Assembly: GCF_032884065.1 (NCBI RefSeq)
Contig: NC_088864.1
Coordinates: 23,761,486 to 23,825,485, forward strand
DNA from: Artemia franciscana
Lineage: Eukaryota; Arthropoda; Branchiopoda; Anostraca; Artemiidae
Length of the DNA: 64,000 nucleotides
Direction: 5' to 3'
Below the pieces are notes generated by a model, which saw nothing but the letters and a program-made list of their open reading frames with translations, was not told the DNA's origin and made no database searches. Shown in pieces: positions 1 to 64,000 of this stretch. A program made the translations under genes and the position numbers. Position 1 is the first letter of the stretch, and the number at the start of each line of letters is the position of its first letter.

Positions 1-734
1 AAAAAGGATGGTTTTTGCTTGTCCTTGAGCCAGAGCCTATAGTGGGTGAAGTGAAGAGGAGTTGTATAGCCTATGTCAGAGAGGACTATCAGAAGTTATG
101 CAGCCAAGCTTTCGTTTCATCAAACCATGTTTCTGCTTTCGAGTGGAAAGCTCCGTTCTAGCAGGCAAGCAGGCAGGCACCAGTTTCAAATTGAAGATGG
201 ACTAAAATCTATAAGTGTTAAATATATGCGACAGTTACCCTGCCCCACAGCCAATATATCTTCTTTGAGTGATAAATAGAAAAATTTAGAGAAGCAAAAA
301 AGCGGCATTTTCCCACGGGTCCGAAAGTGCTGCCATCTATTGTTTCTACCCATTTCTGTTCGTGATTTCAGCTGAGTTTATCATTCGGTTTTTCGCACTT
401 GGGATTGCGGTAGAGAAATGGTATCAGATGTGCCTCTTAAACTTTAAAAGTTCTCTCATTGCTAAAGAAATTAGAGTTTATCCTTTGCTCCTTTCTAAGT
501 GATGACGTTAGAAAGTTGGCCTACGGCAAAAAAGTCAACTTTTGAACTAAGACAGATAGATTTTTTTTTTCGACGGCAGTCGATAGCTTTTGATGAGCTG
601 ATCAAAGTATATGTCATCCATTTTTTTGTACAAAAATTCCTTCATGAGATATATCAGTTTGAAAGTTTAAAGGGGTTGACAACTTCAGTAGTAAGGTACA
701 CACTGAAACCAAAAATAGGCCGATACCAATTGTG

Positions 735-971
735 AGACATATAGGGGAGTTGCAAGCAACAGTCGGCTGTTAGCTCATAATCATCCTCGGCAATGAGGGG
801 TTCGCAACTCTTACTAGTTGGTGTACCTATTTTTTGTTTCCGTTGTATTTGATGGTAAGACCAATTTGGTTCCAGTGGTAAGACATGTAGGGGACTTGTA
901 AGTAATAATCGGCTGTAAGGCTACAATCATCTTTAGCAATGAGGAGTTTGCAACTTTGCGAGTTGGTGTAC
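735..971. repeat. Two direct repeats of about 100 bp, 147 bp apart
   Basis: GACATATAGGGGAGTTGCAA to AGTTGGTGTACCTA (about 733-828) recurs with substitutions at about 880-974 (GACATGTAGGGGACTTG to GAGTTGGTGTACCTAG). It sits within what is probably the body of the Helitron ending at 1127. Confidence 0.6.
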
Positions 972-1019
972 CTAGTATGTATTTTAGCATCCTTACAGAT
1001 TAACAACTTCAGCGTTTAG

Positions 1020-1127
1020 TCGCAGCGAGGAAACAAAACCAAAGTGTTGCTCTCGCAACACTTTACTCGGCGAAGCCGAGCAAAGGTTGCCGCAACACCT
1101 CACGTTGCCCATGCAACGTAGATCTAG
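1020..1127 (+). mobile_element. 3' end of a second, non-autonomous Helitron
   Basis: Three short hairpins in a row (GTGTTGCTCTCGCAACAC; CTCGGCGAAGCCGAG; ACGTTGCCCATGCAACGT) are followed by AGATCTAG|T, the Helitron CTAG-before-T ending at 1127. The element body lies to the left. Its 5' end was not identified and may be outside the window. Confidence 0.65.
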
Positions 1128-1809
1128 TATCTTGTTCCTTTTATGTGTGTAAATTCACCTTGATAACCGCTATCTTAAACTACCATTTGGTACTAAAAAT
1201 GACATTTTCCAGCCCCCTTAGTCGATTTAAACTAAAATCACATTTTGAGAAAAAAGTGTAGAAGAATACTTTGATTTTGGAATAACTGCTATTACCTATC
1301 TTTATTTTAACAGTAAAAATTAATTAGGAAAACAATTTTTGAGAAATTTTGGTAAAGAGCCTGATACGGTAATGTGTCTTTTTTCCGGTAATGGTAACGC
1401 CGAGACCTTTCATAGAGCTCATTTAAAAGCTAATGCTTACATCTGAATGTTTAATATCAATTTGCCTTGACAAGGCCATCACAAGGTGACACATGGCACC
1501 ATGGGACTTTTTATCTGATTTCCTGATTGAATACAGTTAGAAGCAATAACAGTGTACCATTGAAATCTCCATGGCCGAAAGCCTTTAACCGGATACCTAA
1601 AATCCCCCTCTTGAATACTCAACCTTTGGTTTTCGTAATAAGTGAAAATTAAAAACGTGTTTCGAAGATAAACATCCTAATAAAAAAAATCATTCAAATT
1701 CAAAGCTTGTTAAGGAATAATGTTAAATATCATTTGCACTTATCCAAAAATTGAAAGTAAGTTTAGAAATTACATTTTCGGAAGTCTTGAAACAGAGTGA
1801 AACCCTAAG

Positions 1810-2400
1810 CAGCCATTCACACGGGGTTTAGTCGTAATCGTAGTCACGACTACGAATTGACAAAAACTTCCTGCTCACATGGGTCTCAGAGTCTGAGTAC
1901 CAGGCGTAATAATACTTAAATTTGGACCAACTCAATAGCAACTGAGATTAGGCTTTAACCAATCACATCGAAGATTAGTGGCAAGAAATTTGACAAGAAT
2001 CTATTAACAAGGGAAATAACAGCATTTTATACAATTTTGGAAAAGGCTTATGCCAGCTTTGCCTTTTACTGAGGCCATCTGTCTTGGCTTTACTGAGCAA
2101 GGATCCCAAGTTGCACTTAAAAACGCAAATTTGAGCAAGTAGCCTCCCAATTGCCTCCCATGCATTTTGCTTCATCTAAGTATTCTTATAATTTTCTGTC
2201 TCATCATACAGAAACCTTCTGTTCTCCACAAGCACAATAAATTCTTCAAGAAAATCAACTCTTATTCCATTCCATATCTATACCACTTGCTCAATTATTA
2301 AGCCTAGAACTGTGACCCCGAGACACGTGCGAACGAGAAAATTTGGCCAAGTCGTATTCGTAGTTACGACTACGACTAAGCTCCGTGTGAACCGCCACTG
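1810..2400. mobile_element. hAT-like inverted-repeat element
   Basis: The left end CAGCCATTCACACGGGG at 1810 and the reverse complement of the right end (CAGTGGCGGTTCACACGGAG at 2400) are inverted repeats. They continue through TTAGTCGTA and a palindromic TCGTAGT-ACGACTACGA segment, about 50 bp in all. The CAGTGGCG-type end suggests hAT, but the flanking 8 bp match poorly. The middle (about 480 bp) has no recognised protein. Confidence 0.6.
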
Positions 2401-2802
2401 ACGTAACTTGTTTTATCTTTTTTCCGGTGTTAGCGCAGTACTGATACTTACAAGAGCGTCAAAATGTATAGAAAAGTGAAGTTTTCGCAACTAAGGTTTT
2501 ATTTACCCCTCAAGGCATGTATGAACTGGTAACAGACTTTGATGTCACACAAGTATATTATTTGGGGGCAGGAGTAACACACTGGATAATAATATACGAT
2601 GTCTACTTGCTTTAAAATGGCAATAATTGTGTATTTTTTCTCGAAAACACAGTATAATTTTTTTTTTCTGAAGATTAGCGAAGTAACATTTTTGGGTTTG
2701 AAAGAAGCTCTAGCAGCCTTAATTTACTTTGAGCCTTAATTTTGGAGGAAAAAAACCATATGACTGTCGTGAAATGGAATTGAACTTATGGTCCTATAAA
2801 AT

Positions 2803-3036
2803 CAGGAGGGATCATTTATACATTATGCGAAATTACCATTGAAAATAAATTTGCATACATCAGAGGAGGAAGTGCTAAAGAATTTTTTTTCGGTCAATCG
2901 TTCTGAATTAAAATTAGAGCATCAGTCGACTAAAACAAAAACAAATAGAAAGAAAAGGATCGTAATGTTTGTAATCAGTTTTGCATTAATGTTCGGAATC
3001 TGTGTTGGAAAAAGCTTAACAAGTTGGATTATCTAA
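2803..3036 (+). CDS. Possible last exon of an unidentified membrane protein
   Basis: The frame opens at an AAAATCAG acceptor-like site (about 2804) and runs to TAA at 3036, about 77 codons without ATG before codon 50. It contains KINLHTSEEEVLKNFFSVNR, then a basic KTKTNRKKR followed by a hydrophobic IVMFVISFALMFGICVG segment, likely one membrane helix near the C-terminus. An AATAAA lies 13 nt after the stop (3049-3054), with a second close by, as expected of a real 3' end. No family is recognised and no upstream exon is found. Confidence 0.3.
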   Translation, partial: QEGSFIHYAKLPLKINLHTSEEEVLKNFFSVNRSELKLEHQSTKTKTNRKKRIVMFVISFALMFGICVGKSLTSWII

Positions 3037-3310
3037 AGTAAATAGACTAATAAAATAAAAATAATTTAATAATCCTAATTTTGGAATTTGAAGAAACAGA
3101 ACACGTAGATGGGATATAGTATATCGAATGTTCAGGGCATTTCGATGAGTGTTAACTTTCAAGACACAATACCAGATCAGAGACAAGAAATTAAAGGAAA
3201 AACCCAAAATTGTGGTATGGAAAAATATTATATAAGGTCGGGAAAACGGAGAAACTTTGCAACTTAAGTCAATTGACACACAGTGTTACTGCACTACAAT
3301 ACTTCTGGGG

Positions 3311-3496
3311 CAGGGACGCAGCTTGGGTTTTGAATTTAGGGGGGTGGATATCAAGAATGTGCTGACAAAATCTTCTAGTGTGCCGACAAATAAGCTAAAT
3401 TAAATCAAAAGCATGAGCTAAATTCCAAGGTGCCCCTGGTGAGTGCCGACACCTTGGAACTTTGGGGGGGAGTCCCACCCCTTAGCTGCGCCCCTG
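3311..3496. mobile_element. hAT-like MITE
   Basis: Terminal inverted repeats CAGGGACGCAGCT at 3311 and AGCTGCGCCCCTG ending at 3496 match at 12 of 13 positions. The 186-bp body has no coding capacity. The CAGGG start is typical of hAT. No convincing 8-bp duplication remains. Confidence 0.7.
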
Positions 3497-4480
3497 ATTT
3501 TGTGAAGGACCAGTTTATTTCAATTATAAGTGTTATTTAATCGAGTGTCTGTCCGTCAACCATATCGGAAGTCATATTCTTATTGTATTCAATGAGCAAT
3601 ATAGAACAAGAGATAACCTAGATTTTCCTCGTTCAGCAAGACCTTCGCCAAATTATAACTGTCTTAGTAGTTCAGGCTTTCGAAATCAGCAAGCTGGAGG
3701 GTGGGATAGGGTCGGTCAAGAGTGTGAATATACTTTGACTGGTATATGTAACACTAAATAGATACGCACCTATTCGGAGCGATAGCGGATGAGAAAGAAG
3801 GCTACACAGCTAGGATGGGGTCAATTGAATCGCCCTAAAGAAAGACCACGGGCAGAAAAGAACTGTAACAAGAGCACTATGAGAAAAACAAAGACGCTGT
3901 CAGATCAAGAATTAAAAAAACAAGAATGAAGCACAGCGGAATCTGAAGAACGGCTCAGGGTATTAAGTTGAACTTTTCAAGACATGTTGAAGGGAATTTT
4001 GAACTTATCATCCTTTTGAAAGGGATTTGCAGTTTACTGAACACAGTATGTATTTTGAAAGTCTTCTCTTTTATAACGTTAATAGACATAAAAATGGCCG
4101 AGACTTTCACGAACAAATATCAACATATATCAAACTGTCGATTTGTGTTTTATTATATCTTTTCCGTTATCTTGGTTTCCTTTTTTTATTGTTGTTATGA
4201 CGAATAGTGTCTCTGAGTTCACAATCAGTATTGTTTTCAGTGAAGCGCAAGTGACATTCTGGTCTTTACACAGCACAGGGGATGTTAGTCCGACTCCTGT
4301 TTACGGTGGTTTCTATTCGTTTTGATTTGAACTTGATTATTTCTTGTAATTTCTGCTCGTTTATCGGTTTCACTTATTTATTGATAGTTATTTTTGTTGA
4401 ACCACTATTTGACTTTATTTCCGCTCTCCGCAGTGCAATGTAACTTTTTACTTTTTTGTGGAAAAAGCTACTTTTAAATA

Positions 4481-4915
4481 AACAAGAGCTTATATGGCAC
4501 TTGTGACGAGGCCGGAAGAGCCAAGAGCTCATATGGTATGAGCTCTAGCCAAATTATAAGAATCAATAGGTTGATTTAAAAGGAAAGATCAAAGACTTAA
4601 TGCCGGTTGGTACTTAAAATAAGAGCTCTGAGTCACGAGGTCATTCTAAATATCAAAATTCATTAAGATCCGTTCACCCACTCTAAGTCATAAATACAGC
4701 ATTTTTTCTAATTTTTCCTTTCCCTTCAGATGATCTAATCGGGGAAAACGACTTTATCGAGTCAATTTGTGCAGCTCCCTGATACGCCTACCAATTTTCA
4801 TCGTCCTAGTACGTCCAGAAGCCCCAAACCCGCCAAAGCACTGAACCCCACCTCCTAACTCCCCCGAAGAGCGAATCCAGTACGGTTACGTCAATCACGT
4901 ATCTACATTTGTTTA
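4481..4915 (+). mobile_element. Family B repeat, 3'-truncated copy
   Basis: Starts AACAAGAGCTTATATGGCAC and contains the near-palindrome AGAGCTCATATGGTATGAGC, then AATCAATAGGTTGATTTAAA, TTAATGCCGG and AAAATAAGAGCTCTGAGTCA. It shares these with 21610-22775 and with 33333-34202 (inverted). It stops near 4915, short of the family's 3' hairpin. Confidence 0.75.
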
Positions 4916-5782
4916 TACTAAAAGCTCTTCTATCTGCTGAATCAAACGCTTGTTCATAATCTCTATAACTGAGGACTGGACGGGCCTAATCATTCACACT
5001 TCTCAGTTATATTTCTAAGAGTGAAGTCTGGTCAGCACAACCTCTCTATTTCCTAAAAACCTGACTGTTCTTCTCTTAAAACCATATGCATAAGAGTTTA
5101 AAAAGCATCTTAACATTAAGTAATTTGCTTCCTGTAGAAACCAAGCTCGTGCGTTTTAATTCAGGTTTGCCTAAAGGCCCTAGGTGCTTATCTTTCAAAA
5201 ATTATACTTGTAATCTTTAGTAATTGATCTCTAACGTCATAACTAGGCTACCATTATTCAATAGCTTATTCGCCACAGTGCCAGAATTTTGGGCCTTCTT
5301 ATTTTTCAGTTGTTTTGGTAGTCATTAACTCTTCTTGGCAAAATAAATCTCCAATCTTGTCAAATTGTCGCACTTATTCTTTTCTATATCATTTCCTGTG
5401 AATCTACCACTGTAAACAAATTCTCAAAATGTTAAGTCTATTTAGCACCCCTCCTATTACTAGTAGAGACCCTGTTTCTATTTTTAACGGGGACTTTCAA
5501 ACTAGCTACTCCCTCTGAACTTTTATACGTACCAACACATTTTACTATTATACCGCCTGGCTGCATCTTAAAAAATGTAATCCATGGCATCCACTTCACA
5601 ATACCCTTAATTCATTTTTAGATCTTTCTCTACTTCCCTTTCATTCCTATGTCATCTCACTATAAGACCTGTAAAACTCCTCAATTTTCTACCAAACTTA
5701 AAAGCGTTTTCACTAATATTCCTAGTTGCAATTCTGAATTATTCCATCGATTTTCTAAATTGTCAAATTTTAGACAATAGTA
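4916..5782. other. Stretch with possible decayed LINE-like coding relic
   Basis: No intact frame. Around 5440-5760 the plus strand can be read in pieces such as SIFNGDFQTSYSL and WHPLHNTLNSFLDLSLLPF, reminiscent of the end of a non-LTR endonuclease (GDFN-type motif). The match is too weak to assign. Confidence 0.15.
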
Positions 5783-7501
5783 TCAAACAGTTCGTGGTAA
5801 CGAACTGTAGTAAGGAGCGACCCGGCTCAATAGTAACCAAAACTCTAAAAAATTGAATTTTGATGTCAATAGCTACATCAAAAGAATCGCATTTTAATGC
5901 TGATTTTAAATAAATAAGTTTCATCAAGTTTAGTCTTACCCATCAAAAGTTACGAGCCTGAGAAAATTTGCCTTATTTAGGAAAATAGGAGGAAACACCC
6001 CCTAAAAGTCGTAGGATCTTAGTGAAAATGACACCATCAGATTCAGCGTATCAGAGAACCCTACTGTAGAAGTTTCAAGCTCCTGTCTACAAAAATGTGG
6101 AATTTTGTATTTTTTGCCAGAAGACAAATCACGGGTGCGTGTTTATTTGTTTGTTTTTTTTTCCCAGGGGTCATCGTATCGACCAAGTGGTCCTAGAATG
6201 TCGCAAGAGGGCTCATTCTAACGGAAATGAAAAGTTCTAGTGCCCTTTTTAAGTAACCAAAAAAATTGGAGGGCGTCTAGGCCCCCTCCCACGCTCATTT
6301 TTTCCCAAAGTCAACGGATCAAAATTTTGAGATAGCCTTTTTGTTCAGCATAGTCGAAAACCATAATAACTATGTCTTTGGGGATGACTTACTCCCCCAG
6401 AATCCCTGGGGGAGGGGCCGCAAGTTACAAACTTTGACCAGTGTTTACATATAGTAATGGTTATTGGGAAGTGTACAAACGTTTTCAGGGGGATTTTATT
6501 TAGTTTGGGGGTGGGGCTGAGGAGAGGGGGCTATGTTGGAGGATCTTTCCTTGGAGGAATCTGTCATGGGGGAAGAAAAATTCAATGTAAAGGGCGCAGG
6601 ATTCTCTAGCATTACTATAAGAAAACAATGAAAAATAAACATGAAAACGTTTTTTCAAATGAAAGGAAGAAGTAGCATTGAAACTTAAAACGAACAGAGA
6701 TTATTACGCATATGAGGGGTTCTAAAAATACTTTAGCATAAAGAGCGAGGTATTTAGGAGGAGATACATACCTCGCTCTTTATGCTAAAGTATTTTTAGT
6801 AATTTCAACTATTTATTCTACGGCCTTTCTGATTCAGGGGTCATTCTTAAAGAATTGGGACAAAACTTACGATTTAGTGTAAAGAACGAGGTATTAACGA
6901 GGGTACAAACTCCCTCATATACATAATGATAATTAAAGAATATAAAAGTTTGTTACGTAAGTTAATTCTAAAGTTACGTATATTTTTTGCTAATAAAAAA
7001 ATTCGTTAAAATTAATAGTTGCCTTTTTATGTAACCGAAAAATTGCATGGCAACTAGGCCTCCTTCCCCATCCCATATTTCTCAAAATCGTATGATCAAA
7101 ACTAAGAGAAAGCCATTTAGCCAAAAAAGGAATTAATATGCAAATTTCGTTTGAATAGTTTACGTGTGAGAGTCAAAATCAAACATGCATTAATTCAAAA
7201 ACGTTCAGAAATTACATAAAAAAACTAAGTTTTTTTAACTGAAAGTAAGGAGCGACATTAAAACTTAAAACGAACAGAAATTACTCCGTATATGAAATGG
7301 ATTGTTCCCTCCGCAATCCCTCGCTCTTTACGCTAAAGTTTGACTCTTTGCCACAATTCTGCTTTTTAAAACAATTAAAAGCTTTAGCGTAAAGAGCGAG
7401 GGATTGCGGAGGGAACAATCCATTTCATATACGGAGTAATTTCTGTTCGTTTTAATGTCGCTCCTTACTTTCAGTTAAAAAAACCTAGTTTTTTTATGTA
7501 A
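5783..7501 (+). mobile_element. Family A palindromic element, copy A1
   Basis: The left end is A|TCAAACAGTTCG followed by the palindrome CAGTTCGTGGTAACGAACTG; the right end is TAA|T after a ~290-nt hairpin (7211-7502). An inner 32-bp perfect inverted repeat (6722-6753 with 6768-6799, loop 14 nt) carries the motif CTTTAGCATAAAGAGCGAGG. No protein is encoded and no target duplication is seen. It is nearly collinear with 25566-27318 and 57750-59497. Confidence 0.85.
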
Positions 7502-7502
7502 T
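7211..7502. repeat. Terminal long hairpin of A1
   Basis: The left arm 7211-7338 pairs with the right arm 7382-7502, with a loop of about 43 nt. Apart from an 8-nt length difference and one or two substitutions the arms are perfect. Both arms carry A1-private bases (TTACTCCG, GGATTGTTCC, ATTACAT). Confidence 0.9.
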
Positions 7503-8405
7503 CTTATTAAACTCAAACCAGCTTCGTAGCTTCCCGGATGTTACCATTCCTAAATTTCAGCTTTAGATCGACTCTTGACACTACAAGATGATCTTACTTT
7601 AACATAACAAACAGCACTCTTTCATACCCTTTTCTACACCAAATTTACCTACGCTATGATTACCATCAATCCCTATTCCTAACAACTTAAGCCTTAACAT
7701 TTTCGAACAGAATTACCATACTTCCACCCGAATCACTACTACCTTAATCATTCGGTTCCACAAGAGCATGTTCTAAGACTGATACCTTTAGCTTACTAAT
7801 TGTCAAATGAGAATTCAATTTATACCTTCCAAACCTAATTAAGACTTAATAGCTTCCTTTTTCAATACGAATCTTAATCCCTCCTTATCCACTTCATCCT
7901 TCCTGAGGGAATATTTTACATCACCTAATGTCATGCTTCCTTCCCCGAGGACATTTCTTAGCCCCCAGAAAAAGTCTGTTTAAAATGCCTGAATTTCCCT
8001 GAAACACGTGAGATAACTTATCAAAACTAGTAGTTTGACAAATGTCAGTTCATTTGTCAACAGATAAGCAAGTCTATCATCCGTACATGCGTCATTCCTA
8101 GGGTAGAACTAAGGTAGTCATTGAGTTAAAATCAAGTAGTTGAGGTTGACCAAGAATTTAGAATTGACACAGGGCCGTTAATTTGCACCTAATGACAAGC
8201 AAAGAAGCGTCCAAAGCCAAGTGGGTACCATCCACACCGAGTGTCAGACAGGCACTTTCTTCATTATAACCACTGTGGACCGAAATATATCTTATCACTT
8301 AGGCCCTGTTTCTAATACAAAATACCTGGATTTTCTAGAAATTTTCGATGCGATTAGTCATCTTTTTCCAAGTTGTGATGCAAGTGCTAAACAGCAGAAC
8401 TCTAG
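7502..8405. other. Stretch between family-A copy A1 and the prothymosin-like gene end
   Basis: AT-rich, no coding frame that I can support and no repeat shared with the rest of the window that I noticed. Confidence 0.4.
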
Positions 8406-8872
8406 TTTATTTTTTTGTAATCACAAGCTTCTGCATATCTAGAATAATACAGGTTAACCAAGAAGAAAAAAAAATCCTAAAATAAATCCATGATGTGTAG
8501 AAAACGTACAAATAATAATTTAATATCAAATTTGTTTCTTTATATAAAAAAAAAGAACAATGAATTCATTTTTCAAAAATTTAGATATACTGATGACAGA
8601 GTAAAATGGGCAGAAGGTCCACAGTTAACGTACACTAAAGAATTGTATACCAGTTAAAAATGATAACTGCAGAACTTAATCAGTAAAGGTACTATGATGG
8701 CATCTATCGACCGGTCTTAAGCTGTGCATCCACTGATTGCTGAACTGATGACTTGGATCTCTAGACGACCTAAAGGCAGAACTCATTGCAACTGACATAG
8801 TAATTGTAAAGTGTTCTGCCAAGACCAGAAATAATTTGAAACTGTCCATAAACTATACAAAATCACTTTAGG

Positions 8873-8919
8873 TTATGCTTCTTCCTCCTCTTCTCCTTCG
8901 CCCTCTCCTTCACCTTCCT
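8873..8919 (-). CDS. Prothymosin-like gene, last coding exon
   Basis: The acceptor TTATTTTGCAG precedes AGGAAGG. Joined to the leftover G it reads EEGEGEGEGEEEEEA and stops at TAA (8875-8873). Confidence 0.85.
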
Positions 8920-11900
8920 CTGCAAAATAAATAGCAACTTACACTAACCACTACAAATATATCAACAGTGGAGTAAAGGAAAAAATGAAAGAATAAGCGA
9001 AAGACTGACGACACACAAAAACTTGGCGAAAAAGAATAAAATTGGAGTTTATCTTGGAAAGAAGTTCTGTTTGGACCAACACCCAATCTATTTTCACGTG
9101 TATGGCTCATGTAGAGTAAAAACTATTAATTCAAAGCATTTGTTTACTTTTTTGTTACCGAAGCTACCTTAGTCAGCTGTATTAAATTAATATTTAAATT
9201 ATACTCAAGCTTACACAAATCCCTAAAAAAGTGGTAAGTTGTGGGAGAGGGATTCAGCAGCTACCGTTTTATTTCTCTCTTCAAGAGGGAAACAAGTAAA
9301 AATCTTTTTGCTTAAGGGAATCAATGGCGCGACTGTAAGATCAGCTAGAGTCAAGCCAGTACTGAATGGGTACCTGTAGAAGTCTGGGTAAGGTAAGCAA
9401 GTGTGCGAAAGCACAGGATGAATAACCCCCAACACTTCTTTGCACTTCCTGGTTGAAGGGTCTTCAAACGGAGATCAGCGCCGCCGGTTTGGTCTTTCAA
9501 TGGTCTAGGGCATTTCTATCACCTTTAGTGTATTTAGGGCCAAATTAAAAAAAATCCCGATTACGCTTTTCTGCCTGCGTGCAGACAGGTTCATCAATTG
9601 TCAGAATCAAACTGAACCCCCCCTTAAAACAAACTTAAATCACCATTCTAATAAATATAAATGAAAATTCTGAAGTTTGATCTTACTTCCAAATACATAT
9701 ATTTTATACTCCATAGAGTACAATTTACCTTCACATTTTATACTTCATCACATTCAGCTAGTATTGCTCTACTATTAAGGCTTAAGCTGTTCTACATGCA
9801 ATATTTAGTACCTTGTGACACGGCATTTTTCAATATCAGGTCATTTCTGTATAACAAACAAGCTACATTTTATTCGTTATTTCCATTTCAGCTCATGCAA
9901 ACACAGGGAGCAGCAAGACAAACTGGATCCCACTGCGAAATTGGCATTTAACCCTTGAAGAACACGAAAATTGGTCTGCATCAGAGAGCAAATTTAAGCA
10001 AGCATAAAGAAATTCTAAAAAGCCTTTAGAAACAAGCCACAAATGCTTATACCTCATTCCTGAAGTTATATAATCACTTTTATGGCGTTTCTAACTGAAG
10101 ATTACTAAAACATTTAGTACTTGTTTTCACCAAATTAAAAAAAGAACAATGATGGCAGCCATTCCTGGCAAATTCATTAATATGATTAATGTAAAGACCT
10201 TACTACATTTATAGCTTAAATCCACGAATTTCTTGCTATTCTTTTACAAGAACATCCCAAATAATAAAGAGATAAGAATGAAGCGACTTTTGATTAGAGG
10301 CTACTAATAAGCTTTATCCTCTAATAATTACTAAGACATCTTGAAGGAGCTAAGACAAGAAACGTGACTTACCATCTTCACCTTCAGCTTCTTCGTCAAA
10401 TTCCTCTTCTCCTTCGGGTACTTCCTCCTCTTCGTCATCTGCTTCTTCTTCTCCCTCAACATCCTCATCTTCTACCTCTTCTCCATTTGTAGTTTTCTGT
10501 TTTTTTACTTCTTCCTTTTCCTGAAACAAAAAAACAATTTGAAAAGAAGAATGCACAGGTTTAAATTTAATCCCAGTCAAAAGAGGCAGGGGCGTGTGTG
10601 ATTTTTGTGCTTCACAAGAGCTTAACAGAATTACTTTTTTCTTTATTAGAAAGCTATGATTGAAGTTTTGCCATCAGTCAATGTATCTAAACCCATCTAC
10701 TTGTCAAATTTATACATAATATCTTACGTCCAACACTTGAATTATAAATTATATGGAAGTTCAGAAATTCCCCCTCATGTTGTGTGAAACAGAATTTAGA
10801 AAACATTTTAACAGAAAATCGTCCTTATAAAGGCGTAAAAATAAAAATAATTAGCCACCCAATAATAATAAAAATATCTTAATTTCGCACCACTAAGGAC
10901 AATCTATATACAAGAGCCAATGTTACTTAATTCCTTTTCGCTTTTGAAAATAGGCAAGTTAACTTAACACTTTTGGTTCTATATTAGCATCTTTTCTTTT
11001 TGGTTGGAACTGAACTATTTTTTTTAATTATTTTTAGGCTATTTAGGTGGAGAACTATTAAGACTACTAGAAGCAGTTTTGTAACTGAAATAAAAAATTT
11101 CATTTTTTGATTTTTAATTATTCTAATTTTTTGGCATTAAGATCACATAATCACAAGAAAAAGTTCAGCACTTTTGTCAAGAGTAGATGTGAATAAAATT
11201 AAAATAATTACTGAATTCACTAGGTTACCTGAGATTTTCTAATAAAGGTCAAGTTTTTTTCATTTCAAAGTTTTAATAAAATTTATTTTTAATTAGTTTA
11301 AATTACTGACCTGGTAATAAAGAAAACATACCACTTAATGTCTTTTTTTCTGCACTTTCCTGATAGAAGTGCTTCACCTGCAAATATAATTTTAAGCACA
11401 TGAACCTCCAAACCTTCAAAGATGATGCCTTTTCTCTAATATTTACGTAGGTAAAAGGATAAGGAATAGCAATTTACTTAATTATATACATAAGTGTTGG
11501 TTAATAAATTTCAACTACAGATACTTTACCCCCACCCCCCAGTCTGCAAATATATAGCCAACTTTAGTTCCTCAGTTTTCTGATTCTCAATTGTCAGTCA
11601 AGTCAAATTACAGGTGAACCAATTGAAACAAAGAGTAACATTAATAGCAGTATATAAAAAAATAGATGTATCTATAAACTGTATCTTAAAGAGAAGGCAG
11701 GCTATCATCTTTGATAGTCCATGTATATTCTAAAATTCTTGACACTTACTTTTTGCTATCTTAAAAAGGGGTTAACATGGCTGAGATTTAAAGCTTTGAT
11801 GTTTCTATGCCCACCTATTTTTAGAAATCTTGGGAGAAATCCCCAGAAACTTGGAAAACAGTAGAAGCACTGAACAAAACAAGTGATGAGCCAAGAAGAG

Positions 11901-13634
11901 GTGATGTCAAACTTTTAACTGCCATTCTCAGGAAACATCTGACACAGTTGCGTACGTGGCCATGGAATTCCTGTTGTTATGTGGACCTATGGGCAGATCT
12001 TTTCAGAATGGATCTACATACTAACCTATGCCCAATGAAGGTGTTCCGAAGTCCCTACCACGACTCCTCCCTCTGGACAGCATTGACCTCTGGTGATGTT
12101 TAAAAAAAATTATTATAAAAGTGAGCCCTAGCGAGATAGACCTTCATCTTAAATGGAGTAAGAGAAGTGTTTTCAGTTAAACAACTTAGCTTAATCCCAT
12201 TTTAGACTTGGTGGTTTCAAAGATCTGAAAATAATTCCCTTTATTTACACAAAGATGTGATATGGCTCAACATTCTAAACAAATAACAAGAAATGCATTT
12301 ACAAAACTAAAGCCAGAGAAAAAGAAAATGAAAAGTAAGGTAGAAATTTATTTTTGTCAGAATTCAACAAATTTCAAAAAATTAGGGTCTTCCCCCAGTA
12401 GCCTGTGTCTTGACCTTGTATTCAATAATGGAAGTTTTGTTTTCTTAACCTAACCCTTTTACAAGATAGTGAAACTAGCGTGTCAAGAATTATACCTACC
12501 TTATTCCCAAGTCAGTAGCCTAATTTAAACTGTTTCATATTTACTGCCACAATACAGTCTCTACCAACACAGTTGCATTACTAAAACCCCTAAAGGACTA
12601 GATCTTGTCCCAGGCTATAGGCATACTAAGTGCTGACAATGATTGCCAGGTTTGGGAGTGAATTCCAAATTTGAGGGTAAGGAGAGCAACTGGAACATAC
12701 TGATGTTGGTGTTGATAGGATCTGGGAAAGCATTACATGGGAAACTGAATGTTAGGCTAAACTGTATTTCTAGTTTTCCAAACTAATTTTATTCCTTAGG
12801 CAAATCCAGTCACATTGATTAACAAAAATTTGGAAAAGATATGAACATACTGTACCCTGCATTTACTAGTGAATTGATAGTTAGCCTATATTCAAAAGAG
12901 AATCCAAATACAGGTAGAATGTTCAGCTTATCCTGAAGCCAGTTAGTCTTATAGACTATACATTGAATGAAAATATAAGCCAAATTACAAAATTTACAGC
13001 AAAAGGGGGGGACAAATTGGGTAAAATTCTAGTTAATTGACTTCTTGCTATCTTGGAAAGGGTTTAGGTTAGGAAAATGAATTGTATACCTAAAACGTTA
13101 TTAAATGGAATTGAGCGAAGTTATGAAGCTGAAAACAACTTTGCTGTACTTCAATTGAGTAGAGGAAGAAGTGGAGGTAGTTGCTTCTAAATACCTTCCT
13201 GGGACATACTTTAGTCTATAGATAGCAAGAAGTCAATTAACTAGAATTTTACCGCAAATTGTCCTTTTTTTAACTCTTCCACTGTAAATTGCTAATAAAA
13301 AATTCCAAGATCTAAAAGGGACAACAAAAACACAAGGCATATACTCCCCCCTGGGGCTAATCTAGCCTAACAAAAAATTCAGTAGCTAAATTGGAATCCA
13401 GATGTTAATATTCTACATAATAATAGATTATTCAGTTGAATGATTACGTCTAGGCCCCTTTTTTCCCTGGCCTATCGTTACTGAAGAAAAGTTGACCCGA
13501 GTCTAAAATATCCATTATACTAAGCTTAAAATCGACAATAAAAATGCATTGCCTACCTCGGCACCTCTCTTGGTCCCCTTTTTTTTAGTCTCAACTTCCT
13601 CCACTACTTCTGGGGCCTTTTCTGCTGTAGACAT
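8873..13634 (-). CDS. Prothymosin/parathymosin-like acidic nuclear protein, complete coding region in 3 exons
   Basis: Coding exons on the minus strand are 13634-13557 (78 nt), 10520-10373 (148 nt) and 8919-8873 (47 nt). All junctions are GT/AG and the phases match, giving 273 nt or 90 residues plus TAA. The N-terminus (MSTAEKAPEVVEEVETKKKG) is followed by KRGAEEKEEVKKQKTTNG and then about 50 residues that are mostly Glu and Asp, ending EEEEEA. KR-x-AE and KKQKT resemble the C-terminal bipartite nuclear signal of vertebrate prothymosin alpha; here that block comes before the acidic tract. Members of this family are disordered, bind histones and affect chromatin and apoptosis (established for vertebrates, inferred here). 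No signal peptide or membrane segment is visible. The ATG at 13634 is the first in the exon. Possible minus-strand poly(A) signals lie at 8524-8519 (ATTAAA) and 8411-8406 (AATAAA). Introns of 3.0 and 1.5 kb hold MITE and exon-like sequence. The family call is firm; orthology to one vertebrate gene is not. Confidence 0.85.
9320..9440 (+). repeat. SINE-like repeat downstream of the prothymosin-like gene
   Basis: GGGAATCAATGGCGCGACTG, then CTGAATGGGTACCTG, GAAGTCTGG and GTGTGCGAAAGCACAGGATG. The first part also occurs at 56404-56480 (CTGAATGGGTACCTGGGGAA), with a tRNA-type B box just upstream there. It looks like the body of a tRNA-derived SINE. Confidence 0.5.
10373..10520 (-). CDS. Prothymosin-like gene, main acidic exon
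   Basis: The acceptor TTTGTTTCAG precedes GAAAAGGAAG and the donor GTAAGT follows GAAGATG. It encodes the EKEEVKKQKTTNG block and most of the acidic tract (EEVEDEDVEGEEEADDEEEE and onward). It ends in phase 1. Confidence 0.85.
11332..11377 (-). other. Candidate alternative (frame-breaking) exon in prothymosin-like intron 1
   Basis: 46 nt flanked by a TTTGCAG acceptor and a GTATGT donor, reading VKHFYQESAEKKTLS from the frame of exon 1. Because 46 is not a multiple of three, joining it to the exon at 10520 runs into a TGA within about 20 codons. Skipping it gives a perfect prothymosin-like frame. It is therefore either a cryptic pair of splice sites or a poison exon that would lower expression by nonsense-mediated decay. 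The upstream pyrimidine tract is weak. Confidence 0.3.
11827..12103 (+). other. Exon-like open frame opposite the prothymosin-like gene
   Basis: About 90 codons stay open from a CTATTTTTAG acceptor-like site to TAA at about 12103, with no ATG near the start. The translation includes SWEKSPETWKTVEALNKTSD and later RRGDVKLLTAILRKHLTQLR, with balanced codon use. I do not recognise a family. It could be an exon of a plus-strand gene or a relic of a mobile-element protein inside the intron. Chance openness of this length is possible but less likely in DNA this AT-rich. Confidence 0.25.
12991..13290. mobile_element. MITE-like inverted-repeat element in prothymosin-like intron 1
   Basis: The two ends are inverted repeats. 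AATTTACAG at 12991 pairs with CTGTAAATT at 13290. A better-conserved block around GTAAAATTCTAGTTAATTGA and TTCTTGCTATC (13023-13057) pairs with 13217-13251. Arms are about 45-60 bp and the middle about 170 bp. There is no coding capacity. The superfamily is not assigned because I see no clear target duplication. Confidence 0.6.
13557..13634 (-). CDS. Prothymosin-like gene, coding exon 1
   Basis: Starts at the ATG and ends in GAG before the donor GTAGGC, phase 0. It encodes 26 residues, ending KKKGTKRGAE. It joins in frame to the exon at 10520. Confidence 0.85.
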
Positions 13635-14797
13635 TTTAGATTAGAATCTAGAGGATTTTCCTTCGTCAAGTTAACCGGTCAAATGAGAGAATTCAACTAA
13701 ACGAGCATGGTCTGAAAAATCAGATTCTCGCGGGCTTTCAAGAAAATGTCCTCTGATTGGCTAAGCATTCGAATGAAGCTTCTCCCTTCAAGAAATTTGA
13801 CTATTTTTATTATATGTAATTTGAAAAAAAAATGTTTAAAATTTATAAAATATGACTAACAAACCTTTTTTATCCCCAAAAAGTGTTTTTATTTAAATTT
13901 TACAAAGCAAAAGAGTATTGAAAAAATAGACTACTAAACAGAGACTTGACACTTTTGACGTACTAAATTGAAGACAGGGGTGTTCTTTGTCGTTTGAATG
14001 AAGAACAAAAGACAAAAAAGCATTTTCTTTAAATGTTATACAGTTTAATGTTATATATTCTAAAACATATAAAAATGTAAAAAAAAAAATTTCGAAGTGA
14101 AATCAGTCTGAATTTCAGTGGCGAATTCAAACTATCTCTGCGCATATCTCAAATTTTTTGGCGGTAAAACTTGACGGAAGAGGCGGGCTTTTCATCAGAA
14201 ATATCATAGGCGAAAATAAACATTTCAGTGTTCTTTACCGCGTCGTCTGTCTTTTGTTGAAGGTTATCATAAATAACTTGCAAATAATTGCTTCAATAAT
14301 TTTTGAATAACGGATTTTGGTTGTTATTGCAATACAGTAAGCAGCAATTGACAAAATTGCATATTGTTTTACTCCGTGCTCTTAGAAAATAAAACAGATT
14401 TGACTGAAATAGTAATTGCATTTGGACCTTTTTTTTTGCTTACAGAACAAATAAATTACCTTCATGACATCATGGATTGTTCATCTGAGACACTTTGAAC
14501 TCACATATTCCCTCCTATGATAGTGTAACTATTTTAAGCAAAATGGATGTAATTGACTGTATTGTCAAGTGCCTTAATTATCCGTCATAATAACAATATA
14601 TTACGATTCATTCAAATAATTATTATGGTCATCATAATAGCGAAAAATAGTCAATTCGGGCGCGAATACAAATTTAGCTCTTGTTAAATAGTATTTTTTC
14701 TAAAATTAATATAAATATTTTGTAGAACAAGACATTAGTCGCGTTATTTGTTAACGACCAAGCGTTAAAGATAATGCCATATCCATCAATTCTGTGA
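13635..14797. other. Upstream region of the prothymosin-like gene
   Basis: Contains the likely 5' untranslated leader (just right of 13634; TTCGTCAAGTTAACCGGTCA lies nearby) and presumably the promoter. I see no convincing TATA box at a fixed distance and no other gene. Confidence 0.35.
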
Positions 14798-14805
14798 TCC
14801 ATTTG

Positions 14806-14969
14806 CATGGACACCCATAAGCTGAATTTTAGGAGCGGAGGGGGGGGGGCTCACCTGGTCTAATCGGCACTTCCAATGCCGTGTAATAAAAATCTCAGAA
14901 CAAAAATATAAGGCAGTATCATTCAGCTAGGGAGAGCTGGCTGAATGACACCTCTTATGGGTACCCATG
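14806..14969. mobile_element. MITE family G, uninterrupted copy G1
   Basis: Terminal inverted repeats CATGGACACCCATAAG (14806) and CTTATGGGTACCCATG (to 14969), flanked by a perfect 8-bp target duplication TCCATTTG (14798-14805 and 14970-14977). The 8-bp duplication points to a hAT-type transposase. 164 bp, non-coding. Confidence 0.88.
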
Positions 14970-14977
14970 TCCATTTG

Positions 14978-17851
14978 ACATGAATGAAATAAAAATTTGA
15001 ATTTATTTTAAAAAGATCCTTTTCTGTCTCTTCATTGATTATCTTGGCTGTCGCAATTGTTATCCATACACAGCCTAAGGTGAGTCACCAGAACCACACC
15101 CCTTTTAAGGGCAGTTCATTCATATATGTAAGGGAAATATTGTCATAAATCTTTAGAAAGAAAAAAGGTAGAATGATATATTGCATTGTCTAGTGCTTAT
15201 CCCATATGATATTCCCCTTACCGGTTCTTCGTATCTAAAGAAATATGAAATGGCATCCCTAATTTTAGTAATTTATTTAAATATCATTCGGTTCTCTGTT
15301 TTCGACTTACTTATAAATAGCCGAGCTCGAAAAAAGTCGTATATATAATTTTCTTTTGTCAAATATTTCTTTGCCTAAAACAAAGTTAAAATAGGTAGCG
15401 CTAAGACTTAAATTATAGGTGGTAGTGTATACCTGGTACGCAGAAATGTTTTTTCTTGGTTCCTTAATGAGTTTCATTATTTACTTTCTGAAGATCCTAA
15501 TTTTTATGAACAATATTTTGACATGAACTCAACAGTATCTTTGAAGTATAGTAAGATTACAATATAAGATGCAGCCTTGCGCGCATGTACAAGGGTGGCT
15601 GAACACAAACAAATGTGGCTGTATATGCCACCACATATATTGATAAATAGGCCCACTGCCAGTGGCTGGGTATCGAAACTGACGCAAAGATATTGACGAG
15701 CTCATTTCAAGCGTAGAAGGTTTAGTAAAGAAGAAAGAGAGTGATACTCTAAACATAAAAATTTTTTAACATTTTTTATGAAAATTATATGTTTTACAAT
15801 GATTCTCGTTTATTTTAATATAAGTTTTTTCTTGATAAGTAAAGAGCAATCTCAAAATTTAAAAGGAACATAAATTAGCATGCTAGACACCCAGCTTAAA
15901 ATAAACAGAAACTGGATCTACGGTGCCAACGGCTTGTGAAAGATTGCTGTAGCTGTGGCCCATGGATCACAATTGTGGATCAACGCAAGCGGTCATGCGT
16001 ATTGGATTAGACTCGAATTTTCTAAAGGTGCAGACACATCACTAACTGCTAACCCCTACCAAATTTAATTGATATTCAATACACTGTTTTCACAAATATG
16101 GGTAATAAGAGTGCAGGCCTTCCCTGACATATTCGTATAAGTATATACTTAAAACTAAGTATATGAGTCGAAATACTCCTTCAAATGTCGGAATAATCAT
16201 TTAAGAAGAATAGATTTTCGAAAAATTGTTTACAGGCAAAAAAATAATTATAGAAGGCAATTGCCTAAAGAAGGCAAACAATTGTATTTTTATTTTATTT
16301 TTCGTTATCTAGCTGGTATAAATGGGTCTCCGAGTTCTCAGTTTGAATCAGTGGAATGAAACCGTTTTTCATTCAATTTCGGCTTCACATTATGTCTGTT
16401 AATTTCGAATGAAAACAGAACTTAACATATTTCGCCCAGTTTTACGCGGTGTTTTACGGACAAAACAAAAAGTAAATCAGCCAATTAAATCAGTCGTTAT
16501 TGTGTCAGAGTATTTATTCTTGTAGCAATTTTGTAAAAAAGTGGAACTTAAACCTCAAGAGCAGGAGGTTTAGGGGGCAGTAGCCCCTGCATATATTGAA
16601 TAACTGTGTTTATTTTTAGTTACAACGTCTTTGCTTTCATTTGAAGAAAAAAAACATATTTTTTGTTCTTGTTCGTTTTCAACATCTTTTCTAGGATTAT
16701 CCCAAAAATGTGAAAGTTTAAATTTTGTCAACGAACACTTTGAGAAGATTGGCTCATTTTGGTGCATTTGCTTAACGCAATAAAACTGGGTTCTCTAAAT
16801 GTGAAGAAAGCTGCTACCCACGTCAAATACTTTTATAACTTTTCCGATTTTTTTTTCAGCAATGCTTCAATGTTAAAAAAAAAAAAAATACTGGTTTCAG
16901 TTAAAATCTATCGTTTCCAAAAACGATTGGAGGACAGTAATGGGTTAAACTGCATGGTGACGTAGAATAGGATCGTGGGAGGATCCTCTATAGACGTACA
17001 ACTACGACAGGAAGCAAGATCCAGATCTACGGACAATGGTCTCTGCAAATGGCTGCCTCGACCCTTCCGAGGTACCTGCAAGACTGGGGACCTTGCAGTC
17101 AACTCTATTCCCACTTGAGGAGTGGCACCCCTCGAGGAAATTATAGCCTAGTAAACGACGCAGCATTCGCACGGGATTCTGGTTAATAGATAATTCTTCT
17201 GGGCTTGGTCTGTTTTGACGGGCGGTGTTTTAGGGCTAGAAAACCCCTTCCTAGCTAATTTATCTACAATATGCTACCTCCCCGTTGTAGCATAATATTT
17301 GTAGGCATGCATATATAATGAGTCGGAGGTTATTGGTTTCAGACTGTATGTGTAGGATTTCGACTCTTTGTTGATAGAAGAGCATCGCCAAGTGCTGAAA
17401 ACCAGTTCCATTTCAATGCCAGTTCCATCTTGGATGACTTCTGCATAGTAGGTTAAATCATTTCAAAGGAAGGCTAAAGAAGCTACGTTCAGCAAAGCAT
17501 TGCCACGTTTATCTTTATTTGAATTTTAATAAGTGTTTTAGACAAGATAATTCTCCATCCAGAACGATCGTCACAAGCTGAAAAAAAAGAGTCAAATTCA
17601 CGCTTCAAGTCACAAGGCGCTTAACTAAACATGGTTGAGGTATTTTCTCGAGGAATTTTAACAATTTGTTTTATTTTTCTCGAGGAATTGGTACACAAAC
17701 ATAACGCTAGCATATTCAGGGTGCCGAATGCAGTCTACACGTCTCATCGTCATTAAGCATAACAACAGCGTAGTCTCGCTATTTTTGACCAGTGCGCTAG
17801 CACACGTGAAAATTTTAGAAACTGTATCAAACATTCAACGTTGGAACCAAT
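14978..17851. other. AT-rich stretch without recognised genes
   Basis: 2.9 kb, only short shadow frames. A moderately GC-richer patch lies at 16970-17170 (CGACCCTTCCGAGGTACCTG), possibly an unclassified repeat. No tRNA, rRNA or host exon was recognised. Confidence 0.35.
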
Positions 17852-18012
17852 CAGGGGAGGATCCAAAGGGTCTGTGGGGACATGGCCCCCAAGATTTTTC
17901 TGGCGCCCTCATTTGTATTTTTTCTTTTTTATTAGACTTATCAATTTTGTCAATTACTGGCGCCCGTGTCCAGATTGGACCCTCCTAAGATGTTGCTCTA
18001 GGTCCACTTTTC
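17852..18012. mobile_element. MITE family F, decayed copy
   Basis: CAGGGGAGGATCCAAAGGG, then CCCCCAAGATTTTTCTGGCG, a T-rich middle, and GCTCTAGGTCCACTTTT at the right follow the order of the nested copy at 36047. Its ends have decayed and no target duplication is clear. Confidence 0.55.
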
Positions 18013-18416
18013 GATTGGTAAATAAACGTACTTTGTATTACCTTTCTCTTCCAGTTCTTTATACTTTCAATAAGTTTCAGGACTAAGATAGGATTAAAGG
18101 TTGTTTTTTGTAGATATATTATTTTTGACTATAAGTTAGCCATCTCTCTCTCTTACTGAGATCGAAGAATAGACATGTATATTTACATATAATTAAATAG
18201 AGATGCTTTTTTTTACTTTCCTCTTCAATAACTTTATAGTTTTCAATAGGTGTCAAGTTTCAGATAGAATGAAATCATGACATGACATAGATGTATAAAT
18301 TTAGACTATAGGTTTGCCCCCCTCTCCCTGGTGGATTAAAGAAACAACAAAATGCCAGAATCCAAGACATATCCAGTTATTCTCACAATATACATATATA
18401 AACATTTAACGTTTAA

Positions 18417-18487
18417 TCACCGCTGGTTCAGTGGAAAAATTCTCGCCTGAAATCGGCCGGCTTGCGTTTGATTCCCACTCATTTCGC
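18417..18487 (+). pseudogene. tRNA-Gly-like pseudogene or tRNA-derived SINE head
   Basis: TGGTTCAGTGG followed by AATTCTCGCCTG matches the D-arm and anticodon-stem region of tRNA-Gly, and GTTTGATTCCCAC keeps a T-loop/B-box-like sequence. The acceptor arms do not pair and the anticodon loop reads CTGAAAT rather than a Gly anticodon, so it is not a working tRNA. It may be the promoter head of a SINE. Confidence 0.6.
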
Positions 18488-18662
18488 TTTTTACAATTAT
18501 TTAAAAGATGAAAATGGTGATTATTTAAATGATGTTTCCTTTTAATAAAATTTGGAGAGAAGAGGAGGGTAATGAGTCAAATATAGCATTAAAAATAACA
18601 GCAAACGTCATATTAGTAATGCTTGTTTATTCAAAGATTGATAACACACGATGGGTTAAACC

Positions 18663-18990
18663 TGTGGTCAAAATTTATATATTTATGAAAAGCTAAGCTT
18701 TCATTCAGTCTAAATCATGAAACCCTATTGAAAACTGGAAGACACTTTAAGAGAGAAAAAAAGTACGTTTCTTCACGAAACATGTTAATATACCTGTTTG
18801 TTCTTGGTTGCCAATTACAAAGAAATGGCTGAATTTGTAGTTAAAATTAATGTATCCCTGAAAAGCCAAGCTTTTATTCTGTCTAAATCCTGAAACCCCT
18901 TTAAAGGCTACAAAGAACTTGGTACTTACGTGTTATAGCAACCTCACTTTGTTCTTGATCTGTAATGAAACCGGTTTTCTGTGTCCACCC
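18663..18990. repeat. Two imperfect direct repeats of about 165 bp
   Basis: AAAGCTAAGCTTTCATTCAG at 18689 and AAAGCCAAGCTTTTATTCTG at 18860 begin matching blocks that continue through TCTAAATC-TGAAACCC, an AACTGG/AAGAACTT segment and TTTGTTCTTG. No coding sequence is seen. Confidence 0.55.
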
Positions 18991-19059
18991 GGAGATAATC
19001 AGCTTAGCCTGAGCGAGAGAAACTACTTTGCAGGTATATTTTAATTAATTTAATAGGGG

Positions 19060-19165
19060 TGGCTAATGTTAGGTATTTAACATAATGCGTTCTGCGCGGC
19101 CTGCTTTCCATAATTTTTTCTGTATTTTCCATAATTTTGTTACTAAAATATTATATTTTCATCAT
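19060..19165 (+). repeat. Family D repeat, short fragment
   Basis: GTTAGGTATTTAACATAATG, GCGTTCTGCGCGGCCTGCTT and TTCCATAATTTTGTTACTAA match the core of the copies at 37213 and 47311. Confidence 0.5.
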
Positions 19166-19735
19166 AAGAAAAGGTATGTTTATTTATCGGAAAAAAAATT
19201 AGAACAAAAAGGAATTAGAACTTCATGGGCCCAATGTTTCCAATATTGGAAAGTTTGGTGTAAGACGAATGGACCACATTCGATACCCTGATATAATCAT
19301 TTTAACGACATGTGTTTCATGGGGCTTTGGTTTTGCACTTGGCTACTAAATGCATAATGCAATGATAGAGCCAAGGGAGACAGGGAATACGGGTTTGTAA
19401 TAGAAAGAAGGAGGGACGAAGCTACATAGCTGCATGTAAGATACACCTGGTGATTCCCACCACGCAACCCAGGTGTGGCTGCAAAAATATTTTCAGAGAG
19501 GTTCTGTAAAATATTTTAAAGGGGCAAAGCCTGTGAAAATATTTTCCACGTGGAAAATGTACTAGGCAATTTTTTTTTTTTTTTTTTGACGCAAAAGTCT
19601 CATTTTTCTAAATGTTAAAAAATTCGTAATGTTGCATAACTGGATTAACTGCATAACTTGTTAATGCAGTCCAAGGGCCTTTTTTCGCCGAGGCTTCATT
19701 TGTCAGAGAATTATAATCATCGATTTGTCATTGTA

Positions 19736-21333
19736 TTAAATAAAAAAAGTTTTTTTTAAAGCGAAAATAAGAAGCAACATTAAAACTTAAAACGAGCAGA
19801 AATTATTCTGTATAGAATTATAATTATTTCAATAACTATTCCGTACAGAATTATTCTGGGTGCTGAGGAGGGTATATGGAATAATTTCTGAAGGTTTAAT
19901 GTCGCTTCAGTTACTTCCAGTTAAAAAAAACTTGTTTATTTCAATTTAATTTCTGAACATTTTTGAACTAATGCAGATTTTGATTTTGGTTCACAGTACA
20001 TGAATAATTAAAACGAAATTTGCATTATTAATTTTACTCTTTTTGGGCTAAATAGCTTTCTCAAAATTTTGATCAGACAATTTTTAGAAAAAAATTAGGG
20101 GGGAGGGCCTAGTTGCCCTCTAATTTTTTTTTGGTTACTTAAAAAGGCCACTGGAGCTTTTAATTTTACGTTATTATTAGTAATAAATATACGTAACTTA
20201 AGAATTAACTTACGTAACAAACTTCTATATTCGTATATTTTTATTAAGTATCTAAGGGGGCTCGCTCCCTCGTCAATACCTCGTTCTTTACGCTAAAGTT
20301 CAAATAGTGTTCCAATTCTTTAAGAATAACCCCTGAATCAAAGAGTCCGTTTAATTAGAATAAGTAGCTCTTCTGAAATTACTAAAAATACTTTAGCGTA
20401 AAGAGCGAGGCATTGAGGAGGTTATGAACCCCCTCATACACGAAATAATTTCTCTTCGTTTTAAGTTTTAATGTTATTCCTTATTTTTGGTTGAAAAAAC
20501 TTGTTTTTTTTATTTAATTTCGCATTGTTTTCTAAATATTACTGGAAAATCCAGCGCTCGCTTCGTGAAGATTCTCATACCCCATAAAACATTCCGGGGT
20601 AGCCTCTTACCCCGGCCCCCCACCAGAAAAAACCTGAAAACTTCTGTAAACTTCCCAATAACTAATACTATATGTAAACAATGGGCAAAGTTTAATTTGC
20701 AACCCTTCCTCCAAGGACTATGGGGGATTAAGTCGTCCTCAAAGACATTGTTATTATATTTTTCGACTATGCTGAACAAAATGGCTATCTTAAAATTTTC
20801 ATCCAGTGACTTTGGAAAAAAAGGAGCATGGGAGGGGGCCTAGTTGCCCTCCAATTTTTTGGTTACTTAAAAAGCACACTAGAACTTTTAATTTCCACTT
20901 GAATGAGCCCTCTCGTGACATTCTAGGATCACTGGGTCGACATGATCACCCCCGGGAAAAAAAACAAATAAAAAAATAAACACGCACCCGTGATCTGTCT
21001 TCTGGCAAAAAAATATACAATTCCACATTTTTGCAGATATGAGTTTGAATTCTCTAAAGGTTCTCTGATACGATGAATATGACGGTGTGATTTTCATTAA
21101 GATGCTATGGCTCTTAGGGTATGTTTCCCCCAATTTTCGAAAATAAGGCAAATATCCTCAGGCTCGTAACTTTTGATAAGTAAGACTGAACTTGACGAAA
21201 CTTATATATTTAAAATCAGCATAAAAGTCCTATTCTTTTGATGTATAAATTGGTATTAAAATTCCATTTTTTTGAGTTTCGGTTACTATTGAACCGGGTC
21301 GCTCCTTGCAGTTCGTTACCACGAACTGTTTGA
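19736..21333 (-). mobile_element. Family A element, minus copy A4
   Basis: On the minus strand it starts A|TCAAACAGTTCG at 21333 with the 20-nt palindrome and ends TTTAA|T at 19736. It lacks the extra inner inverted arm of A1-A3, and its terminal hairpin (19736-19965) is strongly decayed, so it looks older. Confidence 0.8.
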
Positions 21334-21609
21334 TTACTAACCTTGAAAGAAGATGCACATTATCGAAGTCGTTTATAAATGGCATTCTTCAGACAGCTTA
21401 TAGCCGTCATGAGTGTCGATGAAGAAAGAAAAGAAAAAGAAAAAGCTAATCAGCACAAATTTGTTCATAGCTTAGCTTTTCGAGAGTAATCCCTGAAATA
21501 ACTTTAACGACCATAAAACGTAACATTCAAAAATGTCCGCTATTTTTTAATAATTGAGAATTAACTCTCATGAGAAAGAATTAATTCTCATTCTATGAGA
21601 AACAATTGA

Positions 21610-22775
21610 AACAAGAGCTAAGAGCTCATATGGCACTTGTGACGAGGCAAGAAGAGCTAAGAGCCAAGAGCTCATATGGTATGAGCTCTAACAAAATTCT
21701 AAGAATCAATGGATTGATTTAAAAGGAAAATCAGAGGCTTAATGCCGGTCAGGATTTAAAATAAGAGCTCTGAGTCACGATGTCCTTCAAAATTTAAAAA
21801 TTTATTAAGATCTGATCACCCACTCGTAAGTTATATATACCTAATTTTTTCTAATTTTTCCTCTCCCTTATAGCCCCCCAGATGGTCGAATCTGGGAAAA
21901 AGACTTTATCAAGACGTCCCGATATTTTCACTCAAGTGTTCATTCCTTCAAGTGTTTTCCAAGATTTCCCCCTCCAACTCCCCGCACTGTCACAGGATCA
22001 GGTCGGAATTTAGAATAAGAGCTTTAGAGTACAAGATCCTTCTAAATATCAAATTTCATTAAGAAATTATTAGAAAATATTTTTCCCACCAAGTTTCATC
22101 TCGATCCCTCCAATATAAGCGTTTTCCGTGATTTTAAATTCCCCTACCCCAAACTCCCCCGAATATCACCGGATCCGGTCGGGATTTAAAATAAGAGCTT
22201 TGAGACACGATATCCTTCTAAATATCAAATTTTATTAAGATCCGATTGAACCTTACCGGTTTGTAAGTTGAAATACCCCATTTTTCTAATTTTCCAAAAT
22301 TAACCCTCCCCCCAACTACCCCAAAGAGATCAGATCCATTCTGGTTATGTCAATCATGCATCTAGGACTTGTGCTTATTTTTCCCACCAAGTTTCATCCG
22401 GATCCCTCCACTCTAAGTGTTTTCCAAGATTTTAGGTTTCTCCCTCCCAACTTCTCCCACCCCCAATGTCACCAGATCCGGTCAGGATTTAAAATAAGAG
22501 CTCTGAGACACGATATCCTTCCAAACATCAAATCCCGTTAAGATCTAATTAACCGTTCGTAAGTTGAAACTACTTCATTTTTTATTTCTTCCGAATTAAC
22601 CGGCCCCCCACTCCCCCCAGATGGTCAAATCGGAAAAATAAAAATAACTTTTTTAAATTTAATCTGGTTCGATCCCTGATACGCCTGCCAAATTTCATCG
22701 TCCTAGCTTATCTGGAAGTGCCTAAACTAGCAAAACCAGGACCAACAGACAGACAGACACTTGGTTAATACCAAG
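21610..22775 (+). mobile_element. Family B repeat, longest copy with internal tandem units
   Basis: Same start as the copy at 4481, including a perfect AGAGCTCATA-TGG-TATGAGCTCT palindrome. A block beginning GATTTAAAATAAGAGCT recurs at about 21760, 22006, 22172 and 22487, so the interior is an imperfect tandem array. The right end has GACAGACAGACAGACACTTG and a hairpin CTTGGTTAATACCAAG. No protein is encoded. The class is unknown; hairpins at both ends and no visible target duplication would fit a rolling-circle type. Confidence 0.75.
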
Positions 22776-23040
22776 TACCATTAAAACAGTTCAATTGTGG
22801 ATTGACAAGCTTATTTTTGTGGGAAAAGGATTTAAAAAGCTTTTGAGATGATTACAGATGCCACATGGATGAGACGAGAGAGGGGCAGCCAAAAATGCCG
22901 TTATGATGTAAAGTGTTTTGGGGGCACCACGAAGGGGTTTGCTTGCAAAAACACGAACCAATGGAGTTAAAGCATAATTTTTTATCAGGAATATATCTAA
23001 AAATGGTTAAAAATGATGAAGGGAGCTAAAGGATGCTTTG

Positions 23041-24110
23041 GGTCAGCCATTCATTGTCTTAGGCTGGGAATTGCCATGGAACATCGCAATCTAGCAATGA
23101 AATGGCAAGTTTCTGCTGTTCAAATAAAAACAATGGTAACTTTTTAGTTTATAGACTTATTTTTTAGAGAAAAAAGGTCGAAAAACCCTTAGGTGTAATA
23201 ATTTGCCCCTCAGAGGTTGTCATTGGTGGTGAGGAGAGGGAGGGGGGGTAAATTGTGTCACGCTGGCCCCAATTGCTAGGAATCAGCAGAATAAACGCTA
23301 ATGGGGATTTTTTAATTAAGTTTAAACGTTCGATTCTAGATTCAACGAATATTTTTTGCAGTAAAATTCCCGACAAAATGTCCGATAATGCCTACTAGAG
23401 AGTGCCGTGTGTCAGCCATTCATGGTCACAGGCTGGGAATTGTAATGGAACATTGCAATCTAGCAATAAAATGGCAAATTTCCGTTGTTCAAATAAAAAC
23501 AATGGTCATTTTTAGTTTATAACTTTTTTTTGAGAAAAAGGTTGAAAAACCCTTAGGTATGATAATGTGTCACCCCCTCAGAGGGTGTCATTGGGAGTGG
23601 TAAATTGCGCCACGCTGACCTTAATTGGAAGACGTCATCAGAAGAAACGCTAATGAGGATTTTTCCTTAAGTTCAAACGATCGATTTTTGTGTAAACGAA
23701 CATTTTTGCAGGAAAATGCCCGAAAATGCCATAAGTGCAATAATGCCTGCTAGAGTGTGCCGTGTATCAGTTTCACAGGGGATAAGACAACGGAGTCTCT
23801 CAAACCCTGTAAAGTTATTTTAAAATACACAAAATCATTTATTTAACAAAAACTTCACTTTTTAATGAACGCCAAGTAAAGTCGCTGATGTTTAAACATC
23901 ACATAAAATATGCATCAATGTTTCAAACTGGGGTTTTGTTTGTTCAAGATTGCCTCTAATATATGATAAATTCAGTGTAGTGAAGAAGAAAAGAAAATAC
24001 TTTTGATCATACATGAAAGTGTACCATATTCTAGCCATAATGATGCTCTTGCTTTTATTTCATCTCTGATATGACATTCAAGTTCCAATAGAGTAAAAGA
24101 CTCAATCACT
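23041..24110 (+). repeat. Family C repeat with two tandem ~365-bp units
   Basis: A block starting TCAGCCATTCATTGTC at about 23044 recurs at about 23412 (TCAGCCATTCATGGTCACAG). Both continue through AATCTAGCAAT-AAATGGCAA and CAAATAAAAACAATGGT. The right part (about 23900-24110) is the reverse complement of 62080-62260. The same family makes up the palindrome at 62280-64000. No protein is recognised. Confidence 0.65.
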
Positions 24111-24869
24111 TAAAAAAATGAGCTAAGAGCAACTCACAATATTTTCTGATAACACTTTCTAAAGTGTCACCTAACAAACAGTTGCATACCAAATTTAAGC
24201 AATTCCGAGTAATCGATTTTCCTCTCTGCATGTCAGTTATTGCAGCCATATGGGAACATGCAATTCACTTAATGATTCTAGTATGCGCGAACAGGGGATT
24301 CTCTTTGCGTGCAACAGGCTATCATGTAAAATGTATTAGCCGAATCAAAAAGTTAGAAAGACCTTCACAGTCCAACTGGTCAGTGCTCCATTCCATTGAG
24401 GGATAATCCCTTTCGAGCCTAATGTGGGCAAAAAAGTTTCGGTTAATAATGTTCTCTGAGAGAAAAAAAAATCGTGAAAGAAAAATGAAATCTCTTTAAC
24501 TACTCTGTAACATCCCACGTGTATATCGTCAATACGTAGCACCCAGATATGTGTCCTCTTCAGTTACTAACGGGGGCTCCCCGTCTAACTAATGAACTCT
24601 AACAAGTCCTATTATGTTACACACCAAAACCTATTACATGACAACCAAAGTAAACCCTCCCTATTATATAGCAGACACACGTATGTCTTGGAAAATATTT
24701 CCTTTGATGTAACACGGACTTGCTTGCTGTCGTGGGAATGACGAGGGACGTTGTAGAATGGCAGGATAGGGCTGTTGTGGAAAGCATTATGCTGTCATTA
24801 CTCACTGGTGGTATTTGACAGAACTACTACACGAAATTCTTTTTAATTATCTTACATTTCTCTTTGCCA

Positions 24870-25430
24870 AATTTTTCGCGTTTCCCCTCCTCAATACCCT
24901 CCCCTTTACGGTAAAGTTTGACTGTTTGTCTCAATATTTAAAGAGCGACTACTGAAACATGGGGCCATTTAATTAAAATAGGAAGCCTTTTCAAAAGTGC
25001 TAATAGCTCTAGCGTAAAGAGCAAGGTATTGAGGAGGGGGAACACCTTTATATACGTTATAAATCTGAAAATTAATATGTAAATTTTGTTTTATTTTTTA
25101 ATTTACGTTGACCCAAATTCGAGCCTCCATTAGTTGAAAAACGTTCAGAAATTAAATAATAAAGCAAAAACATAAAACGAACAGAAATTATTCCGTACAT
25201 GAATGGGGCTGCCCTTTCCTCAAAGCCTCGCTCTTTGCGCTAAGTTTTTACTGTTGTAAAAAGTAGAGTTGTGACAAAGAGTCAAACTTTAGCGTAAAGA
25301 GCGAGGCGTTGAGGAGGGATATCCCCTTTCATATATAGAATAATTTCTGTTCGTTTTAAGTTTGAATGTCACTCCTTACTTTCAGTTAAAAAACTTTTTA
25401 TTATTTAATTTATACTAAGAGTACTTGCTT
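24870..25430 (+). mobile_element. Family A element, older fragment A8
   Basis: Carries GCGTAAAGAGCAAGGTATTG, then a hairpin region (25150-25420) with the family motif on both arms. The arms have diverged from each other (GGGGCTGCCC against GGGGATATCC), unlike A1, A2, A3 and A5. It ends just before A2. Confidence 0.65.
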
Positions 25431-25565
25431 GGTATTATACCAAATCTTTCATAACTTCCATCCGAACTTTTATTTGTTTATTTTCTTATGCTACCGATTG
25501 GGCATAAAGTACAAAAACAGTTAATTATAGTAAAATTATTGCAGCTGCACTCGAAATTTTATTTA

Positions 25566-27318
25566 TCAAACAGTTCGTGGTAACGAACTGTAGTAAGGAG
25601 CGACCCGGCTCAATAGTAATCAAAACTCTAAAAAATTGAATTTTGATATCAATAGCTACATCAAAAGAATTGCATTTTAATGCTGATTTTAAATATATAA
25701 GTTTCATCAAGTTTAGTCTTACCCATCAAAAGTTACGAGCCTGAGAAAATTTGCCTTATTTAAGAAAATAGGGGGAAACACCCCCTAAAAGTCGTAGAAT
25801 CTTAACGAAAATGACACCATCAGATTCAGCGTATCAGAGAACCCAACTGTAGAAGTTTCAAGCTCCTATCTACAAAAATGTGGAATTTTGTATTTTTTGC
25901 CAGAAGACAAATCACGGGTGCGTGTTTATTTGTTTGTTTTTTTTTCTTTCTTCCTTTTTTCTTTTTCCCAGGGGTCATCGTATCGATCAAGTGGTCCTAG
26001 AATGTCGCAAGAGGGCTCATTCTAACGGAAATGAAAAGTTCTAGTGCCCATTTAAGTGACCAAAAAAATTGGAGGGAATCTAGGCCCCCTCCCACGCTCA
26101 TTTTTTCCCAAAGTCAACGGATCAAAACTTTGAGATAGCCATTTTGTTTAGCATAGTCGAAAACCATAATAACTATGTCTTTGGGGATGACGTACTCCCC
26201 CACAATCCCTGGGGGAGGGGCTGCAAGTTACAAACTTTAACTAGTGTTTACATATAGTAATGGTTATTGGGAAGTGTACAGACGTTTTCAGGGGGATTTT
26301 ATTTTGTTTGGGGGTGGGGCTAAGGGGAGGGGGCTATGTTGTAAGATCTTTCCTTGGAGGAATCTGTCATGGGGGAAGATAAATTCAATGGAAAGGGCGC
26401 AGGATTTTCTAGCATTATTATAAGAAAACAATGAAAAATAAACATGAAAACGTTTTTTCAAATGAAAGGAAGAAGTAGCATTGAAACTTGAAACGAACAG
26501 AGATTATTACGCATATGAGGGGTTCTAAAAATACTTTAGCATAAAGAGCGAGGTATTTAGGAGGAGATAAATACCTCGCTCTTTATGCTAAAGTATTTTT
26601 AGTAATTTCAACTATTTATTCTATGGCCTTTCTGATTCAAGGGTCATTCTTAAAGAATTGGGACAAAACTTACGATTTAGTGTAAAGAGCGAGGTATTAA
26701 CGAGGGTACAAACCCCCTCGTATACATAATAAAAATATAAGATTATTAAAGTTTGTTACGTAAGTTAATTCTTAAGTTACGTATATTTTTACTAATAAAA
26801 ACGTTCGTTAAAGATTAAAAGTTATAGTTGCCTTTTTAAGTAACCGAAAAATTGGAGGGCAACTAGGCCTCCTTCCCCACCCCTTATTTCTCAAAATCGT
26901 CTGATCAAAACTAAGAGAAAGCCATTTAGCCAAAAAAAGAATTAATATACAAATTTCATTTTAATAATTTATGTGCGGAGAGCCAAATCCAAACAGGCAT
27001 TAATTCAAAAACGTTCAGAAATTAAATAGAAAAACTAATTTTTTTAGTTGAAAGTAAGGAGCGACATTAAAACTTAAAACGAACAGAAATTATTCCGTAT
27101 ATGAAATGGGTTGTCCCCTCCGCAATCCCTCGCTCTTTACGCTAAAGTTTGACTCTTTACCACAATTCTACTTTTTAAAACAATTAAAAGCTTTAGCGTA
27201 AAGAGCGAGGGATTGCGGAGGGGACAACCCATTTCATATACGGAATAATTTCTATTCGTTTTAAGTTTTAATGTCGCTCCTTACTTTCAGCTAAAAAAAT
27301 TAGTTTTTTTTTATTTAA
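25566..27318 (+). mobile_element. Family A palindromic element, copy A2
   Basis: The left end is A|TCAAACAGTTCG at 25566; the right end is TTTAA|T at 27318. It holds the 20-nt terminal palindrome, the inner 32-bp inverted repeat (26525-26556 with 26571-26602) and the long right-end hairpin (27021-27318). It is inserted just after an older family-A fragment (24870-25430). Confidence 0.85.
27021..27318. repeat. Terminal long hairpin of A2
   Basis: Arms of about 125 nt on either side of a ~43-nt loop (27147-27190). Both arms read TTATTCCG and GGGTTGTCCCC. Only two or three mismatches are seen between the arms. Confidence 0.9.
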
Positions 27319-27526
27319 TTTCTTTAAGCATAAATTCCCGATGTAAAACCTTTAAAATCACATTTCTAATCTTTTAATGCTTCATAGTTTAAATATTTAA
27401 TCGAAGTGAGTTTGATAATTTTCCTTTAAATTTATAATATAATTTAACGAAAAATGGATAATCTAATTTTTACTTCATTTTTTAGATTGATTCCACCATG
27501 TCTGCCAAATACATTTTTGTACTTGA

Positions 27527-27826
27527 ATTAAATAAAAAAAACAAGTTTTTTCAACTGAAAGTAAGGAGTGACATCAAAACTTAAAACGCACAGAAATTAC
27601 TTCGTATATGAAAGAGGCTGCTTCCTCATCAACGCCCCGCTCTTTACGCTAAAGTTTGACTCTTTCTCTCAATTCTTCTTTCTAAAACAGTAAAAAACTT
27701 TAGCGTAAAGAGCGGGGCGTTGATGAGGAAGCAGCCTCTTTCATATACGAAGTAATTTCTGTGCGTTTTAAGTTTTGATGTCACTCCTTACTTTCAGTTG
27801 AAAAAACTTGTTTTTTTTTATTTAAT
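27527..27826. repeat. Terminal long hairpin of A5
   Basis: Arms of about 125 nt with private bases on both sides: GGAGTGACATC, ACGCACAG, TTACTTCG, GAGGCTGCTTCC and CAACGCCCCGC, each mirrored exactly. The loop is about 44 nt. Confidence 0.9.
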
Positions 27827-29242
27827 TTCTGAACGTTTTTGAATCAATGCATGTTTTGATTTTGGCTCTCCGCAGAGGAATAATCAAAACGAAATTTGCA
27901 TATTTTTTTTTTTGGCTCAATGGCTTTCTCATAACTTTGATCGAATGATTTTGAGAAAAAAAGAGCGGGGGACGAAGCCTAGTTGCCCCCCGATTTTTTG
28001 GTTAATTATAAAGGCAACTAGAACTTTTAATTTTTTACGAATCTTTTTATTGTTAAAAGATTTACGTAACTTATAAATTAGCTTACGTAAAGAACTTTTG
28101 TATTCTCATGTTTTTATTACATATATGAGGGGATTCGCCCCATCGTCAGTACCTCGCTCTGTACACTAAAGCTTAAATTTTATCCCAATTCATTAAGAAT
28201 GACCCCCTGAATCACAAAAGCCGTAGAATAAGTAGTAGAAATTACCGAAAATACTTTAGCGTAAAGAGCGAGGTATTAGAAGGAGGTGAGCCCCTCATAT
28301 GGGTAATAATTTCTGTTTGTTTTAAGTTTTATTGCTGTTCCTTACTTCCAGCTGAAAAAACTTTTTCACTTTTATTTTTTAATTGTTTTTTTTTAAATAA
28401 TGCTAGTAAATCCTGCTCTCCCTTCATGGAAATTTTCTTCTCCCATTACAAATTCTCGAAGGAAAGTTCCCCCAGCATATCCCCCTCTTCTCAACACCTC
28501 CCCCAAACCAAAAAAATCCTCCTGAAAACGCCTGTATACTTCCCAATAACCATTACTATATATAAGCACAGGTCAAAGTTTGTAACTTGTTGCCCCTCCC
28601 ACGGGGACTGTGGGGGAGTAAGTCGTCCCCAAAGACATAGTTATAAGGTTTTTTGACTACGCTGAATAAAATGGCTATCTCAGAATTTTGATCCGTTGAC
28701 TTTGGGAAAATAATTAGCGTGGGAGGGGGCCTAGGTGCCCTCCAATTTTTTTGGTCACTTAAAAAGGGCACTAGAACTTTTCATTTCCGTTAGAATGAGC
28801 CCTCTTGCAGCATTCTAAGACAACTGGGTCGATACGATCACCCCTGGGAAAAAAAAAAACAAAAAAACAAAAAAACAAATAAACACGCATCCGTGATCTG
28901 CCTTCTGGCAAAAAATGCAAAATTCCACATTTTTGTAGATAGGAGCTCGAAACTTCTACAGTAGAGTTCTCTGATACGCTGAATCTGATGGTGTGATTTT
29001 CGTTAAGATTCTATGACTTTTAGGGGGCGTTTCCCCCTATTTTCTAAAATAACGCAAATTTTCTCAGGCTCGTAACTTTTGATGGGTAAGACTAAACTTG
29101 ATGAAACTTATATATTTAAAACCAGCATTAAAATGCGATTCTTTTGATGTAGCTATTGGTATCAAAATTCCATTTTTTAGAGTTTTGGTTACTATTGAGC
29201 CGGGTTGCTCCTTACTACAGTTCGTTACCACGAACTGTTTGA
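27528..29242 (-). mobile_element. Family A element, minus copy A5
   Basis: On the minus strand it starts A|TCAAACAGTTCG at 29242 and ends TTTAA|T at 27528. Its terminal hairpin (27528-27826) has nearly perfect ~125-nt arms that differ from those of A1-A3. It lies about 210 bp right of A2 in opposite orientation, so A2 and A5 form a head-out inverted pair with hairpin ends facing each other. Confidence 0.83.
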
Positions 29243-30064
29243 TCAATGGTTAACTACTTAAATACATCTGCGGACAGAAGATTCTCCTTGGAATATGAAA
29301 ACTATCAACCAGATTAGTTTTACGAAAAAATACATTACAGTCCTAATGACACGGCACAAGTAAATTTGAATTAAAAACATAATTGCCGAAGCATTTTTTC
29401 CAGCGAAAAAATAACATACATCATTTTGGAGAAATTAAAACCTCCAAGAATACCGAGAACCGAATGAGCTGTAGGAAGAGAGCGGAATTGAAGGGATGGA
29501 GATTTTAACTCCATTTGAACAAAAATGTCGCCACTCCTTATGTATAATGACAACCGTTTTCTTAGCCCAACATCTTTTTTTCCTACCTTAGAAAGAACAA
29601 CAGTTTCTTATTGGGATGAAAAAAAGTTAATATAGCTTGCTATAACGCTTTTTTTTGCTCTCCATATATATCTTTCGAATCAATAGTGTTCTTCCTTTTA
29701 GAGAGAGAAATTGGATCACCTACATAGTGGGGTTCCGAGAAAGGTTTCTTTTTTTCGTACTTGACTAATTATGTGCAATACGCTCCTTTCATCTACGTGC
29801 GTTACAAACAAGAGATAAGGACAATGACTTAAAATTTGGCAGTCATCAGATTGTTCGGACATTATGAATAGCGGTACCAGGTGGCTGGGCACTTTGATAA
29901 TTTGACAGATATTTATGACCATTGCTTTGGGGGACGTAGTAAAATTTGACCTTGGTGAGTGAATTTATTCACTGTCTCTTTGTTTTGTTTCCAGTTAGTA
30001 AAGAAAAGTAAGGTGATGCAACTGGGTGTACAAAAGTGGAGATAATTCTTTGTTAATAAATGCT

Positions 30065-31324
30065 ATGGAACAAACAATTTTAGCGGATATTAATCGTCTA
30101 TTCGATGACCAGCTGCGGGAATTAATCTTATCAAAAGGCCAAAACTCACAGATCTTCACAAAATCAGCATATTTGGACATGATCGAAAAAGTGAAAATTT
30201 CTAAAAACAAAGTGTCGAATAAAAAACCGGAAGACTATCAACGTTTGCGAAGATTCGATATTGTTTCTATTGGAGAAGAAGAAAGACTGATAGTCCCCGC
30301 TAGTGGGGGAAATGTAATGAGGTTTTACGTGCACACCGAAGAAATATTTCAGATATTGCATAGCACACACGTATCAATAGGGCATGGGGGAAGAAACCAA
30401 ATGGTCAATGTTCTAAAGTTGAGGTATAAAAACATTACAAGGGAGATGATTGTGACATATTTAAATTTATGTGTGACCTGTGAAAGAAAACATAGTGTTT
30501 CTAAAAAAAACTTGGTGGCTAGACCGAGTTTAAGTAGTGTAATTAACGCAAGATGTCATGTTGATTTGATTGATATGCAGTCACAAGAAGATAATCAGTA
30601 TAACTTTATACTTGTTTACCAAGATAGTCTTACTAAATTTCTTCAGCTTCGTTCACTTAAGAGTGACGACCCTAAAGAAGTGGCGTATGTCCTTGTAGAT
30701 ATTTTTACAATATTTGGCGCACCAAACGTTCTGGAAAGTGGTATTGGCAGAGAATTTGCAAGTAAGGTCGTTAAAGAGTTTTCTGTCATATGGCCCGATT
30801 TAAAAATGGTGCACGGAAAACCGAGTCAGAGATCATTAGAGCAAGCAAATCAAGATATAGTAGCCATGCTTAATTCTTGGTTGGAAGATAACCATACAAC
30901 AAAATGGTCAGAAGGGCTACGGTTTGTCCAGTTGATGAAGAATAGATCTCATCACGCTGGTATAAATTCCAATCCATATGAGGCCATGTTCTCAACAAAG
31001 TTAAAAATAGGCCTGAAAAGCTATCTACCTCAACAACCTTTGGTTGACATTAATTCGGAGGAAGATTTGGAAACAATTTTAAACGACAAGGATGAAATTA
31101 AGTCAAAAGTGCCAGAAATAGTCCAAAATACTGCCATGAAAGAAGAGCACCCGGCCCAAGCACCCGGTCCAAGCCAAATCTCACACCATTTGTTCATATT
31201 AAATGTTCAACATGACAATGCCATTAAAATAGAAACAGACCCATCTCTCTACGACAGTCAAGAAGCTCAACGAAGTTGCAACCTAATGCATCAAGAACCA
31301 GCAGCAGACAAAGAGCAGTTTTAA
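30065..31324 (+). CDS. KRBA2/SCAND3-like transposon-derived integrase
   Basis: A 419-codon frame from the ATG at 30065 (a GTG lies 13 codons upstream, at 30026). Residues about 1-75 match the N-terminal region common to arthropod proteins annotated 'KRAB-A domain-containing protein 2-like'. Next is an HHCC zinc-binding segment (ILHSTHVSIGHGGRNQ ... LCVTCERK, about residues 94-142), then an rve-type integrase core (VDLIDMQSQ, FILVYQDSLTKFLQLRSLK, FTIFGAP, EQANQDIVAMLNSWLE) and a variable acidic tail. In this family the core cuts and joins element ends. The reading frame looks whole. I see no inverted repeats or long repeats delimiting an element around it, so it may be a copy that has lost its ends or a host-adopted gene. 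A possible 40-bp intron (29955-29994, GTGAGT to CCAG) precedes it. Its age looks young to moderate because the frame is open. Confidence 0.85.
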   Translation: MEQTILADINRLFDDQLRELILSKGQNSQIFTKSAYLDMIEKVKISKNKVSNKKPEDYQRLRRFDIVSIGEEERLIVPASGGNVMRFYVHTEEIFQILHSTHVSIGHGGRNQMVNVLKLRYKNITREMIVTYLNLCVTCERKHSVSKKNLVARPSLSSVINARCHVDLIDMQSQEDNQYNFILVYQDSLTKFLQLRSLKSDDPKEVAYVLVDIFTIFGAPNVLESGIGREFASKVVKEFSVIWPDLKMVHGKPSQRSLEQANQDIVAMLNSWLEDNHTTKWSEGLRFVQLMKNRSHHAGINSNPYEAMFSTKLKIGLKSYLPQQPLVDINSEEDLETILNDKDEIKSKVPEIVQNTAMKEEHPAQAPGPSQISHHLFILNVQHDNAIKIETDPSLYDSQEAQRSCNLMHQEPAADKEQF

Positions 31325-33332
31325 CATCTTTAGGAACAAGGTGAAAAGTCCTAAAGGACTCAAATCTTACATATGTTACCACTAAAATAAGTAGGCCAAT
31401 AGTGGAAGCATTTTACGCTAGTTTTAGTTTTTACTAGTTTTATTGAATCAACATAATACAACTTATACAAGGCAGATAGAGGTAAAATTTGATTCCTCTC
31501 CTTTAGCACAGAAAATAAACCAACAATAATAACAAAAATTCACACTTCCAGGAAGAGGAAGAGCAAAGAAAAGAGGGAAGGGGGCTAACAGAAAAAAGGT
31601 AACAAGAGATTAGGATAGTAATCACCATAAAACCTTTAAAATGTTAGAATAGTCTATGACTGTAAGCTGAAAGAATCATCTTCTTTAAATCCTTTTTAAA
31701 GGTGAGCAGCGATGGTGATCCGTATAGTTTGCATTTATTTGCAATGAGAGAAGGTTGATGCCTTTTAACAGTATAATAGGTGACATCTTGAATAACATTA
31801 ACACATACGCACAACTCCTTTTGAAATATTTTAAAATAATTAACTTTTATATTTGACAGTAAATTAATTTTGAAAGTGATTTTTCTCATTTTAGCAGTGA
31901 TTATTCACAATTATTTTATTTTAAAAGCATTTTAAAGTTGTTAGTGATTGCGTCTGTTTTATATAACTTGAATATTAAATACTGACATCGAAAATTTACA
32001 CTCGTAAAATTATTTCGTCGTACCGGTGTAATACAAATGCAAAAGATACTGCAATCTGAGACTGGGGAAACTGCGACAGTGGAACCAAAACCTCTTAAAC
32101 ATGTTTCCATGACAGGGAACCCTGTTCCGTTACTGAATACCTTTAATTGCCATCAGAATTTTTTTTTTACTCATCGTTACTCCGCACATTTATTTTCGTA
32201 CTTATATTTTAGCCAGTAAACACTAGGGAATATTGATCTATAAAATTAGGCAATAATCGGTTTATTGCTGGTTGTATACGGAGACAATTAGCTTCGATTT
32301 AGTGGAACAATACATTGTAGCTATATTTTAATGAATATTTAGTTGGTATTTTGGTTAGGCTACATTTTAAATGCAGCTCCGCAACACTTAACCCAAGCGT
32401 CTCAGTTGTTTCAACCCTGTACTTGTGGATCCAAATTCTCGAGTGTGTACTGGATAACAGATAAGTACCTCTATCTTTATCTAAATTAATCAGATTGCAA
32501 CTCGTACACATTTTTTTCAAGGAGACATTTCTTCCAAACATTTCAGAGATGGAGGGGAGACGAAGGATGAAAGGTCTTTATTTAGAAATATTTCGTGTTT
32601 TCTCCCAATCTGACAGGTTTCTAAATATTTTTGGCCTTGTAAAGAGAGGGGAGGCCAATCGCCTGGTCTTTCATCCCCAGTGCCTACCCATGATCAGGGC
32701 TGTTCAATGTTTTAGACTTGCTGGTCATTATTAAGGACGAGACTTGATCGGGACTCCAAAATATTAATAATATCTGTCCAGTGGAAACATTTTCTCGATT
32801 TGTTATTCAACATGTAAATAAGTGATTCGTATTAGGATAAAATTGCCAGCTAAGCTGTATTCAGTCTTTCTGAGCTGTAATTGACTTGCACTGCAAATAT
32901 TGTAACACTAATTCAGTATTGATGCTATCAAGATGAAGATGTGAGCGATATACATTTTGCAAGTTCTTGTAATAAACCACGGCACTTGTGCCCAAGCCAC
33001 ACCCAGAAATAGGCCTAAGTAACAATGAGTTATTAAGAAAATATTCAATAGTAAGTTCAGACCCCCCACCCAATATTATCCCCCCTTCCCCCGGAAAACG
33101 CCCCCCTGCAGAAACTAACCCTCCCGGAAAATATCCGCCGTGAAAAATACCCTCCCCGTGGGAAATACCCCTCCATAAAATACACCCCCACTGGAAAATA
33201 AGGTTTCTAAATTTGAGAATTTTATTTGAGTTTTGATTTACTTAGGGGGGGGGGGGAATTTTGGTACTTGTGTATTACACGCCATTCACTCAAGTTGACG
33301 CTGTGTAAAACTCGAGAACAAACCGTTTATGG
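31325..33332. other. Stretch downstream of the integrase gene
   Basis: No supported gene. A C-rich decayed piece at about 33060-33190 (AATACCCTCCCCGTGG) resembles the interior of family-A fragment A7 (34990-35015). No inverted or long terminal repeat that would bound the integrase gene was found. Confidence 0.35.
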
Positions 33333-34202
33333 CATTTGGTATTAACCAAATGACATATAGCGATCGCAAATTCTGTCGGTCGGTCTGTCTGTCTGTCTGT
33401 CCCGGTTTTACTAGTTTAGGCACTTCCAGATAAGCTAGGACGATGAAATTTGGCAGACATATCAGGGACAAGACCAGATTAAATTAAAAATAGTCTTTTC
33501 CCCGATTTGACCATCTGGGGAGGGAGTGGGGGACGGTTAATTCGGAAAAATTAGAAAAAATGATGTATTTTTAACTTACGAACGGGTGATCAGATCTTAA
33601 TGAAATTTGATATTTAGAAGGAACTCATAACTCACAGCTCTTATTTTAAATCCCGACCAGATCTGGTGACATTAGGGGAAGTTGGAAGGGGAAACCAGAA
33701 ATCTTGGAAAAAGCTTAGAGTGGATAGATCGTGATGAAACTTGGTGGGTAGAATAAGCAAATGTCGTAGATGCGTGATTGACGTAACCGGACTGGATCCG
33801 CTCTCTTTGGACGAGTTGGGGGGGGGGGAATCAGTGCTTTGGCGAGTTTGGTGCTTCTGGATGTACTTGGACGATGAAAATTGTCAGGCGTGTCAGGGAC
33901 CTGCGCAAATTGACTTGATAAAGTTATTTTTCCCGATTCGACCATCTTGGGGGGTTGAAAGGAGAGGAAAAATCAGAAAGAATATGTTATTTTTAACTTA
34001 CGAGTGGGTGATCGGATCTTAATGAATTTTGATATTTAGAAGGCCCTTGTGTCTCAGAGCTCTTTTTTTAATCCTGACCGGCATTAAGCCTCTGATTTTC
34101 CTTTTAAATCAATCTATTGATTTTTAGAATTTCGCTAGAGCTCAAGCCATATGAGCCTTTGGCTATTCCGATCTCGTCACAAGTGCCATATGAGCTCTTG
34201 TT
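33333..34202 (-). mobile_element. Family B repeat, inverted copy
   Basis: The reverse complement of the copy at 21610. It begins (minus strand) AACAAGAGCTCATATGGCAC at 34202 and ends at a hairpin CATTTGGTTAATACCAAATG at 33333, preceded by a TCTG microsatellite (33377-33402). It has fewer internal tandem units than the 21610 copy. Confidence 0.75.
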
Positions 34203-34654
34203 TCATTAGTTCCTTCGTTACTTTAAAAACAAATTTGGCCTATAGATTTGCACATTAGAGGGAAGGGTCGAAGTACAGCGGGTCTGCATGCACAATGTGT
34301 TAGGTACAATTATTCTGCATATTATAAAGTAGGAATTGTTTTCTGACTTCAAACTGTCTAAATACTTTACCCCCCCCCCCTGATGTGGAAATACATATCC
34401 CAAATTATATATTTCGCATATATTCTGTCACTTGTCGTTGTCTTGTCTCGCGTTAAGCTGAAAAAAACTAACGAAGAAACCGATTTGTTCTCGAGTTTAT
34501 ACAGCGTAAACTTGAGTGATTGGCGCATAATACATGGCCCAAAATTCCTTCCCCCTACAGAAATAAAAAAAAACTCAAATAAAATTCTCAAGTTTGGAAA
34601 GCCTTATTTTCCACAGGGGGGGGGGGTAAACTCCTTGAATCGGTTAGGATAGGC

Positions 34655-34790
34655 TAGTTTAGGTTAAGTATTTAATATAATGCAGTCTGGGCGCCCCCCA
34701 TCCATAATTCTTTATTGCAGTTTCCATAATTTTGTTCCTAAACTGTTACATTTTCATCATATTTTGGTATATTTCATTATGATTAACCTA
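34655..34790 (+). repeat. Family D repeat, short fragment
   Basis: GGTTAAGTATTTAATATAAT, TTTCCATAATTTTGTTCCTA and ATTTTCATCATATTTTGGTA match the family D core. It lies directly left of family-A fragment A7. Confidence 0.5.
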
Positions 34791-34832
34791 ACTTCACTTC
34801 TTGAGTGCGGTGGCTATAAGACACAAGTACCC

Positions 34833-35800
34833 AAAATTCAAACTTTAGCATAAAGAGCGAGGTGTTGAGGACAAGGCAACCCCCTTCGTTTAATGTTGCT
34901 CCTTATTTTTAGTTGAAAAATTGCATTTTTATTTAATTTGATCGTTTTTTAAATAATCCCAGAAAACCTGGCCCCACCTCCATGGAGAAATACCCTCCCC
35001 GTGGAAATACCCTCTATACAATTCAATCCCGTTGAAAATTTATGCAGGACAATTACCCTTAACAAGTCCGCGCGTAGAATTGAGATGGAAAACAGAAAGC
35101 AAGACATATAAGAAGAATTTTGCATAGGAATTCCAACGAATTCCCCCTGTACATAATTTCCCCTGGCAAGTTTACCCCCTGGAAACTTCCCTCCCCATAG
35201 AAAATTCCCCAGCAGAAAATTCTTTCCCCTCCCACCCTAAAATGTATGCATGCTTACCAATAACAAATAGTATGCGTAAACAATGGGCAAATTGTATGAC
35301 TTAAAGGCCTTTCTCCTGGGGTTGTAGGAGGGTCATGTTATATCCAAAGGCATAGTTATTGGGCCTTTCAACTATGATGAATCAAATGACCATTTCAAAA
35401 TTTTTATCGGACGATTTTGGAGAAAAAAGGGGCGGGGGCCTAGTTGCCCTCCAATCTTTTCGGCTACTTGAAAACGACACTAGAACTTCTAATTTTCGTT
35501 CGAATGAGCCCTCTCAAGATATTCTACGTCTACTGAGTCGATATGATGACTCCTGAAAAAAAAACAAATAAACACCTTGATCTTTCTTCTGGCAAAAAAT
35601 ACAAAATTCCACATTTTGGAGATAGGAGCCTGAAACCTCCACAGTAAGTTTTTCTGATATACTGAATCTGATGGTGTAATTTTCATTCAGATTCTATGAC
35701 TTTTAAGGGATAATTTCTCTTTTTTTTCGAAAATCAGGCAACTTTTCTCAGGCTCGTACCCGTTAATGGGTAGACAATTAAGGTAGATATATTTTAGAAA
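34833..35800 (-). mobile_element. Family A element, fragment A7
   Basis: The segment from ACTTTAGCATAAAGAGCGAG (34843) to the region CTCAGGCTCGTACCCGTTAATG (to about 35800) matches the middle of A5 in the same orientation. Both ends are missing. Confidence 0.65.
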
Positions 35801-35931
35801 GTTGTGGATAAGCTAAGCAGTGGAATAACGGGGAAAGATCGGGGTCAGGAAGGGGAAGGGGATTCCAAACTCGTAAGGAATATTTTAGACAACCAGGAAA
35901 TCTAAAAATGATATTGTCATATATTAGCGTG

Positions 35932-36314
35932 CATGGGCACCCATAAGGGGGAGGGGGGGGCAATCCTCCTAGATGAATAAAACTGCTTTACATTTTTATA
36001 TTTTTGTTTTGAGATTTCTATTATACAGCATTGGAATTTCCGATTACACTGGCAGATCCAAGGGGGACCCCGGGCCCCTAAGATTTTTCTGGCGCATTCT
36101 TATCCTGTTTTTTTTTCTTTTTTACTCTTTTTTTTTCAGAATAAATTTGTCAATTTGGTCATTTATTAGCACCTTTGTCACATTGCCCCCCCAAGATTTT
36201 GCTCATTGGCGCCCTTATCACACTGGAACTCCACCAAGATTTTGTTCTAGATCTGCCTCTGGCTGATTAGACCATGTAAGCCCCTCCCAAAAATTCAGCT
36301 TATGGATGCCCATG
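35932..36314. mobile_element. MITE family G, copy G2 interrupted by MITE F
   Basis: Ends CATGGGCACCCATAAG (35932) and CTTATGGATGCCCATG (to 36314), flanked by TTAGCGTG and TTAGCGTC (7 of 8). The interior is the reverse complement of G1 (14806-14969) until it is split at 36046/36262 by another element. Confidence 0.85.
36047..36261. mobile_element. MITE family F nested inside G2
   Basis: Ends CACTGGCAGATCCAAG and, inverted, CAGAGGCAGATCTAGA. Flanks TCCGATTA (36039-36046) and GCTGATTA (36262-36269) each differ by one base from GCCGATTA, the uninterrupted site in G1. 215 bp, T-rich interior, non-coding. The 8-bp target duplication indicates hAT. Confidence 0.85.
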
Positions 36315-36926
36315 TTAGCGTCCCCGTCTCTCTCTGAATGCTAGAAATAAGAAAGCACGGGGAGGTCTTTATTTTAAAGCAGGACAACATCAGCAAGGGG
36401 AAACTTCACTGTTTGGTGATATATTAAAATATCTAGAAAGGGAGAAGTCGGAACAAGGTCCTTACTTTTACCCAATGTTTAGGGATGGGTGGCGTGACTT
36501 AATTCATTTTTGGGTTTCTTGAAGAATTAAATAGTCTGAAGGAGGACATTTTTCCGGGGTAGAATACAGGTAAGGAATGGGTGGACATAATTTTAAGTGA
36601 TAATAGCTTTATGGCATATAAGAAGTGATGTAAGTTTGTGGGTACAGGTATGATACATAGTGACCAATTCATGTAATTTATTTATAATTTAATCTGGATT
36701 TAAAGGTGTGCATTTGTTTGTGATTTGTATAGTTATATTTTTTTCATTAACCATGTCACGTAAAGGCTGTTAGTGTTAATAAATATCATATTATAGTCGC
36801 ACCCGTCGGTAAAAAAGCTAAGATGTATAGAAAAACAAATGTTTTTCCTTGATTTTGACGTCACGCGTGCATTGTTGAAGCGGAAATTCAAAGGGCAAGA
36901 AATTGATTTAAGTATAATCAATTTAC

Positions 36927-37075
36927 CGGGGTTGAGTTGCATGGGGTTAAATTAAACGGGGGTTGAGTTTTGAGTTTAACAAGGGTCGAGTTAAACGCTG
37001 GTTGAGTTTAACGGGGGTTGGGTTGAACAAGGACTGAGCCAAATGGGTTGAGTTGATTGGAGTTCGGTTACATCC
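36927..37075. repeat. Degenerate minisatellite, unit about GGGTTGAGTTTAAC
   Basis: GGGGTTGAGTT, GGGGTTAAATTAAAC, GGGGGTTGAGTTTTGAG, GGTCGAGTTAAAC, GGTTGAGTTTAAC, GGGGTTGGGTTGAAC and GGGTTGAGTTGA follow one another across about 150 bp. Units are 14-21 bp and diverged. Confidence 0.7.
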
Positions 37076-37212
37076 GACTCAAATGAATACATTACATCCG
37101 AACATGTTTAATTTGAAAATTGAAGATAGTTCAAATCGAGAAATTATGAACGGTAGGCCTAGGCTATACATAAATGGCGCTGTATACGTGCATAATTTTG
37201 ATTTTACCGTCA

Positions 37213-37810
37213 AATGTGACTATAATCGGTACTTGTTAATTATCACGAACATTCTCAAGAATTTTGCTCTGTAAGATCTGACAAAAACCTGTTTGCCTCA
37301 CTACAGTCGGTTATCATTTGCGCGTTTTGAATGAGTAAAACTATGATGCAGGTATATTTAAATTAAATATATAGTATATAGAGGGGGATTCGGTAAGTTA
37401 GGTATTTACTATAATGCGTTCTGGGTGACCTGCTTTTCATAATTCTCTGTTGTAGTTTCCATAATTTTGCTTCTAAAGTATTATATTTTCATCGTATTTT
37501 GGTATATTTCCCTAGGATTAATCTAACTTTGCTTCTTGGGTGTGTTCTGTATAATTAACAAGTGCTCCTATAACGTACCCTGGGCAGCTTCTTAGCTTGA
37601 GGAGTGGTAGTTAGTAACCAGAAGTTTCAGATCAATACATATATCTACACAATCTGATATTTATGCTGATTCCAACTATGTTTAAAACCAGATTAATGAC
37701 TAAGGCTAGGTTTTCTTACCTTTTACCGTACCAGCACCCCTTGGAATTCTCCCCTCTTCAGAACATCCCACAAAATGTTTGCTGTAACGCACCTCGTTAC
37801 ATATACGCTA
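37213..37810 (+). repeat. Family D repeat, copy 1
   Basis: ATGTGACTATAATCGGTACT to AATATCCCACAAAATGTTTG-type sequence. Its homologue is at 47311-47720. Characteristic internal pieces are GTATTTACTATAATGCGTTC and CCATAATTTTGCTTCTAAAG. Shorter pieces also lie at 19060-19165 and 34655-34790. The class is unknown. Confidence 0.65.
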
Positions 37811-37885
37811 TTAGATTTTCGTATAGGACTATGTATATTCTTTCTAAAAACCTCATTGAATCCTTTGTTGCTCAACCAAGGTTGT

Positions 37886-38020
37886 CAGGGGTGTAGATCC
37901 AGAATTTTTATTGGGAAGGAAAGAGGGGTCGATGTCCACAGAATCAAGGTACATATGCAATATAATTTTTGTTTCTCCAAATTATTGGGAGGCAATCGCC
38001 CCCTCCAAACGACGCCACTG
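37886..38020. mobile_element. hAT-like MITE
   Basis: CAGGGGTGTA at 37886 and, inverted, CAGTGGCGTC at 38020 match at 7-8 of 10. The flanks AAGGTTGT and AAGGGTGC match at 6 of 8. 135 bp, non-coding. Confidence 0.55.
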
Positions 38021-39993
38021 AAGGGTGCGTGGATATGCAAAGACCAGCCTTGTGGTTTAAGTATCTTTGCTTTCCTATAGTTCAAGTCTAACTCTAAGGC
38101 TTCAAACCGATTAGCCTCTATTAGGTCTCGGGGCTCTGAAGTCTCATAGATTTTAGGAGTGGTCTACGATTACGTACAATTCTCAAAGAGTTCACCGTTT
38201 TTTTGTTTTTTAACCCCCCCCCCCCTGCCGCAGAAAATACTTTCGCTCGGGCTCATGCACAGTCCATTTTTCTTTTTCACGCGAGACAAGGAAGGGTTTA
38301 AAATATATAAACCTAAATAAATCTATTTTAAAACTTTTAATATCCTATCTTTGATACTGTTTATGATTTAAGCGCTTATAACAAAACGCTTAAGACCTTG
38401 AGCAAACTTTGATAAGCAAAATCTCGAATAAGTGCATTTTTGGCGTATAGTATAGAACTCAATCGCTTCGATTCGAAGCTAACACATCATATCTGCAGAT
38501 AAATACGTAAGGTCTATTCTCTCATCAATGAAAACTTTTTTTGGAGGGGGAAGGGGTTTTGTTTTATTGGAAAATAGAACCAAACTCTAGCAAAAATATC
38601 GCTGGCCAATAAATTGTTTTTCTGTGTTGTTGAAATTTTTTATCAATCACCTTCAACACTTCACTCAAGTGTCAAACAGGTTCCTAGAGACCTAGACGGT
38701 CAAATATGTTTGAGTCAATCGATTGACGGAAGCTTTTGATCAAAATGATTGACCGTCTAGGGGCTCCTTAAAGGAGGTTCTAGAAGGTTAGTGAGAAATT
38801 TCCAACTGGAAAATATGGCATCACCCCGTGCCTTATAGGCTAAAACGAAAAACGGTCATTTTTCTGAGCGAAGACTGCATTATGACAGCTCCGAGAAAAC
38901 TGATATCTCAAAAAAGCACACCAGACCAATATAACATTTTAATGTTTTAGTTAAAGTTCCCGATTCCCGAAGTTATGACACATTTATTTATATTTGAGAA
39001 TTATACGACTTTGACAAAATGTTTTGAGGATTTTATTACTACTTTCAATTTGAATTTTCTCCTGTGCCCTAAGATTGCTAAAAAAAAAACCGTTAAAGGT
39101 TTTAAGAGCCTTTCGCTCTATTAAAAAAACCTTATAAGAATTGTTGAACAATGTCAAGTTGAAAATAGAGACAAAATCCATATCTGAACTTAGTGTAAAA
39201 CAGCAATTGGATCGGATACTGTGGCTATTCATAGCAACTTGCTCATTCAAACCGGGTACGCGGTAGAAACACGTGATCCAACCATGGGAGTTTTATTTTA
39301 ATAGGAAGTGTGTAATTTTGTATGAAAAGAAAAAATTACGGTTCATGAAATATCTAAATTTTTCAGCCACCATCTGAGAGTGTTGGTGATCTGTTTTTTA
39401 AACGAGAAGGTCTTTAAGACCTTCCCTACTCACCAAGACAATTATGGTAATTTAAAGAATTATTAAACAACTTGCAAATAAGAAAAGCAAACATCTTTTG
39501 GGGAGAAAAACTGAAAATTTTACTTGTAAGTAATTAGAACCTAGAAATTATTCCAGGTCGAAAGTTCGGTAATGGTTTCGTCACTAACACTTACTTCACG
39601 ATTAAGGTTACTGATAGGACAGAAATCGGATACAAAACAATTACCATTGCATTCCCCACTCAGGACTCTTTCAAAATATAATAATCACTTCCACGGCAAC
39701 ACTGTCTAAGCCCCTCCTTACAATGGGGCTAGGTATAGCCCTAGGCTATGTACAAAGTTTAGAGGTTCTGTGGGTTTGCGAATACTTTTTGCGGTTATTT
39801 CTCATCATCTGTTGTTTCAACTTGCCAAATAAACAAATAGAAAAAAAAACAAATAAAATCAGCAAACTTTTGTATATAGCCTCGGACCATATCTGGCCCC
39901 TTTAAAAAGGGGCACTGGAATGCAATTGTGACGGCAGTGATTATTTTGTGCTGTAAGTTAGCTTAGCGCATTCGCAAGCCCTTTTCTTGTATA
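38021..39993. other. Stretch left of the Helitron
   Basis: No supported gene. A short inverted repeat lies at 38682-38766 (ACCTAGACGGTCAA against TTGACCGTCTAGG, about 14-bp arms) with a small GTCAATCGATTGAC palindrome inside. Otherwise it is AT-rich sequence without recognised features. Confidence 0.35.
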
Positions 39994-40158
39994 TCTATAT
40001 ATATAAAAATAAGTTGTCTGTCTGTGTGTCTGTCTGTGGATCAGGTGACGTTATGTTTCTGTGTTGACTGACGTCATGAAATTAGTTGTCGTCATTTTTG
40101 CTTTGACGGTGACGTCATTCAAGATATTTAAGACATATGTTCACGTAGAAATCTATTA

Positions 40159-40863
40159 ATGTTTAAGTTTACAATGACTGATGAACTTACCATGGCAAAA
40201 GCCGATGAAGATGCTCAAAGAGTCTATGCCAAAAAACTTGCTGCTGATAGAGAAAGTCAGAAAAGAAAGCGTGCCGAGGAATCAAAAGAACAGCAAGGAA
40301 ACAGGCTTGAGGCTGATAGAGAAAGAAAGAACAGAAAGCGTGCCGAGGAATCAAAAGAACAGCAAGGAAACAGGCTTGAGGCTGATAGAGAAAAAAAGAA
40401 CAGAAAGCGTGCCGAGGAACTACCAGAGCAACGCGGAAGCAGACTTGCTGCTAAAAGAGAAAGTGAAAAAAGAAGGCGTGCCGAGGAATTACAAGAACAG
40501 CAAGAAATCAGGCTTGCCTCTGATAGAGAAAGTAAGAAAAGAAAGCGTGCCGAGGAATCACAAGAACAGCAAGAAATCAGGCTTGCTGCTGATAGAGAAA
40601 GTAAGAAAAGAAAGCGTGCCGAGGAATCAGAGCAACCTGAAAGTTATCGCCTGGCATTCAGGTACAACCCAGTCGATGATTATAGCTTGAGTAGATGTGT
40701 TCAAATCGGGACAATGTCTAAAATTTGTCCCTATTGCAAGGCCTTGAAATTCAATGGTGAAACAATGGGAATGTGTTGTGCCTCAGGAAAAGTAAAACTT
40801 CCTCTATTGGCTGCACCACCAGAGCCATTGAAGACGAATGAATGCTTGCCTGAAAAATTCTAA
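40159..40863 (+). CDS. Helitron Rep-helicase N-terminal fragment with 23-residue repeats
   Basis: 234 residues. Residues about 25-160 are charged tandem repeats of 23 residues (69 nt), each with RKRAEES-x-EQQ-x-x-RL-x-ADRE, likely coiled-coil. Then come VQIGTMSKICPYCKALKF and GMCCASGKVKLPLL, the cysteine-rich segment seen near the N-terminus of animal Helitron proteins (CPYC and CC may bind zinc). It should lead into the HUH nuclease, but after PPEPLK the sequence jumps to helicase C-terminal DNA in another frame and soon stops. This is an internal-deletion junction at about 40830-40845. The repeat tract also keeps a second frame open (40181-40690), which is a shadow. Confidence 0.8.
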   Translation: MFKFTMTDELTMAKADEDAQRVYAKKLAADRESQKRKRAEESKEQQGNRLEADRERKNRKRAEESKEQQGNRLEADREKKNRKRAEELPEQRGSRLAAKRESEKRRRAEELQEQQEIRLASDRESKKRKRAEESQEQQEIRLAADRESKKRKRAEESEQPESYRLAFRYNPVDDYSLSRCVQIGTMSKICPYCKALKFNGETMGMCCASGKVKLPLLAAPPEPLKTNECLPEKF

Positions 40864-41719
40864 TTTATGGGCACACGTAAAAATATTAAAATTAACTACA
40901 AATATGCGTGTCCGATTGCAAAACGATGACTCTGGTCAAACATTTTCAGATCAATTGCTGACAATTGGAAACGGAAAGCTCCCAGTAGACTCAATTTCAG
41001 GACGTATACAACTACCTGCTGATTTCTGTAATTTAGTGACGTCCAAAAATGAATTGATTGAAAAAGTATTTCCGAATATTCTAAAAAATTATAAAAATAA
41101 TAAATGGCTAAGTGAAAGAGCGATTCTCGCACCCAAAAATATAGACGTCCACGAAATCAACAATATTGTTTTGACCAAGATTCGAGACCAGGCAGTCCTT
41201 TACAAGTCAGTCGACACAGTTTTGGAACCAAATGAAGCGGTTAATTATCCATCTGAATTTTTAAATTCCATAGATCTTTCAGGGTTTCCACCACACGTGC
41301 TACAACTAAAAATAGGCGTACCAATAATACTTTTAAGAAATATAAACCCACCAAAGCTTTGCAATGGCACTCGACTTGCCGTAAAAAAAGCAATGGAAAA
41401 CCTAATAGAGGCCACAATCTTGACAGGGCCTTTTGAGGGTGAGGCTGTTCTTATTCCTCGCATTCCCATGATTCCAACGGATCTGCCTTTTCAATTTAAA
41501 AGATTGCAATTCCCAATTCGATTAGCATTTGCAATCACCATTAACAAAGCTCAAGGTCAATCATTAGAAAAATGTGGTATAGATCTTAATACTGATTGTT
41601 TTTCCCATGGACAATTGTACGTTGCATGTTCGAGGGTCGGTAAACCTGACAATCTATTTATATGCAGCGACAATTGGACAGCGAAGAATGTTGTATATTC
41701 GCAAGTTTTACGCAGTTAA
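40838..41719 (+). CDS. Helitron Pif1-like helicase C-terminal domain, copy 1 (fragment)
   Basis: 293 codons that match only the end of Helitron helicases. Present are the region around LSERAILAPKNIDVHEINN, GVPIILLRNINPPKLCNGTR, the motif V-like FAITINKAQGQSLEKCGIDL and the motif VI-like QLYVACSRVGKP. The Walker motifs and the Rep domain are absent, so this is a fragment that begins at the deletion junction. The ATG is fortuitous. It is almost identical to the copy at 41914. Confidence 0.85.
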   Translation: MNACLKNSNLWAHVKILKLTTNMRVRLQNDDSGQTFSDQLLTIGNGKLPVDSISGRIQLPADFCNLVTSKNELIEKVFPNILKNYKNNKWLSERAILAPKNIDVHEINNIVLTKIRDQAVLYKSVDTVLEPNEAVNYPSEFLNSIDLSGFPPHVLQLKIGVPIILLRNINPPKLCNGTRLAVKKAMENLIEATILTGPFEGEAVLIPRIPMIPTDLPFQFKRLQFPIRLAFAITINKAQGQSLEKCGIDLNTDCFSHGQLYVACSRVGKPDNLFICSDNWTAKNVVYSQVLRS

Positions 41720-41724
41720 TTTGT

Positions 41725-41905
41725 ATTGTATCTATCTATCTATCTATCTATATCAAAACGAGTTGTGTGTATGCATGTTTGTTTGTTTGTAAAAAGAGCG
41801 TTTGCATATGATGTCATTATTAGTACATACGGCTTTGTATATGCAGAGACAATGGGAAAGCCAAGAATGTTGTATATTCGCAATTTTTACGTAGTTTAAC
41901 TCCTG
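41725..41905 (+). repeat. Internal Helitron 5'-end-like segment after helicase copy 1 (repeated at 42759-42930)
   Basis: A TCTA microsatellite leads into ATATCAAAACGAGTTGTGTG and TTTGTTTGTTTG, which resembles a Helitron left end. It is followed by a decayed repeat of the helicase ORF end (ATGTTGTATATTCGCAA). The same arrangement recurs after helicase copy 2 at 42759-42930. Confidence 0.6.
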
Positions 41906-41913
41906 CAGACGAA

Positions 41914-42753
41914 ATGAATGCTTGCCTAAAAAATTCTAATTTATGGGCACACGTACAAATATTAAAATTAACTACAAATATGCGTGTCCGATTGCAAAAC
42001 GATGACTCTGGTCAAACAGTAGACTCAATTTCAGGACGTATACAACTACCTGCTGATTTCTGTAATTTAGTGACGTCCAAAAATGAATTGATTGAAAAAG
42101 TATTTCCGAATATTCTAAAAAATTATAAAAATAATAAATGGCTAAGTGAAAGAGCGATTCTCGCACCCAAAAATATAGACGTCCACGAAATCAACAATAT
42201 TGTTTTGACCAAGATTCGAGACCAGGCAGTCCTTTACAAGTCAGTCGACACAGTTTTGGAACCAAATGAAGCGGTTAATTATCCATCTGAATTTTTAAAT
42301 TCCATAGATCCTTCAGGGTTTCCACCACACGTGCTACAACTAAAAATAGGCGTACCAATAATACTTTTAAGAAATATCAACCCACCAAAGCTTTGCAATG
42401 GCACGCGACTTGCTGTAAAAAAAACAATGGAAAACCTAATAGAGGCCACAATCTTGACAGGGCCTTTTGAGGGTGAGGCTGTTCTTATTCCTCGCATTCC
42501 CATGATTCCAACGGATCTGCTTTTTCAATTTAAAAGATTGCAATTCCCAATTCGATTAGTATTTGCAATCACCATTAACAAAGCTCAAGGTCAATCATTA
42601 GAAAAATGTGGTATAGATCTTAATACTGATTGTTTTTCCCATGGACAATTGTACGTTGCATGTTCGAGGGTCGGTAAACCTGACAATGTATTTATATGCA
42701 GCGACAATTGGACAGCGAAGAATGTTGTATATTCGCAAGTTTTACGCAGTTAA
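41914..42753 (+). CDS. Helitron Pif1-like helicase C-terminal domain, copy 2 (fragment)
   Basis: 279 codons, nearly identical to the frame at 40838-41719 except for a 42-nt in-frame deletion after NDDSGQT and a handful of substitutions. It keeps the motifs KAQGQSLEKCGID and YVACSRVGKPDN. The spacing between copies is about 1.03-1.08 kb. The flanks (a TCTA microsatellite, CGAGTTGTGTG, a decayed third repeat of the ORF end) are duplicated with it. Confidence 0.85.
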   Translation: MNACLKNSNLWAHVQILKLTTNMRVRLQNDDSGQTVDSISGRIQLPADFCNLVTSKNELIEKVFPNILKNYKNNKWLSERAILAPKNIDVHEINNIVLTKIRDQAVLYKSVDTVLEPNEAVNYPSEFLNSIDPSGFPPHVLQLKIGVPIILLRNINPPKLCNGTRLAVKKTMENLIEATILTGPFEGEAVLIPRIPMIPTDLLFQFKRLQFPIRLVFAITINKAQGQSLEKCGIDLNTDCFSHGQLYVACSRVGKPDNVFICSDNWTAKNVVYSQVLRS

Positions 42754-43429
42754 TTTGTATTGTATCTATCTATCTATCTATCTATATAAAAACGAGTTGT
42801 GTGGATGCATGTTTGTTTGTTTGTAAAAAGAGCGTTTGCATATGACGTCATTATTAGTACATACGGCTTTGTACATGCACAGACAATGGGAAAGCCAAGA
42901 ATGTTGTTTATTCGCAATTTTTACGTAGTTTGAAACACATATATAAATCTATCTATATTCACAGGTGGGACACAGGGACACAACTACAATGGCGAATAAC
43001 TAATATGGCGCGTAACGACTTACGCGCGCGGGGGGGCTTGGGGGGGCGCGAAGCGCCCCACCAACTAGGTGTTGGGGTGGCGCGATGCGCCACCCCAACA
43101 GCTAGTATATATATAGAGCTTTCAGTGATGGTGCATGCATCAAAAGGTGGAGATAACAAAAAGAGCTTTCATATGCTAAATCGGCAAATAACTGAACTCC
43201 ACGAAGTCGTTCACGAAGTTTGTTAGAAAAACGTGACTTACAAACTGCGTTGTTAGGGCTAAGCACAGAAACTTCTTAATATATCAAATGGTGACTCATG
43301 ATCATTCAGGGGTATATGCAGGGGATTTTTGTGGTGCCCTCATTCCTTCTTTTACTCTTTTTTCAACAAACTTCTCAGTTTGATCAATTACATCTTGCCA
43401 TTCACGTTAAAATTTTTAGCACTTAAAAA

Positions 43430-44817
43430 AACTTCCTATCCAAATTAAACGGCCCTTGTGATTCAGTAGTCTAAAAAAAATGGACAAACAATCAAAGTTT
43501 AGCGTAAAGAACAAGGTATTGAGGAGGGGGGAACCTTTCAGATTCGGAATAACTTCTGTTCGTTTTGAATTTTAATGTTGCTCCTTACTTTCAGTTGAAA
43601 ATGCTTGTCTTTTAATTTGTGATGGTTTTTCAAATAATGTTGGTATATCTGGCTCTCCCTCCATGAAAAATTCTCTCTCTTTACGGGAAACTCCTTCGTA
43701 GGAAGTTCCTCCCACGAAAAATACACTACTCACCCTAAAATTACCTCCGAACGATTCCATCCTCAATGAGAATTCCCCCCCCCCCCGTAAAATTTCTTGC
43801 GGACAACTGAGCCTTAAAAATTCTCCTTAGCATGCTTTCATTCGAAAAAGACTTTAATTTCTAATCGTTTTTCTGATCACTCCGGAAATCCCCCTTCCTT
43901 GGAAACTTTTTCCATGAAATCCAAACCTGCTAAAAATTTCCCCGGATAATTCCACCGGAACATATTCACATGTAAAATTCAGTTGGCAAAGATAAAATAA
44001 AACCAATAAAAAGAACTTCTATAGGAATTCTGTCAATTCCTCCCAGTATAAAATTCCCCTTTTAAAGTTTACCCCGGGATATTTCCCTCCCCATAAAAAC
44101 TCACCCCAAGCAAAATCCCCCCCACCCGAAAAACTTTTATATACTTCCCAATAAAAAATATTATAGGTAAATAATTGGGAAAATTTATAACTTCAAGGCA
44201 TATTCTCAGCGGCTGTGGGGAGTCATGTTATCTTCAAAGGTACGGTTTTTGGACCATTTAACTCTGCTGAAGAAAATCGCTATCTCAAAATTTTAATCGG
44301 ACGGTAACGGGAGAAAAGAGGTTTGGGTGGGGGCTTGCTTCCCTACAATCTTTTTGGTCACTTAAAAAAGGCACTAGAACTTTTAATTTCGGTTGAAACG
44401 AGCCCTCTTCCGATGTTCTAGGACCATTGGTTCGATACAATCACCGCTGGAAAAAACAACAAATGAACGCGTATTCGTGATCTCTCGCTTGGCTAAAAAA
44501 AACAAACAAACAAAAATTCCATATTCTTGCAGATGGGAGCTTGAAACCTCTACAGTAGGGTTCTCTGATACGCTGAATCTGACTTTCATTAAGATTCTTT
44601 GACTTTTTGGGGGGTCTCCCTCCTTTTTTGAAAATCAGGCAAATTTTCTCAGGCCGATAGCCTTTCATAGGAAACACTAAGATTAATGAATGTTATAAAT
44701 TTTGGAATAAGCAAAATAAGCCGATTTTATTGATATCGAAATCCTGTTTTTTATAGTTTCGGTTACTATTGAGCCGCATCGCTCCTTACTTACAGTTCCT
44801 TACCACAAACTGTTTGA
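43430..44817 (-). mobile_element. Family A element, truncated and decayed copy A6
   Basis: On the minus strand it starts A|TCAAACAGTTTG at 44817 with a mutated terminal palindrome and follows the family body. It lacks the terminal hairpin end and fades at about 43430. Many substitutions indicate an old insertion. Confidence 0.7.
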
Positions 44818-46519
44818 TAGGTTCTTTTCTTTATCATTTTTTTACCTTCCAATAGAATTGAACAACCATGTTGGGTTCCAAACCAGTGCTTTCCCCATTT
44901 CGGTTATGCTCGTATTGTCAAAGGTCTTAGTATCGAGCACACATTCAGTAATTCTTGCCAGAGGGACTAATTAAAAAAATAAATACATAGGGGAGTTGTA
45001 CAAAAAACATAGAGGAAGCTATAATTGATCCTGAAATCGTTAGATATTAACCGAAAGCCCCACCCCCTCCCCATATATATAAGCCTGATTGACAATTGAA
45101 AGTAATGAGCAGACTTAAAACAAAATATATACTAGCCCTCGTTAAGAGAGGGCTTACGCTTTACATTATTTTCTATCTGTTTTAATTTGTTTGCAACAAG
45201 TGAATCATAGACCACACAAACATTTGCCAAAGGACAAAACTCAGCCCCCCTTAGGAGTGTGCACTTGGAAATAGGTAGATTTGTATGGTGTTTTTCTATG
45301 CAATGGACAAACTAGCTGTCAATCTGATATTACCTTTTTTCTACTTTCTGTTACCACTGGTTAGATAAAGTTACACCGGAAAAAAGTACACTTCTCAGCA
45401 AAATTGCGAAGAGAGGCTCTGAAATTTTTAGGCTATTATTTCTGAATTTTTCATAAAGTAAAAAAAATGAAATTATTAATCTATTAAAGTTACTAGTCTA
45501 TAAAAATTAGTATTTACCAAGTCCCACTCCTCCCCCTCCTCCACTGTTTCTGCATGCATGGTTCACACGAGTTTGAGAAATAGAATTGGAAAGTACAAAA
45601 AAAAATAATTCAACGCCCTAATAAATAAAATATTAAGCAAATCAGCAGGTATCCACGCACACTGGGCCTTCGGGCCCTTGGCACCTCACCCAAATCTGTA
45701 GATCTTTACAACTGTTCCTATAATTTCTTTTATTTTCCATACATTTCTCCGACTTCCGCTTACTTTAAATCCCCCATTCCACAAAAATTTGACTTTTACA
45801 GGTTTAGAATCTAATTCAAAATCAAATTAGTGTGTGCAAGTTAGTATTTGGCATGTATTGACCAAATGAGCTTTGTTTACAGAATTTTTTGTCATTTTTC
45901 AAAGCATATCTCACCTTTTTCATGAGGAAAATAGTAAAGAACCGGAACTTCTCATCCAGAACTTCGTGCTAGGGATTATGGGGCACACTTTCCCTAGTTA
46001 TTCAGGGATTTTCTCAGAAAGTGTGCATCAAAGGGGCTCGTGCACCCTTACAAACTATAATACGATGGATTTTCGGGAGCAGAATCTCCCTTCAGGAAAG
46101 CTCTTCCTTTTTCCCCTTCAAGTTTTCCGGATTTTTTCTTCTAATTATAAATCGGTCTTAAAGTCAAAAAATAAACACCTCTTTAAAAAAGAACAATACC
46201 AGTCCGTCAGATATTCTTCCAGATTGCTCGAAAATTCTCGTGACAAATTGTCTACCCCCCTTGCTCGTATCATTAATACAATAACTAGTTCAGATTTTGA
46301 AAGCATGTCGACCCATTACCCTTACTCCAGTTTTCTTTCAGTTGCATGAGAAATTACCAACAGATTGACTAAAAGTGAAAAATATGCCTCGTATATTACT
46401 ATAAAAATTCTAGCCTCCTATATATTTTGGAAAAATTAAATGAACTTCCGCCTGTTGTTTACTTAGCAACTCGCCTGAATTCAACGCATGCAAATCCAGA
46501 ATTACAAAAAAGGGACTCA

Positions 46520-47210
46520 ACCTTATTCTAGTTGACGTTTAGAAGGCTTTCTTTTCAACTGATCATAGTTTGTTCATTGAAAAAACTTTTAAATTAGTTC
46601 CATATCGACCATTTCCCTGTAAGAATTATTGCTTCCTTTCTACCAAACCGTTCCCAATGTGTCTAACACCGAAGCAATTACTCTAATTTTCAATCAGTTT
46701 TTGTAACTTGCTGCAAGGAATCATATTTGACCCTCTAATGTTCCTTATAGGGGATTGGATGGTTTGTGTTTAAGATCCTTGAAGACATTTCCAGTAAGCC
46801 TCTTCAAGCAGTATGAAAGTTAAATAAATCCTCAGTTCTTACTTATATTTTCTTAATTAACTCTCTATCTTTTGAAACTCCTATTCCTACTGTGCTCATG
46901 CTGAACTGAACTTGGCCTAACCTTGTCATTTAATCTTAGGTGGGAAACCCATGTTGACAACATTACTAAAAAGGTTAACTAATCCTTCGCCCTACTTAAG
47001 ACTCTTCAAATTTAGATGCTTAGTGAATCCTATCCTCCATATTCTACATATTTCGTTCATTCTTTATATTCGTTTCCTGAGTGGCATTATAGCCTAACTG
47101 AGGGAAATAAAAAAAAAAATCGAGGTCATTCGAAAAGAATTGATGGGTCTCAACGTGAGTTTTGTCACAGAGCAGTGTACTTTAAGTTTAGTTCTTTCTT
47201 TTTTTTTAAT
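46520..47210 (+). pseudogene. Decayed non-LTR retrotransposon reverse transcriptase
   Basis: Frame-shifting pieces in order match Jockey/CR1-type RTs. LVDV-KAFFSTDHSLFIEK at about 46529 fits the motif A region (D-x-x-KAFD-x-x-DH). SFLPNRSQCV at about 46635 fits SYL-x-NR-x-Q-x-V. VTCCKESYL and PLMFLI at about 46702-46750 fit VTxGVPQGS-x-LGPLLFLI. WETHVDNITKKVN at about 46941 fits the post-RT WxxHI-x-x-x-x-x-K. YSTYFVHSLYSFPEWHYSLT and KRIDG follow at about 47038-47140. Several stops and frameshifts show that it is long dead. No 3' tail or target duplication was identified. The sequence upstream (45870-46350, one open frame) may be the same element but I cannot match it. Confidence 0.6.
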
Positions 47211-47310
47211 TAAACCCGATTGTACCTTGAACCTTGAAAATTCAGAAGAGAGCTCTTAATACTGGTTTTAAAACACAGATGACCTATCTTTGAAAGAAAC
47301 CTTTTAAAGA

Positions 47311-47720
47311 AATGTGACTATAATCGGTACTTGTTAATTATCAAGAACATACTCAAGAATCTTGCTCTGTAAGATCTGACAAAAACGGGTTTGCCTCACT
47401 GCACTCGGTTATGATTTGCGCGTTTTTAGTGAGTAAAACTAAGATGTAGGTATATTTAAATTAAATATATAATATGTAGTGGGGGATAGGGTAAGTTAGG
47501 TATTTAATATAATGCGTTCTGGGCGACCTGCTTTCCATAATTCTCTGTTGTAGTTTCGATAATTTTGCTTCTAAAGTATTATATTTTCATTGTATTTTTG
47601 TATATTTCATCAGGATTAATTTTATCCTTTGACCGTACCAACACCCCTTGGAAACTATTCTCCCCTCTTCAGAATATCCCACAAACTGTTTGCTGAAACG
47701 TATCTTGTTAGATATAACCC
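47311..47720 (+). repeat. Family D repeat, copy 2
   Basis: Same order as the copy at 37213, shorter by deletion in the right half. It begins directly after the decayed RT region (46520-47210), so it may be that element's 3' untranslated part, but the copy at 37213 has no RT beside it. Confidence 0.6.
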
Positions 47721-49772
47721 TACGTAATACACATGAGACCCTTTGCACCAGCTTTGATCAAAGGCTTTAATTGCCTTTTTGGGCATCAGCTCGAAAAAGT
47801 AAGACCATGCTAGTTTTTATAATCAATAGAAAACTAAAAGGACATTTGGATCATTAATATGACTACCTGACATTTATCAATCGGGATATTTTAGTTATCT
47901 TTTTAATACATTTGCCCTCCCACATGTCCTTTATCCATCCCTTCGTTTTCGTGATTTTAGAATTTGTGCTTTTTCTAGAACTTACGTTTCCTATTGTATT
48001 TTAATTCTATTGTATTGTAAATATTGTAAATTCTTACTTGGGTTTCCAGGTTCGTTTAGCATCACTAGAAAAGTCTCGAGATTCCAATTAATGAACTGTT
48101 GGAGTGGATAAGATTGCAAACGATAATTTCTACATTAAAACGGAAAATATTGTCGGTATCCATAACCATCTTCTTTTGTTTTCATAATATAATAAACGCT
48201 TGAGATCTTCTCATTTTCGTTACTTTATTTCGTCGCCGTTATTTTTAAAGGTCCCGTTTTACATTTTCAAACTTTTTAAGCATTTGCCAAAAACCCCTTG
48301 CTGAGTTCAAAGGATAGATCAGAAATGCAATGCATGTTTCTTTGCAAATCATGCTTTGGCCCTCCTAATTTATATTACCCTCCTTATCTTCTCTTTGAAA
48401 ACAGCTTAGGCAAGGTTTTTGCGATTGCCTCGGGGGTCTGGAAATGTCAGGTACGATCTTTGGGCATAACAACGACGATTTTTAATGCATTCTGTTCAAT
48501 TATTTTCTATCCTGATTGGGTTCTCTTTTTTCCGTAAAAATTTCATTTGTTTGATTTTTAGGAGGGTTTTTGTAACTTTATTTATTTATCTTTTACGCTC
48601 CATCATTGTAAAAGAAATAAATAGAGACCTGGGCCCACGAACTATTCCTTCCTCACCATAGCCCAATGGCGAACTCCCTCCAAATGGAGAAAGGTCAAAA
48701 AGGTTAAAACGGAAAGTTAAAGGTCCACGGAAACGTAAACAAGTCCAATAATTAATTCAATATGGAACGTTTTTCCATTTTTTCTTTTAACCCAATAGGC
48801 TCTCTTATTATTTTGATTTTTTATGGTTGACAATTATTTTTAGTTATTTATGTTTTTCTTTTTTTAAGCCGATATTTTACGTTTAACCTCCTAAAGCTTC
48901 CCAGATCTTCTAGATTAACACCAGACAAATCTTATTTTTTAAAATAATAGCGTTACTTATTTTCTTGTGTATTTCTTATCGCATATTAATAACAACGCAA
49001 GACACACTTAAGTAATAACTAACTTATATATAGCTTTGATCAATCCAAGCTACGTTGAACGTATGAAAAAATATAGAATGGACGAAAGAGAAACAAAAGA
49101 GACAAGGTAACATAATCGCAATGGCGGTGAAAATAGCATAAAAATAAGATTGATTTTTTTTTAAAATTTAATCCAGCAAAGGAAGAAGAAAACAAGTTTA
49201 CAAAGAGACCAGAATCAAGTTAGGAAACAAACAATTTTCTCTAGGGTGCAAATATGCACCAAAAAACATTTTGAAGCATACTTTTCGAATTTTCCAGGGG
49301 GGGGGGGCTTCCTTTAAAATGACTCCAATTTTGGGAAGAATTCCTCTCCACATGTCCGAATATGCAACAATATTAATAAATTGCATGGGGCTGTAACCGA
49401 CTATTAATATTATTGTCACACTACATAAGTAGCTTAAAGAAAAAAAATATAAAATTTTACACATCATTTTACTGGACTCTCAATCGTCTTAACCTTGCTA
49501 ATCGTCCATCCAATCTTCATACATCAGAACTGTCATTACTTATAATTATATAGCACATCATTATAGTAACATACTTTTCTTATATCACACCAGGCCTGGC
49601 CAAAAATCAATTACAGAAATGGTTTAAAAATTATATCCGTTGCACTATGACAACAGAGCAAGGCAATTTTAGGATTCTACTTAGTTTTTGCGTAACTAAT
49701 ATAAGAACATTTTACAATGATATACGATTTTTTTTCTAGTACATGCTTTGTATTAAACACTCGAAAGAATTA
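47721..49772. other. Region just 3' of the TNPO3-like stop
   Basis: Should include the 3' untranslated region of the TNPO3-like transcript near 49772 and below. I could not pick a poly(A) signal with confidence. No other gene was recognised. Confidence 0.35.
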
Positions 49773-49833
49773 TTATCGATAGAGTCGAATGAAATCCCTT
49801 AGTGCACGTGTCACGTCTTTTGAACTAGTAGCC
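49773..49833 (-). CDS. TNPO3: TNPO3-like last coding exon and stop
   Basis: The acceptor TTTTTTTTCTAG precedes GGCTACTAG. Joined to the previous GG it reads GATSSKDVTRALRDFIRLYR and then TAA (49775-49773). The final ALRDFIRLYR closely matches the conserved end of transportin-3. Confidence 0.87.
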
Positions 49834-52800
49834 CTAGAAAAAAAAGAAATAAAATAGTTAGGGACGAAATTTGACAAAGAACTCATTAAAATACAATTCT
49901 TGAGTTCTGCCAAATTTTGGGAATACAAATTTAAAATTGGCAAGAGGCAGCACATTCGTCTTAAAAACAAAATATTTCAGAAATGAATAGAACAAAAAAT
50001 TCTTGGAATACTTGAATTCTGGTTTCCATAAATATCCAAACAGGCCAGTAGATGGCATACGATTGAAAGCTCAAAAGATACTAGGAATAGTAGATAATAA
50101 CAAAATAAGGACGGACGGCAATTTTATCGTGCTTTTTAATATATAAAAGGGATAGATTCAATGTGTATTCGCTAAAGAGCTTCAGTTTGGAAAAGCATGG
50201 CAAGAATTTCCACTGAAATAAGATACTAATTCGCTAAATTGTTCCAAAAGATGGTAATTCTTAATAAAGATGGCACTGCATGCAGGTTTCAGTCTTGCAA
50301 CAAAATATAAAAAGAACTGTGAAAGTGCAAGATCCGAGATTTATCTAACAGTAGTTCTACTGCTTGTCATCGCTTCAAGGTTTTTAAGACCGGAATACTG
50401 TTGAGCCCAACCCAAGACCTTGGCATATTATAGACACCAAGCATAACTACTCAAAGGGATTCCAATGCGTCTATTCTTTATGGGCGGAATGAACCTTACA
50501 TAGATGACCGACCTTAGAAGAAAGAAGAACGACATTTTACTCATATAGCCAATCTTGTACATTTTGCTCACAGGAAATTTAAATCATACTGATCTTGGCT
50601 ACGTAATTTGACTCACAGTCGGGCGTTTAGTTTACAAAATTACATGACAAATCGGTCTAGACGTTTACCCCACAAAAAATACCCCCCCCCTCTATGGAAG
50701 ATTTATCCGCACGCAAATGAGGAAGGGACAGTCCCCCTCCCCCCTATACAGAATAAATTCTGCTCATTTTCGGGTTTAATGTTACTCTTTACTTTCATAA
50801 TAATAGGGCATACCAGAAACTTCCCCAGATATCAAGAGGAATTAAATATACATTTTTACCTCCAATTCCCCTCACCCGCCCCTTCCTTAGAACTAATTCT
50901 GTATCTACCTAAGGCTCAATTTGTGGTGGAGATATATGTCTGACTTGTAAAAATATAACAAAAATGCATAAAAACATATTTTTGACACGTTAAAGAAAAG
51001 TTTTGTATCCCCCCCCAAACAAGTCCTGGATACGATCCCGTGGTTATTTATCAATTTCTAATTCCTATCTCCCCTCGCCTGTCCCTTAAAACTAATTCTG
51101 TATTTTTTTGAAAGCTCAATGAGAGTTGGGATGTTTTGGCATAACAATGCACCCTCTGAGACATCTCCCTCCCTCCATAGCTACAAAACAATCAGAAACT
51201 CTGTTGTAAAGGATTAAAGCCCTTATATACAAATGTTTGGAACTGTGTATTTATTGCCATGGATAATGATCATGGATAAAAACAACAACAAGTAGGACAA
51301 GAGGGAATTTACTTAAGACGGTCAAATTTGTTAGATCTTACAAAATATTTTGGTTCTATATCCAAGGGTCATCCACGGCAAACTACGTATATAAATTAAA
51401 TAAAAATTCAAATAAAATGAGATCTTTAAAATTGAAATTGATAAATTAAAACAATCACAAGTTTGTTGTTTTATGAAGGAAAGGCAATGTGATCTTCGCC
51501 GTCATCTAAAGATGTGTTTTTTTTTCCAATAGTTATTGTATAAAACCAAGAGTCCTAGAAGATCGGAAGAGGACTCATTCGAACAAAATTTAAAGAATAT
51601 AAAAAATGAATTAAAAAAAATTAAATAGAATTGAGGACAACTAGCCCCCTTCCCCTTTCCCTTTTTCTCTCAGAGACATCCAAATGAAATTCTGACATAG
51701 CCATTCCCTTCATCATAACTGAAAGGTCAGATAAATATCCCTCTGGGGATGACAAGACCCCAACAGATTTAGGGAAAGGACTATAAATTTTGAAATTCGT
51801 CCATTGCTTACAGAAAGTATTTGTTATTGGGAAATATACGGACGAGGGGAGGGGCGATATACGGACGAGATCAGTGTTATAGAACGGCCGACGAGGAGGG
51901 CTTGAAGTTTCATCTATACACAACTGAGAATACATTTAAAAGAGGCAGGAGATAGCAGAAGAGGCCTTCCCCAGTACAAGAACATCATAAAAAAATTGTA
52001 TCCTAAAATGGGGCAAAGTAAAATCTTGTGGTTTAAATTCAACCTTTTCATACTAATATGTATTTGTTTCTTTTTTTTTTAGAATTCAATTTTACCATTA
52101 CATTTAAATTCTTAGGAATCTTAAAAACAACGATAGAATATTACTAATACAAATTACTTGAAAATACAAAAAAAAAATATTAATTACTGATTTACCGAAG
52201 AAAAGGTCATAATAACTTTAATTACAGGATCTATGATTTCAATACAATAGATGGCAGTTGAGCATAAATCCGACATACAAAGGTTTGTTAAGCCTATCTC
52301 CCTTTTGCCTACTCAAAATAGAAAATTTAGGGATTTGAGCCCTCTGGAACTCCGAAATACGGAAGCTTTTGGATCAAATACTCCAGACAGAAATAAATTG
52401 CTAGCTAGAACCAGGTCCCTGAATACAATAAGACATTATGCAAGAAATCTTTACTAGTAAAAAGAAAAGAAAAGATTTTTGGATGGGTTAAGCGGACATG
52501 CCTTGACATTATAGCAGATAATATAAGACCAGTATTATGTTAACAATTACAGTAGGACCACAAATACTCATGAATGCCAACAAAGTGTTGCAAAGAAGCA
52601 AGTACACAGGTGCCCAAGCAATAAGTATCATGCAACAGTAAAGGTGATCCGGCACAGTTTTCTGCGGTGTCGATATTGTTGGGTGAAGCGTATATTTGAA
52701 AAGACCTCAGAGGCCTCTGCAAAATCGTTTAGGATCGTCTTGTCTTATTAGTAATATGATCGCTATTGCTGGCTCAAACAGTATCATTTTTAATCAATGT

Positions 52801-54632
52801 GACCAAAGCCAAATTTTACATGAAACATCTTAAAAAAATGTGTTTAATGATGGAAAGCATTAGGGAGGACTAAACCTCAGGTATGATTGATCAAATCTAA
52901 GGTGAACTAAAAATACTTACAACGCGTAATATTGTATGCATGTATCAGCTACGTGCTTATGCACGTCTATATTATTGTGAATAAATATTTCCTTACCCCA
53001 ATATTATTCCTGCTTTGTCAGACTGACCAAAAACAGGAACAAGAATTGTAAACTAAATGAAAATTACTGAACCTTGTAAAAACAAAATAAAAATCAACAA
53101 ATTTCGTAGGGTCCAGTCCCTCCATTATAGGACAAGCCGACATAGGAACATTACTTACCCTAGGTTTAGACCGTACAACTAATTTTGAAACAGTTTTTGA
53201 TGCTTCTACTTTTAAACAGCAGCAACTAAAAAAAGTTTTTAAAAAGTGCATTAGAACCCTCCCCTCAAAATAATGTTGGATTCACCCTAAATTTTTACTC
53301 CATCTTCGTCCCTGTAAATAAACATAGGACTGAAGCGAGGACAAGCATATGTTTTCGCAATATACATCATATACTACTCTTCTCTCTCTCCTGTTTTCCA
53401 AATAGAGCTCGGAAAAATAACCATTTTAAATGGAATCATAGTTTTGATGAAATTTCTTCCAGAAAAGGAAAGAAGACTCTTCCCACGATTTGTTTTAAAT
53501 TTTTTAGCTTTCTGAGCAATTTCTATCCTTATCTGACATAAACCCCTGAAACAATTGTTCTGAAAGTTGGCAAACCTGAGATTTTTCAGGGGAGTAAAGG
53601 CTAAATAGGTGTTTTAACTTTTTTGGGATAAAAGGCTTCTTTTTTAAAGTTTGACATTTTTCAGTACTTCTATCAAATATTAGTCTTCTGCTATAGGGCC
53701 TTGTACACTTACCCTCCTCTCTGGTAGCAACTGCCAATCTAGAATTACCTTCAGCTTAAAAAAAACAACAACAAGTTTTTACTTCTGAATCGACTTTTTT
53801 GGTAGTTGAATTAAAAGGTAGAGTGGGATTCCAGTTGCATGATGTTGCCCTACGTAGTAGTTTAGTTGTGTGAAGACCAATATTTTGCTGCCAGAAGATA
53901 GAAAAGAAGAAATTCAATAATTAATAACGATGCCAGTTCTTCAAACGGGAACAAATTGGTACTAAGTAGAAACTGGGGATTGCCTCAAGTGATGCCATCG
54001 CCGAATAGGAATTCGAGTATCTTTAGAAGAAATACCCTTTCAAGGCTGTGTTCAAAATTGATAATGAATAAAAAGTATTTCAACAAATATTGTGTCGAAT
54101 CAACTGAATAGTTTTATTCACTTATTTACCTAAATATAAAAGAAATTCAAGTTTTTTTATTCAAGTTATTTACCCAAATATAAAAGAAATTCAGGTTATT
54201 TTATTCAGCTTATCTACCCAAAAATAAAAGAAATTGATGCCAGTTTTAATGTAACAACTAATTTCTGAGACCACGCTGGATAAGTAAAACATAAAACGAC
54301 TATATCTCAACTTCAATGGTCCATATATTCCCTATTAAATCAGGATTCAAAATCAAAATTTTAATTTGAATATTACTGCACCACAGCCAGCCAAAATCAA
54401 ACAAAGTATTAGCAAAATCCTGGTTTTTAGCAACTGCAGTTAGAAACAAACTTGATTGCATAGAAAATGTTGGGGAATATTGTATTTACAACAAGGGTAA
54501 ATAAAGAAGGAGGCAACTAGCGACTTTGTTGGGACTAATAATCCATCCAGTTATTCAGGGTAATAATATAAATTAGTAAATCTAACTAAAACTGCTCGGG
54601 ATGCGTTTTCGTTTTAGACAGCCGAGCTTCTC

Positions 54633-54707
<75 letters not shown>

Positions 54708-56936
54708 GTGTGCCATTCTTCAAGATTACTACTTTCGTAATTCCAGAGCATATTCAACGAGGAAAAAAGGTTTTCAAGTCCGAAGCTCCTTACTTTTATT
54801 GCTTGATAGCCAATTAAATCATACTTTCATCTTTTCGGAATTAGTGGCGATATGCCGATAGGTTTTACTAAATTAAAAAATAATTTTTTCGAATGACCGC
54901 ATCAACTTATTGCAATTTAATATAGAACGGAGGAGTATTTCCCAATTACTGACAACTTGAGAATCGCTGATGGAAAACGTATACTTAAAACAGTCAGACG
55001 AGTATATCCAACTCCTAAAGAAGATGTATCAAAAAGTAAAAAGAAAAAAGAAAAAAAAAACAACTAACCCCACAGTCTTATCGAGAAATGCTTTCATTTG
55101 TTCGTCTGTTGCTGTAACACAACCACTTGGTGTAGTGCGAGGTAATGTAGCGAAGGTTTGTGTCAATAACATTTTTGTATTCTGCAAGAAAGGATAAAAT
55201 TACAGAAAATAAAAAGTAAAAGTTCACTTAGACTTAAAAAAGATGATTTTTCAGGCGAAGTTGGCCAAATCTGACAAAGGAAATAATATAAAAAAACCTA
55301 TTAAATTATGCCAATTTTGAAAAAAATACAAAATATTTTGGGACAACATTCAAAGCCTGTCTTCAGTGCCAAATTGAAATAAATTAAACCTAAAAAACGT
55401 GATAAAATCACACGTTTGTAAAAGCGTTCTCCTTTGAGTCCCTTGAGACCCCCCCCCCCCAGGCGAAGTTGGCCAAATATGACAAAGGAAAATAATATAA
55501 AAAAACCTATTAAATTATGCCAATTTAAAAAAAAAAAAAAAAATATATTGGGACAACATTCAAAGCCTGTCTTCAGTGCCAAACTGAAATAAATTAAACC
55601 TAAAAAACGTGATAAAATCACACGTTTGTAAAAGCGTTCTCCTTTGAGTCCCTTGAGACCCCCCCCCCAAAAAAAAAAATCCTGATTACAGCCCTGACTG
55701 AGACTTCATTTTACTGTCAGCTAATATCGCCTACTTCTTAGAAATTGCCGATTAATTCATAGGGACACTGGGGAGTGGGGATAGCATTCGATTACGGTAC
55801 ATATTTTTGAAAGAAGTTGATTTATTCCAGGCTTCATACAATCAACTAGCAGTTTTGATTTTACTACATGTTCCAGAGGAAAAGCAGTGACATTCCCTAG
55901 GACTAAAAACAAGTTTTGAATTGTTATTTTGCTGGCTTATATTTTGAATCAGTTATGGTTTCTCCCGTCAATATGCAGCCCATATTGCACAGTTCATTGC
56001 GAGTGGTATATGTTATAATTTGTAAATATTAGTTTTCATAACGCAAGTTTTAGGTTTTGATGTTTTTATTTGACACTGAAGACGGGCCATGAATGTCAGT
56101 CTGAAATATCAGCCAATTTTTTTGTTTTCATTGTTGGCCCGTTCTCATTGGTTTTCTATTATTATCTTCCTCTGAAGCCAAAATAGATATGTTCTTAATT
56201 GCAAATGTATCGACTTCAAATATAATTGAGGCAATCAGATGATGGAGAAAAAAAAACAAAAAAACGGAAGACACCAAATAACCTAGTAGTATTGTATTCT
56301 GTTTATAATTCCATATGTCTTTCAGTAAAATTTTGAACATTCTAGTTCCGTCCTAGCCGAGGTTATGGGTTCGAGCCCTGGTGTCCTTGTTTTTTGTTTT
56401 GGAACGGGGATCAATGGTGTTACTCTGTAAGCTCAGCCAGGGTCGACCCAGCTCTGAATGGGTACCTGGGGAAATCTGATTTTTTCTTTGCACTGTTGTT
56501 TTCAGGTTTAGACTACGCCCTCTAGACTACAAACTAGCAAGAAGCAAGGGAGAAAAATACTGATATGAAACAGAACACCAGCAACAGCAACAAATCAATC
56601 GAAATACTCGCGCATACTGGTATTAGAACACTAGAAATGCCGAAATAGTAACTTGATCTCCCTTTCCCTGTGATGGGTTAAAAAGTAACATAGAAATAAA
56701 TTTAACTTAGGAATTATCGAGGTAATAAAGTTAAAAGCAATACAACCTACCTCTCTATCCACACTAGCAAACGAATATATGACATCAGCCACATCAACCG
56801 TATTATAGCTGGATAGTTGAAAAATTGAAGCATTTAGCAAAGTTGTGAGTATAAGAGCACCTTGTGAGCTTATCACATTCCTAACTAGTTCCTGGCGCTG
56901 GGAGTCTTCATCGTTATATGTTACACCATTACTGGG
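49773..56936 (-). CDS. TNPO3: Transportin-3 homologue, C-terminal part (last three coding exons; 5' part outside or not found)
   Basis: Coding exons 56936-56751, 55181-55069 and 49833-49773 join in frame into about 119 residues. They align to the C-terminus of human transportin-3 as I remember it. NGVTYNDEDSQRQELVRN matches the region before the final HEAT repeats; YNTVDVADVIYSFASVDRE matches YTLPDVAEVLWEIMQVDRP; LTQTFATLPRTTPSGCVTAT matches the [18 protein letters not shown] segment; and the end RALRDFIRLYR matches WALRDFTRLFR. Transportin-3 is a karyopherin-beta that imports phosphorylated SR splicing factors into the nucleus using Ran-GTP. The family is about 920 residues, so only about one eighth is here. 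No further upstream exon was recognised between 56937 and 64000. The last intron is 5.2 kb and contains repeats and a 70-nt A run. Confidence 0.88.
51500..51870 (+). mobile_element. Family A element, strongly decayed fragment
   Basis: GAGTCCTAGAAGATCGGAAGAGGACTCATT, then CAACTAGCCCCCTTCCC and TTGTTATTGGGAAATATACGG follow the order of the family-A middle (A1 about 6190-6480) with heavy divergence. Confidence 0.5.
52251..52457 (+). CDS. Unassigned 68-codon frame in the TNPO3 intron
   Basis: It begins at an ATG just after a possible acceptor (AATACAATAG) and ends at TAG. The translation is polar and evenly composed (FVKPISLLPTQNRKFRDLSP, later RNKLLARTRSLNTIRHYARN), unlike most nearby random frames. 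I do not recognise it. It may be an exon of a nested gene, a piece of a mobile-element protein, or chance. Confidence 0.2.
   Translation: MAVEHKSDIQRFVKPISLLPTQNRKFRDLSPLELRNTEAFGSNTPDRNKLLARTRSLNTIRHYARNLY
53504..53737 (-). CDS. Unassigned 77-codon frame in the TNPO3 intron
   Basis: Lysine- and serine-rich frame (includes STEKCQTLKKKPFIPKKLKH) on the same strand as the TNPO3-like gene. No joint with the known exons preserves the transportin end, so it is not part of that protein. A GTAAGT site lies inside it. It may be an alternative exon or chance. Confidence 0.15.
   Translation of the reverse strand: MAVATREEGKCTRPYSRRLIFDRSTEKCQTLKKKPFIPKKLKHLFSLYSPEKSQVCQLSEQLFQGFMSDKDRNCSES
54636..54705. 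repeat. Uninterrupted run of about 70 A
   Basis: A single homopolymer lies between TCTTCTCTGT and TCGTGTGCC. Its length suggests the tail of a recently retroposed transcript on the plus strand or slippage of an older tail. The 40 nt to its left (GGGATGCG to GCTTCTCTGT) are not recognisable. Assembly length may be wrong for a run this long. Confidence 0.7.
55069..55181 (-). CDS. TNPO3: TNPO3-like exon, second from last
   Basis: 113 nt. The acceptor is CTTTCTTGCAG before AATACAAAAATG; the donor GTTAGT follows ACTGTGGG. It encodes NTKMLLTQTFATLPRTTPSG through KAFLDKTVG, continuing the alignment to human [20 protein letters not shown] without a gap. It ends in phase 2, which fits the next exon. 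Confidence 0.87.
55252..55668. repeat. Tandem duplication of a 208-bp unit in the TNPO3-like gene
   Basis: Two units, 55252-55459 and 55460-55668, start CAGGCGAAGTTGGCCAAAT and end in a C run. They differ mainly in homopolymer lengths (a C run, an A run) and a few substitutions, so the duplication is recent. It lies between the exons at 55181 and 56751. The right end runs into an A-rich stretch and CCTGATTACAGCCCTGA. Confidence 0.85.
56340..56490 (+). repeat. tRNA-derived SINE-like repeat
   Basis: ATGGGTTCGAGCCCTGG (56366-56382) holds a good B box (GGTTCGAGCCC). It is followed by CAGCCAGGGTCGACCCAGC and CTGAATGGGTACCTGGGGAA, which recur in altered form at 9343-9380. The A box is degraded. 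It lies inside the TNPO3-like gene, in the intron between 55181 and 56751. Confidence 0.55.
56751..56936 (-). CDS. TNPO3: TNPO3-like exon, third from last
   Basis: 186 nt, exactly 62 codons. The acceptor is TTTTTTAG before CCCAGTAATGG; the donor GTAGGT follows GATAGAGAG. It encodes PSNGVTYNDED to ASVDRE, corresponding to a late HEAT-repeat pair of transportin-3. The previous exon must end in phase 0. Confidence 0.87.
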
Positions 56937-57749
56937 CTAAAAAATACGAAACACAAACTTACTTGATCAACAAAAATAAATACACTTGCTTTGCGTAATG
57001 CAACTTCATGGCAATAATATTTATATTCTTGTATCATCGATAAATCTTAGTCTTTCCATGTTACTCTTTTGATTTGAGAGCAAAATGGTTTTAAAAGCCT
57101 AACCCCGTATTCAATGTAGCTTATATTAATTAATTGGAATTACCTATTGAATAAGCGCAATGCTCTATTCATTGCTCTATTTTATGCTCTATTCAACGTT
57201 GTTTAGGCAGCAAAATTAATTTACACGAATAATTTGAAAATCGAAAAAAATGGTCAAATCTAGCGGCTTAACTTTCCCTCTCTATACGTCTACACTGTTC
57301 ATATTGTACCGAAAATTACAGTTAAAATGAAAAAAAAATATTAAGAGTTAAAAATCTTGCTGCTCTACAACACCGTCCTTTTACGAAAGGTTCTAATAGG
57401 AAAAATTTTAATTTATACCAATACTTGTTCTTTTTTTCCTGTTTGTTTGGACTGTTATGGAGACGCTTTCTTATAACCTCATCACCGGAATCGAAGTCCT
57501 GGAATTTATTCTAATAGATAAATACATCAAGAATTTTCTATCTATAAAGGGTGCAAAGATAGCTTATTAAGTTCTAACACGCAATCAGCAAATAATTATT
57601 TTAAAAGGTTTCAGTAAGTACTTTTGAACTCAATTCAAAGTAATCGCAATTGCCTGCTGAACGCCAAAATTGATGCGTTAATCCACATCAGAAACGGATT
57701 TATAACAATACAGAAACTTTCGAATCTTTGCGAATCATGAGTAGCTGTA

Positions 57750-59497
57750 TCAAACAGTTCGTGGTAACGAACTGTAGTAAGGAGCGACCCGGCTCAATAG
57801 TAACCAAAACTCTAAAAAATTGAATTTTGATATCAATAGCTACATCAAAAGAATCGCATTTAATGCTGATTTTAAATATATAAGTTTCATCAAGTTTAGT
57901 CTTACCCATCAAAAGTTACGAGCCTGAGAAAATTTGCCTTATTTCAGAAAATAGGGGGAAACACCCCCTAAAAGTTGTAGGATCTTAACGAAAATGACAC
58001 CATCAGATTCAGCGTATTAGAGAACCCTACTGTAGAAGTTTCAAGCTCCTATCTACAAAAATGTGGAATTCTGTATTTTTTGCCAGAAGACAAATCACGG
58101 GTGCGTGTTTATTTGTTTGTTTTTTTTTGCTTTTTTTCTTTTTCCCAGGGGTCATCGTATCGACCAAGTGGTCCTAGAATGTCGCAAGAGGGCTTGTTCT
58201 AACGGAAATGAAAAGTTCTAGTGCCCTTTTTAAGTGAACAAAAAAATTGGAGGGCATCTAGGCCCCCTCCCACGCTCATTTTTTCCCAAAGTCAACGGAT
58301 CAAAATTTTGAGATAGCCATTTTGTTCAACATAGTCGAAAACCATAAGAACTATGTCTTTGGGATGACTTACTCCCTCACAATCCCTGGGGGAGGGGCTG
58401 CAAGTTACAAACTTTGACCAGTGTTTAGATATAGTAATGGTTATTGGGAAGTGTACAGACGTTTTCAGGGGGATTTTATTTTTTTCGGGGTGGGGCTGAG
58501 GGGAGGGGGCTATGTTGGAGGATCTTTCCTTGGAGGAATCTGTCATGGGGGAAGAAAAATTCAATGAAAAGGACGCAGGATTTTCTAGCATTACTATAAG
58601 AAAACAATGAAAAATAAACATGAAAACGTTTTTTCAAATGAAAGGAAGGAGTAGCATTGAAACTTAAAACGAATAGAGATTATTATGCATATGAGGGGTT
58701 CTTAAAAATACTTTAGCATAAAGAGCGAGGTATTTAGGAGGAGATAAATACCTCGCTCTTTATGCTAATGTATTTTTAGTAATTTCAACTATTTATTCTA
58801 CGGCCTTTCTGATTCAGGGGTCATTCTTAAAGAATTGGGACAAAACTTACGATTTAGTATAAAGAGCGAAGTATTAACGAGGGTACAAACCCCCTCGTAT
58901 ACATAACAAAAATACAAGATTATGAAAGTTTGTTACGTAAGTTAATTCTTAAGTTACGTATATTTTTTACTAATAAAAACGTTCGTTAAAAATTAAAAGT
59001 TCTAGTTGCCTCTTTAAGTAACCGAAAAATTGGAGGGCAACTAGGCCTCCTTCTCCACCCCTTATTTCTCAAAATTGTCTGATCAAAACTAAGAGAAAGC
59101 CATTTAGCCAAAAAAAGAATTAATATACAAATTTCAATTTAATAATTTATGTGCGGAGAGCCAAAACCAAACATGCATTAATTCAAACGTTCAGAAATTA
59201 AATAAAAAAACTAATTTTTTTAGCTGAAAGTAAGGAGCGACATTAAAACTTAAAACGAACAGAAATTACTCCGTATATGAAATGGGTTGTCCCCTCCGCA
59301 ATCCCTCGCTCTTTACGCTAAAGTTTTACTCTTTGCCACAATTCTACTTTTTAAAACAATTAAAAGCTTTAGCGTAAAGAGCGAGGGATTGCGGAGGGGA
59401 CAACCCATTTCATATACGGAGTAATTTCTGTTCGTTTTAAGTTTTAATGTCGCTCCTTAGTTTCAGCTAAAAAAAATTAGTTTTTTTTTTTATTTAA
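57750..59497 (+). mobile_element. Family A palindromic element, copy A3 (in the TNPO3 region)
   Basis: The left end is A|TCAAACAGTTCG at 57750; the right end is TTTAA|T at 59497. It is collinear with A1 and A2, with the right-end hairpin at 59197-59498 and the inner inverted repeat near 58700-58775. If the TNPO3-like gene continues to the right, this copy lies in one of its introns. Confidence 0.85.
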
Positions 59498-59498
59498 T
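59197..59498. repeat. Terminal long hairpin of A3
   Basis: Arms of about 125 nt. Both read TTACTCCG with GGGTTGTCCCC and AGCTGAAA, a combination different from A1 and A2. One visible mismatch is in the right-arm CCTTAG. Confidence 0.9.
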
Positions 59499-61352
59499 AT
59501 GTGTTAAAATCCAAGAAAACATAACTTGGAGCATGATCCGTGAGAGTATTTTTCCATTTTTGTCGGCAACGAGAATACAGTTGAAACAATATTTTTATTT
59601 TTTATAGTAACAGAGATAAGGCAACCACACCTTCCAGCAAAAACGGTAATTTGTCCAAGTGAAACAAAAGATAAACCAGAGTTTTTATGTAAGAAGTTTT
59701 TAGCTTTAAGCTGAGGGGGTGGTTTTGCCCACAAAATTATTTGAACATGTTACCCATTAAATTGCTACGTGCAAATTTTGATTGAATCAATGACGATTTT
59801 GCTCAGAATACTTTATCTATACGGGAAAATCATTTCTGAGACCACAATGGCTCATCATGACAAAGCGGTAAAAAACCGCAAGGAAAAGAGAAACGAGGAT
59901 AAAAACAGCCAGTGAAAAAAACAAAACGAAAAAAAAAAACGCAGATTACAATGCAAATATTACGGTCAATTAGTTCTGTGTTTGTTTTAAGGTTTGGTTT
60001 TTCATATTATCTTGGAACTTTTTGTCGGAATTTTTTTTTTATTAGTTTGCACTGAGGACGGTCAAGCGGAGGCCAACCGAAATATTTGCATTTTAATCTG
60101 TATTTTATAACTGGTTGTTTTTATCTTTATCCCCTCACTTCTTTACGGTTTTATCGTTTTGTAATTTATGGGCGAAGGATCTAATGACTAACCCCGCAGT
60201 AGCATTTTTTTTTACTAATCAATATCTGGCATTAAGCTTATGGGCATAAGTTTCCTTTCCTAAATTTTGTAAGAGAATAAGGAACTGCATAAGTTATCCT
60301 TACAGAATACCTTTACAGACCTTTACACACCTTTACAATACCTTTAGAGAATACCTTACAGAGAAGCAAATGCTTTTCAGAATGCCTTCGTTGCTATTTT
60401 AGTTGTTATGATCAACTGTCAGTTGTTATGAACTGCCTGGATTTTAAGATCGACGGCGATTATTCCTTTATCTACAGCTTTGCTTGCTTGTTTTTTTTTT
60501 ATACCAAGAAATGCACCATAAAAAGCCAGATGCCAGTGGGGAAGGGAATTCCTTTGTCTACATCCCATTTAAAACTTGGTCAGAATTACGGTACGTTTGA
60601 ACACACCAAGACTTCTTTTCTGATAGGCCGAGTTATCTATTCAAAGCGTTTCACGAGACGTAAATGACACATAGGTTATGACGACTGATACTTAACCAAT
60701 GAATGGTAGTAATCAGACAAGTTACATAGGCTAACCCCAGAAAGTGCATAAACGATAATAAGTTAAGTCATATGCAAATAAACAATTTAATCATTTCAAA
60801 ACTGAAAAGCAATTGAATGCATATATACAGAGAACAAAAAGAGCAATGATAGTTGAACTTGGGATACCTTCAGGAAAGGCAGTATCCAAAAGGGATGGGA
60901 ATTCACGGTTTGAAGGCCTATCCTGATTTTTTGTCCGACTCGTAAAGAGGTAACAAAAATACATATCAACAATTTTTTCATTCATCTTTTAAAGTTTTTT
61001 TGCAACCCCCCCAAACAAAAATCCTGGATACACCCTTGCCTTCAGGGATCTTTAGACAAGATGCATTCACATTGGAGTATACAAGACCATCATTGTTACT
61101 CGCCTAATTTTCCACAACCATTTCAGTAAAAAGATGTCCGAATACGTTTTTGCTGTTATCTCTTACATATTACATCCAAGGAAGCCGGGGTCAGCAGTAG
61201 TGACGACCCAACCTGTTCCAGCAGCCCCATAGGGAGTAGAGTATTGCAGCTACTAGTCCTTCACGACGTTATTACGTGAATCTGGGTTCTACACAATACT
61301 ATAGAGCACCTGTAACGGTATAATATATCTGTATGTTACGCAATAGAGAGTG
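59498..61352. other. Stretch right of family-A copy A3
   Basis: No supported exon on either strand. Short open frames (for example 60428-60667 plus) have no recognisable domain. If the TNPO3-like gene continues, this is intronic. Confidence 0.35.
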
Positions 61353-61740
61353 TTTTCTTCAAAACGTTTTTCTTCGAGATGTTTTGCGAAATTTTTCTTC
61401 AAGACGTTTTTAAAGGAATTTATCTTCAAGACGTTTAGACATTTCAAGACGGTTTTAAGATATTTTTCTTCAACACATTTTTCTTGAAGATTTCTTTGTT
61501 GCGTAATAGGGAATGTTTACCTATGTTAAGGATGGCGCATTCTCGCATAACTTGTTTCTTAAGGCCACGTGGGGAACCCCCGCTTATAATTGAGAAAGAC
61601 ACAAACGTGGGGTATTGCGTAAAGAAGATGCGCACGTGGATGTTACGTAATACTTTAAGAGATTTTTTTAATTCAGGATATCATTTTTCTTTCAAGGCGT
61701 TTTTCTTCAAGATTTTAATTTCATTCAAGACAATTTTTCT
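61353..61740. repeat. Degenerate short tandem repeats (TTTTTCTTCAAGACG)
   Basis: The unit TTTTTCTTCAAGACG and variants (TCTTCAAAACG, TCTTCGAGATG, TCTTCAACACA) occur about ten times in 61353-61500 and again at 61690-61740, with an unrelated stretch between. It looks like a decayed minisatellite or an element rich in subterminal motifs. Confidence 0.55.
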
Positions 61741-62079
61741 CAGGGGACCTTTATATTCCAAAGATTTATGTCTGCATTAGGATTCGAAAGAGATTTCCCC
61801 TCACCGGAATGGATCACTAGACAGCTGGACCAAAAAATCAATTGATGTTATTTTGATTCAGGAAATAAATTCTACAAAAAAACCTATTCTCTGCATGGAG
61901 AATTCCCTGAACACTTTCTAGAACAATTAAATGGATTACGTGTCTGTTATGTCTGGAATAATTGACATGCGGGAGAGAAATCAATTGCTAGAAATTCATT
62001 ACATTTGACGCACACTCGATTGTTAAGTCATACTTTAGAGGGTATTATCAGATAATATTGGGAGGTGTTCTTAGACCAT

Positions 62080-64000
62080 TTTTTAGGAATAGAGTCTTTT
62101 ACTCTATTAGAACTTGAATGCACTATTAGAAGTGAAATAAAAGCAAGATTTTCATAATGGCTAGAATATGGTACACTTTCATATAAGATCACAATTCTAC
62201 TTTTTTGTCTTCACTATACATAATCTTATATGTATATAAGAGACAATCTTGAACTGACATACCTATATACATAAGATATAAGATTCTTAAATTGCATAAG
62301 TGAAATATATTGAAGTTTTATCCTGGAACAAGAAATCTAAAGAATGAAGGCTTTTTTGTACATAAAAGTTCTAAAAAAAAACAATTTACAAGCATTAATA
62401 AAGCACTTTCTTGTTAGGATACTAAAATTTATATTATACAGGTAGGAGGGAGATATTTTAAACTGGAAAATCGTTCAATCGAGGATTATCAACATAAATG
62501 CTGGAAAATTCGCCATAAGTATATCCACAAAATCAAAAATACAATACTGCATGAAAGATATTACTTTTAACCAATAAATCCATATAATAATCATAACAAA
62601 TAACCCTCTGGCAAGCATTATCACACATATGGCATTTTAGAGCATTTTCTTGCAAACATATCTGTTGAGACTAGAATCGATCGTTTAAACTTAATAAGAA
62701 ATCCCCAATAGCGTTTTTTCTGGTTTTTCATGGCAATTGAGGCCAGCGTGGCACATTGTTCCAGTCTGATGACACCACCTGGCACAAACTATCACATCTA
62801 AGAGTTTTTCAACTTTTCTGAAAAAAGGTTTTCAACTTTCCCAAGCCCTCTGGTGAAATACCATGTCAGTTTACACATCCGTCAACCTGTTTTAACAACT
62901 AGAAAAACAATATGAATTATATGGGAATTTCATGCAAACTCGCACCATTATTTAAAGATTCAACGTTTTTCTTACATGCTAGTAGGTTAGGTTAAGTTAA
63001 CCTAATCTAAACATGATAGGTTAGGTTACCTACAATTATGTAAGAAAAAAGCCGAATCCTTAAAAATAGTGCGAGTTTGTATGAAATAACAACCACACTG
63101 TTTTTCTAGCAGTTAAAACAAGTCGACATGAGGAACCCAGGGCGCGACACTTTGGTTGCAGGTACCTGGGTTAGTTTTGTGGCCAAAAACTATTTTCCTA
63201 TGTTTCCGACAAGCTTAGATACTTCTCTTTACCTGGGTAAGAAGGGTCTATCATTCAAAATGAATCGAGTTTATTGGTTTGACTATCGAATTTTCGAAGG
63301 CTTTCCCCTTTTCCTGGGGTTTGAAGGATCTACTGTTAAAAAAATCAACTTTAATGGTTTCACTATAAAATTTTAAAGACTTTCCATTTTTCCTGTGTAT
63401 ATTGTTCAAAAGAAATCAACTTGAAGGAATTGACTATCAAATTTCGAAGACTATCCACTTTTTCTGAACACATTAGATCAATTCTAGCGTAAACCGATAT
63501 TTTAGTAGAAAAATTCCCGAAAAACGCCATGTCTGATAATGCTTACCAGAGGGTGCCATGTGCAAGCTAATGAGTGTCACAGGCTAAGAATTGCTAAAAA
63601 TAATGCCAAGAAAAAAAGAACAAAATATAGAATAAAGTCACGTCATATGCCCCCTTGAAGTTACCTCCAATAACTCATCCCCTCCCCTCAACAGATCTAG
63701 ATTTATTGGTTAAAAGTAATGGTTCTCATGCAGTATTATACTTTTGACATAAGGACATACTTACGTAAAATTTTTTAGCATTTATGTTAATAACCCTTGA
63801 TAGAACGATTTCTTAGTTGAAAATATCTCCCTCCTGCCTGTAAAATATTGAATTCAGTGTCTTAAGAATAAACTGTTTTAATAACATTTGTAAAATTGTT
63901 TTTATTGATAAAACTTGTAGCCACAAAAAAACCTTCTTTTTTTAGATTTCTAGTTCCAGGATAAAACTTCAATATATTTCACTGATGCAATTTAGGCATC
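62080..64000. repeat. Giant imperfect palindrome (family C), running off the window
   Basis: The left arm (about 62285-62950) pairs with the right arm (about 63050-64000), centre near 63003. Examples: TGAAATATATTGAAGTTTTA at about 62303 against its complement near 63980, AACATAAATGCT near 62500 against 63780, and CCTCTGG-AAGCATTATCA near 62607 against 63553. Near the centre, TTTTAACAACTAGAAAAACA (62887) pairs with 63119 and GTTAGGTT blocks flank the middle. The arms differ in length because the right arm holds extra ~75-bp repeats. 62080-62260 matches 23900-24110 inverted. The right end is cut by the window. Confidence 0.7.
63240..63470. repeat. Three imperfect ~75-bp tandem repeats
   Basis: Units contain ATTGGTTTGACTATCGAATT, AATGGTTTCACTATAAAATT and GGAATTGACTATCAAATTTC, each followed by GAAGGCTTTCC or a variant such as AAGACTTTCC. 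They lie in the right arm of the palindrome and have no counterpart in the left arm. Confidence 0.65.

Follow-up and report, generated by a model that had tools for sequence, protein, structure and literature searches.

The 3´ ends of a dispersed non-coding repeat family, here called family A, form a long palindrome whose two arms are nearly identical within each copy while the copies themselves differ, and whose loop, in some copies, faces the opposite way with respect to the element body. The pattern of arm identity is firm; the choice among the copying mechanisms that could underlie it is not. With moderate confidence, we favor the reading that family A is a non-autonomous Helitron/DINE-like family in which the arms of the 3´ palindrome are homogenised by template switching during DNA synthesis. 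Homogenisation of inverted repeats, those of transposons included, is already known; the setting and scale in family A are new.

Copies of family A in the window

The window, by which we mean the whole 64-kb stretch of DNA that was analyzed, is AT-rich (35.6% GC) and carries at least five long non-coding copies of family A (A1 to A5, ~1.6-1.75 kb each) plus older pieces:

5781-7502, + strand: element copy A1, non-coding
25564-27319, + strand: element copy A2, non-coding, ~1.75 kb
57748-59498, + strand: element copy A3, non-coding
19735-21334, - strand: element copy A4, older, with a terminal hairpin that is without its centre and has diverged arms (12/72)
27527-29243, - strand: element copy A5, tail-to-tail with A2, ~207 bp between them
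25070-25412, + strand: fragment F, older, a short piece of the body and a hairpin whose arms have diverged (22/94), with a loop of the A5 type
44819-43486: older family A piece

Fragment F ends ~150 bp before A2, such that F, A2 and A5 form a cluster of one family. Several pieces of another dispersed repeat family (71-84% identity), inverted and direct, lie at 4480-4920, 21620-22758 and 33383-34203 of the window, which also contains a further long imperfect inverted repeat at 62881-63127 (71% self-complementary) and 70 consecutive A at 54636-54705. Neither tRNAs (ARAGORN) nor Rfam matches at the gathering score were found in the window. Exact hairpin, 5´-end and body patterns of family A gave no copies in the viral contig and genome contig collections, and A2 had no match among phages and plasmids at E 1e-5; one shorter hairpin pattern matched L001 over 26 nt only, which we judged to be chance. 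A word search of the open-licence literature returned no recognised description of the family, a result that does not prove absence. All tests described below were carried out with the copies inside the window, four of which have intact hairpins (A1, A2, A3 and A5).

Element ends and classification

Two short features mark the 5´ end, given here for A2:

25571-25590, + strand: 5´ terminal short hairpin, CAGTTCG-TGGTAA-CGAACTG
25593-25604, + strand: 5´ subterminal 12-nt motif, GTAAGGAGCGAC

The 20-nt core of the 5´ hairpin is identical in A1-A5 and has two mismatches in the older copy (44793-44812). The 12-nt motif, ~27 nt inside the element at the 5´ end, recurs in the A2 terminal hairpin, in inverted orientation in the right arm (27273-27284), 35 bp from the 3´ end, and in direct orientation in the left arm (27054-27065); these sites are exact in A1 and A2 and have at most one mismatch each in A3 and A5. 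All six 5´ ends (A1-A5 and the older copy at 44819) show an A followed by TCAAAC, the canonical Helitron arrangement of TC after A. The canonical Helitron 3´ CTRR was not found; four 3´ ends carry TTTAAT and that of A1 carries TGTAAT (n = 5), and reading the 3´ end in the opposite orientation gives TTTGAT. The edges are A...T in all five copies with both ends, and no target duplication was seen. No empty insertion site was detected in the window, where six flank joins gave no match across the junction.

Of 30 stop-to-stop ORFs with a length of 95 aa or more, 15 were run through Pfam, and neither a Rep domain nor an autonomous partner was found among these 15. Pif1-type helicase fragments (40838-42753) scored above the Pfam cut-off, and an integrase-like ORF fell slightly below it; together they give the window a eukaryotic appearance. 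The Pif1-type helicase fragment forms a tandem duplication (40829-41897 and 41904-42931, 94% identical, ~1.07 kb) that lies after an ORF (40159-40863) in which short peptides are repeated; the duplication and the peptide-repeat ORF resemble a decayed Helitron-type coding region.

By its sequence features, family A resembles Helitron/DINE-1-like non-autonomous elements, without some of the defining features of each. As described in parts of PMC4067079 and PMC7492417, DINE-1/HINE elements share with family A the non-coding body, a subterminal inverted repeat (12 nt here), a short 5´ inverted repeat, a 3´ palindrome and the lack of a visible target duplication. The DINE-1/HINE subterminal inverted repeats are given as 11-15 bp, the 3´ one 38-60 bp and the 5´ one 2-4 nt from the ends (PMC4067079), compared with ~27 nt for the 5´ motif of family A, and the 3´ palindrome is 5-10 bp there compared with ~300 nt here. 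Close to the 3´ end of family A, and within the ~300-nt palindrome, is an AT-rich stem (AAAAAAC...GTTTTTT). Two further comparisons showed differences: Helentrons (DINE-1/HINE), in the accounts cited, insert between T and T, whereas the flanks of family A are A and T; and ATon elements, for which part of PMC3422177 gives insertion at AT and TIRs of 15-17 bp, differ from family A in that its ends, ATCAAACAG and (inverted) ATTAAATAA, have only a few bases in common.

The arms of the terminal hairpin match within copies and differ between copies

The initial annotation had described four long hairpins at the ends of family A copies, and all four were recovered where it had placed them, each a ~300-nt palindrome forming the 3´ end of A1, A2, A3 or A5, with arms of 121-132 nt and a loop of 43 nt:

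7211-7502, + strand: A1 terminal hairpin (left arm 7211-7338, loop 7339-7381, right arm 7382-7502)
27021-27147, + strand: A2 terminal hairpin, left arm
27148-27190, + strand: A2 loop, 43 nt, in the A1-A3 orientation
27191-27318, + strand: A2 terminal hairpin, right arm, forming the element 3´ end
59197-59498, + strand: A3 terminal hairpin (left arm 59197-59323, loop 59324-59366, right arm 59367-59498)
27698-27826, - strand: A5 terminal hairpin, left arm (element orientation)
27655-27697, - strand: A5 loop, inverted compared with A1-A3 relative to the element body
27527-27654, - strand: A5 terminal hairpin, right arm, forming the element 3´ end

The predicted fold is very stable, with an energy of -157.1 kcal/mol for the A5 hairpin strand compared with a shuffle mean of -29.1. 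Comparing arm with arm, we counted 0/96 differences in A1, 2/103 in A2, 1/103 in A3 and 0/103 in A5, that is 0-2 per ~100, whereas the same columns differed between copies at 2/103 to 19/103 (2-18%); the element bodies differ by 4-14%. This divergence check bears out the claim that the arms are near-perfect while the copies differ, and the motifs that had been quoted as private to single copies were indeed present on both arms. The outer 31 AT-rich alignment columns were excluded from these main counts because MAFFT moved the A2 right arm by one base at its outer end, creating a spurious arm difference of 10/127; the outer A/T runs of the arms are themselves unequal in length. The imperfections that remain are a private 7-nt deletion in the A1 right arm and single-arm substitutions, two in A2 and one in A3.

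Substitutions are paired between the arms. Both arms split the copies in the same way in 18 of 96 ungapped columns, and variation was confined to one arm in 3, while random re-pairing of the columns gave a mean of 2.14 and a maximum of 8 paired columns, with none of 20,000 trials reaching 18. The excess was also seen when the outer columns were kept (19/120, reached by 0/20,000 shuffles) and among A1-A3 alone (4/96; shuffle mean 0.14, 4 reached by 0/20,000). Since 14 of the 18 paired columns split A5 from A1-A3, the 18 represent few independent events. Thirteen of them are transitions and five transversions; the body of A1 compared with that of A5 shows 111 transitions and 82 transversions. 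At column 82, the T on both A2 arms is also found in F and A4 and may be a retained or reintroduced state instead of a change private to A2.

Between copies, the arms have diverged about as much as the body: 4.9-5.2% compared with 4.9% for A1-A2, 1.9-2.9% compared with 3.7% for A2-A3, 15.5-15.6% compared with 13.9% for A1-A5, and 18.4% compared with 13.5% for A2-A5. Arm divergence broadly follows that of the body, so constraint has not simply kept the arms unchanged. From the terminal branches of the body, 31.2 arm-arm differences are expected without copying since the copies split and 3 were observed (Poisson 2e-10); for A1-A3 only, the values are 13.9 and 3 (Poisson 5e-4). For the time after insertion these expectations are maxima, as private changes in the body may be older than the insertion itself. 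The branching of A1-A3 is almost star-like (internal branch 0.0035, terminal branches 0.019-0.031), which suggests that much of their private change arose after insertion. In a tree of the arms, the two A5 arms are paired at 100% bootstrap and the A1 arms fall together, the pairings of the A2 (65%) and A3 (66%) arms are weak, and the F arms are unpaired; A4, of which only the outer arms are left, was omitted.

A further observation of the initial annotation, that an older fragment (25150-25420) has diverged arms, was reproduced: the arms of F differ at 22/94 positions and those of A4, likewise older, at 12/72. Both copies are also without parts of an arm or of the centre, and homogenisation may therefore have ended through insertion, damage or age.

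The loop has been inverted relative to the element body

Aligning the 43-nt loops revealed a second difference between copies, which is new here: relative to the body, the loop is inverted in A5 and F compared with A1-A3. The A5 loop aligned to those of A1, A2 and A3 with scores of 54, 54 and 50 in inverted orientation and -3, -2 and 3 in direct orientation, while the maxima of 300 shuffles were 12, 9 and 12. For the F loop, the inverted scores were 56, 56 and 56 against A1, A2 and A3, and the comparison with A5 gave 56 direct and 0 inverted (shuffle maximum 21); the direct A3-F score of 11, beside 56 inverted, equals its own shuffle maximum. Since these alignments are opposite in A5/F and A1-A3, the loop has been turned over at least once with the arms still paired. 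That A1, A2 and A3 have one orientation in common indicates that inversion is not frequent. We also scored loop orientation in 10 hairpin stretches; besides F, only the inner hairpin of A5 exceeded its shuffle maximum (26 compared with 23, in the A1-A3 style), and the other remnants are too decayed for the ancestral orientation to be read from them.

An inner hairpin contains a newer palindrome

Also new here is an older hairpin module within the element in the five long copies; in three of them it contains a palindrome of its own:

26427-26750, + strand: inner older hairpin module of A2
6625-6945 (A1), 58603-58925 (A3), and, on the - strand, 28094-28394 (A5) and 20224-20525 (A4): inner module homologues
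26525-26602, + strand: new palindrome in the inner module of A2, 35-nt arms, 8-nt spacer
6722-6799 (A1) and 58703-58779 (A3): homologues of the new inner palindrome

Gaps aside, the inner arms mismatch each other at 15/64 positions in A1, 13/59 in A4 and 8/61 in A5; for A2 and A3 only short alignments (21-22 nt) were obtained, with 2/22 and 2/21 mismatches. When the same inner arms were compared among A1, A2 and A3, the values were 1/94 to 11/88. The inner arms of A1 are thus farther from each other than from their A2 and A3 counterparts, the reverse of what is seen in the terminal hairpin. In A5 the two inner arms (8/61) resemble each other more than either resembles its counterpart in other copies (12/76 to 22/84), and because they are no farther apart than arms are between copies, the inner hairpin is a suggestive control, not a clean one. 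As the inner arms are not kept identical, length, spacer or terminal position matters.

The new inner palindrome is shared by A1, A2 and A3 and missing from A4 and A5. Once reverse-complemented, a 40-nt stretch of A2 that contains the left arm agrees with the adjacent block of A4 at 37/40 positions, those of the spacer among them (alignment score 68, compared with 14 in direct orientation). The left arm is thus an inverted copy of its neighboring sequence, a footprint of such copying away from the terminus.

A stretch of ~115 nt precedes both hairpins, in A2 at 26031-26144 and 26814-26927 (element positions 468-581 and 1251-1364, 78% identity), and the duplication is likewise found in A4 and A5. 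This duplication suggests that the element acquired its present 3´ end as an additional unit, placed behind a former one.

Possible mechanisms of arm homogenisation

The initial annotation had proposed that one arm is rewritten from the other, by gene conversion or by self-primed copying of a single-stranded 3´ hairpin at each transposition. Rewriting itself is upheld by arms that diverge like the body between copies and hardly at all within them; the two agents are each compatible with the pattern, and template switching between inverted repeats during replication was not among the candidates. It is this last agent, and not recombinational conversion or transposition-coupled copying, that we infer. 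For inverted repeats of S. cerevisiae, PMC8604942 reports that template switching makes the arms alike and turns the spacers over, and for RNA hairpins it is reported to be able to create perfect stems and to help in the repair of stems, with complete loop inversions being very rare (PMC8794818). Paired changes, spacer inversion and a new palindrome through inverted copying of a neighbor are all found in family A; because all three published signatures occur together, and one of them away from the terminus, template switching is the most parsimonious explanation. Points that weigh against it are the single loop orientation of A1-A3 and the inner arms, which have not stayed identical.

In such a process, a growing strand within the palindrome would now and then leave its template for the opposite arm, whether that of its own strand or that of the sister strand, copy this arm and return. 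Each switch would overwrite mismatches between the arms, a first switch before the loop with a return after it would invert the loop as well, and unequal switch endpoints could give rise to a new palindrome. Switching would take place along the line of descent of the source copies, and probably in inserted copies too, with homogenisation fading after deletions or an excess of mismatches break the palindrome.

An alternative that we regard as rather unlikely is that the arms are rewritten at every transposition, when a single-stranded 3´-hairpin intermediate is nicked and refilled, leaving the arms identical and the hairpin flipped, as in parvovirus hairpin transfer. Parvovirus terminal hairpins occur in two orientations, flip and flop. 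Family A likewise has a terminal palindrome with its loop in both orientations, the palindrome ends at the element 3´ terminus, the arms of the inner, non-terminal hairpin are not identical, and the divergence of the A4 (12/72) and F (22/94) arms fits a process that stops at insertion. Against this alternative, the new inner palindrome indicates that arm copying is possible away from a terminus, the star-like A1-A3 have 3 one-arm differences where 13.9 are expected, and no transposase or nick site was identified in the window; nor, unlike in parvoviruses, was a viral gene or nicking protein identified with family A. The fuller version of this idea, in which a eukaryotic Helitron-like element would renew its 3´ hairpin at each transposition through a nicked, self-primed single-stranded terminus with the loop flipped, in a parvovirus-like resolution, seems to us improbable. 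Hairpin-primed replication of parvoviruses is mentioned in a passage of PMC8794818.

Homologous recombination in place between the inverted arms, as gene conversion or crossover, would account for arm identity and, through crossover, for loop inversion, and we consider it doubtful, as recombination alone does not make the new inner palindrome. Arms of ~128 bp are also short for homologous recombination. Recombination has been proposed together with conversion for the long TIRs of Galileo, which are 98-100% identical within a copy (PMC3573991, in part).

Selection for a paired hairpin, whether for protein binding or as RNA structure, with substitutions compensated singly, would be consistent with paired changes as such and with the very stable fold; it is very improbable given that the arms vary between copies about like the body, that transversions, for which no G-U/G-T intermediate is possible, make up 5 of the 18 paired columns, that mismatches and a 7-nt deletion confined to one arm occur among A1-A3, and that selection does not invert a loop. 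Repeats this long can be collapsed in assembly, with the reads of one arm used for both, yet one-arm differences persist (two substitutions in A2, one in A3, the 7-nt deletion in A1) and the copy-specific states differ among copies, making an artefact the most remote of these explanations.

Significance and relation to known systems

Family A allows arm-to-arm copying to be counted in nature: the palindrome with ~128-bp arms recurs in independent copies, the orientation of its loop can be read, and the same copies carry an older hairpin for comparison. Extended genome-wide, such counts could yield the rates at which template switching or conversion occurs in an animal and could reveal whether repair is tied to transposition; if so, they would show the way in which a mobile element of an unusual class replicates its end.

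The template switching that we favor has its closest counterpart in the coding inverted repeats of yeast, where PMC8604942 reports spacer inversions in repeats whose arms measure 10-16 bp and whose spacers measure 2-5 bp. Those repeats were compared across strains, whereas the repeat in family A is the end of a mobile element seen across copies, and with arms of ~128 bp and a loop of 43 nt, recombination is plausible as well in family A. Among transposons, Galileo (PMC3573991) and Tetris are similar to family A in that the inverted repeats are closer within a copy than between copies; for Tetris, the TIR repeats group together in two of three complete elements, suggesting within-copy homogenisation (PMC4079207; both sources in part). 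The TIRs of Galileo and Tetris lie at both ends of the element, whereas both arms of family A lie at one end. For inverted repeats in Caenorhabditis, active maintenance by conversion or selection has been argued, and these repeats, together with the human Y palindromes cited in the same source, are like family A in having a structure more conserved than the sequence (PMC1803023, in part). The Caenorhabditis repeats are single-locus and lie beside paralogous genes, with arms of 2207 bp in the example given there, whereas those of family A are carried by mobile copies.
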